The notes beneath the pieces are model-generated. The model made no database searches. It worked only from the letters and a program-made list of their open reading frames with translations, and had not been told where the DNA came from. A DNA stretch of 64,000 nt from Granulimonas faecalis (GTDB taxonomy: Bacteria; Actinomycetota; Coriobacteriia; Coriobacteriales; Atopobiaceae), in NCBI RefSeq assembly GCF_022834715.1, contig NZ_BQKC01000001.1, positions 1,896,501-1,960,500 on the forward strand, read 5' to 3'. Positions 1-64,000 of the stretch are shown here, one piece after another (the stretch's first letter is position 1; every line of letters begins with the position of its first letter). A program made the translations under genes and the position numbers.

Positions 1-300
1 GTAGACGCGCGCCGGGTCGATGCCCAGGACGTCGCGGAGCTCGTCGCAGATGGGCCCGGTCATGGACCCCCAGACCGCCGGGTCCACGGCGGCGCGGGAA
101 AAGACGTCCACGGTCACGTAGGCAGCGGGCTCGTCGGCGGAACCGCCCATGTAGATGGGCAGGTCGTCGTCGAAGACGCACATGAGCCAGGACTCGCTCT
201 TGCCCGGGACCTTGGCGATGAGGGCGCCGTAGAACGACTTCAGGGTGTCGCGCTGGCTCTCGGAGACGGGCTCGGAGGTGTAGGTGCGGATGACGGGCAT
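1..300 (-). CDS. MIF-like tautomerase, 3' end cut by window edge
   Basis: The first 100 residues are visible; the C-terminus lies beyond base 1. The protein begins Met-Pro-Val-Ile, so Pro2 would become the catalytic N-terminal proline after Met removal, as in the macrophage migration inhibitory factor (MIF)/tautomerase superfamily. The segment ending IDPARVY matches the ISPDRVY region of MIF, and LPIYMGGS occupies the place of the family's MAFGGSS loop. Probable activity is keto-enol tautomerisation of a phenylpyruvate-like substrate in the cytoplasm; the physiological substrate in bacteria is usually unknown. The start is the ATG at 298-300, preceded by GAGAGGAGAGG. It lies just downstream of the thioesterase gene (11 bases) and is probably cotranscribed with it. 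Confidence 0.75.
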   Translation of the reverse strand, partial: MPVIRTYTSEPVSESQRDTLKSFYGALIAKVPGKSESWLMCVFDDDLPIYMGGSADEPAAYVTVDVFSRAAVDPAVWGSMTGPICDELRDVLGIDPARVY

Positions 301-311
301 GGCCTCTCCTC

Positions 312-1166
312 TCACTGGCTGACGAGGGGGTTGTACCCGCCGACGGACCCTGCCGGCGCGCCCATGGCCACGAGGGCCGCCGCCACCACCTGACCGTCAC
401 GGCACACGAGCACGGAGGACGAGGACGGCGGCTCCGGCCGGGGCGCGGGGCCAACGGAGGGCGGGAGCCCGGCGTCGGCCAGCGCAGGCAGGCGGGAGGC
501 GTCCACGCCGTCGGCGCGCAGGACGTCCAGGCGATCGCCCTCGAAGCACTGGCGCAGGAAGTGGACCTCCATGTCGCGGACCTCGAGACGGTCGTAGACG
601 GCCGACGGGAACGCGTCCACCACGAGGCCCGGGTAGCGCAGGTTGGTCATGTGCCGGAACGAGTCGAGGTCGGTGAAGCCCACGGTGTGGGTGCGCACGC
701 GATCGAGGGGTGCGGGGTCGGCCGGGAGGTCGCGCCACGGCCCCACCGGCGCCGTGCCGAGGTCGCGCTCCAGGGCCGACGGCGCAAGGCCCACGGCCTC
801 CGGCGTGGCCACCGCGCGGGCGCGCACGTCGTAGAAGCAACTCTCCACGCGGCCCGCCGCCACGAGGGCGCCGTCCTGCTCGACGAGGACCTCGTTGTTG
901 AGGAAGCGCGCACCCGGCGCCGCGTAGATCCAGGTGGTGAGGGTGACCGGCACGCGCACGGCGGCCTTGCGGGCCACGGCCAGCCGGTAGCGGGCGAACA
1001 TCCAGCCGATGCCGCGGGTGCGCACGAGGTCGTCGTGGTCGAGGCCCAAGGCGGCGGCGTGGCCGAGCACCGACTCCTGGAGCATGGCGAGGAGCCCGAG
1101 CGTGCCGACCCGACCGCTCTCGTCGGCGTCGCGGTACAGGGGCGTGTAGGCGGTCCGGAAGGCCAC
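312..1166 (-). CDS. acyl-ACP thioesterase family protein
   Basis: 284 residues. The layout is that of the acyl-ACP thioesterase family (FatA/FatB-like): two hotdog folds in tandem. The first starts FRTAYTPLYRDADESGRVG and the second contains TVGFTDLDSFRHMTNLRY, the counterpart of the plant DLDxNxHVNN active-site segment, although the Asn position is Phe here. The expected role is release of fatty acids from acyl-ACP. The GTG start at 1164-1166 is chosen because CCAAGGAGAGACCC lies just before it and homology begins at once; an ATG 42 codons upstream would put repeat DNA into the protein. A Pro/Ser-rich insert lies near residue 240. It is followed at 11 bases by the MIF-like gene. Confidence 0.8.
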   Translation of the reverse strand: MAFRTAYTPLYRDADESGRVGTLGLLAMLQESVLGHAAALGLDHDDLVRTRGIGWMFARYRLAVARKAAVRVPVTLTTWIYAAPGARFLNNEVLVEQDGALVAAGRVESCFYDVRARAVATPEAVGLAPSALERDLGTAPVGPWRDLPADPAPLDRVRTHTVGFTDLDSFRHMTNLRYPGLVVDAFPSAVYDRLEVRDMEVHFLRQCFEGDRLDVLRADGVDASRLPALADAGLPPSVGPAPRPEPPSSSSVLVCRDGQVVAAALVAMGAPAGSVGGYNPLVSQ

Positions 1167-1250
1167 GGGTCTCTCCTTGGGGCGGGGCGGGCGCGGGCGC
1201 GACACCCGGTCACGGGGCTGGTGCATGGGGTTTATTCCCCGACGCCACCC

Positions 1251-1310
1251 GGGCACTTCTGTCCCAATGGTCGGGCACTTTTGTCCCAACACCCGGGCAC
1301 TTCTGTCCCA
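1251..1310. repeat. 22-bp-period repeat array A1 (three units)
   Basis: Three copies of GGGCACTTNTGTCCCA start at 1251, 1273 and 1295, exactly 22 bp apart, separated by different 6-bp spacers (ATGGTC, ACACCC). Each unit is an imperfect palindrome (GGRCA/TGTCC arms around a 4-6 bp centre). The array lies upstream of the thioesterase gene and past the end of the glycogen operon. Confidence 0.9.
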
Positions 1311-1370
1311 GCCTCACGCGGTTTCATGCACGGCCGCCCACATCGACGGCCCCATGGACGCAAAAGGCAG

Positions 1371-1408
1371 TTCGCCAAGGCCCCCTTGGACCGAGGGGCC
1401 TTGGCGAA
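1371..1408 (-). terminator. hairpin beyond the glycogen operon
   Basis: A perfect 14-bp inverted repeat (TTCGCCAAGGCCCC with its complement at 1395-1408) encloses a 10-base loop. It lies about 90 bases past the stop of the GH13/GH77 gene. On the minus strand it is followed by CTGCCTTTTG, a weak T-tract, so it is a plausible terminator for the glg operon. A second, smaller hairpin (GTGACAG...CTGTCAC, 1461-1489) lies between it and the stop codon. The rest of the 330-base gap (1167-1496) holds repeat array A1 and no gene. Confidence 0.6.
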
Positions 1409-1496
1409 CACGGGCAACCCATGCAGGGCGCCCATTGCAATCAAGAAAGAAACATACGAAGTGACAGATGGGCCAGGCACCTCTGTCACGTCCTGC

Positions 1497-4400
1497 CTAG
1501 CGCGGGGACCTGCCGCTCTCCTCCGTCAACAGCCGCAGCAGCGGCTCGGCCGATGCCAGGCCCTCGGCGTCGGCCTGCCACCGCCAGTTGCCCTCGGCCT
1601 GGCCCGGAACGTTCATGCGGGCCTCGGTGCCCAGGCCCATGACGTCCTGCAGCGGCATCATGACCACGCGCGTGTCGCTCCGGAGCGCATCGGCCATGAT
1701 CCTCTCGGCGACGGTGAGCGCCTCGTTGTCGTCGGCGATCCCGTAGGCGGAGCGCACGAAGCCCAGCAGGGTGTCGGTGTCGTGGGTGCTCGTGTAGGCC
1801 ACCTTGCCCGGGGTCGGGGCGTAGCCGCCCCTGAGGTCGGCATCGGCGAACTCCAGCACGTCCATGCCGGGGAAGCCGCATTGGGCCACGAGGCCGCGGA
1901 TGGCCGGCGTGATGGTGCCCAGGTCCTCGGCGATCACGGGCAGCGGGCCAAAGACCTCGGCCGCCCGCTCGAAGAGCGCCTTGCCCGGGCCCGGCAGCCA
2001 GCGGCCCTCGGTGGCCTTCTTGCCGGCGGGCACCGAGTAGTAGTTCTCAAAGCCCACGAAGTGGTCCAGGCGCACGTAGTCGTAGAGCCCGAAGGCCCTG
2101 CGCAGGCGCTCGACCCACCAGCCGTAACCGTCGTCGGCCAGGCGGCCCCAGTCGTAGGTGGGGTTGCCCCACAGCTGCCCCTCCGGCGCGAAGGCGTCGG
2201 GCGGCACGCCGGCCGACTCGTCCTTGCGGCCGTCCTCGCCCAGGTTGAAGACCTCGCGGTTGGCCCAGGTGTCGGCGGAGTCCTCGCTCACGTACATGGG
2301 CATGTCGCCGATGAGCGACACGCCGCGGTCGTTGGCGTAGGCCTTGAGGCCGTCCCACTGCTCCTGGAACACCCACTGGCAGAACCGGTGGAAGCCCACG
2401 CGCCCCGCCAGTACCGGGTCGTCGAGGAGCGCCGGCGAGTACTCGCGGTAGCGGGCCGGCCAGTCCTGCCAGGCCACGGACTCAAGCGGTACGCCGTCGT
2501 CCGCATCCACGGCCACCTCGCCGGCGGCCACGGCGTCGCGCACGGCCATGAAGGCGCAGTAGGGGTCGAGCCAGTCGGCGTTGGCCTCCGAGAAGGCCGA
2601 GAGGCGCGCCTCTGTGAACACGCGCTCGTCCACGCGGCCGCGCCCGGCGAGGCCCGCCGGCAGCCCGGCCACGCCCTTGGCCTCCCAGGCCTCCCAGAGC
2701 CCCTCGAGTGTCCTGCCGCACCCGTCCACCAGCGCCGTGTTGCCCGCGAAGGCGGAGAGCCCCGCGTAGGGGCTGCCGAAGGAGTCGGTGGGGTTCACCG
2801 GCAGCACCTGCCAGTAGCCCTGGTGGCAGCGCTCGAGCCAGTCCACGAAGTCGTAGGCCTCGGGGCCCAGGGTGCCCGGCCCCTCCTCGCGGGGCAGGGA
2901 GGTGATGTGGCACATGACGCCCAGGCCCCGCTCGAAGGGCTTGGCCAGGGGGCTCGGCCCGTGGAAGTAGAGCAGGGCGCTCCCCAGCTGGCCCAGGGTC
3001 ACCACGACCTCGTCGCCGTCGCGCTCGGGCACGCGCCCGCTCACCAGGTCGTCGCAGAGCTCGGCCACCATGGGCAGCCGCACCTCGTGGACGTCGGAGA
3101 GCGAGCGGTTCACGAGCACGCAGATGCGCTCCCCGGCCTCGTCGTCGCCGGCCGCCGGCGTGCGCCAGAAGCCGTAGACGTCGGAACCCACGGAGAACGG
3201 CTCGAACCCGCCGTTCACCAGCATGGGGAACTGCCGGCGCAGGTCCATCGCGTTCTTGTAGATGGCGCCGCAGTCGGCGTCCTCGTGGCCCCAGGGATAG
3301 GTGCCACGGTTGTACGGGTCGGTGTAGCCCTCGAGGCCGGCCTCGTCGCCGTAGTACACGCAGGGCACGCCCGGCGAGCACATCTGCACGAGGGTGGCCA
3401 GCCACAGGCGCCCCTTGGCGAGTCCGCGCTGCCCCTCGGAGAGGCGGTACCCGCGGCGCTGGTCGTCGCTGAGGGAGTCCTTGTCGGGCGCGCCGCCAAG
3501 GATGGTGAGCAGGCGCGTGCGGTCGTGGCTGCCCAGCAGGTTGAGGGTGGCGTAGAAGGCGTCGGGCGGGTAGTTCTCCTTGAGCGACGCCATGCGCTCC
3601 GCCATCTCCTCCGCGGGCCAGGTGCCGCAGACGTAGTGGAGCAGGGCCTCCCTGAACGGGTAGTTCATGGCGCTGTCGAGCTCGGTGCCGCAGAGGTACT
3701 TGCGCACCTCGCCGTAGGCCAGCTTGTTGGAGGCGTCCTCCCACACCTCGCCCAGGAGCAGGGCGTCGGGCAGCACGCGGTCCTCGGCGGCCTTGATGCC
3801 GGCGATGAAGGCGTCGTTGAGCTCGTCGGCCACGTCCAGGCGCCAGCCGCGGGCGCCGGCGCGCAGCCAGTGGGCCACCACGCCGTCGGGGCCGTAGACG
3901 AAGTCCTGCCACTCGGGGTTGGCCTTGTCGGTGTCGGGCAGGTCGTCCACGCCCCACCAGCAGGTGTAGGTGCCGTCCTCCTGCATGAGGTACCAGGGTC
4001 GATAGGGCGAGTCGGGCGACTGCCAGGCCCCCACGGAGTCGTAGTTGCCGAACTTGTTGAAGTAGCGGGAGTCCACGCCCGTGTGGTTGAACACGCCGTC
4101 GAGGATCACCGAGACGCCCATCTCGGCGGCCTCGGCGCACAGGCGGCGGAACCCGGCCTCGTCGCCCAGCATGGGGTCCACGGCCAGGTAGTCGCCCGTG
4201 TCGTAGCGGTGGTTGGACTGCGCCTCGAAGATGGGGTTCAGGTAGATGGCCGTGAAGCCCATGTCGCGGATGCGGCCCAGCTCCTCGCGGATGCCCTCGA
4301 GCGTGCCGCCGTAGAACTCCCACTCGGCCACGCGGCCCGAGTCGTCGCGCTTGTACGCGGGCGGCTCGTCCCAGTCCTCCACCAGGGAGCGGGGCACGCC

Positions 4401-4895
4401 GCCCACGCGCTCCTGGGAGAGGGCCGCCTCCGTGCGCTCGCGCCAGTCGGCCCCGCGCTTGTAGCGGTCGGGGAAGATCTGGTAGACCATGCCGCCCTTG
4501 TACCAGTCGGGCGTCACCTCGCGGGGCCTGTACACGGTGATCTGGAACGACGGGGGCATGTGATCGTACATCTGCCCCACACCGCCGGTGCGGCCCTCGC
4601 GGGCGCCGTAGTAGCGCACGGTGCCGTCGGAGCCCTCGAGGAGGAAGGCGTACCAGACGATGCCGAGCTCCTCGCACGGGACCTCGCCGGTGAAGGTGAG
4701 GCGGCCGTCGTCGGCGGTGTCGACGAGCTCCATGGGCAGGAAGGTCTCGCCGACGCCGTCGACCCACGTGCGGATGGATGCCTGGGTTCCCGGGTCGTCC
4801 CACACGTCCACGGTCAACGTGACGGCGCCGCCCTGGGGGGCGGCGCCGTATGGGTCTCTGTACCGGGAGCCCCTGCTGTTGTGAAGGGCTCTCAT
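1497..4895 (-). CDS. GH13 alpha-glucosidase/debranching enzyme fused to GH77 4-alpha-glucanotransferase
   Basis: 1132 residues, two enzymes in one chain. Residues ~1-120 form a beta-rich N-terminal domain. Residues ~130-645 are a GH13 barrel: DGVFNH at 266-271 (region I), nucleophile Asp354 in GWRLDVADE, acid/base Glu383 in LGEVWED, third carboxylate Asp458 in GSHDR. From ~650 to the end is a MalQ (GH77) domain with GDMPMYVSEDSADTW, YVRLDHFVGFE and VIAEDLG. The GH13 part resembles neopullulanase/cyclomaltodextrinase-type enzymes. Together they would debranch and disproportionate maltodextrins from glycogen. The ATG at 4893-4895 (GAGGAAAACC before it) is where homology starts. It is the last gene of the glg operon, 32 bases after glgA. 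Confidence 0.9.
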   Translation of the reverse strand: MRALHNSRGSRYRDPYGAAPQGGAVTLTVDVWDDPGTQASIRTWVDGVGETFLPMELVDTADDGRLTFTGEVPCEELGIVWYAFLLEGSDGTVRYYGAREGRTGGVGQMYDHMPPSFQITVYRPREVTPDWYKGGMVYQIFPDRYKRGADWRERTEAALSQERVGGVPRSLVEDWDEPPAYKRDDSGRVAEWEFYGGTLEGIREELGRIRDMGFTAIYLNPIFEAQSNHRYDTGDYLAVDPMLGDEAGFRRLCAEAAEMGVSVILDGVFNHTGVDSRYFNKFGNYDSVGAWQSPDSPYRPWYLMQEDGTYTCWWGVDDLPDTDKANPEWQDFVYGPDGVVAHWLRAGARGWRLDVADELNDAFIAGIKAAEDRVLPDALLLGEVWEDASNKLAYGEVRKYLCGTELDSAMNYPFREALLHYVCGTWPAEEMAERMASLKENYPPDAFYATLNLLGSHDRTRLLTILGGAPDKDSLSDDQRRGYRLSEGQRGLAKGRLWLATLVQMCSPGVPCVYYGDEAGLEGYTDPYNRGTYPWGHEDADCGAIYKNAMDLRRQFPMLVNGGFEPFSVGSDVYGFWRTPAAGDDEAGERICVLVNRSLSDVHEVRLPMVAELCDDLVSGRVPERDGDEVVVTLGQLGSALLYFHGPSPLAKPFERGLGVMCHITSLPREEGPGTLGPEAYDFVDWLERCHQGYWQVLPVNPTDSFGSPYAGLSAFAGNTALVDGCGRTLEGLWEAWEAKGVAGLPAGLAGRGRVDERVFTEARLSAFSEANADWLDPYCAFMAVRDAVAAGEVAVDADDGVPLESVAWQDWPARYREYSPALLDDPVLAGRVGFHRFCQWVFQEQWDGLKAYANDRGVSLIGDMPMYVSEDSADTWANREVFNLGEDGRKDESAGVPPDAFAPEGQLWGNPTYDWGRLADDGYGWWVERLRRAFGLYDYVRLDHFVGFENYYSVPAGKKATEGRWLPGPGKALFERAAEVFGPLPVIAEDLGTITPAIRGLVAQCGFPGMDVLEFADADLRGGYAPTPGKVAYTSTHDTDTLLGFVRSAYGIADDNEALTVAERIMADALRSDTRVVMMPLQDVMGLGTEARMNVPGQAEGNWRWQADAEGLASAEPLLRLLTEESGRSPR

Positions 4896-4927
4896 GGTTT
4901 TCCTCTCGTTCTCGGGGTGCCGCCCGC

Positions 4928-6415
4928 CTAGCCGCGGTCGGGCGAGATCACCTCGGGGTGGAGCGTCGAGTACAGGTCGATGTAGCGGTTGGCCGCGACG
5001 GTCCAGGAGAAGTCCTGGCCCATGGCCTGCCGCTGGAGCGAGGACCAGGCCTGCTTGTCGGTCCAGAATACCTCGCAGGCGTTGAGCACGCAGTCGCACA
5101 TCTCCTCGCCGTTGAAGTTGGCGAACGAGAAGCCCGTACCCTCGCCGGTGTAACGGTTGTACGGGGTGACGGTGTCCTTGAGGCCGCCGGTCTCGCGGAC
5201 GATGGGCAAGGTTCCGTAGCGCATGGAGATGAGCTGCGACAGGCCGCAGGGCTCGAACAGCGACGGCATGAGGAACATGTCGGCGCCGGCGTACATGCGC
5301 TGGGACAGGCCCAGGTCGAAGTCGATGACGGCTCTCATGGACCCCCTGTACTTCCAGTCGAAGTAGCGCAGGGAGTCCTCGTAGGCACGGTCCCCCGTGC
5401 CCAGCACGGCCACCTGCACCGAGCGGCCCAGCAGGCGCTCGAGGCCGTACTGCACGAGGTCGAGGCCCTTCTGCTTGGTGAGGCGGGTCACCATGGCCAC
5501 GAGCGGGCGCTCGGCGTTGACCTCCAGCCCGAGCTCGCGCTGGAGGGCCTCCTTGCAGGCGGCCTTGCCCGACATATCGTCGATCGAGTAGTTGAACGGC
5601 ACGGCCGGGTCGGTAGCCGGGTTCAGGGAGTCCACGTCGATGCCGTTGACGATGCCGTGGAGCGCGCCCTCGCGCTGGCGGAAGATGCCGTCGAGACCCT
5701 CGCCGAAGAACGGGGTCTTGAGCTCCTGGGCGTAGGTGGGGCTCACGGTGGACAGCAGGTCGGAGTAGATGAGCGCGCCCTGCATGTAGTTCACCGTCTT
5801 GGGGCCGCAGTACATCTGACCGACGGCCTTGGGAGCCGAGAGCAGGCCGGCGGTGTCGAGCACGGAGTCGCCGTACTGACCCTGGAACTTGGCGTTGTGC
5901 ACGGAGAACACGGTGCGCACGTTGTCGTAGAGCGGCAGTCCCTGGTAGTACTCGCGCAGGAAGACCGGTGCGAGGGCGGTCTGCCAGTCGTTGCAGTGCA
6001 GGACGTCGGCCCGGAAGTCGGGCAGGTACTGCAGGCTCTCCGTGATGGCCTTGGAGAAGAACGCGAAGCGCTCGCCGTCGTCGAAATAGCCGTAGAGGCC
6101 GCCGTCGCGCTTGAAGAAGTGCTCGTTGTCAATGAAGTAGAACTCCACGCCGTCGGACACGATGCGCTCGAGGCCGCAGTACTCGCTGCGCCACCCCATG
6201 TTGAGGTAGAAGTCGCAGACGTGCTCCATCCGGTCGACGTACTCCTGCTTGATAGAGCCGTACTTGGGCGTCATGACCGCGACGCGGCAGCCCGCGGCCG
6301 CGAGGGCCTTGGGCAGCGAGCCGGCCACGTCGCCCAGGCCGCCCGTCTTGGTGAACGGGGCGACCTCGGCCGAGGCGAAGACGATGCGGAGCTTCCTGCG
6401 GACCTTGGCGGACAC
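4928..6415 (-). CDS. glgA: glycogen synthase (ADP-glucose:glucan glucosyltransferase)
   Basis: 495 residues, a GT5 GlgA. It transfers glucose from ADP-glucose to the non-reducing end of the growing glycogen chain. The ADP-glucose-binding KTGGLGDV motif is at residues 23-30, and the C-terminal SLFEPCGLSQL and RETGGLKDTV motifs are present. The GTG start (6413-6415) overlaps the glgD stop by one base (TAGTG), so translation is probably coupled to glgD; AAGGGGAAGGG inside the end of glgD can serve as the ribosome binding site. The length is close to the usual ~480. It is the fifth gene of the glycogen operon. Confidence 0.95.
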   Translation of the reverse strand: MSAKVRRKLRIVFASAEVAPFTKTGGLGDVAGSLPKALAAAGCRVAVMTPKYGSIKQEYVDRMEHVCDFYLNMGWRSEYCGLERIVSDGVEFYFIDNEHFFKRDGGLYGYFDDGERFAFFSKAITESLQYLPDFRADVLHCNDWQTALAPVFLREYYQGLPLYDNVRTVFSVHNAKFQGQYGDSVLDTAGLLSAPKAVGQMYCGPKTVNYMQGALIYSDLLSTVSPTYAQELKTPFFGEGLDGIFRQREGALHGIVNGIDVDSLNPATDPAVPFNYSIDDMSGKAACKEALQRELGLEVNAERPLVAMVTRLTKQKGLDLVQYGLERLLGRSVQVAVLGTGDRAYEDSLRYFDWKYRGSMRAVIDFDLGLSQRMYAGADMFLMPSLFEPCGLSQLISMRYGTLPIVRETGGLKDTVTPYNRYTGEGTGFSFANFNGEEMCDCVLNACEVFWTDKQAWSSLQRQAMGQDFSWTVAANRYIDLYSTLHPEVISPDRG

Positions 6416-7509
6416 TAGAGGGTTCCCTTCCCCTTGATGAGGACGTCGTCGGTGGTGCCGCGGAGCTCGGTGCGGGCGGGCACCACGTTGTCACGGTCGA
6501 TGATGGCGTTCTCCACGCGGGCGCCGCTCTCGACGGTGCAGGACTGCATGATGATGGAGTTGCGGACGGTCGCGCCGGCCTCGACGATGACGCTGCGGCC
6601 GAGGATGGAGTTCTCCACGCAGCCGGCGATGCGGGAGCCGCCGGCCACCAAGGCGTTGGACACCTTGGAGCCCGGCTCGTACTTCGCGGGCGGGTTGTCG
6701 TGGGCCTTGGTGTAGATGGGGCGCTCGTCGCCGAAGATCTCGTCGTCGATCTCGGGGTCGAGGAGCTTCATCGAGTTCTTGTAGAAGCACTTGGCCGAGA
6801 AGACCGCCATGGCCGGGCCATCGAAGGTGAAGGTCCGGACGTTGACGCGGTCGAGGTCGCCGATGAGGGCCTCGAAGAGGTCGAGGTAGTCCACGGCTTC
6901 GTACCAGCCGAGAAGCTGCTTGAGGATGTCGATGGAGACGATGAAGGTGTCCATGAAGGCGGTGTCGCCGAACTGGACGCCCTGATGTACGCCGGTCACG
7001 CGGCCGTTCTCGGTGTGGAAGCCGGTGAGGGAGACGTTCTCCTCGGAGGCGCGCTTGGTCACCACGGTGATGTCGGCGCCGGACTTCACGTGCTCGTCGA
7101 TGAGCTCGGTGTAGTCCATGTTGAGGATGATGTTGGCGGCCGAGAGGACCACGTAGGGACGGGTCTCCTTCTCGAGGAACATGCGGTTGTCGATAAGGTC
7201 GCGGATGAGGAAGCGCGCGCCGGAGCGGGAACTGCCGAAGGCGGAGCCGGGCAGGTTGAACAGGCCGCCGTGCTTGCGGTCGAGGGACCAGTCCTTGCCG
7301 CTCTCGACGTGGTCCATGAGGGCGCGGTAGTTGTAGGGCAGGATGAGGCCCACGGTGCGCATGCCGGCATTCACCATGTTGGACAGGGCGAAGTCGACCA
7401 TGCGGTAGCGGCCGGCCACCGGGAGCGCCGCAGGGGGGCGCGACTCGGTGAGGGCACTCGGGTTCTTGACGGAATAATTGGCGGTGATGAGTCCGATGCA
7501 GCGATCCAC
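6415..7509 (-). CDS. glgD: glucose-1-phosphate adenylyltransferase, GlgD subunit
   Basis: 364 residues. This is the GlgD-type subunit of ADP-glucose pyrophosphorylase, which supports and modulates GlgC in Gram-positive bacteria. The N-terminus (DRCIGLITANYSVKNPSAL) keeps the nucleotidyltransferase fold but lacks the GGxGxRL pyrophosphorylase motif seen in GlgC, so it is probably not catalytic alone. RMVDFALSNMVNAG matches the GlgC segment [15 protein letters not shown]. The C-terminus has left-handed beta-helix repeats (SIIMQSCTVESGARVENAI). The start is GTG at 7507-7509 with GGGGGAGGAG upstream, two bases after the glgC stop. Confidence 0.93.
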   Translation of the reverse strand: MDRCIGLITANYSVKNPSALTESRPPAALPVAGRYRMVDFALSNMVNAGMRTVGLILPYNYRALMDHVESGKDWSLDRKHGGLFNLPGSAFGSSRSGARFLIRDLIDNRMFLEKETRPYVVLSAANIILNMDYTELIDEHVKSGADITVVTKRASEENVSLTGFHTENGRVTGVHQGVQFGDTAFMDTFIVSIDILKQLLGWYEAVDYLDLFEALIGDLDRVNVRTFTFDGPAMAVFSAKCFYKNSMKLLDPEIDDEIFGDERPIYTKAHDNPPAKYEPGSKVSNALVAGGSRIAGCVENSILGRSVIVEAGATVRNSIIMQSCTVESGARVENAIIDRDNVVPARTELRGTTDDVLIKGKGTL

Positions 7510-7511
7510 GG

Positions 7512-8660
7512 TTACTCCTCCCCCTTTCCAACGACGACGTTGTCACCGACGACGGCGGTGTCCTTGACCTTGTCGACACTGCCGAACTTGACGTTCTCCT
7601 CCACGACGGCGCCCTCGCCCAGGATGGCGTTCACCACGTAGGCGCCGGCCATGACCTTGGCGCCGGGCAGCAGGATGGAGTCGACCACATGGGCGCGCGG
7701 GCCCACGTAGGCGTCCGTGGACAGGATGGAATGCTTGACCTCGCCGAACACGCGACAGCCGTTGGCCACGAGGGAGTCGTCCACCGAGGCGGCGGTGCCG
7801 ATGAGGTGGGGCGGGCGGGTGGGCGCGTTGCTCATCACCGGGAAGTCCTTGTTGTACAGGTTGAACTCCGGGTTGGCGCCCAACAGCTGCATGGCGGTGT
7901 CGTGGTAGGACGAGATGGTGCCGACGTCGCGCCAGAAGCCGTTGAACTCGTAGCAGAAGATGCGACGGCCCTCCTCGAGCATCTTCGGGATGATGTTGTT
8001 GCCGAAGTCGTGCTCGGAATCGGGATCGGCGGCGTCCTCCTTGAGGGCCTGCACCATGAGGTCGGTTGAGAAGATGTAGATGCCCATGGAGGCGAGGTTG
8101 GAGTCGGGCTGGGCCGGCTTCTCGGTGAACTTGATCACCGAGTCGTCCTCGTCCTTGGTGATGATGCCGAAGCGGCTGGCCTCGTCCCACGGCACCGGCA
8201 TGACAGAGATGGTGAGGTCGGCGTTGTTCTTGATGTGGACGTCCAGCATCTTACGGTAGTCCATGGAGTACAGGTGGTCGCCCGAGAGGATGAGCACGTA
8301 CTCGGGGTCGTTGCTCTCGATGTAGCCGAGGTTCTGGTAGATGGCGTCGGCCGTGCCGGCGTACCAGGAGCCGCCAGCCTCGGTGGCGAACGGCGGGAGC
8401 ACGGAGACGCCCGCGCCGCGCTCGTCGAGGTTCCAGGCCGCGCCGGTCCCGATGTAGCTGTGGAGCAGGTAGGGCCTGTACTGCGTGAGGACACCGACGG
8501 TGTTGATGTCCGAGTTGGCGCAGTTGGAGAGCGCGAAGTCGATGATGCGGTACTTGCCGCCGAAGGACACGGCGGGCTTGGCGATGGACCGGGTCAAAGC
8601 CCCGAGACGGGAACCTTGGCCGCCGGCAAGAAGCATGGCGAGGCACTCCTTCTTGCTCAT
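7512..8660 (-). CDS. glgC: glucose-1-phosphate adenylyltransferase, catalytic subunit
   Basis: 382 residues. GlgC makes ADP-glucose and pyrophosphate from glucose-1-phosphate and ATP, the committed step of glycogen synthesis. The catalytic loop [15 protein letters not shown] is near the N-terminus, followed by [20 protein letters not shown]; the sugar-phosphate segment FTEKPAQP and a C-terminal beta-helix domain follow. The ATG at 8658-8660 is preferred over an in-frame codon 15 residues upstream because GGAAGGGG precedes it and the protein then begins like other GlgC proteins. It is translated tightly with glgD. Confidence 0.95.
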
Positions 8661-8725
8661 TTGATACCCCTTCCGATCTGTCAGGGGGCCGACGGCGCCG
8701 GCCACTCCCTCAATTTGAAAATACT

Positions 8726-11170
8726 CTAAACGTGCCAGATGTCTTCAGCGTACTCGCGGATGGTTCTGTCTGAGCTGAAGAAACCGGAGTTCGCAGTATT
8801 TGCAAGCGCCATCCGGTTCCAGCGGCGGCGGTCGCCGTAGACCTCGCCCAGGTGCTCCCACGCCGAGACGTAGGGGCGGAAGTCCTTGAGGACGAAGTCG
8901 GCGTCGTTCTGATGCATGAGGCCGTCGTGGATGAGGCTGAAGTCGCCGGACAGGCGGGCGAAGGTGCCGTCCACGAGCTCGTCGACCACGCGGCCGAGGC
9001 GGTCGCGGTCGCGGTTGTACTCGTCCCAGGCGAAGTAGTCGCCGCGGGACTTGTAGCCCTCGACGTCGGCCACCTCGAGGCCGAAGATCTCGATGTTCTC
9101 ACGGCCGGCCAGCTGGGCGATCTCGACGTTGGCACCGTCGAGGGTGCCCAGGGTGATGGCGCCGTTGGCCATGAGCTTCATGTTGGACGTGCCGGAGGCC
9201 TCCATGCCGGCGGTGGAGATCTGCTCGGAGATCTCGGCGGCCGGGTAGATGAGCTCGGCGTTGCCCACGGAGAAGTTGGGGATGAAAGCTACTTTGATCA
9301 TCTCGTTGGCACGGGGGTCGTTGTTGACCACGTCGGCCACAGAGTTGATGAGGCGGATGACCTCCTTGGCGTAGGTGTAGCTCTGGGCGGCCTTGCCCGA
9401 GAAGATGAAGGAGGTCGGGCGGGGGCGGTAGGAGGGGTCGGCGACGATGCGGTTGTAGACGTCCATCACCTTGAAGATGTTGAGCAGCTGGCGCTTGTAG
9501 GCGTGGAAGCGCTTCACCTGGACGTCGAAGACGCTGTCGCAGTCGAGCTCCACGCCGGTCTGCTCACGCACGTACCGGGCCAGGCGCTCCTTGTTGAGGC
9601 GCTTGGAGTCGGCCATGGCGTCGAGGAACACCGGGTCGGCTGAGAAGGCCTCGAGGCGCTTGAGCTCGCTGGCGTCATCGAGCCAGCCGTCGCCGATGGC
9701 GTCGGTGATGAGCCGCGAGTAGCTGGGATTGGCGTTGCCGAGGAAGCGGCGGAACGAGATGCCGTTGGTCTTGTTGTTGAACTTCTCGGGCGTGAGCTCG
9801 TAGAAGTCCTTGAGGACCTCGCGCTCCAGGATGTCGGTGTGGATCTTGGCCACGCCGTTCACGGAGTGGGAGCAGATGATGGACAGGTTGGCCATGCGGA
9901 CCTGGCCGTCCCAGAGGATGGCGGTGTCGCGCAGCAGGTCCATGCGGTCGCCGTGCTCGACCATGAAGTCCTCGCGGTAGCGGCGGTCGATCTCCTCGAT
10001 CCACATGTAGATGCGGGGCAGGAGGCGGCGGAAGACGTCGATGGGCCACTTCTCCAGGGCCTCGGGCAGCACCGTGTGGTTGGTGTAGCTGATGGAGCGG
10101 GTGACGATGCCCCACGCGGTGTCGTAGTCCAGGCCCTCCTCGTCCACGAGCACGCGGAGGAGCTCGGCTCCGCACATGGCCGGGTGGGTGTCGTTGGTGT
10201 GGATGGCGACGGCCTCGGGGAACGCGGCCCAGTCGACGGTGCCGTCGGCGCCGGTGTGCTCGCGCTTGAAGGTGCGCATGATGGAGCCGATACCCGCTGC
10301 CACGAACAGGTACTCCTGCTTGAGGCGCAGGATGCGGCCGTGCTCGCCGGCGTCGTTGGGGTAGAGGATCGTGGAGATGGCCTCGACGTCCGTGCGGAAC
10401 TTGGAGGCGTCGGCGTAGGCGCCCTCGTTGAAGGCGTCGAGGTCGAAGCGCTCCTCCACGGGCTCGGCTGCCCACACACGCAGCTTGTTGACGGTGTTGC
10501 CGCCGTAACCCACCACGGGGATGTCGTAGGGCACGGCGTTGACGGTCTCGCCGCCCTCCAGGGTGAACCAGTAGCGACCGTCCTCCTCGTGGCGTACCAC
10601 CTCACCGCCAAAGGTCACCGGCACGGCGGACTCGGGGCGACGCACCTCCCAGGGGTAGCCCTTGGCCAGCCAGTTGTCGGTCTCCTCCACCTGGCGGCCG
10701 TCCTTGATGACCTGGCGGAACAGGCCGTAGCGGTAACGCATGCCGTTGCCGTAGCCGGCGATGCCCTCGTGGGCCATGGAGTCGAGGAAGCACGCGGCCA
10801 GGCGGCCGAGGCCGCCGTTGCCGAGGCCGGGGTCGACCTCGCAGGAGGAGACGGCCTCGAGGCTCGTGCCCATCTCGGCGAGACCCTCGCTCACGGTGTC
10901 GAGGATGCCGAGGTTGAGCAGGTAGTTCTCGAGGAGGGGGCCGATGAGGAACTCGAGGGAGAAGTAGAAGACGCGCTTCTTGCGCTGAGCCTCGATGGCG
11001 TTGTCGTTGCGCACGTGGATGGCGCGGGCGCGGAAGGCGACGAGCTTGCAGAGGGCGGCGAAGCGCTCGTGGTCGTCGGCCTCGTCGAAGCCCTTGCCCA
11101 CCTCGGACTCGACCATGCGGCGGTACTCGCGTTTGAACTGCTCGGTGTCCTTGAAGATCTCGTTTTTCAT
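8726..11170 (-). CDS. glgP: glycogen/starch phosphorylase
   Basis: 814 residues, a full-length GT35 phosphorylase releasing glucose-1-phosphate from glycogen chain ends. [17 protein letters not shown] and [13 protein letters not shown] mark the substrate and cofactor region. [19 protein letters not shown] holds the lysine that carries pyridoxal phosphate. It follows glgB by 36 bases and precedes glgC by 65 bases. The ribosome binding site is poor (GAGAGAGAG, distant). The 65-base gap to glgC has an AT-rich patch and a GC hairpin that could adjust expression, but no clear promoter. Confidence 0.95.
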
Positions 11171-11206
11171 GTATGCGCTCTCTCTCGAAGTGGTGTGGGC
11201 TGTCCC

Positions 11207-13477
11207 CTAGCGCTTGGTGGAGCGCTTGGACGGCTTCTTGGCGGCCGTTTTCTTGACTGGAGCCTTCTTGGCGGCGGGGGCGGCCTTGGCGGCGGAGGCT
11301 GCGGCCTTCTTCACGCGGGCCTCGGCGACGGAGGCGACGGGCTCGGCCTTCTTGGCGGCCTCGGCCTTGGGCGCGGCGGCCTTGGGCGCGGGCTTGGGGG
11401 CCCCGTCCTTCTTCACGGCCGGCTTGGAGGCGGCGGGCTTCTCCGCCGCGGCCTTGGCGGGCGCCTTCTTGGCCGGAGCCTTCTTGGCGGGCGCGACCTT
11501 CTTGGGAGCGGCCTTCCTAGGCGCCGCCTTGGGCTTGGGGGCAACGTAGGACGACTTGCCGGTGCGCTTGAGCACCACGCCGGCCAGGGGCGGCACGCGC
11601 AGGACGATGGAGTCCTCGCAGCGGTCGGTGGCCGTGGGCGTGGAGACGAGGGTGCCCTCGTTGATCACGCCGGAGCCGCCGAACTCCACGGCGTCGGTGT
11701 TGAAGACCTCCACGTAGTTGCCCTCGCGCGGCACGCCGAGGCGGAACTCCTCGTGGGTGGCCGGGTCGAAGTTGATGACCACCACGCGGTCGTCCACGGG
11801 GCGGTCGCCGTGGCGCACGTAGGAGACGATGGACTGCTCGCTGTTGTCGGCGTCGATCCACTCGAAGCCGCCCTCGTCGTAGTTGTGCTGCCAGAGGCCC
11901 TTGTTGTCGCGGAAGAAGCGGTTGAGCTCGCGGACGAAGTGCTGGAACTTGCGGTGGGTGTCGTACTCGTCGGTGAGGAACCACTGGATGCCCTCGTAGT
12001 AGCGCCACTCGATGAACTGGGCGATCTCGTTGCCCATGAAGTTGAGCTTGGCGCCGGGGTGGGTCATCTGGTAGAAGGCGAGGTTGCGCAGGCCGGCGAA
12101 CTGGCGCCACCAGTCACCGGGTTGGCGCTGGATGAGGGACGCCTTGCCGTGCACGACCTCGTCGTGTGACAGCGGCAGGACGTAGTTCTCGGAGTAGGCG
12201 TACATCATCGAGAACGTGAGCAGGTTGTGGTTGCCGGGGCGGTACGGGAAGTCGGTCTTGCAGTAGTTGAGGGTGTCGTTCATCCAGCCCATGTCCCACT
12301 TGTAGTGGAAGCCCAGGCCACCCACCTCGGCGGGACGGGTCACGAGGGGCCACGCGGTGGACTCCTCGGCCATCATCATGGCGTCGGGGTGGTACTTGCC
12401 CACGGTCTCGTTGACGTGGCGCACGAAGTCGATGGCGACGAGGTCCTCCTCGGTGCCCTTCTCGTTGAACTTCTTCTGGGAGGGGTCGTCGACGCCGAAG
12501 TTCAGGTACAGCATGGAGGTCACGCCGTCCATGCGGATGCCGTCGGCGTGGTAGGCCTCGAGCCAGAACAGGGCGTTGGAGGTCAGGAAGGTGCGCACCT
12601 CGCCGCGGGCGTAGTCGAACTTGTAGGTGCCCCAGTTGGGGTGCTCCTCCTTCTCGTAGAGCTTGTGGCCGTTGAAGTGCACGAGGCCCTGGATGTCGCG
12701 GCAGAAGCCGCCGGGCACCCAGTCGAGGATGACGCCGATGTTGGCCTGGTGGCACCTGTCCACGAAGTTCATGAAGGCGCAGGGGTCGCCGTAGCGGGCG
12801 GTGGGGGCGTAGTAGCCGGTGGTCTGGTAGCCCCAGGAGCCGTCGAAGGGGTGCTCCATGACGGGCATGAGCTCGATGTGGGTGTAGCCCATGTCGGCCA
12901 CGTAGCTCACGAGCTCCTCGGAGAGCTCGTCGTAGGTGAGGTAGGAGCCGCCGCCCTCACCGGTGCCGAGGCCGTCGAGGCCGTCGTCGTGGCGCCTCCA
13001 GGAGCCCAGGTGCACCTCGTAGATGTTGAGGGGGCGCTTGAAGTGGTCCGTACGGCCGCGGCGGCCCATCCACAGGCCGTCCTTCCACACGTGGCCGGAG
13101 AGGTCGGCGAGGCGGGAGGCGGTTCCCGGGGGGCACTCGCTCCAGAAGGCGTAGGGGTCGGCCTTGTACTGCTCGGAGCCGTCGTCGCACAGGATGTAGA
13201 ACTTGTACAGCTGGCCCTCGGCGGCGCCGGGGACGAAGCCCTGCCACACGCCGCCGTTAGGGGTCTCGGTCAGGGGGTCGGCCTCGATGTTCCACTCGTT
13301 GAACTCGCCGATGACGGTGACCTTGCGGACGCCGGGGGCCCACACGGCGAAGGTGTAGCCGTCCCGGCCGTCGACGGTGGCCCTGTGGGCACCCATCTTC
13401 TCCCAGCTGCGGTTCCAGTCGCCCTTGGCCAGCAGGTAAAGGTCGTCTTTGGTGATGGTGTGTTCGGTGGCGCCCAT
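11207..13477 (-). CDS. glgB: 1,4-alpha-glucan branching enzyme with Lys/Ala/Pro-rich tail
   Basis: 756 residues. Residues ~1-645 are a complete GlgB (CBM48 plus GH13 barrel). Catalytic segments are DGIRMDGVTSMLYLNF (nucleophile Asp), MMAEESTAWP (Glu) and LPLSHDEVVHGKA (Asp). It forms alpha-1,6 branches in glycogen. Residues ~647-756 are unusual: a 110-residue low-complexity tail of about 30 Lys with Ala and Pro (AAPKKVAPAKKAPAKKAPAK-type), ending KKPSKRSTKR. It resembles histone H1-like tails and is absent from ordinary GlgB. The tail is in frame, with the glgP ATG 36 bases beyond its stop. The ATG at 13475-13477 has GGGAGGG upstream. It is the first gene of the glg operon. Confidence 0.95.
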   Translation of the reverse strand: MGATEHTITKDDLYLLAKGDWNRSWEKMGAHRATVDGRDGYTFAVWAPGVRKVTVIGEFNEWNIEADPLTETPNGGVWQGFVPGAAEGQLYKFYILCDDGSEQYKADPYAFWSECPPGTASRLADLSGHVWKDGLWMGRRGRTDHFKRPLNIYEVHLGSWRRHDDGLDGLGTGEGGGSYLTYDELSEELVSYVADMGYTHIELMPVMEHPFDGSWGYQTTGYYAPTARYGDPCAFMNFVDRCHQANIGVILDWVPGGFCRDIQGLVHFNGHKLYEKEEHPNWGTYKFDYARGEVRTFLTSNALFWLEAYHADGIRMDGVTSMLYLNFGVDDPSQKKFNEKGTEEDLVAIDFVRHVNETVGKYHPDAMMMAEESTAWPLVTRPAEVGGLGFHYKWDMGWMNDTLNYCKTDFPYRPGNHNLLTFSMMYAYSENYVLPLSHDEVVHGKASLIQRQPGDWWRQFAGLRNLAFYQMTHPGAKLNFMGNEIAQFIEWRYYEGIQWFLTDEYDTHRKFQHFVRELNRFFRDNKGLWQHNYDEGGFEWIDADNSEQSIVSYVRHGDRPVDDRVVVINFDPATHEEFRLGVPREGNYVEVFNTDAVEFGGSGVINEGTLVSTPTATDRCEDSIVLRVPPLAGVVLKRTGKSSYVAPKPKAAPRKAAPKKVAPAKKAPAKKAPAKAAAEKPAASKPAVKKDGAPKPAPKAAAPKAEAAKKAEPVASVAEARVKKAAASAAKAAPAAKKAPVKKTAAKKPSKRSTKR

Positions 13478-13579
13478 GAAGCGCCCTCCCTTCTCTGCGG
13501 CCGCGGCCCCACAGAACCCGGCCCTCCGTTCAGGCTGCTGCCCGACGCTCTTCAGGGTATTTTGCGATTACGTGAGCCT

Positions 13580-13608
13580 ACGATACCCGGTGCATCCCAC
13601 ATATACAA
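13580..13608 (-). promoter_or_regulatory. candidate glg operon promoter with a direct repeat in its spacer
   Basis: On the minus strand TTGTAT (13603-13608) and TATCGT (13580-13585) are 17 bases apart, about 100 bases before glgB. The 11-mer TGGGATGCACC fills most of the spacer (13589-13599), and an identical copy lies 83 bp upstream at 13672-13682 beside a TAATAC box. A transcription factor could bind both. The rest of the 513-base gap (13478-13990) is AT-richer leader or upstream DNA; short open frames there show no gene-like features. Confidence 0.45.
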
Positions 13609-13924
13609 GTAAAACAGCGCCGCCCACTGCGATTTTTGCCGAAATGCCCCCCAAAAACCGTTGTTTCCGCTGGTGCATCCCAGTATTACTTTTTCTTTGC
13701 AAATAGGGTCCATCGGGGCGAAACCGACGATAAACCGTTGGTGACCATCGGGGTTGACCATGGATGGGAGACATTTTTTCACACTATATCCCTTGCCTTT
13801 TCAAAGGGATTAGTTAGGTACCGAATAAAAAAGTGACCCGGGAAGGGCGTCGGCACCCCCCCCCGCCAAGGGCGATGGGGCGATGGGAAGGACCGGGCCG
13901 GGGTCGGGGCGAGCCGGAAGACGA

Positions 13925-13958
13925 GAAAAGCCCGGCCCCTCCGAGGAGGGACCGGGCT
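13925..13958 (-). terminator. rubrerythrin terminator
   Basis: The inverted repeat AGCCCGGCCCCTCC / AGGGACCGGGCT closes a small GAGG-type loop and on the minus strand is followed by TTTTC. It lies 33 bases past the rubrerythrin stop, a standard intrinsic terminator. Confidence 0.85.
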
Positions 13959-13990
13959 CGAATCCAGGGAGCGGCCTTGGGCCGGGCGCC

Positions 13991-14539
13991 TTAGTAGTTG
14001 ACGGCGCGCTGCTGGAAGTAGGACTGCGGGTGGCCGCAGACGGGGCAGACCTCGGGGGCGGTGGGGCCCACGTGCAGGTAACCGCACTTGAGGCACTGCC
14101 ACACGGTGGTGTCGCCGCGGGAGAAGACCTCGCCGTTCTCGATGCGGTCGACGAGCTTGTTGTAGCGCTCCTCGTGGGTCTTCTCGATGTCGCCGACGAG
14201 CTTGAACTTGGCGGCGATCTCGGAGAAGCCCTCCTCCTTGGCGACCTTGGCGAACTCGGCGTACATCTCGGTCCACTCGTAGTTCTCGCCGGAGGCGGCG
14301 TCCTTGAGGTTGGTCATGGTGTCGGGCACGTGACCGCCGTGAAGGTACTTGAACCAGAGCTTGGCGTGGATGGACTCGTTGCCGGAGGTCTCGGAGAAGA
14401 TGTCGCCGATCTGGACGTACCCGTCCTTGGCGGCCTGCTTGGCGTAGTAGCTGTACTTCATCGCGGCCTGGGACTCGCCGGCGAAGGCGATCTCCAGGTT
14501 CTTCTTGGTCTGGGACTCATTGAAGTCGATGGTAGGCAT
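13991..14539 (-). CDS. rbr: rubrerythrin
   Basis: 182 residues. It has an N-terminal ferritin-like di-iron four-helix domain ([17 protein letters not shown] and [16 protein letters not shown] carry iron ligands; a second helix pair follows with [10 protein letters not shown]) and a C-terminal rubredoxin-like domain with two CxxC pairs (CLKCG and CPVCG). It reduces hydrogen peroxide in the cytoplasm of anaerobes. ATG at 14537-14539 is preceded by an ideal AAGGAGGA. It stands alone between two terminator-like hairpin regions, so it is monocistronic. Confidence 0.95.
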
Positions 14540-14629
14540 CCTGTCCTCCTTGGATGTGACGGCCTGTGATGCGGGCGTTTGCCCAACTTTCAGAGGCTAG
14601 GATACCCAACCGCGCCGACGGGGACGGCT

Positions 14630-15505
14630 CTATCGACAACTCCACATTCCGTCCCCACGGCGACAGAACCCCTCGGCCGCAAGCTCCTCCAGAAGCTCCT
14701 CCACCAACCCGGCGGCCGGCTCCGGGCGCCCCTTGGCCGCCTCCTGCTCCCCCAGGGAGGCCACGGCGTCTTCCAGGGCGAGGCCGCCGGCCCCTACCTC
14801 CCGCGCCTCCAGAAGCAGGCGCACCAGGGCGGCGCGCTTCTGCCGCCGGGAGCCTTCGAAGGCCGACTGGCGCCCATGGGCGGCCGACCGCCGGGAGGGG
14901 TTGGGCACGGTCCTCTTGAGATGGGCCCCGTAGTCGAGGAGGGCGTAGTACCAGCCGCGGGCCCCCACCTCCGGACAGGCCTCCTCCACCAGGGGGACGA
15001 GCACCCGGTCGGGGACCTTCTCGCCGTCGGGAAAGAACTCGTGGAGAAAGACCGCCCTTACGTTGGTCTCGAGGTAGACCCCGGGGAGGTCGAAGGCGAA
15101 GGCGCGGATCCCAGCCGCCGTGGCGGGACCGATGCCGGGCAGCGAGACGAGGTCGGCCGCGTCCCGGGGCACCCGGCCGCCCCAGCGCCCGCAGATCTCG
15201 GACGCCGCCCGCTGGAGGGCCAGGGCGCGGCGGTTGTAGCCCAGCCCCTGCCACTCGGAGAGGACGTCGGCCGTCTCGGCGGCGGCCAGGGACGCCGGGT
15301 CGGGAAAGCGCGCGAGCCAGCGCTGCCAGCGCCCGTCCACCCGCGACACCTGGGTCTGCTGGAGCATGACCTCGCTCACCCACACCCCGTAGGGGTCGCG
15401 GGTGCGACGCCAGGGCAGGTCGCGCCAGTGGAGGCGCCCCTCGGCGAGCACACGGCGGCGGAACGAGTCCATCGAGGGGGGCTGCCGGTCGTCGGCGCCG
15501 GTCAC
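14630..15505 (-). CDS. MutY-like HhH-GPD DNA glycosylase without iron-sulfur cluster
   Basis: About 291 residues. WRDLPWRRTRDPYGVWVSEV followed by MLQQTQV is the MutY adenine-binding region, and LPGIGPATAAGIRAFAF is the helix-hairpin-helix. Two points differ from classical MutY. The C-terminal four-Cys 4Fe-4S loop is missing (the segment after LKRTVPNPSRRSA has no Cys). The catalytic LDGNV/VDTH position reads LETNVRAVF, so Glu replaces Asp. A subfamily with PNPxRRSA, FEGSRRQ and ETN motifs is known among bacterial and archaeal glycosylases. The probable role is removal of adenine mispaired with 8-oxoguanine. The GTG start overlaps the HAD gene stop (GTGA); ATG at 15470-15472 is the alternative. 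Confidence 0.8.
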   Translation of the reverse strand: MTGADDRQPPSMDSFRRRVLAEGRLHWRDLPWRRTRDPYGVWVSEVMLQQTQVSRVDGRWQRWLARFPDPASLAAAETADVLSEWQGLGYNRRALALQRAASEICGRWGGRVPRDAADLVSLPGIGPATAAGIRAFAFDLPGVYLETNVRAVFLHEFFPDGEKVPDRVLVPLVEEACPEVGARGWYYALLDYGAHLKRTVPNPSRRSAAHGRQSAFEGSRRQKRAALVRLLLEAREVGAGGLALEDAVASLGEQEAAKGRPEPAAGLVEELLEELAAEGFCRRGDGMWSCR

Positions 15506-16221
15506 TCCCACAGTAGCACCGGCCATCCGCGGCGCTTGGCCACCGAGCGCAGGGAGCGGCCGGGGTCCACGGCGTAGGGGTGCCGGGCGAGGGAGAGCAT
15601 CTCCTCGTCGGAATGGTGGTCGCCGAAGGCGTACTCCACCACCCAGTTGTCCGGGCCGAAGCGCCCGTCGGCCCAGCGGGTCACGGCGCGGCACTTGCCC
15701 GCACCCTCCACCACCTCGCCGTCCACGGCGCCGGTCATGTGGCCTTCCCCGTTCACGGCCATGCGGGTGGCGAGGAACGCGTCCATGCCGATATGGCGCG
15801 CGGCGGCCTGGGCGATGCCGTGGAAGGTGGCCGAGACCAGCACGCACACGCACCCGTCCTCTCGGCAGGCACGCACCTGCTCGAGGGCGGCGGGGCGGTA
15901 GAAACGCGTGAGGACGTCGTCGTGGAAGCGGCCCATGATCTCCAGGATCTGGGCCCTGGTGAGGCGGTCGAGGTCGTTCACCAGGTAGCCGCGCACGGCC
16001 GCCTGGTCGTGCGGGAGATGCAGGGTGTAGCGGGCGCCCCAGAGTATCACCTTGAGGGCCGAGAGCGGGCTGATGTAGCCGTTGAGCAGCAGGTACTTGG
16101 TGAACTGGGTGCCCGACTGGGCCGAGATGATGGTGCCGTCGTAGTCGAAGACGGCCAAGCGCGCCTTGGGCGCGACGGCCTCACCCCGTCGACTGGTGCC
16201 GCTGTCGTCAACACTGGCCAC
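15502..16221 (-). CDS. HAD-IB family phosphatase
   Basis: 239 residues, haloacid dehalogenase superfamily, subfamily IB (SerB-like). Motif I is VFDYDGTII with nucleophile Asp and acid/base Asp; motif II is VLVSATF; motif IV is YAFGDHHSDEEML. Proteins of this type dephosphorylate small phosphate monoesters such as phosphoserine or phospholipid head groups; the substrate is not predictable here. A GTG at 16219-16221, eight bases after AAGGAGAG, is chosen; the 24 residues before the conserved fold are poorly conserved, so the start is uncertain. It overlaps the downstream glycosylase gene by four bases. Confidence 0.8.
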   Translation of the reverse strand: MASVDDSGTSRRGEAVAPKARLAVFDYDGTIISAQSGTQFTKYLLLNGYISPLSALKVILWGARYTLHLPHDQAAVRGYLVNDLDRLTRAQILEIMGRFHDDVLTRFYRPAALEQVRACREDGCVCVLVSATFHGIAQAAARHIGMDAFLATRMAVNGEGHMTGAVDGEVVEGAGKCRAVTRWADGRFGPDNWVVEYAFGDHHSDEEMLSLARHPYAVDPGRSLRSVAKRRGWPVLLWE

Positions 16222-16336
16222 TGGCCGGACTCTCCTTGAAAACGTTCCCATTGCGGTGCAGATACCCCAACAGCATAGGGCCTATCAGGGGCAGGGGGAA
16301 GAAAAGCGCGAAAAGGCCGATGCGGCGGCGTTCGCA

Positions 16337-16367
16337 AGAAAAAGGACCGGAGGAAAACCTCCGGCCC
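16337..16367 (-). terminator. tRNA-Asp terminator
   Basis: GGCCGGAGG, a TTTT loop and CCTCCGGTCC are followed on the minus strand by TTTTTC, a textbook intrinsic terminator 14 bases past the tRNA 3' end. Confidence 0.9.
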
Positions 16368-16380
16368 TGCAGGTCCAACG

Positions 16381-16457
16381 TGGCGGGATGTAAGGGACTT
16401 GAACCCTCGACCTCCGACGTGACAGGCCGGCGCTCTAACCAGCTGAGCTAACACCCC
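16381..16457 (-). tRNA. tRNA-Asp (GTC)
   Basis: The minus strand folds into a standard cloverleaf of 77 bases. The acceptor GGGGTGT pairs with ACATCCC, the D-arm contains AGCTCAGCTGGTTAGAGC, the anticodon stem-loop is CCGGC-CTGTCAC-GTCGG with anticodon GTC, and the T-arm contains GGTTCAAGTC. The discriminator is G and the 3' CCA is encoded. Confidence 0.97.
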
Positions 16458-16478
16458 GTGCGCCTTGGCGCGAGCGTT

Positions 16479-16508
16479 AGTATTGCACGACTGCTGCTGG
16501 CGATGCAA
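16479..16508 (-). promoter_or_regulatory. tRNA-Asp promoter
   Basis: On the minus strand TTGCAT (16503-16508) and AATACT (16479-16484) are separated by 18 bases, placing the transcription start about 15 bases before the tRNA. Confidence 0.65.
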
Positions 16509-16543
16509 GCGTGAATCGGAACTTTTTTCCCGACGGCGGCATT

Positions 16544-16594
16544 TGGGACAGAAGTGCCCGACCATTGGGACAAAAGTGTCCGGGTGATGGGACA
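16544..16594. repeat. 22-bp-period repeat array A2
   Basis: TGGGACAGAAGTGCCC at 16544 and TGGGACAAAAGTGTCC at 16566 are 22 bp apart. A degenerate third unit (TGGGACAGG...) starts at 16588, again 22 bp on, and runs up to the stop codon of the neighbouring membrane-protein gene. The orientation is opposite to array A1. Confidence 0.9.
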
Positions 16595-16601
16595 GGGGCG
16601 C

Positions 16602-17525
16602 CTACCCCAGCGACACGGTCTCGGTCACGTCGTTGTCGAAGGAGAGAACCAGGTTGGAGCCGTCCAGCTTGGCGGACGAGACGGTGCCACTCCCCTCCAC
16701 CGGGGTGCCGTCGTCGTGGGCGAGCACCGACTCCACGGAGCCGTCGCCCATGACCCACGAGACCACGTTCCACGACCCGCCGAGGTTCTCGGGGATGAGA
16801 AAGCCGCCGTTGTAGAGCACCACGGTCACCGGCGTGCCCTGGAGCCGGAACAGCACCTGAGGGTCGCCGTCGGCGCCCTGGGTGCGCACGAAGGAGTAGC
16901 CCGCGCCGTCGTCGTCCTGGCGCACGCCGTAGGTGTAGCCGGCGTACTCGATGCCCTGGCCCTGGTCGTCCTGGGTCTGCTCCACGCGGGCGGGGGTCTG
17001 GCCCGCGTCGCCGTCGAGGGACGTGGGCACGGTGTGCAGCGCGCCGATGACCACCACGGCGAGCACGACCACCACGCAGGCTGCCGCCACGCCCAAGCCG
17101 ATGGCCACCGGCCGGCTCACGTGGGCGCCGCCATGACGGGAGGCCACGTGGGGGCGCTTGCCCCGGTTCAGGCGCGCCGACCCGCCGCGACGGAAGTTCT
17201 CGCGGGCCGCCGAGGCGGCCTCGGAGGCCGAGCCACGGTCGTGGAGCACGGCGCCCTGGCCCGAGGCGAGGGTGGAGAAGGCCCCGGTCTCGGAGGGGTC
17301 CACGCCGATGGGGCGGGGGGCGCCGTCGGGCACGGTGACGACGTCCTCGGGGCCGGAGACGGGGGGCACGTCCACGGGACCGACCGCGGCGCGGGGTACG
17401 GGGGCCTCCTCCTGCTGCCTCCGGGCGCCGAAGCGACGCGGCTCCGACGACTTCCCGGGCCTTGCGGCGTGCTTGGCGTGTCTTGGCGTACGGGACGACC
17501 CGTCGCTGTAGGGGTTGTTCGCCAT
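16602..17525 (-). CDS. single-pass membrane protein of unknown function
   Basis: 307 residues, no recognised family. Residues ~1-140 are polar, rich in Arg, Ser, Gly and Pro, and probably cytoplasmic. One transmembrane helix follows (GLGVAAACVVVVLAVVVIGA). The remaining ~145 residues form an extracytoplasmic beta-rich domain (YAGYTYGVRQDDDGAGYSF, VTVVLYNGGFLIPENLGG, ending LVLSFDNDVTETVSLG). No catalytic motif is seen. ATG at 17523-17525 has CGAGGAGACC before it. It stands alone, flanked by repeat array A2 and the terminator of the ABC operon. Confidence 0.75.
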   Translation of the reverse strand: MANNPYSDGSSRTPRHAKHAARPGKSSEPRRFGARRQQEEAPVPRAAVGPVDVPPVSGPEDVVTVPDGAPRPIGVDPSETGAFSTLASGQGAVLHDRGSASEAASAARENFRRGGSARLNRGKRPHVASRHGGAHVSRPVAIGLGVAAACVVVVLAVVVIGALHTVPTSLDGDAGQTPARVEQTQDDQGQGIEYAGYTYGVRQDDDGAGYSFVRTQGADGDPQVLFRLQGTPVTVVLYNGGFLIPENLGGSWNVVSWVMGDGSVESVLAHDDGTPVEGSGTVSSAKLDGSNLVLSFDNDVTETVSLG

Positions 17526-17640
17526 GGTCTCCTCGATGTGCGGGCCCGTGCCCGTGCCTCGGCAATGGTTACCCCAGCATCTTAGACGGTTTGGCAACCC
17601 CGGATACCCGCCCGTCACCGGTCTCGGCATCCACGAACAT

Positions 17641-17685
17641 GAAAACGGGCCCCTCTCCGCAGCAACTCCACGGAGAGGGGCCCGT
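17641..17685 (-). terminator. terminator of the FtsX-type ABC operon
   Basis: A perfect 15-bp stem (ACGGGCCCCTCTCCG and complement) with an 11-base loop, followed on the minus strand by TTTTC, 26 bases past the permease stop. Confidence 0.9.
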
Positions 17686-17710
17686 TCGGCCGAGGCGGCG
17701 ACCACGAGGG

Positions 17711-19924
17711 CTAGCGGCGCGCCTCGCTCACGGTGCGGTGCACGGTACCGGCGGAAAGCGCCCAGCACACCGCCATGTAGCCGCCGTAGACCACCACGAA
17801 CACCAGGGCGCCGGCCGCCGTGGCCCCCACGATGTCGAAGGGGGTGACCAAGGAGACGATCTCGCCCACCTTGGTGAGGGCCACCGCCGAGTGGGCCACG
17901 CCCACGGCCAGGGGCAGCAGGAAGTAGAAGAGCACCTGGCTGAGCAGGGAGCGGTTCTGGAGGCCCCGGGGGCACCCCAGCTCGTTGAGGAGACGGTAGC
18001 GCCCGGCCGAGTCGGCCACTCCGGAGAGCATCTGGATGGCGAGCACCGCGGCCACCGACATCACAAGCACGAAACCGATGTAGACCGCCATATAGCCCAC
18101 GAGGCCCGTGAGGCTGCCCGAGCTCTCCCGCTGGTAGGCGAAGGTGCTGGAGTAGGTGAAGGTGCCCACAGCGCGGCCGTCGTCCATGAGCCAGTTGGCC
18201 CGCTCCACATCGGCGTCGGACTCGCCGCGGGCGAGCAGGGCCGAGGCGGGGAGGGAGTTCTCGTCGAAGTACTCGTCGAAGGCCCCCACCTGGTCGTCGG
18301 GGGCCATGAACTGCAGGAAGGACGTGGCAGGGGCCAGGCCGACCACCATGTCGTCGGGGACCACGAGGGTGCCGATGTTCTGGGAGACGCCGGAGTCGAA
18401 CAGGGCGGCGCTCTCGTCGGTCACCACCTCCTGGACGGTGAGGTCGCGGCCGGCCACGGAGACGGGCAGGGCCGAGGCGGCCACCTGGTCCCAGAAGCGA
18501 CCGAAGGTGGAGGGGCTGTCGGTGGTCACGATCATGGACCCCTCGTCGAGGGACACCGGCTCCATGCCCAGGAGCTGTCGGGAGGCGTTGTAGCTGGAAA
18601 GGGGCTCCAGGACAGGGTAGGTGTCGGCCGCGACGTCCGCGAGGTTGTACTCCTTCCAGAAGCCCATGGTGCCGGTGGCCTTGGCGACGTCGGCCAGGGA
18701 CGTGCCACCCTCGGGCGCCCCGGGGACGTGCTGGTCGTAGGTGTTCACCTGGGCCGTGCGGACCCCGAACCGGTCGAAGTCGATGCCCAGGCGCCGGTAG
18801 TTCTCGGCCATGTCCACGGGGGCGGTGGCCTCGGCGAAGGCCTGGCCGTTGCCCTCGGAGGAGTACGCCTGGATGTTGCCGGAATCGAAGTAGAAGGCGT
18901 TCACCGACGCGGTGTAGGGGCTGCAGCGCAGGAGCGAGTCGTTGAGGGAGGTGGCCAGGGCCATACCCGTGGTCACCGAGGTGACGGCGAGGAAGAGCAC
19001 CATGGCCGTGACCCCCATGGCGGCCGAGCTGGAGTTGATGCGGCTCGCCACCTGACGCACGGTGAACATGTGGAGGTCGCGCAGGTAGAAGTGCCTGAGG
19101 CTCTCGGCCCCCTTGACCAGCACCGTGGGCAGCGCCCAGAACAGCAGGAACGTGCCGGCCGTGACCATGGCCGTGGTGATGGCGAACTGCAGGTTGGCCT
19201 GGCCGTCCTCGCCCGTCGTGCTCCCCAGCATCACGGGGAAGCCCATGGTGAGCAGGCGCTGGTAGGCCCAGACGATGAGGGCCACGGACACCACCAGGGC
19301 CACGGCGGAAAGCACCGGGCGCCTGAGGCGCACCGACTCGTTGGCCCTGCCGCCCCGCACGAGCTCCACCAGGCGCAGGCGCGAGATGGTGCGCAGGTTG
19401 AACAGGAGCATGACCACGAAGGTGACGGCGAAGCAGGAGGCCACGGTGACGAGGGCGTCCCCGGAGACGATGAAGCGGAACTCCTTGACCGTCTCGTTGA
19501 ACAAGGCCGCCGAGACGAAGACCAGGAGCTGCGAGGCGAAGAGCCCCAGCACGAGCCCCACCAGGAAGGCGGCCACGGAGGCCACCAGGGTCTCCACCGC
19601 CATGATGAGGCCCACCTGGCCGCGGGTCATGCCCAGGATCTGGTAGAGTCCGAACTCCTCCTTGCGGCGACGCACGAGGAAGTTGTTGGCGTAGACCATG
19701 AGGAACCCTAGGACCACCGCCAGGCCATAGGTGAGGCCGTGGAGCAGGTCGGCAATGAAGAGCAGGGTCTCGCTGGCCGACCCGGACAGGAACTCCCCCT
19801 GGACCCCGATGGTGTTGAAGGCGTAGAAGACCGCCACGCCCAGGGCGATGGTGACGAAGTAGACGGCATAGTCGCGCAGGGAACGGCGGACGTTGCCGAG
19901 GGCGATCTTAACGAGCATCGCCAC
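17711..19924 (-). CDS. ABC transporter permease, FtsX/MacB-like
   Basis: 737 residues. The N-terminus (VKIALGNVRRSLRDYAVYF) and the tandem arrangement of FtsX-type membrane blocks around a large extracytoplasmic region (about residues 340-600, rich in Asp, Ser and Tyr) are those of BceB/VraG-like permeases involved in antimicrobial-peptide resistance or sensing. About eight to ten transmembrane helices are visible, including LLHGLTYGLAVVLGFLMVYA and a C-terminal group ending near GAAAAGALVFVVVYGGYMAV-type sequence. The GTG at 19922-19924 (or ATG six bases on) overlaps the ATPase gene, so translation is coupled. No histidine kinase or response regulator is adjacent, unlike classical Bce modules. 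Confidence 0.85.
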   Translation of the reverse strand: MAMLVKIALGNVRRSLRDYAVYFVTIALGVAVFYAFNTIGVQGEFLSGSASETLLFIADLLHGLTYGLAVVLGFLMVYANNFLVRRRKEEFGLYQILGMTRGQVGLIMAVETLVASVAAFLVGLVLGLFASQLLVFVSAALFNETVKEFRFIVSGDALVTVASCFAVTFVVMLLFNLRTISRLRLVELVRGGRANESVRLRRPVLSAVALVVSVALIVWAYQRLLTMGFPVMLGSTTGEDGQANLQFAITTAMVTAGTFLLFWALPTVLVKGAESLRHFYLRDLHMFTVRQVASRINSSSAAMGVTAMVLFLAVTSVTTGMALATSLNDSLLRCSPYTASVNAFYFDSGNIQAYSSEGNGQAFAEATAPVDMAENYRRLGIDFDRFGVRTAQVNTYDQHVPGAPEGGTSLADVAKATGTMGFWKEYNLADVAADTYPVLEPLSSYNASRQLLGMEPVSLDEGSMIVTTDSPSTFGRFWDQVAASALPVSVAGRDLTVQEVVTDESAALFDSGVSQNIGTLVVPDDMVVGLAPATSFLQFMAPDDQVGAFDEYFDENSLPASALLARGESDADVERANWLMDDGRAVGTFTYSSTFAYQRESSGSLTGLVGYMAVYIGFVLVMSVAAVLAIQMLSGVADSAGRYRLLNELGCPRGLQNRSLLSQVLFYFLLPLAVGVAHSAVALTKVGEIVSLVTPFDIVGATAAGALVFVVVYGGYMAVCWALSAGTVHRTVSEARR

Positions 19925-20672
19925 CCCCCATCACCGAGATGACGCGGTTGACCTCGGCGAAGAACTCCTGGCGGTCGCGGTCTCCGCGGCGGACCTCGGT
20001 GAAGAGGCTGCCGTCGCGGATGAACAGCACGCGGTGGCAGTAGCTGGCGGCGTAGGCGTCGTGGGTGACCATGAGGATGGTGGTGTCGTAGTCGCGGTTG
20101 AGCCGCTCGAACGACTCGAGGAGCACCTTGGAGTTCTTGGAATCCAGGGCGCCCGTGGGCTCGTCGGCGAGCACGAGGGCCGGGTCGGCCACGATGGCGC
20201 GGCAGGCGGCGATGCGCTGGGCCTGGCCGCCGGACACCTGGTAGGGGTACTTGTCGAGCACCTCGGAGACGTTGAGGGAGGTGGCCACCTGCTCGGTGCG
20301 CTCGCGGATGAACGACGGCTTGCGGCGGGCGATGGTGAGCGGGAGCTCGATGTTCTCGCGGCAGGTGAGGGTGTCCAGGAGGTTGGAGTCCTGGAAGATG
20401 AAGCCCAGCTGGGTGCGGCGGAAGTCGGCCAGGGCGCGCTGGCGCATGTGGGCGACGTCGGTGCCGTCCACCACCACCTCGCCGGAGGTGGGCCGGTCGA
20501 TGGTGGCGATGCAGTTGAGCAGGGTGGTCTTGCCGGAGCCGGACGGGCCCATGATGGCCACGGACTCGCCCTTGGCGACGGTGAGGCTCACCCCGTCGAG
20601 GGCCCGGGTGGCACTGGCGAGGCCTCCCCCGTACACCTTCACCAGGTCGCGGACCTCGAGGACGTTGGACAT
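19908..20672 (-). CDS. ABC transporter ATP-binding protein (LolD/BceA-like)
   Basis: 254 residues. Walker A is GPSGSGKTT, the Q-loop region is LGFIFQDSNLLDTLT, the signature is VSGGQAQR, Walker B is LVLADEPTGALD and the switch His is in VTHD. The signature reads SGGQ-AQ rather than the more usual SGGQ-RQ/QQ. It energises the neighbouring FtsX-type permease. ATG at 20670-20672 follows AGAAAGGAACC. The gene overlaps the permease start and follows the 49-residue membrane protein by 38 bases. Confidence 0.92.
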   Translation of the reverse strand: MSNVLEVRDLVKVYGGGLASATRALDGVSLTVAKGESVAIMGPSGSGKTTLLNCIATIDRPTSGEVVVDGTDVAHMRQRALADFRRTQLGFIFQDSNLLDTLTCRENIELPLTIARRKPSFIRERTEQVATSLNVSEVLDKYPYQVSGGQAQRIAACRAIVADPALVLADEPTGALDSKNSKVLLESFERLNRDYDTTILMVTHDAYAASYCHRVLFIRDGSLFTEVRRGDRDRQEFFAEVNRVISVMGGGDAR

Positions 20673-20710
20673 GGCGGTTCCTTTCTCCAGGGATCGTGCG
20701 GTGGGGAGGG

Positions 20711-20860
20711 TCAGCGGGAGAACACCCAGAGGGCGGCCATCATCACGGCGCCCACGACGGTCATGAGGGCCGTCCAGCACGCCAGCTCGACGGTTGACAT
20801 GGAACCGTCCAGCACGGCCTGGTTGTTCTCGAAGTAGGTGTCGAGGGCCCGCTTCATCAT
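20711..20860 (-). CDS. 49-residue membrane protein at the head of the ABC operon
   Basis: A small gene supported by a strong ribosome binding site (GAGGAGGAGCACC before ATG-ATG at 20855-20860) and its place 38 bases before the ATPase gene. It has a short charged N-terminus (MMKRALDTYFENNQAVLDGS) and one hydrophobic helix (ACWTALMTVVGAVMMAALWV). The family is not recognised. Context suggests an accessory or regulatory subunit of the FtsX-type transporter. Confidence 0.65.
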   Translation of the reverse strand: MMKRALDTYFENNQAVLDGSMSTVELACWTALMTVVGAVMMAALWVFSR

Positions 20861-20937
20861 GGTGCTCCTCCTCACGGGTCGGCGTTTCTGACGACTCCCA
20901 TGGTGGAGGAGGGCCCCGGGGGCTGCCATCGATTGGG

Positions 20938-20963
20938 CTTACGGTGGGTGACAGTGCCGTAAG
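20938..20963. promoter_or_regulatory. inverted repeat upstream of the ABC operon
   Basis: CTTACGG (20938-20944) and CCGTAAG (20957-20963) are perfect 7-bp arms 12 bases apart, about 80 bases before the small membrane protein gene. This looks like an operator for a dimeric regulator. The remainder of the 330-base gap (20861-21190) is repeat array B1. Confidence 0.45.
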
Positions 20964-21021
20964 GGAGGGCCTGCCGGAGGCGCAGGGGGGCTGACGGCAG
21001 CCCCAGCGGCACCCGCCCCGG

Positions 21022-21156
21022 CACCTGAACACGGTTGAGGGCGGGTCCCTGCGCCGGTTTGCACGGGAACCCGCCCTCTAGGGCGCCCAAGGGTGCGAGA
21101 TCCGCCCTCAGACGCGTTCAGGTGGGGAAAGGGTCGCCCTCAGACGCATTCAGGTG
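21022..21156. repeat. B-family repeat cluster B1
   Basis: One forward unit (CACCTGAACACGGTTGAGGG, 21022-21044) faces two reverse units at 21102-21124 and 21134-21156 (CAGACGCGTTCAGGTG type). A degenerate half-unit lies at 21070. The region is non-coding. Confidence 0.85.
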
Positions 21157-21190
21157 CCAAGAGGAGCAGCGGGCCGACGGGTGGGGGGGG

Positions 21191-21841
21191 TCAGGCCATG
21201 CGGCGGGCCTCGATGGCCCTGCCGAGGGTGACCTCGTCGGCATACTCCAGCTCGCCGCCCACGGGCAGGCCCGAGGCCAGGCGCGTCACCTTGACGCCCA
21301 GGGGGCGGATGGTGCGAGCCAGGTAGGTGGCGGTGGTCTCGCCCTCCACGTCGGGGTTGGTGGCGAGGATCACCTCGGCCACCTCGTCGGAGGAGAGCCG
21401 GGCCATGAGCTCGCGCACGTGGAGCTGCTCGGGACCCACCTTGTCCATGGGCGAGACGACACCGCCCAGCACGTGGTAGAGGCCGTGGTAGACGCCGGTG
21501 CGCTCGATGGCCGAGACATCGCGCGGCTCCGCCACCACACAGATGGAGGAGCGGTCGCGCGAGGGGTCGGCGCAGACGTCGCAGACGTCGCCCGTGGCGT
21601 ACGAGAAGCACACGGGGCAGAAGTGCACGAGGCGTTTGACGTCGAGGACGGCCTGGGCGAGGCGCCGGGCCTCCTCGCCGTCCACCGACAGCAGGTGGTA
21701 GGCGATGCGCTGGGCCGACTTGGGGCCGATGCCGGGCAGGCGTCCGAGCTCGTCGAGGAGCCGCGTGAGCGCACGGCGGTCGCCGTCGGGTGATGGTGAG
21801 GGGGCGCCCAGGGGCGTCCCCGTGGGGTCGCTGCCGTACAA
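21191..21841 (-). CDS. recR: recombination protein RecR
   Basis: About 216 residues. It has a helix-hairpin-helix (LGRLPGIGPKSAQRIAYHLL), a four-Cys zinc finger (CPVCFSYATGDVCDVC) and a Toprim domain (ICVVAEPRDVSAIE...). RecR works with RecO/RecF to load RecA at gaps. RecR normally starts about nine residues before LDELGRLPGIG; here the nearest upstream candidate is TTG at 21839-21841, two bases... just past the ybaB stop, without a good ribosome binding site, so the exact start is open. The dnaX-ybaB-recR order is a classic conserved cluster. Confidence 0.9.
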   Translation of the reverse strand: MYGSDPTGTPLGAPSPSPDGDRRALTRLLDELGRLPGIGPKSAQRIAYHLLSVDGEEARRLAQAVLDVKRLVHFCPVCFSYATGDVCDVCADPSRDRSSICVVAEPRDVSAIERTGVYHGLYHVLGGVVSPMDKVGPEQLHVRELMARLSSDEVAEVILATNPDVEGETTATYLARTIRPLGVKVTRLASGLPVGGELEYADEVTLGRAIEARRMA

Positions 21842-21845
21842 GGGG

Positions 21846-22229
21846 CTAGAACAGGCCGGGGATGCCCATGCCGCCCAGGTCCATGCCGCCAAGGCCGGTG
21901 GCGGAGGCCACCTCGCTGTTGGCCGCCTCGGAGGCGGAGTTGAGGGCGTCGTTGACGGCGGCCAGGATCATGTCCTGGAGCAGCTCGACGTCGTCGGGGT
22001 CGAGGGCCTCGGGGTCGATGGCGATGGACTTGAGCTGCATGTCGCCCGAGGCGACCACCTTGACCATGCCGCCGCCGGCGCTGGCGGAGACCTCGAGCTC
22101 CTTGGCCTTGTCCTGGGCCTGGGCGAGCTGCTCCTGCATCTTCTTGGCCTGCTGCATGAGCTGGTTCATGTTCACGCCGCCCATGTTGCCGCGGGGCATC
22201 CCGCCGCGGGACATGCGGTTCTTAGCCAT
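21846..22229 (-). CDS. YbaB/EbfC family nucleoid-associated protein
   Basis: 127 residues. The core (NMNQLMQQAKKMQEQLAQAQ...VVASGDMQLKSIAIDPEAL...LLQDMILAAVNDAL) is that of YbaB/EbfC, a small dimeric DNA-binding protein encoded between dnaX and recR in many bacteria. A Gly/Met/Asn-rich N-terminal stretch of ~20 residues (GGMPRGNMGGVNM) and a Gly/Met-rich C-terminus (GLGGMDLGGMGIPGLF) are common in the family. ATG at 22227-22229 follows AGAAAGGTCAACCC. Confidence 0.92.
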   Translation of the reverse strand: MAKNRMSRGGMPRGNMGGVNMNQLMQQAKKMQEQLAQAQDKAKELEVSASAGGGMVKVVASGDMQLKSIAIDPEALDPDDVELLQDMILAAVNDALNSASEAANSEVASATGLGGMDLGGMGIPGLF

Positions 22230-22317
22230 GGGTTGACCTTTCTGTCGGGGGTGCGCCGGCGGAGGCCGGCGGTGCTGTCACAACTGTAGCGGTCGCGGCG
22301 CGTCATTTGTCTGGTCG

Positions 22318-22368
22318 TGTCCCAACGGTCGGACACTTTTGTCCCAGCAGTCGGACACTTTTGTCCCA
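22318..22368. repeat. 22-bp-period repeat array A3
   Basis: GGACACTTTTGTCCCA occurs at 22331 and 22353, 22 bp apart, and a half-unit (TGTCCCA ending at 22324) keeps the same phase. It lies between dnaX and ybaB. Confidence 0.9.
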
Positions 22369-22420
22369 CGCGGGGGTGCGGGGCGGCCGGGGACGGCGGG
22401 GCCGATGCTCCGGGGTCCGG

Positions 22421-24817
22421 TCAGGCGCCGAAGGGGCCGTCGCCCTCAACCGGGAGCACCCGCACGCCCTCGCCGAAGACCGAGGAGGCCAGCTCGAACG
22501 CCGAGGCCTGGTCGGGCGGCAGCGTGGAGGGGTCCACGGCTTGGGGCCGGGCGGCGGCCCGCGAGGCGGCCTCGACGAAGGGGTCAGCGAGGCCCGGGGG
22601 CGTCGGCTGCGGGGAGGACGCGGGGGGCCTGGGGGCAGGGGCCGGCTGCTGGACGGCCGCGGCCGCCGCAGGCTTGGGCGCGGGCATGGGGGCCGACGCC
22701 GGGGCGGGTTGCCCGGCCGGTCCGGCGGGCTGCTCGGTGGCGCCGGCGGTCGGGGCCATGCCGTAGGCCTCGAGGGGGACCCGGTCGTCGTCGGACTCGG
22801 GGGGCGCCGGAGCGGTCGCCGTGGCCGCAGAGGCCTCCTCCCACGGTGGCACGGCCGCACCGGGGGCCGACGCCGAGGAGGGCGCCTGCGGTGCGGACTG
22901 GGGCGTGGCCGGGCGGGCGGGGGCCGACGCCTGGGGGGCCGGTGCGACCTGGGGGGACGTCGGGCGGGACGAGGGCTGTGGGGCGGGACGGGAGGCAGGG
23001 GCGGGAGCCGCCGTGGCGGGAGACCCCTGCGCCGGTCCGACGGGCGCACCGGCGGCACGGACCTCGACGGTGCGCTGGCCCATGGTCTGCGAGAGGGCCT
23101 GGGAGACGGCCTGCGAGACGTCGGGGCGGCCGAGGAGGCCCTGGACGAAGCCGGCCTGGGGCGACTCGATGACCAGCGTGTGGCCGTCGTCGCTCAGGGG
23201 GCGGGCGTTCATGAGGAGGGCGTGCGTGGGGGCGCTCGTCTGGCGGAGCAAGGAGAGTGCGGTGTCCCAGGCCGCGCCGAGGCGCGGGTCGCCGGGGGTC
23301 GGCGTCGCCGACGGCGCGGGGGCCGCCTGGGTCGCGGGCTTGGGCGCCGGCGCTGGCGTCGGCGCGGAAGCGGGTGGCGCCGGCGTCGGCTGCGGGGTGG
23401 GCTTGGGCGCCGGCGTTGGCGCGGAGGCCAATGCGGGCTTGGCCGCCGCCTGGGCCGCGGGCTGCGGGGCCTGGGCCTGCGGCTGCCGCGGCGGGACGGC
23501 GGCGGCAAGCCGGGCGGCAGCGGTGGCCGAGGCCGGCCGGGCCTCCCGCTCGGCGGCGGGCGCAATCTGGGGCGCGGCCGCCCGTTGCGGCGCCGCGTTC
23601 CTCTCGGCAGCCGCCGGCGCCTGGGACCGCCCATCCCCCGCCCTGAGGGCCGGCGCCGCACCGGCTCCGCCGGCCAGCGCGCGCTCGAGCACGGCCACGC
23701 GCTCGGCCAGGGCCTCCACCGTCATGTCGGTCTCCGGCCGCACGAGGCGCGAGACCGCCACCTCCAGGGTGAGGCGCGGGCTGCGGGCCGTGCGCATGGA
23801 GAGCGCCGTGGAGCCCAGGCAGTCCAGGCAGCGCGAGATCCTCTCGGCGGGCCCCAGGGTCCGCGCCTGGGCCACCAGGGCGGCACGCTCCCCCTCGGTG
23901 CCGCCCAGGAGCGACTCCACCGGACCGGCGACGGCGGCCACGTAGAGGTCGCGCAGGCGCCCCACGAGACCGTCGCAGAAGCGGAGGAGGTCGTTGCCTG
24001 CAGACGTCTGCTCGGCCACCAGGCCGAGCAGGGCCGCGGCGTCGCGGGAGGCCAGGGCCGCCACGGCGGCGTCGAGGGCGGCGAAGTCGGCCACGCCCAA
24101 GAGGTCGCGGGCGTCGGCCGCGGTGATCGACCCGTCGCCGAACACGGAGAGCTGCTCGAGCGTGGAGAGGGCGTCGCGCATGCCGCCGCGGGCGTGGCGC
24201 GCCACGATGTCGATGGCCTCCGGCTCGGCCGAGAAGCCCTCCTCGCGGCAGACGTACTCCAGGCGCTCGCGGATGTCGGCGTCGTCGATGGAGCGGAAGT
24301 CGAAGCGCTGCACGCGCGACAGGATGGTGGCCGGGATCTTCTGCGGGTCGGTGGTGCAGAGCACGAAGACCACGTGGGCCGGGGGCTCCTCGAGGGTCTT
24401 GAGCAGCGCGTTGAAGGCCGCCGTGGTGAGCATGTGGACCTCGTCCACGATATAGACCTTCTGACGCGCCACCGTGGGGGCAAAGTCCACGCGGTTGACG
24501 ATCTCCTCGCGGATGGCGTCCACGCCCGTGCGGGAGGCGGCGTCGAGCTCGTGGACGTCGGGGTGGCGACCCTCGGCGATGGCCACGCACTGGTCGCACG
24601 TACCGTCGGGCAGGTGGCCAGCCCCCTGGTCGCAGGCCACAGCCTTGGCGAGGATGCGCGCCAGGGTGGTCTTGCCGGTGCCGCGGGGACCACAGAAGAG
24701 GTACGCGTGGCCGAGGCCGCCGCTCTGGACACCCCGCTCGAGGGTGGACACCACGGTCTTTTGACCCACGACGTCGTCGAAGGTCTGCGGGCGGTACTTG
24801 CGGTACAGAGACTCCAT
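22421..24817 (-). CDS. dnaX: DNA polymerase III subunit gamma/tau
   Basis: 798 residues. The AAA+ clamp-loader part covers ~1-370: Walker A GPRGTGKTT at 43-51, a zinc-binding region with Cys62, Cys74 and Cys77 (one Cys fewer than the usual four), Walker B VYIVDEVHM at 121-129, sensor 1 CTTDPQKIP. Then comes a very long Pro/Ala-rich linker, with a folded block in the middle (PGDPRLGAAWDTALSLLRQ onward) resembling the tau C-terminal domain and another linker to the end. No A-rich slippery sequence for gamma production is seen. ATG at 24815-24817 has GGGAGGAAAGCC before it. It is the first gene of dnaX-ybaB-recR. Confidence 0.95.
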   Translation of the reverse strand: MESLYRKYRPQTFDDVVGQKTVVSTLERGVQSGGLGHAYLFCGPRGTGKTTLARILAKAVACDQGAGHLPDGTCDQCVAIAEGRHPDVHELDAASRTGVDAIREEIVNRVDFAPTVARQKVYIVDEVHMLTTAAFNALLKTLEEPPAHVVFVLCTTDPQKIPATILSRVQRFDFRSIDDADIRERLEYVCREEGFSAEPEAIDIVARHARGGMRDALSTLEQLSVFGDGSITAADARDLLGVADFAALDAAVAALASRDAAALLGLVAEQTSAGNDLLRFCDGLVGRLRDLYVAAVAGPVESLLGGTEGERAALVAQARTLGPAERISRCLDCLGSTALSMRTARSPRLTLEVAVSRLVRPETDMTVEALAERVAVLERALAGGAGAAPALRAGDGRSQAPAAAERNAAPQRAAAPQIAPAAEREARPASATAAARLAAAVPPRQPQAQAPQPAAQAAAKPALASAPTPAPKPTPQPTPAPPASAPTPAPAPKPATQAAPAPSATPTPGDPRLGAAWDTALSLLRQTSAPTHALLMNARPLSDDGHTLVIESPQAGFVQGLLGRPDVSQAVSQALSQTMGQRTVEVRAAGAPVGPAQGSPATAAPAPASRPAPQPSSRPTSPQVAPAPQASAPARPATPQSAPQAPSSASAPGAAVPPWEEASAATATAPAPPESDDDRVPLEAYGMAPTAGATEQPAGPAGQPAPASAPMPAPKPAAAAAVQQPAPAPRPPASSPQPTPPGLADPFVEAASRAAARPQAVDPSTLPPDQASAFELASSVFGEGVRVLPVEGDGPFGA

Positions 24818-24876
24818 GGCTTTCCTCCCGTCCCGGCTCGGGTTGTCCATTGTACGCGACCGAGACGGCGGCAAGA

Positions 24877-25061
24877 GAAACGGCGCCCCGGGTTGGGGCG
24901 CCGTTCGGCGGTCGTCCGAGAGAGGGAGAGAGCACGACCGCGGGTGAGGACGATGGCGCGCCCGCCAAGAGGGATGCGTCTGGCAGGGGGCGGGGTGCCG
25001 GGCCCCACAGCCAAGTGGCCAAGGAGAAGAGGGGGCGAGGCGCGCCGTTGTCGTCCTTATA
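24877..25061 (-). promoter_or_regulatory. dnaX leader with terminator-like hairpins
   Basis: On the minus strand a TATAAG box (25056-25061) would start a ~230-base leader before dnaX. Within it are the inverted repeat CGGTCGT/ACGACCG (24911-24942) and then a very stable stem (ACGGCGCCCC/GGGGCGCCGT, 24878-24904) followed by TTTCTCTT. This could be an attenuator, or the end of upstream transcripts. The -35 box is poor. No tRNA or SRP RNA signature is present here. The 541-base gap (24818-25358) also holds repeats C and A4. Confidence 0.4.
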
Positions 25062-25163
25062 CCGCGAGGGCGGGCCCTCATTCCCGGTCGCGGAAAAACG
25101 GGGGACCCTTCCGGCGAACGGTAGGTTTTGGCGGGCGGGCGACGGAGGGCGGGGGTGGGGGCG

Positions 25164-25236
25164 TTCGGTGAGCGGACAGGGACCCTTCGGTGAGTAGAAA
25201 TCCGCTCACCGAAGGCCACCAAGCCGCTCACCGAGG
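25164..25236. repeat. C-family repeats (TTCGGTGAGCGG)
   Basis: Four copies of the core TCGGTGAG occur in 73 bp: forward at 25164 and 25186, reverse at 25201 and 25224. The middle pair forms an 11-bp stem (CCTTCGGTGAG and complement). No T-tract follows. Confidence 0.75.
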
Positions 25237-25254
25237 CCGCGAGCTCGCCAAAAG

Positions 25255-25284
25255 TGGGACAAAAGTGTCCGGGTGGTGGGACAC
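25255..25284. repeat. 22-bp-period repeat array A4
   Basis: TGGGACAAAAGTGTCC at 25255 is followed exactly 22 bp on by a half-unit (TGGGACAC at 25277). It lies about 75 bases past the end of the GGGtGRT gene. Confidence 0.85.
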
Positions 25285-25358
25285 GGGACAGGGCCCCGGC
25301 CGCGCGGTGCGGTCGGGGCCCTGCGGGGCGGGGCGATGCCGGGTGGCGCCGGTGAGGG

Positions 25359-26393
25359 CTACAGGCCCTTCTCGATGGCGTCGGTGATGGCCTCCTCCAC
25401 GGCCACGGCGCACGCGACGGTGGCACCGACCATGGGGTTGTTGCCCATGCCGATGAGCCCCATCATGTCCACGTGGGCCGGGACGGAGCTGGAGCCGGCG
25501 AACTGGGCGTCGGAGTGCATACGGCCCATGGTGTCGGTCATGCCGTAGGAGGCGGGGCCGGCGGCCATGTTGTCGGGGTGCAGCGTGCGGCCGGTGCCGC
25601 CGCCGGAGGCCACGGAGAAGTACTTCTTGCCGTTCTCCAGGCGCTCCTTCTTGTAGGTGCCGGCCACCGGGTGCTGGAAGCGCGTGGGGTTGGTGGAGTT
25701 GCCCGTGATGGAGATGTCCACGTTCTCGTTCCACATGATGGCCACGCCCTCGCGCACGTCGTCGGCGCCGTAGCAGTTCACCGCGGCACGGGGGCCGTCG
25801 GAGTAGGGAATCTTCTCCACGACGGTGAGCTCGCCGGTGTAGTAGTCGAACGACGTCTTGACGTAGGTGAAGCCGTTGATACGGGCGATGATCTGGGCGG
25901 CGTCCTTGCCAAGGCCGTTGAGGATCACGCGCAGCGGGGTCTTGCGGGCCTTGTTGGCGTTGTTGGCGATACCGATGGCGCCCTCGGCCGCGGCGAACGA
26001 CTCGTGGCCGGCCACGAAGGCGAAGCACTCGGTGTCCTCGCCGAGGAGCATGGCGCCGAGGTTGCCGTGGCCCAGGCCCACCTTGCGGTCGTCGGCCACG
26101 GACCCGGGCACGCAGAAGGACTGCAGGCCCACGCCGATGGCGGCGGCGGCGTCAGAGGCGGTCTTGACCTCGCCCCTCTCGGCCTTCTTGAGGGCGATGG
26201 CGCAGCCTGCCGTGTAGGCCCAGACGGCGTTCTCGAACGCGATGGACTGGACGCCCAGGACGATGGCGCGCGGGTCGATGCCGTGGTCCTCGCAGATCTT
26301 CTGGGCCTCCTCCAGGGAGGAGATACCGTACTCGGCGAGGGTCTCGTTGATCTTGTCGATGCGGCGCTCGTAGCCTTCGAACGTAACTGCCAT
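25359..26393 (-). CDS. GGGtGRT family protein
   Basis: 344 residues. It contains the signature SGGGTGRTLHPDNMAAGP that names this family of unknown function, plus conserved segments ENAVWAYTAGCAIALKKAER, GHESFAAAEGAIGIANNANK and ITGNSTNPTRFQHPVAGTYK. No transmembrane helix or signal peptide, so cytoplasmic. ATG at 26391-26393 is preceded by GGAAAGGAGC. It follows the NifU-like gene by 20 bases. The two are often neighbours in anaerobes, suggesting a joint role in metal-cofactor chemistry; no function is established to my knowledge. Confidence 0.85.
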   Translation of the reverse strand: MAVTFEGYERRIDKINETLAEYGISSLEEAQKICEDHGIDPRAIVLGVQSIAFENAVWAYTAGCAIALKKAERGEVKTASDAAAAIGVGLQSFCVPGSVADDRKVGLGHGNLGAMLLGEDTECFAFVAGHESFAAAEGAIGIANNANKARKTPLRVILNGLGKDAAQIIARINGFTYVKTSFDYYTGELTVVEKIPYSDGPRAAVNCYGADDVREGVAIMWNENVDISITGNSTNPTRFQHPVAGTYKKERLENGKKYFSVASGGGTGRTLHPDNMAAGPASYGMTDTMGRMHSDAQFAGSSSVPAHVDMMGLIGMGNNPMVGATVACAVAVEEAITDAIEKGL

Positions 26394-26413
26394 GGGTGAC
26401 TTCAGCTCCTTTC

Positions 26414-27106
26414 CTACTCGTGACGGGGGTCGATGACCTTGGCGGGGTTGTCCCACTGGCCGTAGCGTCCGGTGGCCTTCTCGACGGCGGCCGCGGCGTC
26501 GAGGCCGTCCTTCAGGGCGTCGGCGAGCACGCCGAGGTTGATGAACTCGAAGCCGACGATCTCGTCCTTGTCGTTGAGCGCCTGCCTGGTGACGTAGCCC
26601 TGGGCGAGCTCGAGGTAGCGCGCGCCCTTGGCCTTGGTGCCGTACATGGTGCCCACCTGGGAGCGCAGGCCCTTGCCGAGGTCGTCCATGGCGGCGCCGA
26701 TAGGCAGGCCGCCCTCGGAGAAGGCCGTCTGGGTGCGGCCGTAGACGATCTGCAGGAACAGCTCGCGCATGGAGGTGTTGATGGCGTCGCACACGAGGTC
26801 GGTGTTGAGGGCCTCGAGGATGGTCTTGCCGGGCAGGATCTCTGAGGCCATGGCGGCGCTATGGGTCATGCCCGAGCAGCCGATGGTCTCGACGAGGGCC
26901 TCCTCGATGATGCCGTCCTTGACGTTGAGCGTGAGCTTGCAGGCGCCCTGCTGCGGCGCGCACCAGCCCACACCGTGGGTGAGGCCGGAGATGTCGGAGA
27001 TCTCCTTGGCCTGGACCCACTTGCCCTCCTCGGGGATGGGTGCCGGGCCGTGGTAGGCGCCCTTGGCCACAGGGCACATGGCCTCCACTTCTGTCGAGTA
27101 AATCAT
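26414..27106 (-). CDS. iron-sulfur cluster assembly scaffold-like protein (NifU/IscU N-terminal family)
   Basis: 230 residues. The IscU/NifU-like fold is indicated by IEEALVETIGCSGMTHSAAM and an early Cys pair region (Cys11, Cys49, Cys56, Cys77; GWCAPQQGACKL). It is longer than IscU (~130), with an extra C-terminal half (LELAQGYVTRQALNDKDEI...). In this subgroup the protein is always paired with the GGGtGRT protein. ATG at 27104-27106 follows AGAGAGGAG. No other Fe-S assembly genes (sufBCD, nifS) are nearby. Confidence 0.8.
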   Translation of the reverse strand: MIYSTEVEAMCPVAKGAYHGPAPIPEEGKWVQAKEISDISGLTHGVGWCAPQQGACKLTLNVKDGIIEEALVETIGCSGMTHSAAMASEILPGKTILEALNTDLVCDAINTSMRELFLQIVYGRTQTAFSEGGLPIGAAMDDLGKGLRSQVGTMYGTKAKGARYLELAQGYVTRQALNDKDEIVGFEFINLGVLADALKDGLDAAAAVEKATGRYGQWDNPAKVIDPRHE

Positions 27107-27213
27107 GCCGCTCCTCTCTCTTTCTCTCATTGGAACGGGTGACGCGGCGGGTCCCCCGCTCGACGACTCTCCCCATTTTAAACGCGAGGAGCGCCGGCGG
27201 GGGCCGCAAGGCC

Positions 27214-27825
27214 TCAGTCGCGCGGAACGCCACCGGAAAGCACACGGTCGGCGTCGGTGACGGCGCGGACCGGCCGGCACGGGTTGCCCGCGGCCACGAC
27301 CCCGGGCGGCACGTCGCGGGTGACCACCGAGCCAGCGCCCACCACGGAGCCGGCGCCCACGGTCACGCCGGGCAGCAGGCACACCTTGGCGCCGATCCAC
27401 ACGTCGTCGCCCACCGTGATGGGAAGGGCCCGCTCCCAGCCCGCGTTGCGCTCCTCGGGCACCAGCGGGTGGCAGGCGGTGTAGAAGCCGCAGTCGGGGC
27501 CCACGAAGACGTGGCTCCCCAGCGTTACGGGCGCGCCGTCCATGAAGTAGGCGCCGTGATTGACGAAGCACCCGTCGCCGAGGGTCACATTGGACCCGTA
27601 GTCCACGGTGAGCGGGGCGAGCACCTCGACGGCCGCGCCCACCGAGCCGAGCACGGCGCGCATCAGCCGGTCGCACTCCTCGGCGTCCGCCGGGTCGCAG
27701 GCGTTGAAGGCGCGGCAGGCCGAGGCCGCCCGGCGACGGGCCTCGAGGAGCTCGGGGTCGAAGTTGGCGTCGTACCAGAGGCCGGCGGCCATGCGCTCGG
27801 CGTGGGTGGCGGGGGCGGCGTCCAT
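27214..27825 (-). CDS. maltose/galactoside O-acetyltransferase family protein
   Basis: 203 residues. The N-terminal Mac domain (MAAGLWYDANFDPELLEARR) is followed by left-handed beta-helix hexapeptides (VTLGDGCFVNHGAYFMDGAP, GDDVWIGAKVCLLPGVTVG). The catalytic His is in TACHPL. It transfers acetyl from acetyl-CoA to a sugar; homologues act on maltose or thiogalactosides in vitro. ATG at 27823-27825 has AGATAGGAAG upstream. It is divergent from the SRP RNA gene. Confidence 0.9.
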   Translation of the reverse strand: MDAAPATHAERMAAGLWYDANFDPELLEARRRAASACRAFNACDPADAEECDRLMRAVLGSVGAAVEVLAPLTVDYGSNVTLGDGCFVNHGAYFMDGAPVTLGSHVFVGPDCGFYTACHPLVPEERNAGWERALPITVGDDVWIGAKVCLLPGVTVGAGSVVGAGSVVTRDVPPGVVAAGNPCRPVRAVTDADRVLSGGVPRD

Positions 27826-27888
27826 GACGCTTCCTATCTGTAGAAACGGCGGTCGCGGCGGTCGGGGCCGGCACGGGCCCCGCACCGC

Positions 27889-27894
27889 TATACT
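27889..27894 (+). promoter_or_regulatory. -10 box of the SRP RNA gene
   Basis: TATACT in the context CGCTATACTAT lies ten bases before the SRP RNA 5' end. No good -35 is seen. The same 11-mer CGCTATACTAT occurs on the minus strand before the large adhesin gene. Confidence 0.55.
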
Positions 27895-27903
27895 ATGGGC
27901 CAT

Positions 27904-28008
27904 GCGTGTCCGGCAGGGGCGGGCGACACCATGTCCCGAACCTGGTCAGGACCGGGAGGTAGCAGCCATAAGGGGCCTCTGGTGGGCGCCCGTTCCCGCC
28001 TGGCACGC
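27904..28008 (+). ncRNA. ffs: signal recognition particle RNA, small bacterial type
   Basis: The domain IV core is recognisable: CCTGGTCAGGACCGGGAGGT then AGCAGCCATAAGG, equivalent to the GGTCAGG..CCGGAAGGAAGCAGCC consensus. The ends pair over about 20 positions (GCGTGTCCGGCAGGGGCGGG with CCCGTTCCCGCCTGGCACGC), giving the expected ~100-base rod. It scaffolds Ffh for co-translational membrane targeting. It is followed by a strong hairpin and then the dedA gene. Confidence 0.88.
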
Positions 28009-28009
28009 A

Positions 28010-28043
28010 GCGCGCCCCTCGAGCCGTGCGGCCCGAGGGGCGC
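28010..28043 (+). terminator. hairpin after SRP RNA
   Basis: GCGCCCCTCG and its complement form a 10-bp stem around 12 bases, immediately after the SRP RNA. The following TTCCGT is a poor T-tract, so some read-through into dedA is likely. Confidence 0.6.
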
Positions 28044-28071
28044 TTCCGTACCGATTCACCCGAGGAGCGCC

Positions 28072-28761
28072 ATGGACTTCATCGCATTCATCGCCGGCCT
28101 GCTGCAGGACCCCATGGCGGCCATCCAGGGCTGGATCGCCCAGGGTCCCATGGTGGCCGTGGGCTTCATCTTCCTGGTGGTGTTCATCGAGACCGGCGTG
28201 GTCTTCATGCCGTTCCTGCCCGGCGACTCCCTGCTGTTTGCCGCCGGCGTGCTCTGTCACGGCGAGGCCGGCCAGGTGCTGCCCATCTGGGAGCTGCTCC
28301 TGTTCGTGTGGGCCGCCGCCATCCTCGGCGACCAGTGCAACTTCTTCATCGGCCACTTCCTGGGCCGGCGCATCATCGACAGCGGTCGCATCAAGGCCCT
28401 CACGCCCGAGCGCGTGGCGCAGTCCGAGGCCTTCATGGACAAGTGGGGCGGCGTCTCCATCTTCCTGGGGCGCTTCTTCCCCTTCATCCGCACGTTCGTG
28501 CCGTTCCTGGCTGGCGTGGGTGGCATGAAGTGGCACCACTTCTTTGGCTTCAACGTGCTCGGCGGCATCGTGTGGTCGTCGCTCTTCACCCTGCTGGGCT
28601 ACTTCTTCGGGCAGATTCCCGCGGTGCAGGAGCACTTCGAGCTTGTGGTGGTGGGCATCGTGCTCATCTCGGCCATCCCCGCCGTGGCCGGCCTGGTGAA
28701 GGCGCGGCTCGCCCACCGCGAGGAGCGGCGGCTGGCCGAGGAGGACCGGGACGGCGAGTAG
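28072..28761 (+). CDS. DedA family membrane protein
   Basis: 229 residues. This is a DedA/SNARE-associated (VTT) protein with the typical FxPGDSLLF segment (FMPFLPGDSLLFAAGVLC) and the conserved GRFFPFIRTFVPFLAG motif with its membrane-embedded arginines. About five transmembrane helices. DedA proteins are lipid scramblase-like; some recycle undecaprenyl phosphate. The ATG at 28072-28074 is preceded by CGAGGAGCGCC. The C-terminus is charged (ARLAHREERRLAEEDRDGE). Confidence 0.92.
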   Translation: MDFIAFIAGLLQDPMAAIQGWIAQGPMVAVGFIFLVVFIETGVVFMPFLPGDSLLFAAGVLCHGEAGQVLPIWELLLFVWAAAILGDQCNFFIGHFLGRRIIDSGRIKALTPERVAQSEAFMDKWGGVSIFLGRFFPFIRTFVPFLAGVGGMKWHHFFGFNVLGGIVWSSLFTLLGYFFGQIPAVQEHFELVVVGIVLISAIPAVAGLVKARLAHREERRLAEEDRDGE

Positions 28762-28820
28762 GCGGGCCACGGACGGGTGGCCCTCCGCGGACGGACGGGA
28801 CCCAACCCCGGGACGGGCGG

Positions 28821-28841
28821 CCCCCCCCCCCCCCCCCCCCC
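28821..28841. repeat. 21-C homopolymer
   Basis: An uninterrupted run of 21 cytosines lies 60 bases past the dedA stop, in non-coding DNA next to B-family repeats. Its length may vary between cells or be a sequencing estimate. Confidence 0.8.
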
Positions 28842-28860
28842 TCCACCGCACCTTTCTCCG

Positions 28861-28995
28861 CACCTGAACGCGGTTGGGGGCGGCCCTCCTGGCACCTGAA
28901 CACACCTGGGGGCGGATTTCGCGCACCTGAATACGATTGAGGGCGGGCCCGGCGCCGATACGGCAGCCGAACCCGCCCTCAATCGCGTTCAGGTG
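28861..28995. repeat. B-family repeat cluster B2
   Basis: Three forward units at 28861-28883, 28893-28915 and 28924-28946 (CACCTGAACGCGGTTGGGGG type) face one reverse unit at 28973-28995 (CAATCGCGTTCAGGTG). The cluster separates the convergent dedA and adhesin genes. Confidence 0.88.
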
Positions 28996-29006
28996 GGAAG
29001 TCCCCC

Positions 29007-32000
29007 CTACCCCCGCCAGCGACGCACGAGGGAGAGGGCCGTCCCCGCGACGAGCACCGCGGCCGCGGTGAGCGCGGGCAACGGGGTCGCCGCATCGCCC
29101 GTGGCGGGCAGCACCGAGACCGGGCGCACGTCGCCGGAGGCGGCGGGCTCGGAGGAGCCGCCGGTGTCGGGCAGCGGCGCGGCAGGGGCGTCCGGGGCGC
29201 CGGGCGTCGAGGTGCCGCCGTTCTCGTCACGGGGCGGGTCTACGGGGTCGGGCACCTTCTCGAGGAACACCTCGACGGAGTGGTGCTCGCCCACGTCCTC
29301 GAAGGTCCACCTGCCGGCCTCCAGGAGGTCGGGGCGCTCCACACCGTCGATGACCACCTTGGCCACGCGGTAGCCCGCGGCAGCGCTCCACTCCACGGTG
29401 TAAGAGCCGTGGCGGTCCACCAGCGCGCCCGCCGTGATGGAGCCTATGCCGCCGGAGAGCGACGTCTCCACGCGCAGCTGCTCGGGCGCCTCCCCGGGAG
29501 CCGTGCGGGACGGCACCTCGTCGTCGCCGGGGGCGCGCCTCTCCACCACCAACGTGACCCTGTCGCCGTCCCGGAGCGTGCCGGCCGGGATGATCGCAGA
29601 CCCCGTCTCGGGGTCCACGGGGAACTCGCGGTCGCCCACCACGACCTTGACGGGCACGTAGCCATCGGGGACGTCCCAGGTCACGGCCACGTCCCTCGTG
29701 GGGTCGACGATGCCGTTGCCGGGGGTCGACGGGTCCTCGGGGTCGCCTACCACTACGGTGCCGGGACCGCCCTCCACGCCGGGGACCACCTGGACGAGGC
29801 CGTCGGCGGCGAGGGAGTCGGGGTTCACGGGGTCCTCGCCCTCCTTGGCGAAGTAGACCTTCACCACGTGGTCCTCGGCGATGCCCGAGAAGTCGAGGGC
29901 CATCCCGGCGGCGCCGGCCTCACGGGGGTCCAGGGAGGGGTCGGGGAAGACCGGCGTCATGGCACGCACCTGCCGGAACACGCCGGCGCCCTCGAAACGC
30001 GAGGCCTGCACGAGCGACCCTGCGGCGGCGTCGCGCTCGTCGTAGTACACCGTGCCGTCCACCTCGATGTAGGTGATGCGGGAGCCGGCGTCCGGCGTGC
30101 CGAAGACGTCGCGGTAGCCCTGTCCCTTGAACACGGTGCGCGAAGGCGCGGCCGTGCCCGGGCCGAAGGACTGCACGGACACCCGGTAGACCACCGGCGA
30201 CAGGGAGACCACGACCTCCTTGTCCTCGCGGATGTTGTCCAGGCCGATCTCGCGGTCGGAGGGGCCGGCGGCGGGGAGGCCGTTGACCGCGACGCCCGAG
30301 ACCTCGTAGACGGCGTAGTCGGCGGCGTCCACGTCGGGCGTCGTCTGGACCACCGGCTCCCAGGCCACATGGTAGGAGCCGCCGACACCCACCGTGGCGC
30401 CCCCGGTGATGCTGCCGGGGCCGCCCTCGATCCGGGTGGTCACACGCAGGTCATCCGCCCGGAGCGACGGGGCTCCGTCGGCGCGCTCGGTGTAGACGTC
30501 CACCACATGGTTGCCCGAGATGGACGCGAAGGCCATGGAGCCCCTCGCGACGGCCGCCTCGTCCAGCGGGACGCCGTCCACCCAGACGGCGGAGACGCGG
30601 TAGCCCTCGGCCGCGGCCCAAAAGACCAGGCCGTCCCCGCCGGGCTCGAGCACCTGGGAGGGGCTCGTCTCGGCACCCGCCCCGTAGGTGTTGACGGTCA
30701 CAGTGTAGAAGCCCGAGGAGGACGAGCCCGCGATGACGGGGTTCCTGGCCAGGGTGACCACCACCGTGTGGTCGGCCGAGAGGGACGCGAGGTCCAGGGA
30801 GGTCGACGCCGGGTCGACGGCCCGGCCGTCCAGCTCCACGGAGGCGACGTAGCAGTCGGGGCCCGGCGCCCAGGTCACCCGGCCGTCGGCGCCGGGGGCG
30901 TAGGCGGTCGTGGGCGTGACGGTGGCGCCCTGGGTGGCACCCTCGAGGCGCGTGGTCACGGTGAAGGCCCCGGGGTCGCCGGACGGCTCGGGGTCGGGCG
31001 TCACGACGTAGGTGACCTCGACGACGTAGTCGGTGCCGTCGGGGTTGGGGTAGGTGACCTCGACGGTGTACTCGCCGGGCTTGGTGGGGTCGATCTCCTC
31101 GACGGGCACGCCGCCCTTCTTGATGACCGTCACGGGCTCGACGCCGTCGGGCAGCGGCGGCACCATGCCACCGGTGGGTGCCGGGCCGTCGGGGCCGAAG
31201 GTCTCCCACACGAGGCGCTCGACATCCTCGGGCGTCACAGGGTCAGGGGACGGGTCGGCCGGCTTCACGGGTTCGGTGACGGAGACGGGGTGGCCGTCGG
31301 TGACCACCACGGTGCGACGGTCGGTCACCCGCAGAGGCGCGGGCACGAGGGTCACGGAGTAGTTGCCGCTCGGGGTCACGAGCGTGCCGCCATCGCCGCG
31401 CCGGAGCCTGTCGAAGGAGAACGCGAGCTCATAGGTGCCAATCTGCGGGCGGGCGTGGCTGAGGGCCAGGCCGCCGGACGTGCGGGGGCTGAAGGAGACG
31501 CCGCCGAGCTCGTCTTCCAGGGTGTCGCCCGGTGCGAGCATGTTGGCGGGCCACGCCACGGGCCAGGTGTGCCCGGCGCCGTCGGCGGCGGTCCCGGTGA
31601 CGGAGGCGGCGTCGAAGGCGGCAGCGTCGGTGTGGGCAGGCTCGGTATCGGGGGCGTCGGGGTCGACGAGCGCCACGTCGCGCACCCAGGTCGCAGGGCT
31701 CGCGGCGGGGTCGGAGAACCAGCGGCTGGACACGGTGAGCGGGCGCGGCGTCACGGTGCCCCTCACCGTGAGGTCGCCGGCGTCGCTCAGGCCGGGCAGG
31801 CGGTAGTCGGCGGCGTCGGCGCCCGCCAGGCGCGCCCCGTGGAGGACGAGGTCGCGGGAGCCGGCGTCGGCCGAGGAGAGCTCGGCCGCGTCGAACTCGA
31901 GCCAGACGGAGGCGCCGGGGACCGTGCCGTCCGCAACGGAGACGCGGCCGCCCTCGAGGTAGGGCGAGCCGTCATAGACCTTGGTCCAGCGGCGGGCGGA

Positions 32001-33677
32001 CACCTCGACTGTCTCGCCCGTCTCCGGGTCCTGGGCCTCGAAGCCGCCGGGGCCGTCCGGGTCGACCGGGGCCGTGGCGTCGACGGCCTTGGGCCGGATG
32101 GTGAAGGTGGCCGTGCCGGGGACGTAGTCCTGGATGGTGGCCCCGGAGGCGTCCACGCTGTAGACACCCGAGGAGGTCACGCGGTAGGTGCCGGCATGGA
32201 AGGGCTCACCCTCGGCGTTGGCCTCGTCGGGACGCAGGTCGCGCCAGCCGCCGGGTGCGGAGGCGTCGCGCACCTGGTAGACGCGGGTGACGGCGGCGGG
32301 TGTGACGCCGGCCTCCTGGTTGTTCGCATCCATGTGGTGCGTCTTGACGTCGGTGTCGCCATTGACGTTCTCCTGGACCCTGAGGGGGTCGCCCACGGTC
32401 ACGTCGTCGGCCTCGGTGGTGATGGTGCGGCCCGTGGGGTCGACCACGATGTCGACCTTCACGTAGACGTCCACGGTGGCGTCGGCACCACCCTCGCCGT
32501 CGCCCGCCTCCTTGTCGCCCGGCATGTCGCCGTACTCGATGATGTAGGGCAGCGGGTAGGTGCTGTCGGGCAGGTCGTTCCAGCGGCCGTCGCGCGCGGA
32601 GTTGCCGAAGTCGACCGCCAGCTGCATGTACTTCTCGTTGCCGGCGGACTGGTCGGGCTGGCTGGAGGCCCAGAGCATGAACATCTGCTCACCGGTCTCG
32701 GGGTTGGTGGCCGGGTACCAGCGCTGCCCCGTGGAGGCGTCGCCCATCTTGAGGCCGGCCTCGGGTCCCGAGACCCAGTAGTAGGCGCTCACCACGCCGG
32801 CGCCGTTGAACGTCCGGCTGTCGGCCCATCGGGTGGGGACGCCGGCGTTGCCCGTGCGGTAGTTCTGCGCCCAGTCGCCCGTACGCCGCGTGTAGGCGTC
32901 GTCGGTGGTGCCGCCGATCCAGGTGTCGGTGTGCACCAGCGAGAAGACGAAGTCCTGCTCGGCCTGGCTCGTGACCGTCACCAGGTAGCCCTGCATGCCC
33001 ATATAGGTGTGCTCCTCGGCACGGCGGAGGGCGGTGGACCAGCCGGTGCTGTCGCGACCCACCTCGTAGTAGTGGCCGTTGAGCGAGTTGTAGTCGCGGG
33101 TTGTGCTCACCGGCGCCAGGCTGGCCACGATGCGGAGGCCCTTGGTGTTGGTGTTGTCCGCCAGCTGGACGGTGAGGTAGCGGGAGAGGAACTCCTGCCA
33201 CTGCTCGGCGGTGGCGCCGCCGGCCTGCGTGTAGTTGATGGAGCGGTTGCCGTGCTTGTTGCCGTTATAGCGGACGAAGCCCGCAGGCAGCGCCTCGTTG
33301 TTGTTCTGCTGGTGGGCCGAGTTGAAGTAGATCTCGTCGGCGGCGGTGATGCCCGTGGTGAACTGCACCGTGATGCTCTGGAACTTGGCGTCGGCGGGCT
33401 CGGTGGTGACCTTGAGGTCGGGGAAGCTGTAGGTGTTGGCCAACCCGTCGACGGGCGTGGCGGCGCCGGCCTTGATGAAGAGCTGGACGTCTTCCTGGTT
33501 GGCGCGGGTGGCCGTCACGGGCACGACGTCGGCGAGTCCGGCGGCGCGGGCCGCGACGGTGGCGACCGGCGACACGGCGACGAGGACCGCCAGGGCCGCC
33601 GTCGCGATCAGGCGGAGCGGCCGTGCGGGCAGGGCGGTGCCGGAGGGAGGGTCGGTGCGTTTGAAGGTGCGTCTCAT
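29007..33677 (-). CDS. large LPxTG-anchored surface protein with C-type lectin-like domain
   Basis: 1556 residues, secreted and wall-anchored. Signal peptide at ~20-46 (LRLIATAALAVLVAVSPVAT). A C-type lectin-like domain spans ~195-385 (NGHYYEVGRD...YLVTVTSQAEQDFVFSLV...WIGGTTDD...WNDLPDSTYPLPYIIEYG). Next are MBG-like beta domains (VTPRPLTVSSRWFSD), then about six ~85-residue beta repeats beginning VTTRLEGA/VTTRIEGG/VETSLSGG and containing YxVxxVxVDG and DHVVxVY. The C-terminus holds two sorting motifs, LPDTG and, 21 residues later, LPATG followed by a hydrophobic helix and RRWRG; the second is the usual position. Probable adhesin binding glycans or proteins. ATG at 33675-33677 follows GGGAAGAGG. 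No sortase gene is in the window. Confidence 0.85.
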   Translation of the reverse strand: MRRTFKRTDPPSGTALPARPLRLIATAALAVLVAVSPVATVAARAAGLADVVPVTATRANQEDVQLFIKAGAATPVDGLANTYSFPDLKVTTEPADAKFQSITVQFTTGITAADEIYFNSAHQQNNNEALPAGFVRYNGNKHGNRSINYTQAGGATAEQWQEFLSRYLTVQLADNTNTKGLRIVASLAPVSTTRDYNSLNGHYYEVGRDSTGWSTALRRAEEHTYMGMQGYLVTVTSQAEQDFVFSLVHTDTWIGGTTDDAYTRRTGDWAQNYRTGNAGVPTRWADSRTFNGAGVVSAYYWVSGPEAGLKMGDASTGQRWYPATNPETGEQMFMLWASSQPDQSAGNEKYMQLAVDFGNSARDGRWNDLPDSTYPLPYIIEYGDMPGDKEAGDGEGGADATVDVYVKVDIVVDPTGRTITTEADDVTVGDPLRVQENVNGDTDVKTHHMDANNQEAGVTPAAVTRVYQVRDASAPGGWRDLRPDEANAEGEPFHAGTYRVTSSGVYSVDASGATIQDYVPGTATFTIRPKAVDATAPVDPDGPGGFEAQDPETGETVEVSARRWTKVYDGSPYLEGGRVSVADGTVPGASVWLEFDAAELSSADAGSRDLVLHGARLAGADAADYRLPGLSDAGDLTVRGTVTPRPLTVSSRWFSDPAASPATWVRDVALVDPDAPDTEPAHTDAAAFDAASVTGTAADGAGHTWPVAWPANMLAPGDTLEDELGGVSFSPRTSGGLALSHARPQIGTYELAFSFDRLRRGDGGTLVTPSGNYSVTLVPAPLRVTDRRTVVVTDGHPVSVTEPVKPADPSPDPVTPEDVERLVWETFGPDGPAPTGGMVPPLPDGVEPVTVIKKGGVPVEEIDPTKPGEYTVEVTYPNPDGTDYVVEVTYVVTPDPEPSGDPGAFTVTTRLEGATQGATVTPTTAYAPGADGRVTWAPGPDCYVASVELDGRAVDPASTSLDLASLSADHTVVVTLARNPVIAGSSSSGFYTVTVNTYGAGAETSPSQVLEPGGDGLVFWAAAEGYRVSAVWVDGVPLDEAAVARGSMAFASISGNHVVDVYTERADGAPSLRADDLRVTTRIEGGPGSITGGATVGVGGSYHVAWEPVVQTTPDVDAADYAVYEVSGVAVNGLPAAGPSDREIGLDNIREDKEVVVSLSPVVYRVSVQSFGPGTAAPSRTVFKGQGYRDVFGTPDAGSRITYIEVDGTVYYDERDAAAGSLVQASRFEGAGVFRQVRAMTPVFPDPSLDPREAGAAGMALDFSGIAEDHVVKVYFAKEGEDPVNPDSLAADGLVQVVPGVEGGPGTVVVGDPEDPSTPGNGIVDPTRDVAVTWDVPDGYVPVKVVVGDREFPVDPETGSAIIPAGTLRDGDRVTLVVERRAPGDDEVPSRTAPGEAPEQLRVETSLSGGIGSITAGALVDRHGSYTVEWSAAAGYRVAKVVIDGVERPDLLEAGRWTFEDVGEHHSVEVFLEKVPDPVDPPRDENGGTSTPGAPDAPAAPLPDTGGSSEPAASGDVRPVSVLPATGDAATPLPALTAAAVLVAGTALSLVRRWRG

Positions 33678-33758
33678 GGTGTGCCTCTTCCCGAGAACCT
33701 TGGCTTGCGGCCACCGGTACGGGGAGTCCGGTGGGCATTATCCAAATTCATCTGAAAT

Positions 33759-33764
33759 AGTATA
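33759..33764 (-). promoter_or_regulatory. -10 box of the adhesin gene
   Basis: TATACT on the minus strand, in the context CGCTATACTAT, about 80 bases before the adhesin ATG. The -35 is weak. The rest of the 301-base gap (33678-33978) is repeat cluster B3. Confidence 0.5.
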
Positions 33765-33803
33765 GCGCAGAGTCCCCATTTTTATTCCGTGCTGGGAGCC
33801 CGG

Positions 33804-33938
33804 CACCTGAACGCGGCTGAGGGCGGGTCCGGTTGCCGTATCGGCGCCGAATCCGCCCTCAGATGCGTTCAGGCGTGCGAAATCCGCCCCCAGAGGCGTT
33901 CAGGTACCGAGAGGGCCGCCCTCGGACGCGTTCAGGTG
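33804..33938. repeat. B-family repeat cluster B3
   Basis: One forward unit (33804-33826) faces three reverse units (33852-33874, 33884-33906, 33916-33938), the mirror layout of cluster B2 at the other end of the adhesin gene. Confidence 0.88.
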
Positions 33939-33978
33939 CGGAGAAGGGCGACGGGTGCGGGAGGGGTGCAGGGGCGTG

Positions 33979-34785
33979 TCAGGCCTTGAGCAGCACCTTG
34001 TCGTCGGCGAGGTCCGTGCCGGCCGTGGAGCGGAAGAGCTCGAGGAGGTCGGCCACATCCATGGAGGCGCGCTCCTCCCCCGAGACGTCGGCGACGATGC
34101 GGCCGTCGTGCATCACGAGGGTGCGGGTGCCGTGGGCCAGGGCGTCGCCGAGGTCGTGGGTGACCATGAGGGTGGCCACCTTCTGATCGGCCACGATGCG
34201 GTCGGTGAGCTCGAGCACGCGCTCGGTGGCCGCCGGGTCGAGGGCGGCGGTATGCTCGTCGAGCAGCAGCAGGCACGGGTTGCCGATGGTGGCCATGAGC
34301 AGCGTCACGGCCTGGCGCTGGCCGCCGGAGAGCGAGCCCACGGGCACGTCCATGCGGTCCTCCAGGCCAAAGCCCAGGTCGCGCAGGCGCTCGGCGATGA
34401 GCTCGCGCTTCTCGCGGCGCATGGCCGGCCTGAGGGCGCCCCCGCGCTCGGAGCGGCCCAGGGCCAGCGCCACGTTCTCGGCCACGGTGAGGCTGGGGGC
34501 GGTGCCCATGAGCGGGTCCTGGAACACGCGGGACAGCACGCGGGCGCGGCGGTAGTCGGGGTCGAACGTCACGTTCCTGCCGTCGATGGACACGAGCCCG
34601 GCGTCCGGGGTCACCGAGCCGGCGATGACGTTGAACAGCGTGGACTTGCCGGCGCCGTTGGACCCCACCACGCAGGCGAACTCGCCGGCCCCCATGGACA
34701 GGTCCACCCCGTCCAGTGCCCGATGGGCGACGTTGATGCCGGGGCTGAAGGTCTTCTCGACGCCACGGACCTCGAGCATGGCCAT
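33979..34785 (-). CDS. ABC transporter ATP-binding protein (TrpZ-like)
   Basis: 268 residues. Walker A GSNGAGKST, Q-loop RVFQDPLMGTAPSLT, signature SLSGGQRQ, Walker B CLLLLDEHTAALD, switch VTHDLGDAL. The Walker B is followed by DEHTAALDP, seen in the TrpZ/PF04392-linked group of ABC importers. It powers uptake through the permease directly upstream (1-base separation). Cytoplasmic. With the T-box upstream, the most likely substrate is tryptophan or a precursor. Start at ATG 34783-34785 or the ATG six bases on. Confidence 0.88.
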   Translation of the reverse strand: MAMLEVRGVEKTFSPGINVAHRALDGVDLSMGAGEFACVVGSNGAGKSTLFNVIAGSVTPDAGLVSIDGRNVTFDPDYRRARVLSRVFQDPLMGTAPSLTVAENVALALGRSERGGALRPAMRREKRELIAERLRDLGFGLEDRMDVPVGSLSGGQRQAVTLLMATIGNPCLLLLDEHTAALDPAATERVLELTDRIVADQKVATLMVTHDLGDALAHGTRTLVMHDGRIVADVSGEERASMDVADLLELFRSTAGTDLADDKVLLKA

Positions 34786-34786
34786 G

Positions 34787-35743
34787 TCACTCGCCTCCCT
34801 TGAGGGCCTGGGCGTCCTCGGCGAGCAGCCGCTCCATGGCGCCCTTGGCCTTGATGCGTACGGAGCGCTCGCCCAGGGCGGCCCTCACCGAGGGGACGGC
34901 CATGAAGGCGCCCACGATGACAGCCGAGACGAGCTTGAGCGCGTTGGCGTCGATGAGGTTCACCGACAGCGCGAGCTGGATGATGAGGCGGTAGGCCACC
35001 GACCCCGCCACGGCGCACATGAGGCCGCGGGTGACCGACCGGCGGCCGCCGAAGACCTCGCCGATGATGACGGAGGCGAGGCCCACCATGACCATGCCGG
35101 TGCCGCTGGAGAGGTCGGCGAAGCCCTGGTACTGGGCCAGCAGCGCGCCGGTGAGGCCCACCATGGCGTTGCCGAGGGCCAGGCCGCCCACCTTGAACGC
35201 GCTGGTGTTGATGGAGCTCGCGCGGCTCATGGCCTCGTTGTCGCCCACGGCCCGCATGGCGAGGCCGGCCTCGGTGCGGAAGAACCCGGCGAGGGCCGCC
35301 ACGGCCACGGCCACCACGAGCACCACGAAGCCCATCTTCACGACGTCCACGGTGGCGGCGCCGCCGAGGGCGGAGACGACGGGGTCGAAGCACCGCACGG
35401 TGGACAGCAGGCTCACGTTGGGCGCGCCGAGCACGTAGATGTTCACGGAGTAGAGACCCGTCATGGTGATGATGCCGGCGAGCAGCGGGTTGATCCGCGC
35501 CTTGGTGACGAGGAGGCCGGTCACGCAGCCGGCCAGGGCGCCGGCCGCGCAGCCCACGGCGAGGCCCAGGTAGGGGTGCCCGGCCACGGTGAGCACGGCC
35601 GAGCAGGCCATGCCGAGGCCGAAGGAGCCGTCGACCGTGAGGTCGGCCATGTCGAGGACGCGGAAGGTCACGTAGACGCCCACGGCGAGCAACGAGTACT
35701 CGAAGCCGAGCATGAGGGCGTCGAAGAGAACCTGCAGGGTCAT
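34787..35743 (-). CDS. ABC transporter permease (TrpY-like)
   Basis: 318 residues, a branched-chain-amino-acid/ribose-type permease (BPD_transp_2) with 8-9 transmembrane helices. The conserved segment LADLTVDGSFGLGMACSAVL near the N-terminus and VGDNEAMSRASSINTSAFKV-type cytoplasmic loop are those of permeases partnered with PF04392 lipoproteins. The C-terminal ~25 residues are charged. ATG at 35741-35743 has CCAGGAGGATCTCCCC before it. It is the second gene of the T-box-controlled operon. Confidence 0.88.
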   Translation of the reverse strand: MTLQVLFDALMLGFEYSLLAVGVYVTFRVLDMADLTVDGSFGLGMACSAVLTVAGHPYLGLAVGCAAGALAGCVTGLLVTKARINPLLAGIITMTGLYSVNIYVLGAPNVSLLSTVRCFDPVVSALGGAATVDVVKMGFVVLVVAVAVAALAGFFRTEAGLAMRAVGDNEAMSRASSINTSAFKVGGLALGNAMVGLTGALLAQYQGFADLSSGTGMVMVGLASVIIGEVFGGRRSVTRGLMCAVAGSVAYRLIIQLALSVNLIDANALKLVSAVIVGAFMAVPSVRAALGERSVRIKAKGAMERLLAEDAQALKGGE

Positions 35744-35812
35744 GGGGAGATCCTCCTGGGGAGACGCGGGCGCCCCGCCGGAGGGACGGGGCGCCGGGGG
35801 TGCGGGGCGCAG

Positions 35813-36871
35813 CTAGTCGATGACGCGGTAGTCGCCGGAGTCGGATACCGCCACGCCGAGCGCCTTGGCGGTGGTGCCGTTGACGGCGTAGTCGTCGGAG
35901 GCGAGCACCTCCACGGGCATGTCGGCGACGGGGGTGCCGGTGAGGGCCTTGATGGCCATGTCGGCGGACTTGGCGCCGAGGGTGGTGTTGGAGCAGGAGA
36001 CCGACTCGAGGGCGCCGGACTGGACCATGACGGGGTCGGTGCCGAGGACGGGCACGCCGGCCTTGGTGGCGGCCTCGGTGAGGGCGGTCATGGAGCTCTG
36101 GACCACGGAGTCCACGGGCACGTAGATGGCCGTCACGTCGGAGGCGAGGGCGGCGCCGGTCTGCTGGACCTCGGAGCTGTTGGTGACGGTGCGGACCTCG
36201 ACCTCGATGCCGCGGCCCTTGAGGTACTCCTCGGCGGCCTTGGCCGTGACCTCGGCGTTCTTCTCGCCGGAGCAGTAGAGGATGCCCACCTTGCCGGAGA
36301 GGGCCGCAGGGTCGAGCTTGCCGGCGAACTCGAAGATGGCCTTGACGTCGGAGGTGTTGGAGGTGCCGGTGATGCCCTTGTCGGGCTTGTCGAGGTCGGC
36401 CATGAGGCCGGCGGCCACCGGGTCGGTGACGCTCATGAAGACCATGGGCGTGGCGATGCCCGCGTTGGCGCAGGCCTGGGCGGCCGGCGTGGCGATGGGC
36501 ACGATGACGTCGTAGTCGGAGGACTTGAGCTGGGCGGCGATCTGGTTGAGGGTGGAGGTGTCTCCCTGGGCGTTCTGGACGTCGTAGGTGACGTTGTCGT
36601 AGCCCTGGGCCGCCATCTCGTCCTTGAAGCCGTTCATCATGGTGACGAAAGCGTCGTTCTCCACGACCTCGACGAAACAGACCTTGACGGGGTCGCTCTT
36701 GTCGCCGGTGGAGCCGGCCTCGTCCTGGGCCGAGGTGGCCGGGCCACAGCCGGAGAGCGCCATGCCCAGCGCGAGGCAGAGCACGAGCGCGCAGATCAGG
36801 CCGCCGCGGAGGCCGTTCTTGGGGAAGCCGTTCCTGGGGAGGCGCTTGGGGTCGGGGGTCGTCGGGTTCAT
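35813..36871 (-). CDS. ABC transporter substrate-binding lipoprotein (TrpX-like, PF04392 type)
   Basis: 352 residues. The N-terminal membrane signal ends in a lipobox (ALSGC, Cys42), so it is anchored outside the membrane. The rest is a two-lobed binding protein of the ABC_sub_bind family (VCFVEVVENDAFVTMMNGFK, YDVQNAQGDTSTLNQIAAQL, SVTDPVAAGLMADLDKPDKG). This family includes streptococcal TrpX. The ATG at 36869-36871 follows AGAAAGGAGCGAGCG. First gene of the operon; the upstream T-box reads tRNA-Trp, so tryptophan import is the leading assignment. Confidence 0.88.
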   Translation of the reverse strand: MNPTTPDPKRLPRNGFPKNGLRGGLICALVLCLALGMALSGCGPATSAQDEAGSTGDKSDPVKVCFVEVVENDAFVTMMNGFKDEMAAQGYDNVTYDVQNAQGDTSTLNQIAAQLKSSDYDVIVPIATPAAQACANAGIATPMVFMSVTDPVAAGLMADLDKPDKGITGTSNTSDVKAIFEFAGKLDPAALSGKVGILYCSGEKNAEVTAKAAEEYLKGRGIEVEVRTVTNSSEVQQTGAALASDVTAIYVPVDSVVQSSMTALTEAATKAGVPVLGTDPVMVQSGALESVSCSNTTLGAKSADMAIKALTGTPVADMPVEVLASDDYAVNGTTAKALGVAVSDSGDYRVID

Positions 36872-36929
36872 CGCTCGCTCCTTTCTGGGCCCGGTGGCGC
36901 CGGACCCGTGGGGCGGCCATGAAAAAGCG

Positions 36930-37218
36930 CTCGCCCCCGGTCTTGGTCTGACTCAAGGACAAGCGTCTCGACGTCGAAACACCTGCGGTGCCACCTTGAT
37001 TGACGGAGGAGGTCTCCGTCCTCTTTGCGGGCGCGTCCACGCCCTGCTCTGTAACGGGAGCTCCCGTCGCGGCTTCCACGCTGCTGCGCTTCTCCGCGCC
37101 CTCGGCGGGTCCATTGTGCCGTCCTGCCACCACCCGCATCTCAGCTGCACGGGCTCTCTGTAGGCGCTTGGGGCGGTTTTACTTCCGCTTCGTCGGTTTG
37201 GGGTACCGGTATTCGGTT
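36930..37218 (-). promoter_or_regulatory. T-box riboswitch, tryptophan specifier
   Basis: On the minus strand the T-box core AAGGTGGCACCGC lies at 36985-36997. Its UGGC bulge would pair with the GCCA end of tRNA-Trp (discriminator G). Just before it is a stem III-like hairpin (GACGGAG/CTCCGTC, 37002-37020). Stem I contains AGTA (near 37180), CAGAGAGCC (37152-37160), GGTGG, and the specifier TGG in ACAATGGACC (37111-37113), the Trp codon. After the T-box, TCAAGG can pair with CCTTGA around an inner hairpin. Uncharged tRNA-Trp should switch on the ABC importer. Whether control is transcriptional or translational is not clear. Confidence 0.85.
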
Positions 37219-37225
37219 GAGAAGG

Positions 37226-37255
37226 ACTCTAGACCCGGCCTGGCGCGCCTGTCAA
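37226..37255 (-). promoter_or_regulatory. promoter of the T-box/ABC operon
   Basis: A consensus TTGACA (37250-37255) and TAGAGT (37226-37231) on the minus strand are 18 bases apart, with a start near 37218 just before T-box stem I. Confidence 0.75.
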
Positions 37256-37314
37256 CGGGCGCGGTCCCGCTTTACCGAGTTGAAACCCGGCTGGGTCCCC
37301 GGGTCGCAGTTGGC

Positions 37315-37320
37315 TAGAAT
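37315..37320 (+). promoter_or_regulatory. -10 box of the three-gene membrane cluster
   Basis: TAGAAT in the context GGCTAGAAT lies about 45 bases before the first gene, divergent from the T-box promoter. The same GGCTAGAAT precedes the unknown gene at 39731. No strong -35 is seen. Confidence 0.4.
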
Positions 37321-37365
37321 CTTGTCGTCACACGCACCCGACCACCCCCCGAAACGGACCCACCC

Positions 37366-37929
37366 ATGCCCCACTCCAAGCCCAAACGCCCCGAGGCACC
37401 CGCCGAGAAGCCCGCGTTCCACGCGAGCTACGAGCTCACCAGCCTCATGACCCAGGAGGCCACGAGCCTCCTCGTGCCCGGCGGCGCCACCAACCCCGCC
37501 TACATCGCCTGCGCCGTGTGCCTCGTGGCACTCGTGGCGTTCTGCCTCCTCGTGCCCGACGCCAACCCGGCCGTCGCCGTGGCCGGCGCCGTCGCGTGCG
37601 CCGTGCTCCTCGTGGTGGCGGGCCGCTGGGGCGACGCCGTAGCTCGCCGCGTGGCGGCCCAGGGCTGGAACGCCGTGGCGCTGCCCGAGGACGCCCGCCG
37701 CGTCACCGTGGACGTCTGGCCCGACCGCATCGAGGTGGCCCGCGCCGACCGCGACGCCGAGGTGATGCCGCTGGCCGAGGTCAAGGACGTCAAGCACTCC
37801 GACTCCATGATCGTGGTGCGCTTCCGCGACGGCTCCCTGGCCCTCGTCCCGCGCCGCGCCCTGTCGCTCCAGCGCTTCCACGCCTGCCTGGCCCTCGTCG
37901 AGTCCCGCGGCGCCTCCGAGGGGCGCTGA
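37366..37929 (+). CDS. small membrane protein, YcxB-like, first of three
   Basis: 187 residues. Polar N-terminus, then two adjacent transmembrane helices (YIACAVCLVALVAFCLLV and VAVAGAVACAVLLVVAGRW), then a cytoplasmic beta-rich domain (VTVDVWPDRIEVARADR...MIVVRFRDGSLALVPRRAL). The layout of two helices plus a PH-like C-terminal domain is that of YcxB-like proteins of unknown function. The ribosome binding site is weak. It is followed at 41 bases by a paralogue, and another follows that. Confidence 0.6.
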   Translation: MPHSKPKRPEAPAEKPAFHASYELTSLMTQEATSLLVPGGATNPAYIACAVCLVALVAFCLLVPDANPAVAVAGAVACAVLLVVAGRWGDAVARRVAAQGWNAVALPEDARRVTVDVWPDRIEVARADRDAEVMPLAEVKDVKHSDSMIVVRFRDGSLALVPRRALSLQRFHACLALVESRGASEGR

Positions 37930-37970
37930 CGGCCGGGGCGTCCCTCCAAACCGCACGAGAAAGGGGGCCC

Positions 37971-38687
37971 ATGGCCCGCTCAAAACAGTCGAGGCACAGG
38001 AAGGCGGCGCCCCTCCCCAAGGGCGTGCCCACCGACGCGCCCCTCGTCAACGAGACGCACCTCACCAACGACATGGTCAAGGAGGGCTGCCGGCTCACCA
38101 CCTCGGCGGCGCTCCGGCTCGTCTACTTCGCCTTCGGCATCGCACTCGGTGTGTTCGCCCTGGTGTGGCGGCTTGCCTTCGGCGCCGACACCCTCGCGTT
38201 CGTGCTCGTGCTCCTCGTGGGCCTCATGACCGTGTGGCAGGGCTCGCGCCTGCCCATGGAGAGCGCCCGCCGCATGATCTCGCAGCTCGACAAGGCCGGC
38301 GAGGCCTCCCGCGACCGCGTGTTCTATGCCACCGAGGAGGGCCTGGGCGTCAAGGTGGGAGACGGCCCCTTCAAGGTGTTCCCGTGGCGCGCCTTCAACC
38401 GAGCCGTGGCCACGCCCACCGTGTGCTGCCTCACCATGGCCGGGCAGTCGGCCCTGGTCATCGTGGCCATGGACGGCTTCGTGCGCGGCGGCAACGCCGA
38501 GTTCGTGCACTTCGTGGGGTCCCATGTGGTGGAGCCGGACCGCGGCGCCCTCGTGCGCTGGTGCGAGAAGGTGTGCCGCACGCTGGACGGCTGGGGCAGC
38601 GTGCAGGCGGCCCAGCGCGAGCGGGACGCCGCCAAGAAGGAGGCGCGTCGGCAGAGGAAGCAGGCGCGCCGCGGCCGGCGCCGCTAG
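37971..38687 (+). CDS. small membrane protein, YcxB-like, second of three
   Basis: 238 residues. It has a basic N-terminus (MARSKQSRHRKAAPLPKG), two helices (VYFAFGIALGVFALVWRLAF and FVLVLLVGLMTVW), a C-terminal domain (VFYATEEGLGVKVGDGPFKV, AFNRAVATPTVCCLTMAG) and a very basic tail (KKEARRQRKQARRGRRR). Same arrangement as its two neighbours; sequence similarity is low but the layout is shared. ATG at 37971-37973 follows AGAAAGGGGGCCC. Confidence 0.6.
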   Translation: MARSKQSRHRKAAPLPKGVPTDAPLVNETHLTNDMVKEGCRLTTSAALRLVYFAFGIALGVFALVWRLAFGADTLAFVLVLLVGLMTVWQGSRLPMESARRMISQLDKAGEASRDRVFYATEEGLGVKVGDGPFKVFPWRAFNRAVATPTVCCLTMAGQSALVIVAMDGFVRGGNAEFVHFVGSHVVEPDRGALVRWCEKVCRTLDGWGSVQAAQRERDAAKKEARRQRKQARRGRRR

Positions 38688-38696
38688 GAGGAACCC

Positions 38697-39380
38697 ATGG
38701 CAACACCTGAGAGCACGCCGGCGATGAGCGCCGGCGACGTGGTCTACGAGTCGACCATCGTCATGGACGAGCCCCTGCTAAGGGAGCTCGTCTCGGCCAA
38801 GGACCGGTCGATGAACAAGCGCGACGGCCTGGTCATGGCGGTGGTCTGGGCCGTGGTCCTGGCCGCCTACGTCTGGGGCACCGTCGCTGCGGGCGTCATG
38901 ACGGCGTGGGGCGTCGTGGCCGGCGTGGTCATCCTGGCCCTGCTCGGCTGGTCGGTGGCCCTGGCTGTCACGGGCTTCACGCTGTTCTGGCCCAAGCGCT
39001 CGTGGCGCAAGACGGCCGACCACTGGTTCGCCCGCCACGGCGCGGGCACGGGCGACGACCAGCGCTGCGAGCTGCGGTCGAGCGCCTGCCTGTCCGAGGC
39101 CCGCTGCTGCGTGCTGCAAGACGGCCGCCCTGCGGGCTCCGTGGCCAAGCCCTACAAGGCCTTCTCCCACATTGAGGAGACCGAGCACCTGCTGGTGCTG
39201 GTTGCCGGCGACGGCGAGGTGGGCAGCGTGCTGCACAACATGTTCTCACCGTCCTACGCCGACAGGCTCGCCGAGCGGGCCGACCTGGAGGACGTCTGCT
39301 GGGACAAGCGCACCCTGCGGGGCGGCACCCCCGAGCAGCTGAGGGAGTACCTGGAGCGCAAGGTGGGCGCCCGGGCCTAG
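38697..39380 (+). CDS. small membrane protein, YcxB-like, third of three
   Basis: 227 residues. Two helices (GLVMAVVWAVVLAAYVWGTV and VVAGVVILALLGWSVALAV) are followed by a soluble domain (RCELRSSACLSEARCCVLQD, YKAFSHIEETEHLLVLVAGD). Start ATG at 38697-38699 with TAGGAGGAACCC that overlaps the end of the preceding gene. Function unknown. Confidence 0.6.
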   Translation: MATPESTPAMSAGDVVYESTIVMDEPLLRELVSAKDRSMNKRDGLVMAVVWAVVLAAYVWGTVAAGVMTAWGVVAGVVILALLGWSVALAVTGFTLFWPKRSWRKTADHWFARHGAGTGDDQRCELRSSACLSEARCCVLQDGRPAGSVAKPYKAFSHIEETEHLLVLVAGDGEVGSVLHNMFSPSYADRLAERADLEDVCWDKRTLRGGTPEQLREYLERKVGARA

Positions 39381-39390
39381 GGCCCGTCCC

Positions 39391-39435
39391 ACCACCCGGA
39401 CACTCCTGTCCCAATGGTCGGACACTTTTGTCCCA
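39391..39435. repeat. 22-bp-period repeat array A5
   Basis: GGACACTCCTGTCCCA at 39398 and GGACACTTTTGTCCCA at 39420 are 22 bp apart; a half-unit ends in phase at 39391, just after the stop codon of the preceding gene. The remainder of the 350-base gap (39381-39730) has a small palindrome (GCACCACCGTGGTGC, near 39480) and a TAGAAT box near 39680; no gene is seen. Confidence 0.88.
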
Positions 39436-39730
39436 CGCCACGGTGGCGCGCTTTTCCACCGGTCCGTCGGGTTCGCCGCACCACCGTGGTGCGGTCTCCG
39501 CCTGCCGCTTCTCCCGCCCTTCGGTTTGTGAGGCCCGACCATGCCAACGGGGCCTCCGGTATGGTCGCCCCCCACGGCGGCCCCACGCCACCCCCTCTCC
39601 CGCCGCCCCCACCGCCCAGAGCGCCCTGCGCGGCCGGCGACCCTCCGCGGGCCCCCGATGCCCGGCGCGCCCCATCGGCTAGAATTGTGGAGTTTGCATA
39701 ACACGGCAGCACCCAGGGAGAGGACAGCCT

Positions 39731-40339
39731 GTGAGCGACAACGAGAGAACCGACCCCGTCTATGTGACCACCGGCATCGCACTCACGCCGCGCATCCTGG
39801 CAGGCATGCTCACCGGCGGCAAGTCCATGGGCGTCAACTGGGCGGCCAAGTTCGCCGAGATCGGCGACGCCGACGTCTTCGAGAACGCCTCCAAGCCCAC
39901 CATCGTGGAGCCCCTCGGCACCGATGGCGACGACATCCTCGCCGCCCTCCTGCCGCCCCAGATCCTCGTCGAGATCACCGCCGACGAGGCCGCCATCGAC
40001 CACGTGCGCGACGGCGAGTGGCCCGAGGCCCTCCTCGACGAGGTGACCACCCAGTTCTGCGAGAACGAGGAGCTGGCCGAACAGGTCTACGAGCGCTGCA
40101 CCCGCCTCATGGCCGGCGCCGACGTCGTGGCCTTCCACTGGAACGCCAACTACGTCATCCACATGCTGTCGGTGGAGAACCTCGACAACGCCTACGTGCG
40201 CAAGGTCGCCCAGTTCTACCAGCGCTTCTCCGACTCCGACCCCGTGGGCGGCCTCTTCGCCCTGTTCATGCTGGCCCTTCTGGGGCCCGCGCGCTTCGAC
40301 CGCGTGGTGGGCGCCTTGGGCGGCTCCTTCGGCATCTAG
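39731..40339 (+). CDS. protein of unknown function
   Basis: 202 residues, family not recognised. Acidic, mostly helical (LTPRILAGMLTGGKSMGVNW, LLDEVTTQFCENEELAEQVY), with a moderately hydrophobic C-terminal stretch (VGGLFALFMLALLGPARFD) that could touch the membrane. GTG start at 39731-39733 with GGGAGAGGACAGCCT upstream. Monocistronic, between a TAGAAT box and a strong terminator. Confidence 0.7.
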   Translation: MSDNERTDPVYVTTGIALTPRILAGMLTGGKSMGVNWAAKFAEIGDADVFENASKPTIVEPLGTDGDDILAALLPPQILVEITADEAAIDHVRDGEWPEALLDEVTTQFCENEELAEQVYERCTRLMAGADVVAFHWNANYVIHMLSVENLDNAYVRKVAQFYQRFSDSDPVGGLFALFMLALLGPARFDRVVGALGGSFGI

Positions 40340-40395
40340 GGGACAAGGCCAAGAACGGCCGAGAAAAACGCCGGTAAACCGGCCCCGCGCAAGCA

Positions 40396-40438
40396 AAGGG
40401 CGCCTGTCCGCGAGAACCCCTCGCAGGCAGGCGCCCTT
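40396..40438. terminator. bidirectional terminator
   Basis: AAGGGCGCCTG pairs with CAGGCGCCCTT, with an inner GCGAG/CTCGC stem. It lies between the convergent unknown gene and the sulfatase-like gene; the ends (AA... and ...TT) give short T-tracts both ways. Confidence 0.75.
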
Positions 40439-40472
40439 GTCCATGCCGCCCCGTCACCGGCCGGCCGCGTCG

Positions 40473-42569
40473 TCACTCCTCAATAGCCCACTCCCGGCCG
40501 GTCTTGGCCCAAGCGTTCCAGTCCTGAACGTCGCCCGTGATGGCCCACTCCTTGATGGCCGTGTACACATGGGCGTCGCCCACCACGGAGGTGGCGTCGT
40601 AGAGGCGCGTGCGCTGCTCGTCCTCGCCGATCTCGTCCACGGCGCGGCCCCAGTCGCTGTAGTTGGGGTCGCCCATGGCCTTGAGCAGCGTGGCCGGCAG
40701 GTCGCGCTGGCTCACGGGAGCATGGCTCACCTTGAGGGGCTGGGCGGCCTGCTCGGCCGTCTCGGCGGGCTTCACCAAAAGGAAGGGGCTGGAAGGCTCG
40801 CTGATCTCATCGGCCAGGTACCACTCGCCGTGGTCGGCGGTGACGATCACGGTGGTCTGGTCGTAGATGCCCAAGCGCCTGAGCTCGTCGAGGTAAGCCT
40901 CCACGCCGAGAAGGGCGCCGCGGGTCTGGTCCACGTAGTCGGTCTGGCCCTCCTCCACGCGCTTGCCGTCGGCCGTGAGCGTGATCGGGTAGTGGGAGCC
41001 CATCATGTGGATGAGGCGACAGGTGCCCGTCTCGCCCTCCACGTCGTCGCCAAAGGAAAGGCCCTCGGAGCGAACCGCATCGATATAGGCCTCGTCATCG
41101 AGCTTGAACGGCGTGTTGGAGCCGTTGCCCGAGCTGTCGCCCATCAGGGTGCCCACAACGTCACCGCTGTAGAACCAGAACGGCGGCTTGGCTGCCCAGG
41201 GGCTCTCGCGGTAGAGCGAGCACTTCCACAGCTCGGTTACCGTGGGCCAGAACGGGGCAGAAAAGTCGATGCGATGGATGTTGCCCACGCGCCCCTGCAG
41301 GGGACCCACGCCCTGGGGCAGGTCGGTGGCGTAGACGTTCACGCCAAAGCCCAGGCTGCCCATGGCGTCCACGAGGTTGTTGTCGCCGGAGTACCACTCG
41401 GTGATCTTGGCGTTGCCATAGGCGGCGTCACTCTCATCGAGGTGCTGGCCCGTGATAAGGGAGCTCATGGCAAAGCGAGTGGGGATCATGACGCCGGAGG
41501 AGTTGGCGTAGCGGGTGAAGCCCGTGAACCCGTCAAGCGCATCGGGATAGCGCTCCAGCACCTGGTCGAGGTACTTGTTGTCAAGCGTGTCGAGGACGAA
41601 CATCACCACGTTGTCCTTGTCGGAGAGCTCGCTTATGCCCTCCGTGGTCACGAGGGGCTTGCCGTCCCAGACCGTGCTGCCGGAGCCCAGCTCGTCGAGG
41701 GCGCGCTGCTGGTCGCTCCAGGTGGAGGCGAGGCCCACCGACTGGACGAGCACGAGCACCACCGAGAGCACACAGGCCATCGTCTTGGCCGAGCGGCCCT
41801 TGGCCAGTGCGAACGGGACCGCGCCGGCCACAAGAGCGATCCACACCAGAGACGAGACCACGGTGATCTTGGTGTAGTCGTCCCAAGGCACCGGCTTGCC
41901 GTCGGCCACGGGCAGGCCCGTGTTGAGGAAGGTCGACTGCACGAAGCAAGCCACGGCAAGGGCCGCCACCACCGAGACGGTCACCGTGAAGGCGCGGCCC
42001 CGCACCAGGGACAGGAGCAGCGCGCCTACGACGATGAGCACGAGGGCAAAGACGACCAGCGGGCCCGCCACCGGGCCTGCACCAAAGACGAAGCTGTCGA
42101 GGCTCGTGGCCACGATCTCCAAGGGCGTCACGACGCCCAGGGTGTAGACGAGGCAGCCCCAGGCGAGCAGGGCCAGCAAAAAGCGGGGCAGCCATCGCAC
42201 GTTCTGGGGGCGGCGAGGGCCCACCAAGGCATCGTCGGCCGTGGCGGCGGCATCGGCGGCGGCGAGGAGCTCAGACGCGCCAGGCGCGAACGGGTCGATC
42301 TCGTGCACCTCGGGGTCGCGTACCTTGTCGCGGTTCTCATCGATCTTGAGCAGGGCGAACACCCGGCGGCGCACGCGGCGCCACACGACGCCGACCACGG
42401 CCGAGAGGGCCACGGCCACGCCGGCCAGGGCCTGGATGGTGTAGGTGACCACGGACGGGTCGACGTAGGCGAAAGCCGGCGTGGGGGCCAGGGCCAGGGT
42501 CACGCAGGCGAGGGCCCAGGCGCCGTCGAGGGCGAGGCGGGCCAGAGTGCGGCGGGTCTTAGGCCTCAC
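40473..42569 (-). CDS. LTA-synthase-like sulfatase-family membrane protein
   Basis: 698 residues. An N-terminal membrane half has about six helices (first AWALACVTLALAPTPAFAYV; others around residues 130-300). From ~320 there is an alkaline-phosphatase/sulfatase-fold domain: VVMFVLDTLDNKYLDQ (metal site), SGVMIPTRFAMSSLITGQ (probable nucleophile Thr), MMGSHYPI and VIVTADHGEWY (metal-binding Asp-His). Family members such as LtaS transfer glycerol phosphate from phosphatidylglycerol, or move other phospho-groups. GTG start at 42567-42569 (CCAAGGAGGGAAGCC before it) overlaps the YidC-TagF gene by 11 bases, so the two are coupled and likely act on the same polymer. Confidence 0.82.
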   Translation of the reverse strand: MRPKTRRTLARLALDGAWALACVTLALAPTPAFAYVDPSVVTYTIQALAGVAVALSAVVGVVWRRVRRRVFALLKIDENRDKVRDPEVHEIDPFAPGASELLAAADAAATADDALVGPRRPQNVRWLPRFLLALLAWGCLVYTLGVVTPLEIVATSLDSFVFGAGPVAGPLVVFALVLIVVGALLLSLVRGRAFTVTVSVVAALAVACFVQSTFLNTGLPVADGKPVPWDDYTKITVVSSLVWIALVAGAVPFALAKGRSAKTMACVLSVVLVLVQSVGLASTWSDQQRALDELGSGSTVWDGKPLVTTEGISELSDKDNVVMFVLDTLDNKYLDQVLERYPDALDGFTGFTRYANSSGVMIPTRFAMSSLITGQHLDESDAAYGNAKITEWYSGDNNLVDAMGSLGFGVNVYATDLPQGVGPLQGRVGNIHRIDFSAPFWPTVTELWKCSLYRESPWAAKPPFWFYSGDVVGTLMGDSSGNGSNTPFKLDDEAYIDAVRSEGLSFGDDVEGETGTCRLIHMMGSHYPITLTADGKRVEEGQTDYVDQTRGALLGVEAYLDELRRLGIYDQTTVIVTADHGEWYLADEISEPSSPFLLVKPAETAEQAAQPLKVSHAPVSQRDLPATLLKAMGDPNYSDWGRAVDEIGEDEQRTRLYDATSVVGDAHVYTAIKEWAITGDVQDWNAWAKTGREWAIEE

Positions 42570-44577
42570 GGCTTCCCTCCTTGGGGTCGGTGGCCGCAGG
42601 GGCGACGGCGGTGTCGCCCGCGGCAGGCTTGGCGCCAGCCGCGCCGGTGCGGCGGGCCTGGGCGGAGAGCACGGCGTCGAGCAGGTAGCGCCCGGCCACC
42701 TCGCCGCCGTGCCCGTGATTGAAGACGAAGCCGTCGTAGACGTCCTCGATGACGCGGCGCCAGTGCTCGGGCCGGGCCACCATGGAGCGGGCCACCTCCC
42801 CGAGGGAGCCGATCTGGTCCACGGCCACGCTGCGGCCGATCTGATTTCGCAAGGAGATGTCGGTGGGCTCGAGCCCGATGTCGCGCCAGTCGGGGTTGCC
42901 CACCTTCATCGGCGTGTCCACGAAGACCGTGGGACGCCCCGTGGTGAACGAGTACTCGCACGAGATGGACGACCAGTCGGTCACGAGCACGCTGGCGTCA
43001 AAGATGGACCCCTCGCCGGAGAAGTCCTCGAACGACACGGAGCCCGAGACGTCGGCGAGGCGCCCCTTGAGGGCCTCCCAGCGGGGCCCGTAGCGCTTGA
43101 CGTACTCGGGGTGCGGGCGCACCACCACGGAGAAGCCCGCGCCCACGAGGGAGCGCACGGCCTCCTCGCCGCAGAGGTCGAGGAGGTTGTCGTCCTGCCA
43201 CGAGGGGGCCACGAGGGCCATGGGGCGGTCGGCCGGGGCCGCCGCGACCGGGGCCTCCTTGAGGTGGCGGCCCCGCACGGGGGCCGGGCGGCGGGCGGCG
43301 AACTCGGCGCGCTCGCGGTCGAGCAGGTCGTAGCCCACCGGCACGAGGTTCTTGGCCGGCACGCCGCGCAGCCGCTCGGAGGCGCGGGTCTCGGCCACCT
43401 GGTGCGGGCCCACGCAGAAGATCGTGTCGTAGTGGTCGTGGCAGTTGGCCGCGCCCACGAGGTGCATCGAGGTCATGTGGTGCAGCATGTCCACGTACTC
43501 GATGTCCTGGCGCACATAGGAGCGCTTGAGGTAGTAGTTGTCGAGGTCGGCCAAGGAGGCCACGAAGACGTCGCAGTCCATCTTCATCATGAGGGTGATG
43601 AGGCGCTTCTCGCCCACGTAGTAGGGAATGAGGCGCGGCTGGGTCTCGTGGATCTTGAAGACCTGGTCGTCGGGGTCGTTGGTGATGTAATGGATGCGCA
43701 CGTCGGAGTGGGCCAGAAGCCACTCGATGGCGCCGCGGAAGTACTTGTAGAAACCGCTGCCCTCGGAGTAGAAGACGAGCGACTTGTCGATGACGTCGTT
43801 GAAGCGGGCGATGTCGGCGCGCTCGCGGCGGGCCAGGGGGTCGGGCTTGAAGCGCGAGCCGGCGCGGCGGTTGAGGTTCTCGAGGGCCGCCAGCTCCTCC
43901 TGGGAGGCGCGGAGGGCCGGGTAGTCCACGTGCTTTCTGGGGTCCATGATCGCGTTGCAGGCCAGCTGCACACCGATGGCCATGAGGTTGGAGCAGATCC
44001 AGTAGAACACCATGCCGCTCGCCACCGACACGCCCAGGATGGCCGACAGCGCGATGGACAGGCCGTTGGTGGAAGCCTTCTCGGCGGCGGACTGCTCGCG
44101 CTGAAGCGGGTTGATGTGGTTCTGCGCCAGGCCGAGGGCGGCCGAGGAGAGCGCGGCCAGCACCGGCATGGCCCACGACCAGCCGCCGTCGACAAGGGGC
44201 ACGAGGCCGAGGAGCTCGGTACCGGGGGCACCCGAGGCCGTGATGGAGCGAATGACGTCCACGAGGCCGAAGAGAATGAGAACCTGGATGGCCAGGGGCA
44301 GCATGGAGAGCAGCGGGTGGTAGCCCTTCTCCTTGTAGAGGGCGTTCTGGGCCTCCCCGATGGCCTCGCGGTCGCCGAAGTACTTGACCTTGAGGGCGTT
44401 CACCTGGGGCAAAAGGCTCACCACGAGCAGCGAGTTCTTCTGGCACCACAGCGAGATGGGCATGAGGATGACCTTGGTCACCACGGTGAACAGGGCGATG
44501 GACACCCACCAGTTGCCGGTGAGCGCGTAGATGGGGTCGAGGACGGCCCCAAAGATGTCGGCGAGAATCTGCAGCAC
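42559..44577 (-). CDS. YidC/Oxa1-like membrane domain fused to TagF-like glycerophosphotransferase
   Basis: 672 residues. Residues ~1-235 are a YidC/Oxa1/Alb3 domain with five helices (GNWWVSIALFTVVTKVILMP, SMLPLAIQVLILFGLVDVI, VFYWICSNLMAIGVQLACNA); the groove Arg of YidC proteins is Lys35 here. A linker with AALENLNRRAGSRFKPDP leads to ~290-650, a CDP-glycerol glycerophosphotransferase domain (FCVGPHQVAETR, LVAPSWQDDN, VVVRPHPE, LVTDWSSISCEYSFTTGRPT). The tail is Ala/Pro-rich. The likely job is polymerising or priming poly(glycerol-phosphate) at the membrane. The GTG start at 44575-44577 (AAGGACCGCA before it) is chosen because a good promoter overlaps a longer ATG start. Coupled to the sulfatase-like gene. 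Confidence 0.85.
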   Translation of the reverse strand: MLQILADIFGAVLDPIYALTGNWWVSIALFTVVTKVILMPISLWCQKNSLLVVSLLPQVNALKVKYFGDREAIGEAQNALYKEKGYHPLLSMLPLAIQVLILFGLVDVIRSITASGAPGTELLGLVPLVDGGWSWAMPVLAALSSAALGLAQNHINPLQREQSAAEKASTNGLSIALSAILGVSVASGMVFYWICSNLMAIGVQLACNAIMDPRKHVDYPALRASQEELAALENLNRRAGSRFKPDPLARRERADIARFNDVIDKSLVFYSEGSGFYKYFRGAIEWLLAHSDVRIHYITNDPDDQVFKIHETQPRLIPYYVGEKRLITLMMKMDCDVFVASLADLDNYYLKRSYVRQDIEYVDMLHHMTSMHLVGAANCHDHYDTIFCVGPHQVAETRASERLRGVPAKNLVPVGYDLLDRERAEFAARRPAPVRGRHLKEAPVAAAPADRPMALVAPSWQDDNLLDLCGEEAVRSLVGAGFSVVVRPHPEYVKRYGPRWEALKGRLADVSGSVSFEDFSGEGSIFDASVLVTDWSSISCEYSFTTGRPTVFVDTPMKVGNPDWRDIGLEPTDISLRNQIGRSVAVDQIGSLGEVARSMVARPEHWRRVIEDVYDGFVFNHGHGGEVAGRYLLDAVLSAQARRTGAAGAKPAAGDTAVAPAATDPKEGSREA

Positions 44578-44626
44578 TGCGGTCCTTGTCTTTGCAGGGT
44601 GATCGAACCCCAAAGGGGCCTTGGAA

Positions 44627-44655
44627 ATGATACGTCCCCGCTTGTAACTCGACAA
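44627..44655 (-). promoter_or_regulatory. promoter of the YidC-TagF operon
   Basis: TTGTCG (44650-44655), 17 bases, TATCAT (44627-44632) on the minus strand, starting transcription about 40 bases before the GTG start. Confidence 0.6.
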
Positions 44656-44685
44656 AAAACCGACAGGGTGCCTGAGGAGCCGGGC

Positions 44686-45633
44686 TTAGGAGGACGCGCG
44701 CCTGCCCGGGACGAGCTGGCTCCAGTCGTCGGCCGAGGCGAGCACCGTGCCGCAGAGAATGGCTATGCAGCACAGCACCTCGACGGGGCTGGGGACGTGG
44801 CCGAGAAGCACCATGCCCAGCACCACGGCCCAGGCGGAGTAGGAGATGTTGGCGGCCATGGCCTTGGCGGCGCCGATTTTGTCGATGCCCTTGTAGTAGA
44901 AGAGGTACGACACGGTGCCCGCCAGCGCCGCTCCCGCCACCACGGCCGTGGCCGGCGTGGCAAAGACCTGGGCGGCAAAGGGCCACGCCGCGAAGAGCGG
45001 CAGGATGACCACGAGGTACACGAGGCCCGAGGTGGTCTCGCGGATCTGCAGCGCCGTCTCGTTGTCCACGGAGTCGTCGCGCATGCCCCACGCCAGCAGC
45101 ACGGCCTCGCTTCCCCAGCCCACCACGCAGGCGAGGGCGGCCGCGATGCCCACCATGGCGTTGCCGGGCATCTCCATGTCGCTTGCGGCCGCGCCCATCA
45201 CGATGATGGCAGCCATGGCCACGGCCAGGGCGACCCAGCGCTTGGGCTCCATTTTCTCCTTGAGCGCGAACACGGCCAAAAAAGCGCCAAAGGCGGGATA
45301 GAAGCTGGAGATGATGGCCGTGATGCCCGGGCCCAGCTCGTTGATGGCCACCACGTAGCCCGTCATGCCGAAGGGGCCGCCGAGAAGCGCCGCTGCGGCC
45401 ACCACCTTACCGCTGCGGGTCCTGAGGGCCGCCACGGTGTCTTTAAGGCGCCCGCGCACCGCCATGAGCAAGAACATCCACACCGCGCAGAACACGTCGT
45501 GGAACGCGGCACTCACGATGGCCGCGAAGGCCACGGCCTCGGCAGTGCCCACATAGGGGGCCATCGAGAGGGCGATGCCCAAGATAACGGTGTCGAGGCC
45601 CCACAGAAGGCCGCTGGCAAGCCCGTATCCCAT
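44686..45633 (-). CDS. DMT-family permease, LicB-like (choline or related amine uptake)
   Basis: 315 residues, ten transmembrane helices in two EamA repeats (drug/metabolite transporter superfamily). Typical segments are GLLWGLDTVILGIALSMAPY at the N-terminus and LVYLVVILPLFAAWPFAAQV later. In phosphocholine loci the equivalent gene is licB, the choline permease. It lies 41 bases after the LicC-LicA fusion gene, so choline uptake fits, though DMT sequences alone do not reveal substrate. ATG at 45631-45633 has AGAAGGAAAGGAACC before it. Confidence 0.8.
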   Translation of the reverse strand: MGYGLASGLLWGLDTVILGIALSMAPYVGTAEAVAFAAIVSAAFHDVFCAVWMFLLMAVRGRLKDTVAALRTRSGKVVAAAALLGGPFGMTGYVVAINELGPGITAIISSFYPAFGAFLAVFALKEKMEPKRWVALAVAMAAIIVMGAAASDMEMPGNAMVGIAAALACVVGWGSEAVLLAWGMRDDSVDNETALQIRETTSGLVYLVVILPLFAAWPFAAQVFATPATAVVAGAALAGTVSYLFYYKGIDKIGAAKAMAANISYSAWAVVLGMVLLGHVPSPVEVLCCIAILCGTVLASADDWSQLVPGRRASS

Positions 45634-45674
45634 GACGGTTCCTTTCCTTCTGCCCCGCGCCGGGGCGCTGGCGT

Positions 45675-47447
45675 CTAAGCGATGCCGTAGAGGTCGGCGG
45701 CCAGGGCGAGGTACTTCTTGGCGTAGCGGTAGTAGATGTAGAGCCACTCGCCGATGAAGTCGCCGTCGCTCTCCTTGAGGAGGCTCCAGCAGTACCAGCA
45801 CCAGCCGCACATGCCGATCATGGCCAGGTTGTGGCGGCGCTCCTCGGGCGTGGCCTTGCCCTCGTAGTAGAGGTCGATGGCCTGCTCCACCTCCTCGGGC
45901 GAGAGCTCGCAGCACACCGAGAACGTGGCCAGGTCGTTGGCCGAGTCACCCATGCCGGCGTACTCCCAGTCGATGAGGTTGAAGGTGCCGTCTTGCTCCA
46001 CCAGGAAGTTGAGGTAGAAGAAGTCGTTGTGGGTGACGGTGACAGGGGCGTCGTCTTGCGCCATGGCCCCGTGGACCCGCTCGGCCAGCTCGTTCCAGCG
46101 CCCGTACTCCGGCACCTCGATGGGGCCCTTCTCCCGCAGCAGGGCCTCATAGCGCTTTGCCTCGTCATAGAAGCCGAACGTGCTTTTGAGGATGATGCCC
46201 GACGTGTGAAGCTTGCGGGCAACGGCCATGGCCTGCGCGAGGCCCTCGGGAGTGTGGGCGTCGATGGTGGTGGCACCGGGCACGAAGCGCGAGATCTTCC
46301 AGCCCTCTTCCGGGTTTGCGCAGATAAACGTGGAGTCGAGGCCCATGTCCCTGGCCGCCGCGAGCGCGGCGAGCTCGCTTTTGCGGTCGATGATGTTCTC
46401 CGTGCCGATGCCGGGATGGCGGTAGACGTACTCGCCGTCGTTGGTGGAGAAGTGGCAGGAGAGGTTGGTCAGGCTCTCCTTTAGGGGGTAGACGTCGCAG
46501 ATCTCGGCGCGCGAGCAGCCCAGCGCCCCCGTGATGTTGTCGATGATCGCAGAGTCGATGTTGTCGAGGAAGAGCGGGTCGAACTCGCGCAGGTCGTCCA
46601 GGGAGTCGAACTCGTGGATGATGGGCCGCTCATAGCGGCGGATGGCCATGGGCAGCTCGTCGATGTGGTCGATGAAGATCTCTTCCCAGAGCTTGGGGGC
46701 CGTGGCCGGGCGGTCGTACTCCTCGTCGAGGATCTGGCGGAAGCGTCTGGAGAAGGCGCGGTCGAAGTAGACCTGGCCAAGCATGTACCAGCCGTCGGCA
46801 CCGCCGATCTCCACCTTGGTGATACGGCCGTGGGGGCCGCAGGTCATGACCCACTCGGATGTCTGCCCCTCGGCGTACTGGGCCGCGTAGTAGGAGCCCC
46901 ACACGTAGGCCTTGAAGGGGTTCTCCTCAAAGTAGTCGTCGGAGCTGCAGATATAGGTGTTGGCGAGCTTGTCTTCCACCGCCTTGAGCGAGGAGTTGTT
47001 GTTGCGGGAGGCGTACTCGCGGTTCACGACGATGGCGACTTCGGGGTGCTTGTCCTCCAGGTAGAAGAAGAGCTCTTGCTTGTAGCCCACCACCACGTAG
47101 ACCTTGGGCACGCCGGCCTCGAGAAGCTGCTCGATCTGGCGCTCTATGAGCACCTGGCCGCGCACTTTGAGCAGGCCCTTGGGCCGCTCGTAGGACAAGG
47201 GCACGAAGCGGCTGGAAAGGCCTGCCGCCATGATCACGGCATTGTCCACGCGGTAGGGCTCCATGGCCTCACGGCCCGCCTGGGTGATGGCGCCGTCGCA
47301 AACGAGCCCGTCCGCCTCGAGCGCGCGGACCGCCTTGTTCACCGTGGCCACGCCCAGATGGGCCGCCAGGGCGCACTCCCTTTGCGTGTGGCGGCCTCCG
47401 TCCATAAGGGTGCGCAAAACCCTGAAGCCGTTGTGGTCCAAAGCCAT
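45675..47447 (-). CDS. winged-helix + LicC-like cytidylyltransferase + LicA-like kinase fusion
   Basis: 590 residues, three domains. Residues ~1-65 are a winged helix (HTQRECALAAHLGVATVNKA recognition region). Residues ~66-300 are a nucleotidyltransferase (VIMAAGLSSR at 71-80, ERPKGLLKVRGQ, CSSDDYFEENPF) like LicC, which makes CDP-choline from CTP and phosphocholine. Residues ~310-590 are a choline-kinase fold: Brenner motif HND at 473-475 in THNDFFYLNFL, and IDWEYAG at 492-498. So uptake, phosphorylation and activation genes sit together (with the permease downstream). ATG at 47445-47447 follows GGGGAGGG. The operator-like site in its promoter suggests self-regulation, like NadR. Confidence 0.88.
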   Translation of the reverse strand: MALDHNGFRVLRTLMDGGRHTQRECALAAHLGVATVNKAVRALEADGLVCDGAITQAGREAMEPYRVDNAVIMAAGLSSRFVPLSYERPKGLLKVRGQVLIERQIEQLLEAGVPKVYVVVGYKQELFFYLEDKHPEVAIVVNREYASRNNNSSLKAVEDKLANTYICSSDDYFEENPFKAYVWGSYYAAQYAEGQTSEWVMTCGPHGRITKVEIGGADGWYMLGQVYFDRAFSRRFRQILDEEYDRPATAPKLWEEIFIDHIDELPMAIRRYERPIIHEFDSLDDLREFDPLFLDNIDSAIIDNITGALGCSRAEICDVYPLKESLTNLSCHFSTNDGEYVYRHPGIGTENIIDRKSELAALAAARDMGLDSTFICANPEEGWKISRFVPGATTIDAHTPEGLAQAMAVARKLHTSGIILKSTFGFYDEAKRYEALLREKGPIEVPEYGRWNELAERVHGAMAQDDAPVTVTHNDFFYLNFLVEQDGTFNLIDWEYAGMGDSANDLATFSVCCELSPEEVEQAIDLYYEGKATPEERRHNLAMIGMCGWCWYCWSLLKESDGDFIGEWLYIYYRYAKKYLALAADLYGIA

Positions 47448-47481
47448 GAGGCCCTCCCCTGCGATTCGTTCGTATATGGAG

Positions 47482-47510
47482 AGAATCCTCTTGTTCGGAA
47501 CAAATGTCAA
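47482..47510 (-). promoter_or_regulatory. promoter with internal operator, choline locus
   Basis: Minus strand: TTGACA (47505-47510), 17 bases, GATTCT (47482-47487). The spacer contains the palindrome TTGTTCCGAACAA (47491-47503), placed to block polymerase when bound. The half-site TGTTC recurs at the second fusion-gene promoter. Confidence 0.75.
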
Positions 47511-47595
47511 TATGAAAAAACAGAACACACCGCCCCCCCCCTGCGCTCCCTCCCGCGCCTGCACCCCCCCCCTTCCGGCTGCACCCCGCCTCTTG

Positions 47596-47616
47596 CGCCT
47601 GAAAGCGGTTGAGGGG
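47596..47616. repeat. single B-family unit B4
   Basis: CGCCTGAAAGCGGTTGAGGG, one forward unit of the B family between the GT4 gene end and the choline promoter, with C-rich runs on its left (nine Cs at 47533, ten at 47563). Confidence 0.7.
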
Positions 47617-47660
47617 TACAGGGGGACGACGCTGGAAAAGACGCGCAGTCGGGCGCGGGA

Positions 47661-48800
47661 TCAGGCGCAGGGGTAGGCGGCGTCGAGCTGGGCGGCCGTA
47701 TGAGCCCAGGTGAAGCCCGTCTCCGCGCGCTCGCGGAAGGCGGCACTGCGACGGGCGCGCTCCTCGGCAGGCAGCACGGCCAGACGCGCAATGGCGGCCG
47801 TGACCTCGTCGGCAGAGGCGCCGCAAATCTCGCCCCAGCCGGAGTCCCCCAACACGTCGGCCACGCCGCCCACGGGGCAGATCACCGGCAAACAGCCCCA
47901 GGCGCCGGCCTCGAGCAGGACCGTGGCCATGCCCTCCGAGCGCGTAGGCGAAACGAAGCAGTTGGCACAGCCAAAAAGCGCCGAGACGTCCTCGCGGCCC
48001 AGACGGCCCAAGAGACTCACGTTGGGCAGGTAGTCGGCCACGGCGCGGATATGGTCCTCCTCGGGACCGGCGCCGGCCATGACAAAGGAGACCTCGGGCA
48101 AAAGCCGCGCGGCGTCGAGAACGGCCAAGGGCCCCTTCTCGGCCACGAAGCGACCCACGAAGCAGGCCATGAAAGCGTCGGGCGCAATGCCCAGCTCGGC
48201 ACGGAAATCGCGGCCGGAGGAGCCATCGCGAAAAGCCGCGGCGTCGATGGCGTTGTTGATCACCACGTCGGTCTTGATGCCAAAGTGCTCCAGCCAGGAA
48301 CAGGCCGCCAGCGACACGCCGGCAAAGACGGGCCGGGCCGCACGGGCCCGCGCGGTGACCAGGTGTTCCCAGCGCTTCACCACGGCGTCTGCAGCAGGGA
48401 TGCCAAAGGACAGGTGCGCGCTGCCGTGCTCCAGCATGACGGCCGGGGCGCCCTTTTCGGCGGCAAAGCGCAGGCCTTCGAGGGAGTGCGGGTAAAAGCG
48501 GGTGTTCACGAGCACGCGATCCACGTCCTCATCGAGCAGACGTCCCCAGATGCGGCGGTACGCGGCATCTTTGAGCGTCACGGGAAGGCGGCCGTCGAGC
48601 AGCTGCGCAGCCGGAAGGCGCACCACCTGGAAGCCGTCGCGGTCCTCCCGGGCCGGCGCGCCCTTACGCGCCGACGCCACCACGCTCACCTGGTGGCCCT
48701 CGTGCACGAGCTCGCGGGCCAAGTTGTCGCTGAAGAGCTCCACACCGCCCATGGAGGGCAGGTACTGGGCCGAGAAGATCGCGTAGTGGTGAGGCGCCAT
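47661..48800 (-). CDS. glycosyltransferase family 4 protein
   Basis: 379 residues, GT-B fold. N-terminal GT4 signature FSAQYLPSMGGVELFSDNLA; C-terminal nucleotide-sugar site FVGRFVAEKGPLAVLDAARL and SPTRSEGMATVLLEAGAWGC (E-x7-E). Retaining glycosyltransferase, probably for a cell-surface glycan made with the adjoining lic genes; donor and acceptor cannot be read. ATG at 48798-48800 has CGGGAAAGG upstream. Divergent from licD. Confidence 0.9.
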   Translation of the reverse strand: MAPHHYAIFSAQYLPSMGGVELFSDNLARELVHEGHQVSVVASARKGAPAREDRDGFQVVRLPAAQLLDGRLPVTLKDAAYRRIWGRLLDEDVDRVLVNTRFYPHSLEGLRFAAEKGAPAVMLEHGSAHLSFGIPAADAVVKRWEHLVTARARAARPVFAGVSLAACSWLEHFGIKTDVVINNAIDAAAFRDGSSGRDFRAELGIAPDAFMACFVGRFVAEKGPLAVLDAARLLPEVSFVMAGAGPEEDHIRAVADYLPNVSLLGRLGREDVSALFGCANCFVSPTRSEGMATVLLEAGAWGCLPVICPVGGVADVLGDSGWGEICGASADEVTAAIARLAVLPAEERARRSAAFRERAETGFTWAHTAAQLDAAYPCA

Positions 48801-48931
48801 GGAGAAGAACCTTTCCCGTATGCTGCCGGCACGCGCCGGCAGCCACCCATCGTGAACCCTGAACGAAGGGTATGGTACAGAGAAACCCGTTGCCCTTGCC
48901 GAGCACCACACCTCTAACACCGGGAGAAGCC

Positions 48932-49774
48932 ATGCCTCACAAGCCCTACCCCGAAGGCACCCTCGAACGCCTTCAGGCAGAGATGACCGAAATGCTCGCC
49001 GTCTTTGACGAGGCGTGTCAGAAGCTGGGGCTCACCTACTTCATCGACGGCGGCACGGCCTTGGGCGCCGCGCGCCACGGCGGCTTCATCCCCTGGGACG
49101 ACGACGTGGACGCGGCGATGCCCGCGGCCGACTACCGTCGTTTCCTGGCCGAGGGCGCCTCTGCGCTGCCCGAGGGCTACTCGCTCCATACCTGGGAGAA
49201 CACGGAGCGCTTCCCCACGCTGTGGGCCAAGATCTGGAAGGACGGCACCCGCTTTGCCGACGCCCCGGCCGTGGAGGCGGGAATGGGCCAGCCCATCTTC
49301 ATGGACGTCTTCCCCTCCGTTCCCCTCGACGCCGACCCGGGCATCGCGGACCGGCAGCGGCGTCGCATGCTGTTCTGGCAGCGGCTCAGCTACCTCAAGT
49401 TCATCGCGCACCCCAAGAACGTGCCGAGCGCCGCGGCCCAGGCTGCCTGCGTGGCGGCGCATGGCGTGCTGTCCTGCGTGCCCCAACGCTTCATCGCCCG
49501 CGAATTCGAGCGCTCCTGGCGCTGCGAGACCCCCGGCGACCTGTGGATAGACCCTTGCTACGCGCAGTACGATCCCATGCCCGTCGACTGTCTGCTGCCC
49601 TGCCAGCGGGTGAGTTTCGACGGCATCGAGACCTGGGCGCCCCACGACCTCGACCGCTATCTCACCCGCATGTACGGCGACTGGCACAAGCTCCCGCCCG
49701 AGGAGGAGCGCTACACCCACGCGCCCGAAGTGCTGGACTTTGGCGACGGTGTCAACGTGGCGAAGCGCAGGTAG
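48932..49774 (+). CDS. licD: LicD family phosphotransferase
   Basis: 280 residues. The hallmark segment FIDGGTALGAARHGGFIPWD followed by DDVDAAM is intact, as are the later conserved FMDVFPSVPLD and C-terminal WAPHDLDRYLTRMYGDW. LicD proteins transfer phosphocholine from CDP-choline (or a similar CDP-linked group) to a sugar of teichoic acid or another glycan. With the choline permease and kinase/cytidylyltransferase nearby, it is the probable final enzyme. ATG at 48932-48934 follows CGGGAGAAGCC. A TATGGT box lies ~60 bases upstream. Confidence 0.9.
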   Translation: MPHKPYPEGTLERLQAEMTEMLAVFDEACQKLGLTYFIDGGTALGAARHGGFIPWDDDVDAAMPAADYRRFLAEGASALPEGYSLHTWENTERFPTLWAKIWKDGTRFADAPAVEAGMGQPIFMDVFPSVPLDADPGIADRQRRRMLFWQRLSYLKFIAHPKNVPSAAAQAACVAAHGVLSCVPQRFIAREFERSWRCETPGDLWIDPCYAQYDPMPVDCLLPCQRVSFDGIETWAPHDLDRYLTRMYGDWHKLPPEEERYTHAPEVLDFGDGVNVAKRR

Positions 49775-49852
49775 AAGCGGGCGGGCTTGAGACACCCTCA
49801 GCCGTTTTCAGACGCAAGTGGGCTCTGCGGTAGACCTGCGACAAAACCGCCC

Positions 49853-49888
49853 AACCCATGCCAGAGGCCTCTTCGGCATGGGTTTTCC
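49853..49888 (+). terminator. licD terminator
   Basis: AACCCATGCC and GGCATGGGTT form a 10-bp stem around 12 bases, followed by TTCC. It separates licD from nadA. The last T residues of the stem extend the short T-tract. Confidence 0.75.
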
Positions 49889-49962
49889 AATCGGGAGCAG
49901 CTCAGACCCGTGCCGCGGCCCGCCCTCCCCAGATATGCCAGCCGCCGCCTCGACCCCCTCCC

Positions 49963-49991
49963 TTGAGACTCTCTTCATAACCCGCCATACT
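49963..49991 (+). promoter_or_regulatory. nadABC promoter
   Basis: TTGAGA (49963-49968), 17 bases, CATACT (49986-49991), start near 49998, 45 bases before nadA. No nearby NAD-responsive operator was recognised. Confidence 0.65.
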
Positions 49992-50042
49992 TACGGCGAG
50001 AGCGGGCGCGGGGGGCGCCCGAGTCCAAAAGAGAGGTGGCCC

Positions 50043-50975
50043 ATGGGCCAGGACACGCGTGAGGCGGCCATGCGCCTCAAACGCGAGCATGACGCCGTCG
50101 TGCTCGCCCACTATTACGTGCCGGCAAAAACGCAGGAGCTGGCCGACTTCGTGGGGGACTCCTTCGCCTTGGCCCGCATCGCCACCACCTGCGATGCCTC
50201 CACCGTCGTCATGGCCGGCGTGCGTTTCATGGGGGAGTCGGTGAAGCTGCTCAACCCTGGACGCCGCGTGCTGCTGCCCGAGCCCAGGGCCGACTGCCCC
50301 ATGGCCCACATGGCCGACCCCGCTTTCGTCGCCCGCTGCCGCGCCGAGGAAGACGACATTGCCGTGGTATGCTACGTGAACTCCACGGCCGAGCTCAAGG
50401 CCCTCTCCGACGTGTGCGTGACCTCGTCCAACGCCGTGGCCGTGGTGCGGGCGCTCCCCCAGCGCTCCGTGCTCTTCATCCCCGACGAGAACCTGGGCCG
50501 CTTCGTGGCCGAGCAGGTCCCCGAGAAGCGCGTCATCCTCAACCCCGGGTGCTGCCCCATCCACCGCGACATCTCTCCCGCGTCCGTGACCGCAGCCAAG
50601 GAGCGGCACCCCGGTGCCGTGGTGCTCGCGCACCCGGAGTGCTCGTCAGCCGTGCTCGCAATGGCCGACGTCGCAGGCTCCACGGCCGAGATCATCGGCG
50701 CCATCGAGGCCTCGGACGCCACCGACTTTGTCGTGTGCACCGTGAACGGCGTGGGCCACGAGATCGCCCGCCGCTGCGAGGGGAAAGGCAAGCGGGTGCA
50801 TTTCCCCTCCCCTGCCCCGTGCTGCCCCGACATGGCCGCCATCACGCCCGAGAAAGTGATCGCCTGCCTGGAGACAGGCTCGGGCGAAGTGGCGCTGCCG
50901 TCGTGCGCCGAGGCGGCCCGGGCACCCCTTGAGGCCATGCTCGAGCTTGCCGCCGCAGGCGGTGGGAACCGATGA
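50043..50975 (+). CDS. nadA: quinolinate synthase
   Basis: 310 residues. NadA condenses iminoaspartate with dihydroxyacetone phosphate to quinolinate using a 4Fe-4S cluster. Cluster cysteines are expected in ADCPMAHMAD, HPECSSAVLAM and PCCPDMAAITPEKV. VVLAHYYVPAKTQELADFVG with GDSFALAR is the N-terminal substrate region. ATG at 50043-50045 with AAGAGAGGTGGCCC upstream is where homology begins. It overlaps nadB by four bases (ATGA). Confidence 0.95.
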   Translation: MGQDTREAAMRLKREHDAVVLAHYYVPAKTQELADFVGDSFALARIATTCDASTVVMAGVRFMGESVKLLNPGRRVLLPEPRADCPMAHMADPAFVARCRAEEDDIAVVCYVNSTAELKALSDVCVTSSNAVAVVRALPQRSVLFIPDENLGRFVAEQVPEKRVILNPGCCPIHRDISPASVTAAKERHPGAVVLAHPECSSAVLAMADVAGSTAEIIGAIEASDATDFVVCTVNGVGHEIARRCEGKGKRVHFPSPAPCCPDMAAITPEKVIACLETGSGEVALPSCAEAARAPLEAMLELAAAGGGNR

Positions 50976-52198
50976 GGCGCGAGTCGTGGGACGTCGTGGT
51001 CGCCGGCGCCGGGGTAGCCGGGCTTTTCTGCGCGCTCAATCTGCCCGAGAAGACGCGCACGCTCGTGATCTGCAAGGAGGATGCGGCCACCTGCGACTCC
51101 ATGCTCGCCCAAGGGGGCATGTGCACCCTTGCCAACCCGGCCGACCGCGAGGCCTGGATCGCCGACACCCTGGCCGCCGGGCACAACGAGAACAACAGGG
51201 CCGCCGTCGAGGCCATGGTGGATGGGTCGCCCGCCGTGACCCGGACGCTCGTGGAGCTGGGCGTTGAGTTCGACCGGAGCCCCGACGGGCGCCTGGACTA
51301 CACCCGGGAAGGCGCCCACAGCCGGCCACGCATCGTGCACCGGGCCGACACCACGGGCGCGGCCGTCACCGAGGCGCTGCTCGCCGCCGTGCGGGCCCTG
51401 CCTTGGGTGGAGGTGCGCGAGCACAGCCCCATGGAAGACCTGCTTGTGGAGGGCGAAGGCAAAGGCCGGCGCTGTGTGGGCCTGCTGGCCCGCGATGGGG
51501 GCGGCCCCGTGGAGCTTCTTGCCAACGCCTGCGTGCTGGCCTGCGGCGGCGTGGGCGGCCTCTACGAGCGCTCCACCAACTACCCCTGCCTCACAGGCGA
51601 CGCCATCCGCGCCTGCGAGCGACACGGCGTGGCCACGGAGCACTTGGACTGGGTGCAGATCCACCCCACGTCGCTCTTTACCGACAAGCCCGGCCGCGCC
51701 TTCCTCATCAGCGAAAGCTGTCGCGGCGAGGGAGCCGTGCTCGTGGGTGCCAACGGCGAGCGCTTCTGCGACGAGCTCGCGCCCCGCGACGTGGTGAGCG
51801 CCGCCATCCGGAAACAGATGGAGCGCGAGGGGTCGCGCTTTGTGCGGTTGGACTTCTCTGCCGTGGGCGAGGACGTGGTGCGCGGCCACTTCGCCCACAT
51901 CTATGAGACGTGCCTCGCGGCCGGCCACGACATCCTCGCCGAGCCGGTGCCCGTGGTCCCGGCTCAGCACTACCTGATGGGCGGCATTGCCTGCGACCTG
52001 TGGGGGCGCACGTCTATGACCGGGCTTTTCGCCTGCGGCGAGACCGCCTGCTGCGGCGTGCACGGCAAGAACCGCCTGGCGAGCAACTCGCTTTTGGAGA
52101 GCCTGGTGTTCTCGGCCCGCTGCGCCGAGGCCATTTCGGGGCGTGCGCCGCGCGTGGCCCCGGGAGCCGCGCATCCCAAAACCGCCGAGGCCTGCTGA
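50972..52198 (+). CDS. nadB: L-aspartate oxidase
   Basis: 408 residues. FAD-binding GAGVAGLFCAL at the N-terminus, GGMCTLA, RPRIVHRADTTGAAVTEAL, HPTSLF, and the C-terminal signature GKNRLASNSLLESLVF. It oxidises L-aspartate to iminoaspartate. Compared with the ~540-residue E. coli enzyme, the C-terminal helical domain after the RLASNSLLE motif is almost absent, so this is a short form. In anaerobes fumarate can be the electron acceptor. Translationally coupled to nadA by ATGA overlap. Confidence 0.93.
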   Translation: MRRESWDVVVAGAGVAGLFCALNLPEKTRTLVICKEDAATCDSMLAQGGMCTLANPADREAWIADTLAAGHNENNRAAVEAMVDGSPAVTRTLVELGVEFDRSPDGRLDYTREGAHSRPRIVHRADTTGAAVTEALLAAVRALPWVEVREHSPMEDLLVEGEGKGRRCVGLLARDGGGPVELLANACVLACGGVGGLYERSTNYPCLTGDAIRACERHGVATEHLDWVQIHPTSLFTDKPGRAFLISESCRGEGAVLVGANGERFCDELAPRDVVSAAIRKQMEREGSRFVRLDFSAVGEDVVRGHFAHIYETCLAAGHDILAEPVPVVPAQHYLMGGIACDLWGRTSMTGLFACGETACCGVHGKNRLASNSLLESLVFSARCAEAISGRAPRVAPGAAHPKTAEAC

Positions 52199-52223
52199 GC
52201 CGCGCCTGTCGAGAGGAAAGTCC

Positions 52224-53075
52224 ATGAGCCCTGAGAACCTGGCCCTTGCGGCCGAGCCCGTCATCCGCGCCGCCCTGCGCGAGGACATGCCCTTTGGAGA
52301 CGCCTCTTGCGACGCCGTTGTGGACGGCCCGCGACGCGCCCAGGTGCGTCTCATCGCCAAGCAGGACGGCGTCATCTGCGGGCTCGACGTCTTTGAGCGC
52401 ACGTTCCAGCTGCTAGACGCAAGCGCCTTCTTTGCGGCGGACGTGCAAGAGGGCGACGGGGTTCGCTGCGGCCAAGACCTCGGCGCCGTGGAGGGCGACG
52501 TGCGGGCACTCCTCTCGGCCGAGCGCGTGGCCCTCAACTTTTTGCAGCGCATGAGCGGCATCGCCACCCATGCGCGGGCCATGGCGGCCCTGCTCGATGG
52601 GACCGGCATCCGCCTGGTGGACACCCGCAAAACCACGCCGGGCCTTCGGGTGCTCGAGAAGGAGGCCGTGCGCGTGGGCGGCGCGGGCAACCACCGGTTC
52701 TGCCTGTCCGACGGCGTCATGCTCAAGGACAACCACCTGGACGCCGCCGGAGGCATCATGGCCGCCGTGGCCGCGGCCCGCGAGCGAGCGCCGTTCGTTC
52801 GCAAGGTGGAGGTGGAGGTGGAGACGCTGGAACAGGTGGCCGAGGCCGTGGAGGCGGGCGCCGACATCGTCATGCTCGACAACATGGACCGCGACGCCAT
52901 GGCCGCCGCCGTGCGCCTCATCGACGGTCGCGCCGAGGTGGAGGTCTCGGGCAACGTGGACGAGCGCCGCGTAGCCGAGCTTGTCGACCTGGGTGTTGAC
53001 TATGTGAGCTCGGGCGCCCTCACCCACTCGAGCCCCATCCTGGACCTCTCGCTGAAACACCTGCGCTACCTGTAG
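52224..53075 (+). CDS. nadC: nicotinate-nucleotide diphosphorylase (carboxylating)
   Basis: 283 residues. Quinolinate phosphoribosyltransferase: AALREDMPFGDAS, LLSAERVALNFLQRMSGIAT, VDTRKTTPGLRVLEKEAVRV with its phosphate-binding Lys/Arg, LKDNHL, and the EVEVETLEQ/IVMLDNM barrel strands. It converts quinolinate and PRPP to nicotinate mononucleotide. ATG at 52224-52226 follows GAGAGGAAAGTCC, 25 bases after nadB. Last gene of the operon; minisatellite DNA begins 12 bases past its stop. Confidence 0.95.
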   Translation: MSPENLALAAEPVIRAALREDMPFGDASCDAVVDGPRRAQVRLIAKQDGVICGLDVFERTFQLLDASAFFAADVQEGDGVRCGQDLGAVEGDVRALLSAERVALNFLQRMSGIATHARAMAALLDGTGIRLVDTRKTTPGLRVLEKEAVRVGGAGNHRFCLSDGVMLKDNHLDAAGGIMAAVAAARERAPFVRKVEVEVETLEQVAEAVEAGADIVMLDNMDRDAMAAAVRLIDGRAEVEVSGNVDERRVAELVDLGVDYVSSGALTHSSPILDLSLKHLRYL

Positions 53076-53086
53076 GCGCCGCCGCC

Positions 53087-53208
53087 CTGCCGCCTGGTCC
53101 CTGCCGCCTGGTCCCTGCCGCCTGGTCCCTGCCGCCTGGTCCCTGCCGCCTGGTCCCTGCCGCCTGGTCCCTGCCGCCTGGTCCCTGCCGCCTGGTCCCT
53201 GCCGCCTG
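53087..53208. repeat. 14-bp minisatellite
   Basis: Eight perfect tandem copies of CTGCCGCCTGGTCC (53087-53198) plus a partial ninth (10 bases) that runs into the 46-bp palindrome. The unit starts with CTGCCGCCTG, the same sequence that borders the palindrome, so it may have grown from it. Confidence 0.95.
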
Positions 53209-53246
53209 AAAGCGATTGAGGGCGCCCTCAATCGCTTTCAGGCGGC
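53201..53246. repeat. 46-bp perfect palindrome (two fused B-family units)
   Basis: Two B-family units (CCTGAAAGCGATTGAGGGCG and its complement) meet head-to-head with no spacer, extended by GCCG on both sides to 23-bp perfect arms. It would form a very stable hairpin or cruciform and may also end nadABC transcripts. Confidence 0.95.
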
Positions 53247-53326
53247 AGGCGGGGATGCGGCGGAGAGGAAGCGCCGTTAGGAGCAAGCCCCTCACCAAGG
53301 AAAAGAGACTGCGCCGTCATCGCGCT

Positions 53327-53465
53327 GCCGGAAATCGCGATTACCGGCCGCGTTCGTCCCCACAAGCGGCCGGCAATCGCGGTCTCCCGCCACTTTGGCG
53401 AGAGGAAAACCGCGATTTTCGGCCGTTTTCCCTCAGCAGGTCGGCCGGAAATCGCGATTTCCGGC
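53327..53465. repeat. D-family palindromic repeats
   Basis: Variants of CCGGAAATCGCGATTTCCGG occur four times: 53327-53348 (one mismatch), near 53367, near 53408, and a perfect 22-bp palindrome at 53444-53465. Not seen elsewhere in the window. The remaining part of the 599-base gap (53076-53674) shows no convincing gene. Confidence 0.8.
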
Positions 53466-53674
53466 GCCCACTCCCAATTGCCCTTGGGTGGAGACGAGAC
53501 CATCCGTCCCCAGCCGCTTTCAGGCACAGCGCCGCGATCGCCGGAGATGCCGCTGCGCGCCCGCATCTGGGAGAGGGCCGACGGGACCAGGGAGGACATC
53601 GAGGACGAGGGCCCCGAGGCTGTGGGTGCGGCTGGCCTCCAAGTGCCGCGACAAACCAACCTGGCACCTTGTCA

Positions 53675-54904
53675 TCACACGCGGCGGACGAACAGCCCGC
53701 AGAAGGGCTTGGGCGTGAACCAGGTGGACTTGGGGGGCATGAGCTCCCCGGCGTCGGCCACGGCCATGAGCTCGTCGATGGCCGTGGGGCACACCGTGAA
53801 CGCCACGGCGTCGCCGGCCTCGCGGGCGGCGGCCTCCAGCGCTTCCGGGCCCACGGTGCCGGCCACATAGGTCAGGCGCGGGTCGCGGCGCGGGTCGGCC
53901 ACCGAGAGCACCGGCCCCAGCACCCGCTCCTGCAGGGCCGAGACGTCCAGCGCCGCCACCGGGTCGTCCCCCTTGGACGCGGGCGCCCGGAGCAGCCACC
54001 AGTGCGCGCCGTCGAACATGCCGAACGCGCCCTTCTCGGCAGGGGCCACGGGGCCGTCCGCCGGCGCCGCCGAGAAGCCCGCGGCCTCCACGGCGGCAAC
54101 GAGCCCCTCGCGCCCGGCCTCGTCCACGCCGGTCACCATGCGGTGGTACGGCAGCACCTTGAGCTGCCCGGCGGGGAACATCGCCACGAGCACCCGGTTG
54201 CAGGGAGCGTCGGCGGGCAGGGACGGGTCGGCCGCGCGGCGTGCCAGGGCAACCCGCACGGCCGAGGCGGCCCTGTGGTGCCCATCGGCCACGTAGGCCG
54301 CGCCCACGCCCGAGAAGGCCTCCGTCAGCGCGCGCCCCCGACCGTCGGCGGGCACGCGCCACACGGTCTGGGCCACGCCGTCGGCCTCGAAGCGGTAGAG
54401 CGGCTCGCCGGCCTGCACGTCGGCCACGGCGCGGGCCACGTCGTCGCTGTCGCCGAAGGTCAGGAACACCGGGCCGGTCTGGGCGCCCAGGGCGTCGATG
54501 TGCGCCGCGCGTGCGTCCTCCTTCTCCTCCAGGGTGGACTCGTGACGCCGCACAGTGCCGTCGAGGAACGACTCCACCGGCAGGCACCCCACCACGGCCG
54601 TCTGCCGATGGCCTCCCTCCTCCATGGTGTAGACGTAGAGGCTCGGCTCGTCGTCCTCCACCAGCACGCCGCGCTCCCGGCGCCACTCCAGAAGGTCGCG
54701 GGCCTTGGCGTAGGCCTCCGTGAGGTCCACTTGGGCCTCCAGCGGGTAGAGGGTGTCGGGCCAGTCGATGGCGAGGAACGACAGCGGGTTGTCCGCCACC
54801 AGTTCGAAGGCGCGGTCGCGGTCGAAGACGTCCAGTGGCGCCGAGACCTGGCGCCCCACCAGTCGGGGCGCCGGCCTCAGGCAGCGGAACGGGGTGAGCT
54901 CCAT
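53675..54904 (-). CDS. DUF1015 family protein
   Basis: 409 residues. The family is recognised from FRCLRPAPRLVGRQVSAPLD at the N-terminus, NPLSFLAIDWPD, and the conserved AYVADGHHRAASAVRVA (the DGHHR motif). C-terminal PPKSTWFTPKPFCGLFVRRV is also typical. Biochemistry is uncertain; the ParB/sulfiredoxin-like fold and DGHHR motif resemble those of serine kinases of the SerK type, so phosphorylation of a small metabolite is a possibility (inference). ATG at 54902-54904, five bases after the dehydrogenase-like gene; ribosome binding site weak. Last gene of the second activation cluster. Confidence 0.8.
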   Translation of the reverse strand: MELTPFRCLRPAPRLVGRQVSAPLDVFDRDRAFELVADNPLSFLAIDWPDTLYPLEAQVDLTEAYAKARDLLEWRRERGVLVEDDEPSLYVYTMEEGGHRQTAVVGCLPVESFLDGTVRRHESTLEEKEDARAAHIDALGAQTGPVFLTFGDSDDVARAVADVQAGEPLYRFEADGVAQTVWRVPADGRGRALTEAFSGVGAAYVADGHHRAASAVRVALARRAADPSLPADAPCNRVLVAMFPAGQLKVLPYHRMVTGVDEAGREGLVAAVEAAGFSAAPADGPVAPAEKGAFGMFDGAHWWLLRAPASKGDDPVAALDVSALQERVLGPVLSVADPRRDPRLTYVAGTVGPEALEAAAREAGDAVAFTVCPTAIDELMAVADAGELMPPKSTWFTPKPFCGLFVRRV

Positions 54905-54909
54905 GGCAG

Positions 54910-55977
54910 CTACCGGTAGAGGTCCAGCAGGCCGTCGCGGGTCTCCGGCACGCCCTCGAGCTCCCGCTCGGGCCTGGCGGCGGCCACATACCAGCCCCAG
55001 ATGTCGTCCAGGGCCGGGGTGGCCACACCGGCGGCGGCCGCCACGTCGCGGATGGCCTTGAGGCCGTAGGCGAAGTCGGCCGAGAAGTAGCGCGACGAGA
55101 AGTCCGGCACCCAACGGCCGGCCTCCGTCTCCCTCATGGGCGAGCGCAGCCCCGCGAAGGCCGGGATGGACGAGATCTTGCGCGTCATGGACGGCACGTC
55201 GGGGCTCTCATAGTGCTCCGTGAGCGGCCGTACCCCGGAGAGGTCGAGCTCCGGCAGGGCGGCGCACACGGCCTGGACCTCGGCGTCGGCGGCGAGCAGG
55301 GCCTCGGACGCGGCGTCGTCCCAGCCCTCGTAGAACAGGTGGTTCTCGGGGTAGGAGACGCCGGGCCCCCAGTCGGAGAACATCGTGCGGATGCGCGAGG
55401 TGTGCAGCACCGGGTTGGACGGCGTGAGCGTCATTGCCAGGTAGCTGCCCAGGCACGTCGCCGGCATCCGGAAGAGGTCCGCGAGCTCGCCCGCCACCTC
55501 CGCCGTCTCGGACGACGGGATGGCCGCCACTTGAAGCGACGGCTTGCGCCCCAGCTCAAAGACGCTGCGGCCCCGCTCGGCGATGCGGGCCACGGAGTGC
55601 ACGCGCTGGAGGCCGCACACCACGGCGCCGGCCTCGAGCAGCCCGGCGCAGAAGAACTCGGCGTCGGCGCCGGGAACAAAGCACACGCGCTGGCCCGGCT
55701 CCACGAGGGGCGCGAGCTCGGCGCACAGGCGCCCGAACAGGTAGACCGGGTAGGTCACGAAGACGTAGCGCGCTCCGGCGGCCCCCTCGGCGAGGTCGGC
55801 CGTCACGCAGGCGAGCTCGCCGGTGGACAGCACGTCGCCGTCCGGCGCGAGCACGTCCACCGTGCGCGACCACTCCCGCGGCCGCGAGGTCACCACCGCC
55901 ACCTCGTGGCCCCGGGCGGCGAACTCCGCCGCCATGAGCATGCCGACGTTGCCGGCACCCACCACACAGATTCTCAC
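54910..55977 (-). CDS. NAD(P)-dependent opine dehydrogenase-like protein
   Basis: 355 residues. Rossmann GAGNVGMLMAAEFAARGHEV at the N-terminus; C-terminal octopine/nopaline dehydrogenase-like domain (TLTPSNPVLHTSRIRTMFSD and ENHLFYEGWDD). Family members reductively join an amino compound and a 2-keto acid. Together with the other genes it could alkylate an amino-alcohol phosphate, or act on an unrelated substrate. GTG start at 55975-55977 with GTTAGGAGGGGCC upstream, eight bases after the preceding gene. A ketopantoate-reductase-like role is the main alternative. Confidence 0.78.
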   Translation of the reverse strand: MRICVVGAGNVGMLMAAEFAARGHEVAVVTSRPREWSRTVDVLAPDGDVLSTGELACVTADLAEGAAGARYVFVTYPVYLFGRLCAELAPLVEPGQRVCFVPGADAEFFCAGLLEAGAVVCGLQRVHSVARIAERGRSVFELGRKPSLQVAAIPSSETAEVAGELADLFRMPATCLGSYLAMTLTPSNPVLHTSRIRTMFSDWGPGVSYPENHLFYEGWDDAASEALLAADAEVQAVCAALPELDLSGVRPLTEHYESPDVPSMTRKISSIPAFAGLRSPMRETEAGRWVPDFSSRYFSADFAYGLKAIRDVAAAAGVATPALDDIWGWYVAAARPERELEGVPETRDGLLDLYR

Positions 55978-55985
55978 GGCCCCTC

Positions 55986-57812
55986 CTAACCCAGGTAGCC
56001 GTGGAGCGCGGCCACGAGCCTGTCGTCGTCGGCCCGGTCGCGCACGGCGATGCGCACGAACTGGCGCCCGTCGCGCACCACCTTGGCCGAGAGGTCCTTG
56101 ATGAAGAGCTCCCGCTCGCACAGCAGGCGCTCGGTGAGCTCGGAGGCCGTCATGCCGCCCTCGAGCTCCACGAACAGGTAGTTCGCCTGGCTCGGCATCA
56201 CGCGCAGGTGCGGCACGGCGGCCAGCTCCGCGGCGAAGCGCGCCCGCTCGGCGCGGAGCTCGTCGAGGCTGCGGGCGTAGTCGGCCTTGTACTTCTCGGC
56301 GACCTGCAGGTAGAACTCCGCGAGGGAGTTGATGTTCCAGATGGCCACGTCGCCCTTGAGGGCGTCGACGAGCCCCTTGTCGGCCGAAGCCGCCACACCC
56401 AGGCGCAGGCCCGGCACGCCGTAGCTCTTGGAGATGGACTTCACCACCACCATGTGGGGGAAGCGCGCCAGGCGCCCCTCGTCGAGGAAGCTGCTGCCCG
56501 GCTCCTCGGCGAAGTCCGCGAACGACTCGTCGTAGACCAGGCGCACGCCGTTGTCCTCGCACCACTGGGCCACGCGGCAGACGTCGGCCACCGGCAGGTA
56601 GTTGCCCGTGGGGTTGTCGGGGTTGATGAGCACGAGCTGGCGCACGGGGTGCTCGGAGAAGAAGGAGACGATGTCGTCGGCCGTGTAGGCGAAGTCCGGG
56701 TCAGAGGGCACGTAGGTCACGGCGTCGGCGGCGCGGCCGCGGTTGGGGTACTCCTCGAACGTGGGACGGATGTGGCCGCAGGGGCCCTCGACGGCGGCGT
56801 CGGGGTTCTCAAAGAGCGCCTTGATGAGCTCGGCAGCGCCGTTGCCCACCACCACGCGGTCCTGGGACACACCGAAGTTCTTGGCCGCGAGCAGGGAGTT
56901 CACGCGCATGCCCGAGGGATACTGGGTCACGAGGGTCTCGAAGCTGGCCTTCATCTCGTCCATGAGGCGCTTGGGCGGGTAGAACGGGTTCACGAGGTAG
57001 CAGAAGTCCACGAGGTGCGGATAGCGCCAGTAGCCGCCGTAGCGCGAGGCCACGAGGCGGGTGCGCACCTCCTCGCCCACGGCGAACATGGACTCGGCGA
57101 TGTCGAGGTCCTGCAGGTCGTCGATCTCGTACCACTTCTGGCCGGTGAGGCGCTTGGCCAGGATCTCGCTCGTGTCGACCATGGTGATGACGCGGAGCAC
57201 CTGCTCGTAGTACTCGTTGTTGCCCAGGGCCTGGCTGTAGGCCTTGAGGAACGGCACGTAGACGTTGCGCGAGAACTCCTTCGAGAACTTGTAGATGTTG
57301 ACCGTCTTGTAGTAGCGGTCCATGTCCTCGAAGCGGAACCGCTTGCCAGGCACGAACGACAGGATCGAGTCGTCGTCGTCCAGTGTGACCACGGTGCCGT
57401 CCATCCAACTCTCGTACCTGTCGACGAGGGCGAGGGTGGGCCTGGGGTCGTCCACGAGCTCGGAGAGCACGCCCTCCTCGAAGATGAGGTCGCTCTCCAG
57501 GAGGAGGGTGTCGTCCTCCTGGAGCTGCCCGGCGGCCAGGGCCAGCGAGTAGATGTTGTTGGTGCGGTCGTAGACGGGGTTGTCCACGAACTCGATGGGC
57601 GTGGCCACGTCGAGGGTGGAGATGTAGTCCTTGAGCCTGCCGGCCTCGTAGCCCACCACGACGACGATGCGCGAGAGCCCCAGGCGGTCGAGCTGGGTGA
57701 GGGCGCGCTCGATCATGGTGACGCCGTTGACCTTGACCATGCACTTGGTGTTGTGGGCGGTGAGCGACTTCAGGCGCTTGCCCATGCCGGCCGCGAGAAT
57801 CAGTCCTTGCAT
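55986..57812 (-). CDS. nucleotidyltransferase-aminotransferase fusion (PntC-AEPT-like)
   Basis: 608 residues. Residues 1-~240 are a sugar-phosphate-type nucleotidyltransferase (LILAAGMGKRLKSLTAHNTK; LLLESDLIFEEG; ends YEIDDLQDLDIAES). Residues ~250-608 are a class I/II PLP enzyme of the HisC/CobD type (VVVGNGAAELIKALFENP, LINPDNPTGNYL, VYDESFADFAE, VKSISKSYGVPGLRLG with the PLP Lys). The same architecture is described for PntC-AEP transaminase, which cytidylylates 2-aminoethylphosphonate, but no PEP mutase is in the window. A phosphoserine-decarboxylase-like use to make CDP-ethanolamine is the other option. ATG at 57810-57812 has TGAGGAGAGG before it. Confidence 0.85.
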   Translation of the reverse strand: MQGLILAAGMGKRLKSLTAHNTKCMVKVNGVTMIERALTQLDRLGLSRIVVVVGYEAGRLKDYISTLDVATPIEFVDNPVYDRTNNIYSLALAAGQLQEDDTLLLESDLIFEEGVLSELVDDPRPTLALVDRYESWMDGTVVTLDDDDSILSFVPGKRFRFEDMDRYYKTVNIYKFSKEFSRNVYVPFLKAYSQALGNNEYYEQVLRVITMVDTSEILAKRLTGQKWYEIDDLQDLDIAESMFAVGEEVRTRLVASRYGGYWRYPHLVDFCYLVNPFYPPKRLMDEMKASFETLVTQYPSGMRVNSLLAAKNFGVSQDRVVVGNGAAELIKALFENPDAAVEGPCGHIRPTFEEYPNRGRAADAVTYVPSDPDFAYTADDIVSFFSEHPVRQLVLINPDNPTGNYLPVADVCRVAQWCEDNGVRLVYDESFADFAEEPGSSFLDEGRLARFPHMVVVKSISKSYGVPGLRLGVAASADKGLVDALKGDVAIWNINSLAEFYLQVAEKYKADYARSLDELRAERARFAAELAAVPHLRVMPSQANYLFVELEGGMTASELTERLLCERELFIKDLSAKVVRDGRQFVRIAVRDRADDDRLVAALHGYLG

Positions 57813-57821
57813 TACCTCTCC

Positions 57822-58622
57822 TCAGCGTTGGAGGGTGTTCACGACGTAGCGCGGGTCCATGGCCTGGAGCTCCGCGAGGGAGTCGATCTCGGCGACGTCG
57901 TCGAAGGTCACGGGCTCCACGTGCACGTCGTAGCGGTCGCGGGCCAGCACGCAGGGGACGTCGTCCCAGAAGCGCTGGCGGTTGGCCTCCTCGGCGAAGG
58001 CCACGGGCAGGTCCTCGGCCAGGCGGGCGCCGTCCTCGGCGGTCCAGTAGCTCACACCGAACATGTGGCAGCAGTCGGTGCCGCCGCGGTGCAGGTCGAG
58101 GATGCGGCCGTCGGCGTCGGTGTCGAAACACCAGTCCTCGGTGGACGCCACGGGGACGCCCAGGTAGCACGACCGGTATCGGTAGGGGGTGATGATGGAC
58201 GGGTTCTTGATGTAGAGGTCGCTCTCGAACACGTAGGCGTTGCGGAACCGGTCGCCCGCGGCCACGGCGCTCGAGATGTTGTTGGTGGAGTCGAAGAGCG
58301 GGTTGTGGACCAGCTCCACCTGCGGCCAGCGGCGGCGCAGGAGCTCGAACTGCTCGGCGCGGTAGCCGGTGACCACGCAGATGCTCTCGATGCCGGCGTC
58401 CACCAGGGGCTTGACGATGGTGTCGATGATGGGCGTGCCGCAGACGTCCACCAGGGGCTTGGGCGTGTTGACGGTGATGGGCGCCAGCCGGCTGCCCAGG
58501 CCGCTGGCCAGAAGCACCGCCTGGCGGGCGCGGTAGGGCTCGAGGTCCGCCAGATCGGCCTCGGTGGCCGTGCCCGACCTCCAGCTGTCCAGGCGCTCGT
58601 CGAACTCTGCGCGGGTGAGCAT
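57822..58622 (-). CDS. LicC-like nucleotidyltransferase, stand-alone
   Basis: 266 residues. VLLASGLGSRLAPITVNTPK is the nucleotide-binding loop, VDVCGTPIIDTIVKPLVDAG follows, and YVFESDLYIKNPS carries a metal-binding Asp. About 30 residues precede the fold (TRAEFDERLDSWRSGTATEA), not a winged helix. Related to the nucleotidyltransferase halves of both neighbours. Likely transfers CMP (or another NMP) to a phosphorylated small molecule; the substrate is unknown. ATG at 58620-58622, two bases after the upstream stop; GGAGGGAGC lies 14 bases before it. Confidence 0.82.
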   Translation of the reverse strand: MLTRAEFDERLDSWRSGTATEADLADLEPYRARQAVLLASGLGSRLAPITVNTPKPLVDVCGTPIIDTIVKPLVDAGIESICVVTGYRAEQFELLRRRWPQVELVHNPLFDSTNNISSAVAAGDRFRNAYVFESDLYIKNPSIITPYRYRSCYLGVPVASTEDWCFDTDADGRILDLHRGGTDCCHMFGVSYWTAEDGARLAEDLPVAFAEEANRQRFWDDVPCVLARDRYDVHVEPVTFDDVAEIDSLAELQAMDPRYVVNTLQR

Positions 58623-58624
58623 GC

Positions 58625-60433
58625 TCACAGGGTTGCTCCCTCCTGGGCGCGCTCCGGCGCCCCGATGCGTCTCTCTGCGGCGGCCGAGAAGGTCTTGGCC
58701 GCCTTGTACCAAACGTAGAGCCACTCGCCCACGGGGTTTCCCATGGCCTCCTTGTACATGGCCCACACATACCAGTACCAACCCACCACGGCCACGGCCG
58801 AGAGGAACCGCGCCTCCTCGGCGGCGGTGGCGGGGCGCCCCAGGTAGACCGGCAGGACGGCCAAGGCCTCGTCGACGGAGTAGCCCGAGCCCTGGGCCAC
58901 AAAGTTGCCCAAGTCGCAGAACGGGTCGCCCATGGCGGCGTACTCCCAGTCGACGAGGCGCATGGCGTCGTCGGTCACCAGCAGGTTGGGGCCGTAGAAG
59001 TCGTTGTGGCAGAGCACCGGGTCGCCGGCGTCCGCGGCCATGGCGCGGGCGAGCACGGCCACGCGGGCGGCCAGGCCGTCAAAGTCGCGCGGCAGCGGGT
59101 AGTCTCGGCGGCGGAGGAGCCCGGCGATCTTGGTGCCCTCCTCGAAGAAGTCGAACGACCAAGGCGACGTGGCGCCGCTCCCGTGGAGCCGGCGCACGAG
59201 GGCCAGGGCCCGCCCCACGTCGCGGGGGTCGCGGTAGTCGAAGTCCCGGCAGCCCTCCACGAACCGCGAGACCTTCCAGCCCTGCTCGGGGTCCTCGAAG
59301 ACGTAGGTGTCGTCGAGGCCGAGGTCGCGGGCCACAGCCAGGGCGTGGGCCTCGGCGGCGCGGTTGACGATCTGGTCGGTGCCGGCGCCGGGGTGGCGGT
59401 AGATGTAGCGGGTGTCCCCCACGGAGAAGACCGTGGAGAGGTTGGTGAGACCGGCCGAGACGGGCGCGAGGCCGCGGATGTCGTCGCGGGGGCAGCCCAG
59501 GGTGGTGCAGATGTTCTCGAGGATCGCGGAGTCCACGTTGGCGAAGAAGTCGTGGTCGAAGGCCATGAGGTCGCCGAGGTAGTCGAACTCGAGGACCGCG
59601 CCGGCCGGCAGCTCCTCCACGGCCATGGGGAGCTCGGCGGCATGCTCGGCGAAGACCTGCTCCCAAAGCTTGGGCGCCGTGGCCGGGAGGGCGTACTCCT
59701 CGCCGAGGATGGCGAGGTAGCGCTCTGCGAAGGCACGGTCGAGGTAGGCGGGGCCGAGGAGGTAGAGGCCGCCATCGCCGCCGCGGGACACGTGCGCGAT
59801 GTGCCCCTGGGGGTCGACCGTGACGACCTGCTCCTCGGTGGGACCCGTGGCGCGGCAGACCGAGAAGACCGACTCGTAGCGGTAGGGGCGGAAGGGGTTC
59901 TCGCAGAAGTACTCGTCGGACGACACCACGTAGGAGTTGCCGAGCCAGGCGCGCGCGGCCCAGACCGAGCCGTTGTTGTTGCGGGCGGCGTGGTCGGGGT
60001 TCTCCACGAGGGTGACGCCGAAGTCCTCCTCCAGGTAGAAGAAGGCCTCCTTCATGTGGCCCACCACCACGACGACGTCCCGGACGCCGGCCTCGCGGAG
60101 CTGGCGGATCTGCCGCTCCACGAGCACCTCGCCGCGCACCTCGAAGGCGGCCTTGGGGCGCTCGAAGGACAGCGGCGACAGGCGCGTGCCGGCACCGGCC
60201 GCGAGAATCACGGCGTTGCGCACGCGGTAGGGCTCGAGGGCGGCGAGACCGTCCGGGGTGGGGGCACCATCGGGGGCGAGGAGGCCGTGGGAGCGGAGGG
60301 TGCGCGCGGCCTTGTTGACCGAGCCCACCGAGACGCGGCCGGCCGCCGCAACGGCACGCTGGGGGCGGGGGCCGTTGAGCGCCGCGTCTTGGAGCACGGC
60401 GAACTCGTAGCGGGTGAGGGTGCGCGGGGACAG
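58625..60433 (-). CDS. second winged-helix + LicC-like + LicA-like kinase fusion
   Basis: About 602 residues, same three domains as the protein at 45675-47447: winged helix ~1-70 (AAAGRVSVGSVNKAARTLRS), nucleotidyltransferase ~70-300 (VILAAGAGTRLSPLSFERPK; VVSSDEYFCENPF), choline/ethanolamine-kinase fold to the end (HND at 476-478 in LCHNDFYGPN; VDWEYAAMGD from 494). The best start is CTG at 60431-60433: TTAAGGAGAGACCC is ideally placed, and alignment with the paralogue begins there; the GTG at 60479-60481 lies inside the operator-like repeat. Heads the second cluster. The substrate need not be choline. Confidence 0.85.
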   Translation of the reverse strand: MSPRTLTRYEFAVLQDAALNGPRPQRAVAAAGRVSVGSVNKAARTLRSHGLLAPDGAPTPDGLAALEPYRVRNAVILAAGAGTRLSPLSFERPKAAFEVRGEVLVERQIRQLREAGVRDVVVVVGHMKEAFFYLEEDFGVTLVENPDHAARNNNGSVWAARAWLGNSYVVSSDEYFCENPFRPYRYESVFSVCRATGPTEEQVVTVDPQGHIAHVSRGGDGGLYLLGPAYLDRAFAERYLAILGEEYALPATAPKLWEQVFAEHAAELPMAVEELPAGAVLEFDYLGDLMAFDHDFFANVDSAILENICTTLGCPRDDIRGLAPVSAGLTNLSTVFSVGDTRYIYRHPGAGTDQIVNRAAEAHALAVARDLGLDDTYVFEDPEQGWKVSRFVEGCRDFDYRDPRDVGRALALVRRLHGSGATSPWSFDFFEEGTKIAGLLRRRDYPLPRDFDGLAARVAVLARAMAADAGDPVLCHNDFYGPNLLVTDDAMRLVDWEYAAMGDPFCDLGNFVAQGSGYSVDEALAVLPVYLGRPATAAEEARFLSAVAVVGWYWYVWAMYKEAMGNPVGEWLYVWYKAAKTFSAAAERRIGAPERAQEGATL

Positions 60434-60472
60434 GGGTCTCTCCTTAAGGTGCGGGCAGATGCGGTGCGGGCC

Positions 60473-60513
60473 GATGTTCACGATAACATGAATATAACTT
60501 ACAGGTGAACATC
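60473..60513 (-). promoter_or_regulatory. operator-like inverted repeat of the second fusion gene
   Basis: GATGTTCAC and GTGAACATC are perfect 9-bp arms (60505-60513 and 60473-60481 on the minus strand reading) with 23 bases between, centres 32 bp apart, about three helical turns. The AT-rich spacer (GTTATATTC, GTTATC) probably holds the -10. The half-site TGTTC matches the choline-locus operator. Confidence 0.65.
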
Positions 60514-60652
60514 ATAGCCCCGAGCGGAACACCCCTCCCGGCGGCACGGGCCCCCTCCACCCAAAGCCCGCACCGGGAGGCGACGCACCCCCTCTCCACT
60601 CCTGCGCCTCTCCCCCTCTCCACACCCCTCCCCTCCCTGCACCCCCTCTCTG

Positions 60653-60777
60653 CACCTGAATGCGTCTGAGGGCGACTTCCGACATCGGCCCACGGCAAAA
60701 TCCGCCCCCATGCGCGTTCAGGTGGCCCGATTCCGCCCTCGACCGCGTTCAGGTTCGTCCTCAGACGCGTTCAGGTG
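60653..60777. repeat. B-family repeat cluster B5
   Basis: One forward unit at 60653-60675 faces three reverse units (60702-60724, 60733-60755, 60755-60777). Just right of it are GATTTG x3 and a repeated GCGGGGGTGCGGGGCGAT-like 18-mer to 60856. The 437-base gap 60434-60870 holds these, the operator above, a pyrimidine-rich stretch (60540-60650) and no gene. Confidence 0.85.
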
Positions 60778-60870
60778 CGGATTTGGATTTGGATTTGGGG
60801 TGCGGGGGTGCGGGGCGATGCGGGGGTGCAGGGCGATGCGGGGGTGCGGGGTGCGGCGGTACCGGGAGGG

Positions 60871-62439
60871 TCACGCCTTCGCGCGCGAGACGAGCCCCCT
60901 CGCCACGGCCCCCAGCCAGGTGCCGCCCTGGGGCCGGTAGGGCTCCCCTCCCAGGATCAGCCCCTCCACACGCAGCTCGCCCAGGCGCTCCGGGCCCAGC
61001 GCGAAGGGGTCGGCCGAGAGGACCGCCATGTCGGCCACCTTGCCCATCTCGAGCGAGCCCCGCTCGTCCTCGTCGAACGTGGCCCATGCGCCGTTGTAGG
61101 TGCACATACGCAGGGCCTCTGCCACGGTGAGCGACTCCCCCGGCACGTCGTGGTTGCAGGCGCGCTGCATCCAGAGCACCGGGTCGGGGTCGGTGCAGGG
61201 CGCGTCGCTGCCGGCCGAGAGCACGATGCCGGCGTCCCAGTAGGTGCGCAGCGGGTTGAGGCGGTCGGCCCGGTCGCGCCCGAGGATGGAGGCCAGGTAG
61301 GCGTCGGGCTCCTGGGGCCAGCCGATGAAGCTGGTCTGCATGGGAAACTGGATGCCGTACTCGCGGCAGATGGCCAGGCCCTCCTCGGTGGGCAGGCACG
61401 CGTGGATGATGCCGTGGCGGTGGTCGTCGCGCGGCGTGTCGTCGAGGGCGGCCTTGAGGGCGTGGGCGGCCTGGTCGAACGCGGCGTCGCCGATGGCGTG
61501 CATCTCCATCTGCAGCCCGGCGCGGTTGGCCTCCACGCAGAAGTCGCGCACCTGCCCGTCGGTGTAGTAGAGCACGCCGTTGCCGCCCTCTTCGTCGGCA
61601 TAGGGCTCCCTGAGGGCGGCGTCATGGCTGCCGAAGCACCCGTCCAGGGCGCAGGCGAAGCAGCCGCCGATGCGTGGCAGGCCGCGCCTCCTGGCTACGG
61701 AGACGTCCATGGACTGCGGGAACACGCGCACCTGAAAGCCGGAGCGGGCGCTCCTCGCCAGCCAGGTCTCGAGCGAGATGTCGAGGTCGCCGGCAAAACC
61801 CACGCCCGACACCGAGTGCACCATGCCGATGCCCTTGGACGCCAGATAGTCCATGGCACCCTGGATGTTGGAGACGAGCTCGGGGATGGAGAGGCTGCCG
61901 GTGACGTGGTCGGACACCGCAAAGAACGCCTCCTGGTTCATCTCGCCGGTGTCGGGATGGTAGCCGCGGAGGCCGGCTACCTTCTTCTCGACGAGGGTGA
62001 GCAGCGCCGAGTTCACCACGCAGGCGTGGCCGTCGTACTTCACCATCATGATGGGCCGGTCGGGACAGGCCTCGTCGAGCTCGGCGCGGGAGAGGAGGCG
62101 GCCCTCCTCCACCGAGTAGGGCGACGCACCGAAGGCGATGAGGAGCTTGGAGGGGCTCTTGCGGGCGAAGTCGGCCACCATGGCCTGGATCTGGGCGTTG
62201 GAGCGGGCGTCCATGACGTTGAGGCCGGCGTGGAACGTGGCAAAGGAGGCCAGGTGCTCGTGGGTGTCCACGAAGGCAGGGCAGAGGGCCCGCCCGTCCA
62301 GGTGCTCCCGCGGGGCACGGGCGTAGGCCTCGGGCAGCCCTTCTCCCACAAAGACGATGCGGCCGCCGTCCTCCACCAGGTAGCGAGCCCGGGTGTCCCG
62401 GGCGTCGACGGTGAGGACGGTCCCCTCGTACACCTTCAT
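60871..62439 (-). CDS. YtcJ-like metal-dependent amidohydrolase
   Basis: 522 residues. Amidohydrolase superfamily, family 3: metal-binding His60-x-His62 in FVDTHEHLASF, HAIGDAAFDQAAHALKA, and GSDAPCTDPDPVLWMQRA near the C-terminus, ending with the usual GSLEMGKVADMAVLSADPF beta-sandwich segment. Members hydrolyse N-substituted amides or imidazolone-like compounds; the substrate here is unknown. Cytoplasmic, no signal peptide. ATG at 62437-62439 with ACGGAGGGAGAGCC upstream. Monocistronic between two B-repeat clusters. Confidence 0.9.
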   Translation of the reverse strand: MKVYEGTVLTVDARDTRARYLVEDGGRIVFVGEGLPEAYARAPREHLDGRALCPAFVDTHEHLASFATFHAGLNVMDARSNAQIQAMVADFARKSPSKLLIAFGASPYSVEEGRLLSRAELDEACPDRPIMMVKYDGHACVVNSALLTLVEKKVAGLRGYHPDTGEMNQEAFFAVSDHVTGSLSIPELVSNIQGAMDYLASKGIGMVHSVSGVGFAGDLDISLETWLARSARSGFQVRVFPQSMDVSVARRRGLPRIGGCFACALDGCFGSHDAALREPYADEEGGNGVLYYTDGQVRDFCVEANRAGLQMEMHAIGDAAFDQAAHALKAALDDTPRDDHRHGIIHACLPTEEGLAICREYGIQFPMQTSFIGWPQEPDAYLASILGRDRADRLNPLRTYWDAGIVLSAGSDAPCTDPDPVLWMQRACNHDVPGESLTVAEALRMCTYNGAWATFDEDERGSLEMGKVADMAVLSADPFALGPERLGELRVEGLILGGEPYRPQGGTWLGAVARGLVSRAKA

Positions 62440-62534
62440 GGCTCTCCCTCCGTTGGCCGCGCCAGCAGCATCCCAAGGGTAGCAGCTGGGGGGGCGCCCC
62501 TCGGCCCGGCCGCCACTCCTCGGCGCCCCCTCCC

Positions 62535-62637
62535 CACCTGAACGCGTCTGGGGGCGGATTTTCCCCACCTGAACGCGGATGAGGGCGACTTCCGGCGGTT
62601 TTGCCCGCGGGGAGTCGCCCTCAATCGCGTTCAGGTG
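62535..62637. repeat. B-family repeat cluster B6
   Basis: Two forward units (62535-62557, 62566-62588) face one reverse unit (62615-62637). It separates the amidohydrolase gene from the surface protein gene. Confidence 0.87.
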
Positions 62638-62705
62638 CCGAGGGGGGGGTGGGGGCCGGGGGCCGGGGACGGGCCGAGGGGCTCGCCGCCGCCCGCCGCC
62701 CGCCG

Positions 62706-64000
62706 CTACGTCGTGCGCCTCCTCACCGCCACGGCCACCGTCGCCGCCACAGCCACGGTCACGCACGCGCCCAGGGTGACGGCGCCGTCCACCGTGCGGT
62801 CGCCGGTCACGGGCAGCACGGCGAGGCCGCGCAGGACCCGGCGCACCGTCCTCTCGGTACGGCTCGTCGTGGTGCCGCCGGTGCCGGGAAGCTCGGCCTC
62901 GGGCCGCACCGCCTCGATGCGGGCCGAGCCGCCCGCCTCGATGGCGACGGTGCCGCCGGCCTGGGGGCCGCCCTGGGCGTCGGGGTCCTTGGGGCCGAAC
63001 CCGCTGCCCGTGGCGCTCGCCTTGTTGACCACCTCGCCGCCGTCGGCCGGGACGGACAGGTCGCAGGCGTAGGTCACGCGCCACACCTCGCCACCGGCCA
63101 CGTCGCCCACCGGCACCGTGAGCTCGCGGGTCTCAGGGTCGTAGAGGGCGTGGGGGAGGCGCTCCCGGGAACCGTCGGGATGCTCGAGCCACAGGGAGGT
63201 GGTCACGAGGGACAGGCCGTCGGGCAGCACGTCGTGGACCGTGACGTCCTCCCACACGGTGCCCACCATGGCGTTACCCACCTCGATGGTATAGGTCACC
63301 TGGTCGCCCTCGTAGAAGCCGCCGTCCGAATCGTCGTCGGCCACGGTCTTGGAGAGGGAGGGCTGCGGCACGGCGAACTTGATCCAACCGGCCGGGAACA
63401 CCTTGTCGGAGCTCTCGGTGGGCACCTCGCGGTCCTCGGGCGTGTCGCCGTCCACGGTGGCCACGTTGCCCACGTCATGGGCGCCCGGGGTGGCATCGTC
63501 CACGGCGGAGCGGGCGATGGAGCCCTCGAAAACCACGATGGCGCTGGAGCCGCCGGGGATGTCGCCCACGGGCACCGTGAGAGTGTGGGTGTCCTCGTCG
63601 TAGACGTCGGCGGAGTCCAGGGACCCGGTGGTCCCATCGGCATAGGTCACGCGCACCGAGGAGCGGTCGAGGTCGATGCCGGCGGGCAGCAGGTCTGTGG
63701 CCCGGGCGTTCTTGAGCAGGGAGTCGGGCACGTCGTTGGTCACGGTGACGGTGTAGCGCAGCACGTCGCCCACCTGGGCATCCACGGCGTCGCCTCGGGT
63801 GAGGTCGGTGACGGCCTTGGTGACCGTGGGCTCGGGGTCGTCGGGCAGGACCTGGTCGCCGCCCTTGGGAAGGGTCTCCTCCACCTCCGCGGGCACCGGC
63901 GAGCCGTCGGGGTTGGTGCCCGACGCCTGGACTGGGATGGTGACCGGGGGAACGGCGTCGGGGTCGTTGGGCGGGTCGAGGACCTTGCCGTTCACGGTGG
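62706..64000 (-). CDS. LPxTG surface protein with DUF11-like repeats, 5' end outside the window
   Basis: The last ~431 residues are present. Two tandem beta domains of the conserved-repeat/DUF11 type each begin with an xTKAVTD/LSKTVAD strand and continue DVLRYTVTVTND...LLPAGIDLD and DQVTYTIEVGNAMVG...VLPDGLSL, with VPVGDIPGG and VPVGDVAGG after them. Such domains form stalk-like or pilin-like proteins, often with isopeptide bonds. The C-terminus has two sorting motifs: LPGTG, and 25 residues later LPVTG followed by a hydrophobic helix and RRRTT. The reading frame is open to base 64000, so the start lies beyond the window. Confidence 0.85.
   Translation of the reverse strand, partial: TVNGKVLDPPNDPDAVPPVTIPVQASGTNPDGSPVPAEVEETLPKGGDQVLPDDPEPTVTKAVTDLTRGDAVDAQVGDVLRYTVTVTNDVPDSLLKNARATDLLPAGIDLDRSSVRVTYADGTTGSLDSADVYDEDTHTLTVPVGDIPGGSSAIVVFEGSIARSAVDDATPGAHDVGNVATVDGDTPEDREVPTESSDKVFPAGWIKFAVPQPSLSKTVADDDSDGGFYEGDQVTYTIEVGNAMVGTVWEDVTVHDVLPDGLSLVTTSLWLEHPDGSRERLPHALYDPETRELTVPVGDVAGGEVWRVTYACDLSVPADGGEVVNKASATGSGFGPKDPDAQGGPQAGGTVAIEAGGSARIEAVRPEAELPGTGGTTTSRTERTVRRVLRGLAVLPVTGDRTVDGAVTLGACVTVAVAATVAVAVRRRTT

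Follow-up and report, generated by a model that had tools for sequence, protein, structure and literature searches.

Members of the YidC/Oxa1 family are known as protein insertases, with a C-terminus located in the cytosol, and canonical TagF is a peripheral enzyme. Evidence that the insertase fold also acts on lipids is recent: in a preprint, purified E. coli YidC is reported to scramble phospholipids in vitro (PMC10491306). This known scrambling concerns ordinary phospholipids, and it may be incidental. Many Gram-positive bacteria have two YidCs (PMC8595059). Wall glycosylation is carried out by three components, a cytosolic charging enzyme, a flippase and an extracellular transferase, as described in PMC8035078. 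Among the titles and abstracts of open-licence papers searched on YidC, insertases, teichoic acids and Olsenella/Atopobium, none was found to deal with a YidC-TagF or YidC-LtaS fusion.

The window, that is the whole 64,000-nucleotide stretch of Granulimonas faecalis DNA analysed here, contains a reading frame joining a YidC/Oxa1 domain to a TagF-like domain, next to a gene for an LtaS-like membrane phosphotransferase (Table 1). The YidC insertase fold may here carry building blocks of surface polymers across the membrane. Our main reading, to which we give a probability of roughly 45% for the mechanism as a whole, is that of a three-part machine which puts cytidylyl-activated phospho- or phosphono-alcohols on the cell surface, the groove of the YidC part being the flippase.

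The fusion gene, its partner and the separate yidC

Both domains were found by Pfam in a single open frame, PF02096 at 95.4 bits over residues 49-234 (curated cut-off 35) and PF04464 at 24.3 bits (cut-off 22.1). The frame remains open over a longer interval (42559-44655, minus strand). The GTG at 44577 is the right start: it has AAGGA upstream at a suitable spacing, a good ribosome site, and the alignment with most relatives begins near residue 26-27 of this longer frame. A promoter scan upstream of the fusion start gave one weak match, no better than shuffles. PF04464 was detected at E 0.01 in all 16 members of the TagF-like alignment A3, the RPHP and TDWS motifs of the domain are invariant, and no PF04464 match other than the fusion was obtained in the window genome.

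A model of the fusion was produced with AlphaFold2 from a 22-row alignment, made of the window and 21 of 24 loci (all but the tri-domain L007 and two truncated ones, L014 and L023), and reached a mean pLDDT of 83.3. It matched B. halodurans YidC 3wo7 with a Z of 18.5 and an rmsd of 2.7 over 199 aligned residues. For the enzyme domain, the top Foldseek match was TagF 3l7k (E 1.5e-9); its Z of 20.7 was on a par with that of UDP-GlcNAc 2-epimerases, which also have the GT-B fold, so that the enzyme assignment rests on PF04464. The Pfam matches confirm the earlier note, which had read from the letters a single frame that starts at 44577 and runs from a five-helix YidC domain into a TagF-type one.

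Table 1. Coordinates (whole-stretch numbering) and assignments of the features discussed.
Feature	Position	Strand	Basis or remark
Terminator-like hairpin after the LtaS-like gene	40370..40383	-	consensus match only
LtaS-like membrane phosphotransferase	40473..42569	-	profile A2, fold, overlap with fusion gene
YidC-TagF-like fusion gene	42559..44577	-	672 aa, GTG start
TagF-like (Glyphos_transf, GT-B fold) domain, about residues 263-642	42652..43791	-	PF04464; Foldseek 3l7k
YidC/Oxa1 domain, about residues 1-219	43921..44577	-	PF02096; fold matches 3wo7 (model residues 1-219)
Lys35 codon, groove position	44473..44475	-	Lys in 58/58 distinct fusion YidC domains
LicB-like EamA transporter	44686..45633	-	PF00892; ATG, GGAAAGGAA upstream; same strand as, and upstream of, the fusion
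LicC-LicA fusion: nucleotidyltransferase + choline-kinase-like kinase, N-terminal winged helix	45675..47447	-	PF12804, PF00483, PF01636, PF01633, PF13412
GT4 glycosyltransferase	47661..48920	-	PF00534
LicD phosphotransferase	48872..49774	+	PF04991
YidC-TagF-LtaS genomes G044, G056, G156, G181, G235	loci L059, L064, L063, L060, L062

The first 11 bp of the LtaS-like gene are shared with the 3' end of the fusion gene, and AAGGAGG lies just upstream of its start. The partner profile A2 matches LtaS 2w5q (E 2.1e-10), and the partner model has the fold of membrane enzymes of the alkaline phosphatase superfamily (PbgA, MCR-1, EptA, LtaS), with LtaS 2w5r among the matches, not at the top. The protein has a DHG motif and membrane helices of its own. 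Its N-terminus carries AYVDPSVxTYTIQALAGVAVAL, nearly invariant among LtaS-like partners; at another locus (L019:9917-10210), a separate 98-residue protein, for which Pfam gave no match, resembles this N-terminal region. Among the 40 distinct YidC-TagF genes with more than 1.5 kb of sequence downstream, 31 have an LtaS-like gene within 600 bp. The nine others are those of L004, L012, L019, L021, L022, L026, L074, L159 and L160, and in L159 the LtaS-like gene is about 2.2 kb off.

A separate yidC in the rpmH-rnpA region, which the earlier note had proposed to look for, was found in the window genome: a 257-residue frame lies after what we take, from the protein sequences, to be rpmH, rnpA and yidD, and before a presumed jag. 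The presence of this gene means that the fusion copy is specialised, and the idea of a housekeeping insertase with an extra domain was rejected. An unfused YidC was likewise found in 48 of the 49 genomes carrying the system; the sole genome where no second YidC was found, G098, is a 140-contig assembly.

These results bear on the possibility that the YidC part is an insertase or chaperone dedicated to the polytopic LtaS-like partner, acting in cis when fused to it, and otherwise co-translationally from the overlapping gene. The 11 bp overlap would suit such a role, as would the retention of the YidC fold, of the groove and of the C1 hairpin with its invariant positions. We nevertheless find it distinctly improbable, given that nearly all carriers have another YidC at hand, that the YidC part of YidC-LtaS proteins would need to insert its own chain, and that we know of no tie of YidC to a cytosolic TagF-like enzyme.

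Distribution and domain arrangements

A survey across Coriobacteriia, suggested by the earlier note, detected the fusion in 37 of 246 genomes, belonging to two families only (the G226 copy is in pieces). When 346 genomes were drawn from the whole phylum, seven Coriobacteriia members and one stand-alone TagF-like protein came up, and no others. In the family to which a Lachnospiraceae MAG belongs, 10 of 250 genomes also have the fusion, some copies being in pieces or partial, as do 5 of 391 genomes in the class of that MAG. Such a recurrence of the fused frame in Coriobacteriia and Clostridia shows that it is genuine, and excludes a sequencing error joining two genes, the artefact that the earlier note had envisaged. 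One genome, G200, has two YidC-TagF genes (L069 and L070), with an LtaS-like gene after each. Carriers of this spare YidC, built into enzymes of surface phosphate polymers, include bacteria of gut and mouth.

A tree was built from 61 YidC domains, comprising 35 of the 58 distinct fusions, 23 housekeeping-type copies and 3 YidC-LtaS proteins. All sampled fusion YidCs, whichever of the two phyla they come from, group in a single clade (100/100), and the housekeeping copies of both phyla fall outside it; the placement of the YidC-LtaS clade is unreliable, its stem amounting to 3.3 changes per column. One could also think of an insertase that moonlights, or of a second housekeeping one, to which an unrelated passenger has been joined. 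The two YidCs of many Gram-positives lend this idea some substance, but it is hardly credible in view of this single distinct clade, of the patchy distribution over Coriobacteriia, and of the recurring linkage to the same two enzymes.

Three arrangements of the domains were found in the two phyla: a YidC-TagF gene with an LtaS-like gene, a single YidC-TagF-LtaS gene, and a TagF gene with a YidC-LtaS gene. The second is a frame of 1357-1401 residues, present in five genomes (Table 1). In Clostridia, a direct fusion of YidC to the LtaS-like domain is frequent, the TagF-like protein being encoded by a separate gene; these YidC-LtaS proteins match PF02096 and PF00884, the latter at or just under its cut-off. 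Fifteen of the 17 stand-alone TagF-like genes with room around them adjoin a YidC-LtaS gene, a count made without L023 and L093, two truncated rows whose contigs end before the upstream part. Of the 17, two do not follow the rule: L146, where phosphonate genes on the same strand separate the TagF-like gene from YidC-LtaS, and L157, where neither partner is nearby. The pairing is also seen in three of seven YidC-LtaS loci (L164, L165 and L170, two of them in Coriobacteriia). In the four others (L166, L167, L168 and L169), the stretch read contains no TagF-like gene.

Like the domain identities, the gene overlap and the origin in a single clade, this three-way recombination is established at the level of sequence, and it provides what we consider the strongest evidence for a joint action of the three domains. 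That the three act together seems to us very probable.

Groove residues and neighbouring genes

The earlier note had remarked that the conserved arginine of the YidC groove is replaced by Lys35 in the fusion. The residue is correctly named and invariant (Table 1). Arg was found in 18 of 18 housekeeping YidCs of Coriobacteriia, Lys, Tyr and Glu in 3, 1 and 1 of five unfused clostridial YidCs, and Asn, Gln, Ser and Thr in 16, 2, 1 and 1 of 20 YidC-LtaS proteins, which have no positive charge at this position. Since three of the five unfused clostridial YidCs have Lys as well, Lys35 does not stand as a hallmark of the fusion, and it was dropped as a mark of altered function. According to a mutagenesis study, Lys is functional in the groove, and the charge can be dispensable beside an aromatic residue (PMC8920935). 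In an alignment by eye, Trp193 of the fusion is at the apparent position of the aromatic residue making the charge dispensable in E. coli. Given the variation among clostridial YidCs and this mutagenesis, the groove pattern is no proof of a lost insertase function, and with Trp193 in place it is still compatible with that function.

Other positions are more telling than the groove residue. In the C2 loop (residues 153-162), N153, N156, L158, Q159, E161 and Q162 are fusion-specific invariants, and serines 174 and 178 of TM4 are invariant in the fusions, where Coriobacteriia housekeeping YidCs have Met. The C1 hairpin is also kept, with its invariant positions.

It is possible, if somewhat unlikely, that the YidC part is an anchor only, a five-helix scaffold keeping the TagF-like and LtaS-like enzymes together, with a groove that plays no role in transport. 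Domain recombination would fit any scaffold, the groove charge differs between arrangements, and a peripheral enzyme such as canonical TagF could be so anchored. However, five helices with a groove are a costly way of anchoring an enzyme, and the LtaS-like partner comes with helices of its own. YidC is moreover retained in all three arrangements, and positions of the groove region and of the C2 loop are invariant across two phyla.

Upstream of the fusion, the window contains a set of lic-type genes and a glycosyltransferase gene (Table 1). Relatives of LicC-LicA were found in 35 of 37 fusion genomes versus 42 of 209 others (Fisher p 1e-18), and, within the family of the window, in 20 of 22 versus 13 of 39 (p 1e-5), figures that are descriptive as the genomes are related. 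A second LicC-LicA paralogue, 46% identical to the first, is encoded at 58628-60481 (minus strand), and a surface-protein-like ORF with DUF11 repeats at 62709-63995 (minus strand). No match to TIGR01518 (TagD) was obtained at E 0.001 in the window genome. CDP-glycerol made by TagD is thus not supported as the donor, which would be another compound than the canonical one, and we call the enzyme TagF-like rather than TagF.

In five other loci (L146, L152, L156, L157 and L160), phosphonate genes lie beside the system. Three of them (L146, L157 and L160, by Pfam for the last two) have a PEP mutase with a cytidylyltransferase domain, a phosphonopyruvate decarboxylase and an iron alcohol dehydrogenase, a set that would make CMP-hydroxyethylphosphonate. 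At L146:5582-13558, the genes for YidC-LtaS, a nucleotidyltransferase-cytidylyltransferase-PEP mutase fusion, the iron alcohol dehydrogenase, the phosphonopyruvate decarboxylase and the TagF-like protein are all on the same strand. Two relatives, Olsenella uli and Atopobium rimae, were already known for phosphonates and cytidylyl activation (PMC6697681). In the window, a frame of about 607 residues (55989-57812, minus strand) fuses a nucleotidyltransferase to a CobD/HisC-like aminotransferase, and perhaps makes a CDP-amino-alcohol; a similar fusion is found about 3.4 kb from the system in L061, and a 605-residue gene with a nucleotidyltransferase start, whose first half was scanned, adjoins it in L164. 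Among 123 Clostridia neighbours analysed by Pfam (of 199 frames, anchors and others being left out), glycosyltransferases and nucleotidyltransferases were the commonest, and the rest was mixed. The common theme of the neighbours is a cytidylyl-activated phospho- or phosphono-alcohol.

The link to surface-polymer synthesis put forward in the earlier note is supported by these data. Most of the functional information is carried by elements absent from that note, namely the LtaS-like partner, the recombination of the three domains and the cytidylyltransferase context.

Proposed mechanism and comparison with known systems

In a first step, the TagF-like domain, expected in the cytosol as is the C-terminus of YidC, would take the activated group of a CDP- or CMP-donor and attach it to an acceptor linked to lipid. 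The fused YidC fold would next hold the lipid product and move its polar head to the outer leaflet through the hydrophilic groove, acting as a coupled scramblase or flippase, and not as a protein insertase. Finally, the LtaS-like partner would transfer the group or chain outside. We infer the cytosolic and extracytoplasmic placements, the chemistry and the substrates, as well as the passage of a lipid-linked intermediate through the groove; the flippase activity is suggested by the scrambling reported in PMC10491306. The 'lipid-linked substrate scaffold' of the earlier note comes close to this reading, itself conjectural; its other proposal, that the YidC part may insert polymer-export proteins, is neither favoured nor disfavoured by the data. 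More generally, and more tentatively, a branch of Oxa1/YidC could have become a flippase devoted to phospho- or phosphono-polymer intermediates that are bound to lipid, with, in some species, charging, translocation and transfer performed by one polypeptide (YidC-TagF-LtaS).

A conventional flippase was searched for as PF01943. In 19 of 20 genomes, no match lies closer than 20 kb to the fusion; 18 of the 20 have such a protein somewhere in the genome, and two have none at all. In G200, one lies about 12 kb from the second fusion copy. A TacF/Wzx flippase beside the operon was discarded for the window genome, whose three PF01943 matches are more than 60 kb away. The lack of such a protein close to the fusion favours the flippase reading; the PF01943 proteins elsewhere in most genomes, and the loci with no LtaS-like or TagF-like gene nearby, speak against it.

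A natural YidC paralogue placed between cytosolic and extracytoplasmic phosphotransferases offers a genetic system for testing directly whether an insertase fold may have been selected for moving lipids across the membrane. It is also a candidate for the missing step after cytidylyl activation in phosphocholine and phosphonate decoration, in Coriobacteriia and Clostridia.

Compared to YidC/Oxa1 insertases (PF02096; B. halodurans YidC2, E. coli YidC), the fusion has the same fold, five-helix core, charged groove residue and cytosolic hairpin, but a TagF-like domain replaces the C-terminal tail, the C2 loop and TM4 have residues of their own, and the protein is separate from the housekeeping copy. 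With TagF/TarL-type CDP-alditol phosphotransferases (PF04464), it shares the PF04464 match, the GT-B fold and the invariant RPHP and TDWS; it differs by its junction to YidC, and by a genome lacking TagD, with LicC-LicA or phosphonate genes nearby instead. The partner resembles LtaS/EptA/PbgA membrane phosphotransferases (PF00884-like) by the DHG motif and by an extracytoplasmic domain matching LtaS in sequence and the superfamily in fold, and is distinguished by its AYVDPS N-terminal region and by its recombination with, or location beside, YidC and TagF-like domains.

With the Lic-1 phosphocholine pathway and type IV teichoic acids of S. pneumoniae, the locus has in common homologues of LicA, LicB (as an EamA-family transporter), LicC and LicD. 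The S. pneumoniae flippase is TacF (PMC13385700), whereas here no PF01943 protein is near the locus and the YidC three-part set is present. Charging, translocation and transfer would follow the same three-part logic as the CsbB-GtcA-YfhO system of transmembrane glycosylation (PMC8035078), here with all three parts genetically linked, covalent fusions among them, phosphotransferases in place of glycosyltransferases, and a YidC fold where that system has GtrA/Wzx. Each part is of a known family; what appears to be new is the way they are combined around a YidC fold.

Follow-up and report, generated by a model that had tools for sequence, protein, structure and literature searches.

Host proteins and antibodies are known to make contact with the head groups phosphocholine and 2-aminoethylphosphonate (AEP). 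The described systems closest to the operon analyzed here are the Lic pathway (LicA/LicB/LicC/LicD), which performs phosphocholine decoration with a kinase, a LicC-type cytidylyltransferase and LicD, and PntC-AEPT (Tde1415 from Treponema denticola, PDB entries 6PD1 and 6PD2; PMC6697681), in which an N-terminal LicC/PntC-type cytidylyltransferase is fused to a PLP enzyme, a class V AEP transaminase, and a small amino-phosphorus head group is CDP/CMP-activated for surface tailoring. The operon appears to represent a new variant of this Lic/Pnt scheme, with substrates and a product that we infer from protein families, folds and gene neighborhoods. Specifically, it might yield a CDP-activated, N-modified amino-alcohol phosphate that is passed to the surface-polymer machinery, a reading to which we assign a probability of about 45%.

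Gene organization and nucleotidyltransferase domains

The window, a stretch of 64,000 nucleotides from Granulimonas faecalis, contains an operon of five minus-strand genes (g1–g5) separated by 2, 9, 8 and 5 bases, in agreement with the close packing (gaps of 2–9 bases) described in the original prediction, which also correctly counted three nucleotidyltransferase (NT) domains, those of g1, g2 and g3. Because relatives from different families and phyla show a similar order of genes, the arrangement is not due to chance. The g3-type fusion has at least 552 matches in one-genome-per-species contigs and is encoded by hundreds of gut bacteria with sequenced genomes; 86 g3-type loci were sampled for neighbor genes. 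The functional unit reaches further upstream of g1 than previously noticed, to an amidohydrolase gene and a 35-bp dyad that had both been overlooked.

The product of g1 (58625–60433 or 58625–60481, minus strand, with the start uncertain between GTG at 60481 and CTG at 60433 behind AAGGAG) combines an N-terminal HTH-like region, a LicC-like cytidylyltransferase and a LicA-like kinase; g2 (57822–58622, minus strand, 266 aa) encodes a LicC-like cytidylyltransferase, and g3 (55986–57812, minus strand, 608 aa) a LicC/PntC-like cytidylyltransferase fused to a predicted PLP decarboxylase of the CobD/SMUL_1544 type. In profile searches, LicC and PntC are the best PDB relatives of all three NTs: LicC (1jyk) for g1 (211 bits) and g2 (5.6e-51, 177 bits), and PntC-AEPT (6pd1, 70.7 bits) followed by LicC (1jyk, 63.2 bits) for the NT half of g3. 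The best sugar NTs score lower in each search, so that sugar-phosphate specificity, the finding that according to the original prediction would speak against it, is rejected at the family level for g1, g2 and g3. The part of that prediction which concerns a CDP-activated amino-phosphate head group is thus supported, whereas its phosphonate branch is not, given the family of the PLP domain and the lack of a PEP mutase above the cut-off detailed below.

The PLP domain of g3

The PLP domain of g3 belongs to class I/II and is CobD-like. It matches PF00155 and the CobD model TIGR01140 (3e-52, compared to 4e-41 for hisC), and since the score of 178 bits against TIGR01140 is below the curated cut-off of 290.55, the domain is not filed as CobD itself by this sequence model. 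Its closest relative by both sequence and fold is SMUL_1544: a PDB profile search with g3 identifies 6oux, titled “SMUL_1544, a decarboxylase”, with 219 bits, and Foldseek aligns g3 with 6oux at a TM by target of 0.79–0.86 and with 1lc5 at 0.84. The PLP lysine, K462, is retained in 46 of 47 sequences; the position of CobD R323 is occupied by lysine in g3. Norcobamide synthesis, to which SMUL_1544 is tied judging by the title of the respective paper, implies an ethanolamine linker derived from O-phospho-L-serine. The CobD-like half of g3 would convert O-phospho-L-serine to ethanolamine phosphate, and the NT half would convert ethanolamine phosphate to CDP-ethanolamine. The same first reaction is catalyzed for capsule synthesis by Cj1436 from Campylobacter (PMC11800397), an enzyme that is likened to g3 here by its described function. 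The PLP domain of g3, unlike SMUL_1544, CobD and Cj1436, is fused to a cytidylyltransferase; moreover, the product of Cj1436 enters amide formation and that of SMUL_1544 becomes the cobamide linker, in contrast to the scheme proposed for g3. In the literature, we found no described function for the NT-PLP fusion, and a search on phosphoserine decarboxylase with cytidylyltransferase gave no useful match.

The likeness of g3 to PntC-AEPT, emphasized in the original prediction, holds for the LicC/PntC-type NT half, the two-domain layout and, presumably, CDP/CMP activation, but it does not extend to the PLP half, which is CobD-like and not a class V transaminase; 6pd1 aligns with residues 2–241 of g3 only, that is, with the NT half. 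The PntC-like NT half (71 bits) and the layout are nevertheless what one would expect if g3 were a PntC-AEPT analogue that activates 2-aminoethylphosphonate, and near one g3 homologue (locus L100) a PEP mutase and a class V aminotransferase are indeed encoded. However, this is the only one of the 86 loci with a PEP-mutase motif, and a search of the G. faecalis genome (assembly 96% complete), as proposed in the original prediction, detects no PEP mutase above the cut-off of 31.5 bits, the best scores being 20.8 and 18.7. The operon, unlike the PntC-AEPT system, includes an imine reductase, and its predicted product is a phosphate ester rather than a phosphonate. A phosphonate origin of the head group is therefore strongly disfavored and appears improbable in the extreme.

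A different amino alcohol could be involved if the PLP half of g3 were a transaminase that converts DHAP to (S)-serinol phosphate, or a threonine phosphate decarboxylase that yields 1-amino-2-propanol phosphate, with CDP-serinol or CDP-aminopropanol subsequently N-alkylated. Transamination is possible because HisC-type aminotransferases are close to g3, against which they score well, and the score is below the CobD cut-off; CobD proper acts on threonine phosphate. Furthermore, Cj1437 makes serinol phosphate for the capsule (PMC11800397). Against these arguments stand the proximity of the PLP half to the norcobamide-linked SMUL_1544 by sequence and fold, and the presence in the operon of a predicted serine kinase, considering that threonine is not a substrate of SerK (PMC5120207). 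Accordingly, we consider a different amino alcohol rather unlikely.

DUF1015 as a predicted serine kinase

The kinase in question is the product of g5 (53675–54904, minus strand, 409 aa), a DUF1015 protein (PF06245, 2.4e-75) with an AlphaFold model at a pLDDT of 95.6. The top nine Foldseek matches of this protein are SerK of Thermococcus (with a Pyrococcus relative) and SbnI of Staphylococcus, all free serine kinases (E values of 1e-7 to 3e-6, probability 1.00, TM by target 0.50–0.62). This relation is one of fold only: a profile search started from DUF1015 does not detect SerK, and DUF1015 proteins, in contrast to SerK and SbnI with which they share the predicted fold and serine-metabolism gene neighbors, are longer and show no detectable sequence similarity to them. 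The serA gene is located within 1.5 kb of DUF1015 in 16 of 30 loci, including that of the other DUF1015 copy of the G. faecalis genome; it is the housekeeping copies that adjoin serA. DUF1015 is present in 37 of 60 relatives and sits beside g3 in few loci, directly adjoining g3 homologues in two of them (L026 and L037; expected about 0.09, P about 0.004). These observations, together with the structural model, support the prediction that g5 is a free L-serine kinase, which would supply O-phospho-L-serine to g3. No function for DUF1015, including that of a serine kinase, was found in the literature searched.

Imine reductases adjacent to g3

The g4 gene (54910–55977, minus strand, GTG start, 355 aa) encodes a predicted imine reductase of the octopine dehydrogenase family (PF02317, 3.1e-25; 89.4 bits against a cut-off of 30). 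Its alignment with scallop octopine dehydrogenase (3c7a, 5.9e-23) superimposes H192, R296 and D301 on H212, R324 and D329, the catalytic His, Arg and Asp of that enzyme, and these three residues of g4 are invariant in all 31 octopine-type homologues. By contrast, the g4 family has an invariant Arg where octopine dehydrogenase has T143, and Gln, Glu or Asp in place of its E142, and therefore the specificity for the amine and the keto acid may differ. In the proposed scheme, g4 would join the primary amine to a 2-keto acid and reduce the resulting imine, producing an N-carboxyalkyl-ethanolamine head group, and in other species this job would be taken over by a reductase of the ornithine cyclodeaminase/mu-crystallin family.

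An imine reductase adjoins the g3 homologue (at a distance of less than 400 bp, in the same orientation, and mostly only a few bases away) in 43 of the 86 loci, with an octopine-type enzyme in 31, a mu-crystallin-type enzyme in 12 and both in none. Of the cultured carriers of the fusion, Butyrivibrio sp. AE3009 (L059) has a mu-crystallin-type enzyme, whereas Lachnospiraceae bacterium XBD2001 (L065) has no reductase next to it. In two sister species, the two types, with the mu-crystallin-type enzyme in L160, occupy the same slot between flanking genes that are otherwise 90–99% identical. Among 299 genomes of the order, the presence of octopine dehydrogenase is associated with that of g3 (P 4e-6) and, likewise, with that of the amidohydrolase (P 5e-6). 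The opine-type modification of the head group that had been suggested for this locus is supported by this adjacency and by the conserved His/Arg/Asp triad. Literature searches on carboxyethylamino ethyl phosphate and on octopine dehydrogenase with LicD gave no useful match.

The other half of the g3 loci (43 of 86) lack an adjacent reductase, the reductase and the amidohydrolase module are also found without g3, and the presence of three NT domains points to two or more CDP products. All this would fit a scheme in which g3 makes plain CDP-ethanolamine, whereas the reductase, together with the amidohydrolase/kinase/NT module, is devoted to a different substituent of that polymer without ever acting on ethanolamine. 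Such a division of labor seems unlikely given that, where the reductase does adjoin g3, it often does so without the other genes of the module, and that two unrelated imine reductases alternate in this position.

Link to the surface-polymer cluster

The N-modified head group would be transferred to the polymer by one of two candidates, a LicD-family transferase (48872–49774, plus strand; PF04991, 3.5e-29) or a fusion of YidC/Oxa1-like and CDP-glycerol glycerophosphotransferase domains (42559–44655, minus strand; PF02096, 4.7e-27, and PF04464, 1.8e-5), which are, respectively, the sole LicD and the sole PF04464 protein of the genome. Both are encoded in the cluster at 40–50 kb of the window, a direct lookalike of the Lic pathway that also contains a paralogue of g1 with HTH, LicC and LicA domains identified by Pfam (45675–47564, minus strand), likely specific for choline, and beside it, in a LicB-like position, an EamA transporter (44686–45915, minus strand; PF00892, 2.6e-18) that could be involved in choline uptake. 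The g1–g5 unit differs from the Lic pathway in the addition of predicted de novo synthesis from serine, the amidohydrolase, an extra NT and the reductase. The connection between the two clusters that had been anticipated is supported by the location of these two single-copy candidates and by two relatives (L159/L160) in which homologues of the g1 paralogue are contiguous with homologues of the operon. Homologues of the YidC-glycerophosphotransferase fusion are located near the g3-type fusion in L024/L053 and L077, and LicD or a glycerophosphotransferase is encoded in 56 of the 86 g3 loci.

The genome also encodes two CDP-alcohol phosphatidyltransferases, so that CDP-ethanolamine might feed phosphatidylethanolamine synthesis instead of a surface glycopolymer. 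However, neither of these genes is near the operon, one of them is read as pgsA from its context (rimO/cinA-like neighbors), and homologous clusters are accompanied by LicD, glycerophosphotransferase, flippase and sugar genes, which makes the phospholipid route very improbable.

On a broader and more tentative level, the operon could exemplify a widespread pathway from serine to CDP-N-(carboxyalkyl)ethanolamine built on the fused decarboxylase-cytidylyltransferase, in which DUF1015 would be a new bacterial family of serine kinases, two unrelated imine reductases would be freely exchanged at the last step, the kinase-cytidylyltransferase would repress its own operon via the HTH, and gut bacteria would attach the product to their polysaccharides and teichoic-acid-like polymers. 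If this is the case, functions become available for the g3-type fusion, DUF1015 and the pair of reductases; gut bacteria build a surface head group from serine rather than from scavenged choline; and the gene signature allows one to spot such polymers in genomes.

The g1/g2 module and its putative operator

The amidohydrolase, g1 and g2 would comprise a second, separable module in which an amino alcohol obtained by scavenging is probably brought to the same CDP-activated stage through hydrolysis, a kinase and a cytidylyltransferase. The kinase domain of g1 (PF01636 and PF01633) is nearest to bacterial choline kinase (4r77, 156 bits), and g2 and g1 form a single fused gene in seven relatives. 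The amidohydrolase (60871–62439, minus strand, 522 aa) belongs to the Amidohydro_3 family (PF07969, 3.8e-61), and at most weak partial matches in NCBIfam leave it without a more specific name. Its copies in relatives, 66–78% identical, are located beside g1/g2 homologues, indicating that it is a conserved partner of these genes. It is not an obligate partner of g3, being present in 24 of the 299 genomes of the order and together with g3 in 5. No unique scheme accounts for the third NT or the role of the amidohydrolase.

The N-terminal region of g1 is homologous to the winged helix of its paralogue at 45675–47564, in which alone Pfam recognizes this domain. A scan for sigma-70 promoters found none. 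The 35-bp dyad GTTCAY-N23-RTGAAC (60476–60510), which precedes g1, is a probable operator, and the HTH region of g1 may bind it and autoregulate the operon. Seven further relatives carry the same dyad, 34–36 bp long, ahead of their g1/amidohydrolase module, and the other loci fetched lack it.

Results and discussion

The five tightly spaced genes described in the original prediction are real features of the Granulimonas faecalis assembly (2.23 Mb; 70% GC). They are g1 (58625-60433, or to 60481, the start being uncertain; a helix-turn-helix-like region, a LicC-like nucleotidyltransferase and a LicA-like kinase), g2 (57822-58622; a LicC-like nucleotidyltransferase), g3 (55986-57812; a 608-aa fusion of a nucleotidyltransferase with a CobD-like PLP enzyme), g4 (54910-55977; octopine dehydrogenase family) and g5 (53675-54904; DUF1015), all encoded on the minus strand and separated by 2, 9, 8 and 5 bases. 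That description omitted an amidohydrolase gene (60871-62439), located immediately upstream of g1 on the same strand, whose association with g1 and g2 is conserved. GC-rich non-coding stretches (60513-60871 and 62440-62860) containing repeated CACCTGAACGCG-type motifs lie on either side of this gene. The operon works similarly to the Lic and Pnt pathways, yet is a member of neither as those are defined.

Profiles constructed from homologues of g1, g2 and g3 were searched against all PDB sequences. LicC is the top match in the g1 and g2 searches (211 and 177 bits, respectively); for the nucleotidyltransferase half of g3, PntC (71 bits) and LicC (63 bits) lead, with sugar nucleotidyltransferases ranking below. 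Thus, at the family level, these results do not support the alternative, raised in the original prediction, that the domains act on sugar phosphates. Among PDB entries, the kinase half of g1 comes closest to a choline kinase of bacterial origin (4r77, 156 bits). In our reading of the alignment, E106 of g3, which is invariant in 47 of 47 homologues, corresponds to Glu104 of PntC, reported to face the amine of 2-aminoethylphosphonate (PMC6697681).

The proposal that the operon makes a phosphonate falls on the other half of g3. The match to PntC-AEPT, the fused cytidylyltransferase-2-aminoethylphosphonate transaminase, is confined to the nucleotidyltransferase half; the PLP domain belongs to class I/II (PF00155), the top model being CobD (TIGR01140, 178 bits, below the cut-off of 290.55), followed by hisC (141 bits). 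Its best structural relative is 6oux (219 bits), that is, SMUL_1544, a decarboxylase of Sulfurospirillum multivorans; a Foldseek search with the g3 model (pLDDT 90.5) aligns it with a TM-score of 0.79-0.86, and CobD with 0.84-0.85. The substrate of SMUL_1544 is O-phosphoserine, and the enzyme reportedly governs norcobamide synthesis. For its capsule, Campylobacter obtains ethanolamine phosphate from L-serine phosphate through the decarboxylase Cj1436, and serinol phosphate from DHAP through the transaminase Cj1437 (PMC11800397). The phosphonate branch is further disfavoured because PEP mutase has no match above the cut-off in the source genome. The g3 fusion can nevertheless have a genuine phosphonate pathway as its neighbor: one g3 locus (L100:11843-15561) also encodes a class V aminotransferase and a PEP mutase with an attached CTP_transf_like domain. 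In another fusion homologue (L108:10001-11812), Gln replaces the PLP lysine (SISQSQG vs SISKSYG), which may leave the PLP half of this protein without activity.

Nine PDB entries match the AlphaFold model of g5 (pLDDT 95.6) with a probability of 1.00, representing SbnI and the Thermococcus SerK kinase together with its Pyrococcus relative (E-values from 1e-7 to 3e-6; TM-score by target length 0.50-0.62); a search for a sequence-profile link between DUF1015 and SerK found none. A 2025 survey names 'DU1015' among ParB-CTPase-fold fusions (PMC12704722). In relatives, DUF1015 is usually a single-copy gene, and serA lies less than 1.5 kb from it in 16 of the 30 loci examined (L110-L139), a proximity that lends support to a serine kinase role for the whole family. 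The source genome has two copies, one linked to serA (L135, among the 30) and g5 itself; in another genome (G010), the sole copy adjoins the g3 homologue. DUF1015 is directly beside g3 homologues in two loci (L026 and L037; 0.09 expected, P about 0.004). Given the predicted SerK/SbnI fold, the serA neighborhood, the copy distribution and this adjacency, we read g5 as a putative serine kinase dedicated to the operon.

Relatives of the g3 fusion account for at least 552 matches in genome_contigs, from which the 80 most similar were kept. These best 80 of at least 552 come mostly from metagenome-assembled Lachnospiraceae, Oscillospiraceae, other Clostridia and Coriobacteriales, with single records from Actinomycetaceae, Treponemataceae and Selenomonas. 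Percentages over the 86 loci describe a biased sample of the most similar matches, with genes in relatives taken from our own ORF calls.

The opine component of the original prediction gains comparative support: an imine reductase is encoded within 400 bp of the g3 fusion, on the same strand, in 43 of the 86 loci. It is of the octopine dehydrogenase type (PF02317, as g4) in 31 and of the ornithine cyclodeaminase/mu-crystallin type (PF02423) in 12, the two never occurring together. H192, R296 and D301 of g4 occupy the positions of H212, R324 and D329 of scallop octopine dehydrogenase and are invariant in all 31 adjacent homologues, as is R125, which takes the place of T143. Loci L159 and L160 come from two genomes of the same genus, and their flanking genes share 90-99% identity, yet the slot between g2 and the kinase gene of the 40-50 kb surface-polymer cluster holds an octopine-type reductase in one and a dissimilar, mu-crystallin-type reductase in the other. 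This exchange is good evidence that both families perform the same step. The likeliest reaction is N-carboxyalkylation because both families can form or reduce imines. Elsewhere (L179:6817-10636 and L180), an octopine dehydrogenase homologue is grouped with a HisC-like PLP enzyme that stands alone and with a TagD-like cytidylyltransferase-Gfo/Idh fusion; in L164:14023-17356, the latter two form a trio with LicD that does not include the octopine dehydrogenase. This looks like a parallel route using an unrelated cytidylyltransferase.

The amidohydrolase, g1 and g2 comprise a separable module. Of the 86 loci, 8 have the full set inside the retrieved flanks of g3, always with a reductase adjoining g3 (8 of 43 loci with a reductase vs 0 of 43 without; P 0.003). 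The module also occurs without g3: the amidohydrolase is encoded in 24 of 299 genomes from the order, and only 5 of those 24 have g3 as well. In seven relatives, g1 and g2 are a single fused protein (882-960 aa) and hence act together. Since the reductase can accompany either module by itself, the most economical interpretation is that the two yield one kind of head group bearing a primary amine, which g3 and g5 would produce from serine and the amidohydrolase-g1-g2 module would supply by salvage. Just upstream of the latter module is a dyad, GTTCAY-N22/24-RTGAAC (34-36 bp; 35 bp at 60476-60510 in the source genome), shared by eight genomes in all (the others being represented by L159-L163, L165 and L181). 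Across some 1.6 Mb of additional retrieved loci, it turned up only in two duplicates of loci included above. The dyad is a candidate operator, and the helix-turn-helix-like N-terminal region of g1 is the obvious candidate for binding it.

The proposed link to the surface polymer is likewise strengthened by comparison. In L159 and L160, homologues of the operon continue directly into homologues of the 44-50 kb genes of the window (the second kinase-nucleotidyltransferase fusion, the EamA transporter and LicD), and the LicD and PF04464 families have a single member each in the source genome, both encoded within the 40-50 kb cluster; a role of both clusters in a single polymer is therefore well supported. 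A LicD or glycerophosphotransferase-type gene is present in 56 of the 86 g3 loci. On the minus strand at 42559-44655, a YidC/Oxa1-like insertase domain is fused to a CDP-glycerol glycerophosphotransferase domain, and L093:8414-11209 encodes a 931-aa fusion of YidC-like and sulfatase-like domains; such YidC-like fusions are an unusual pairing that recurs beside g3 loci.
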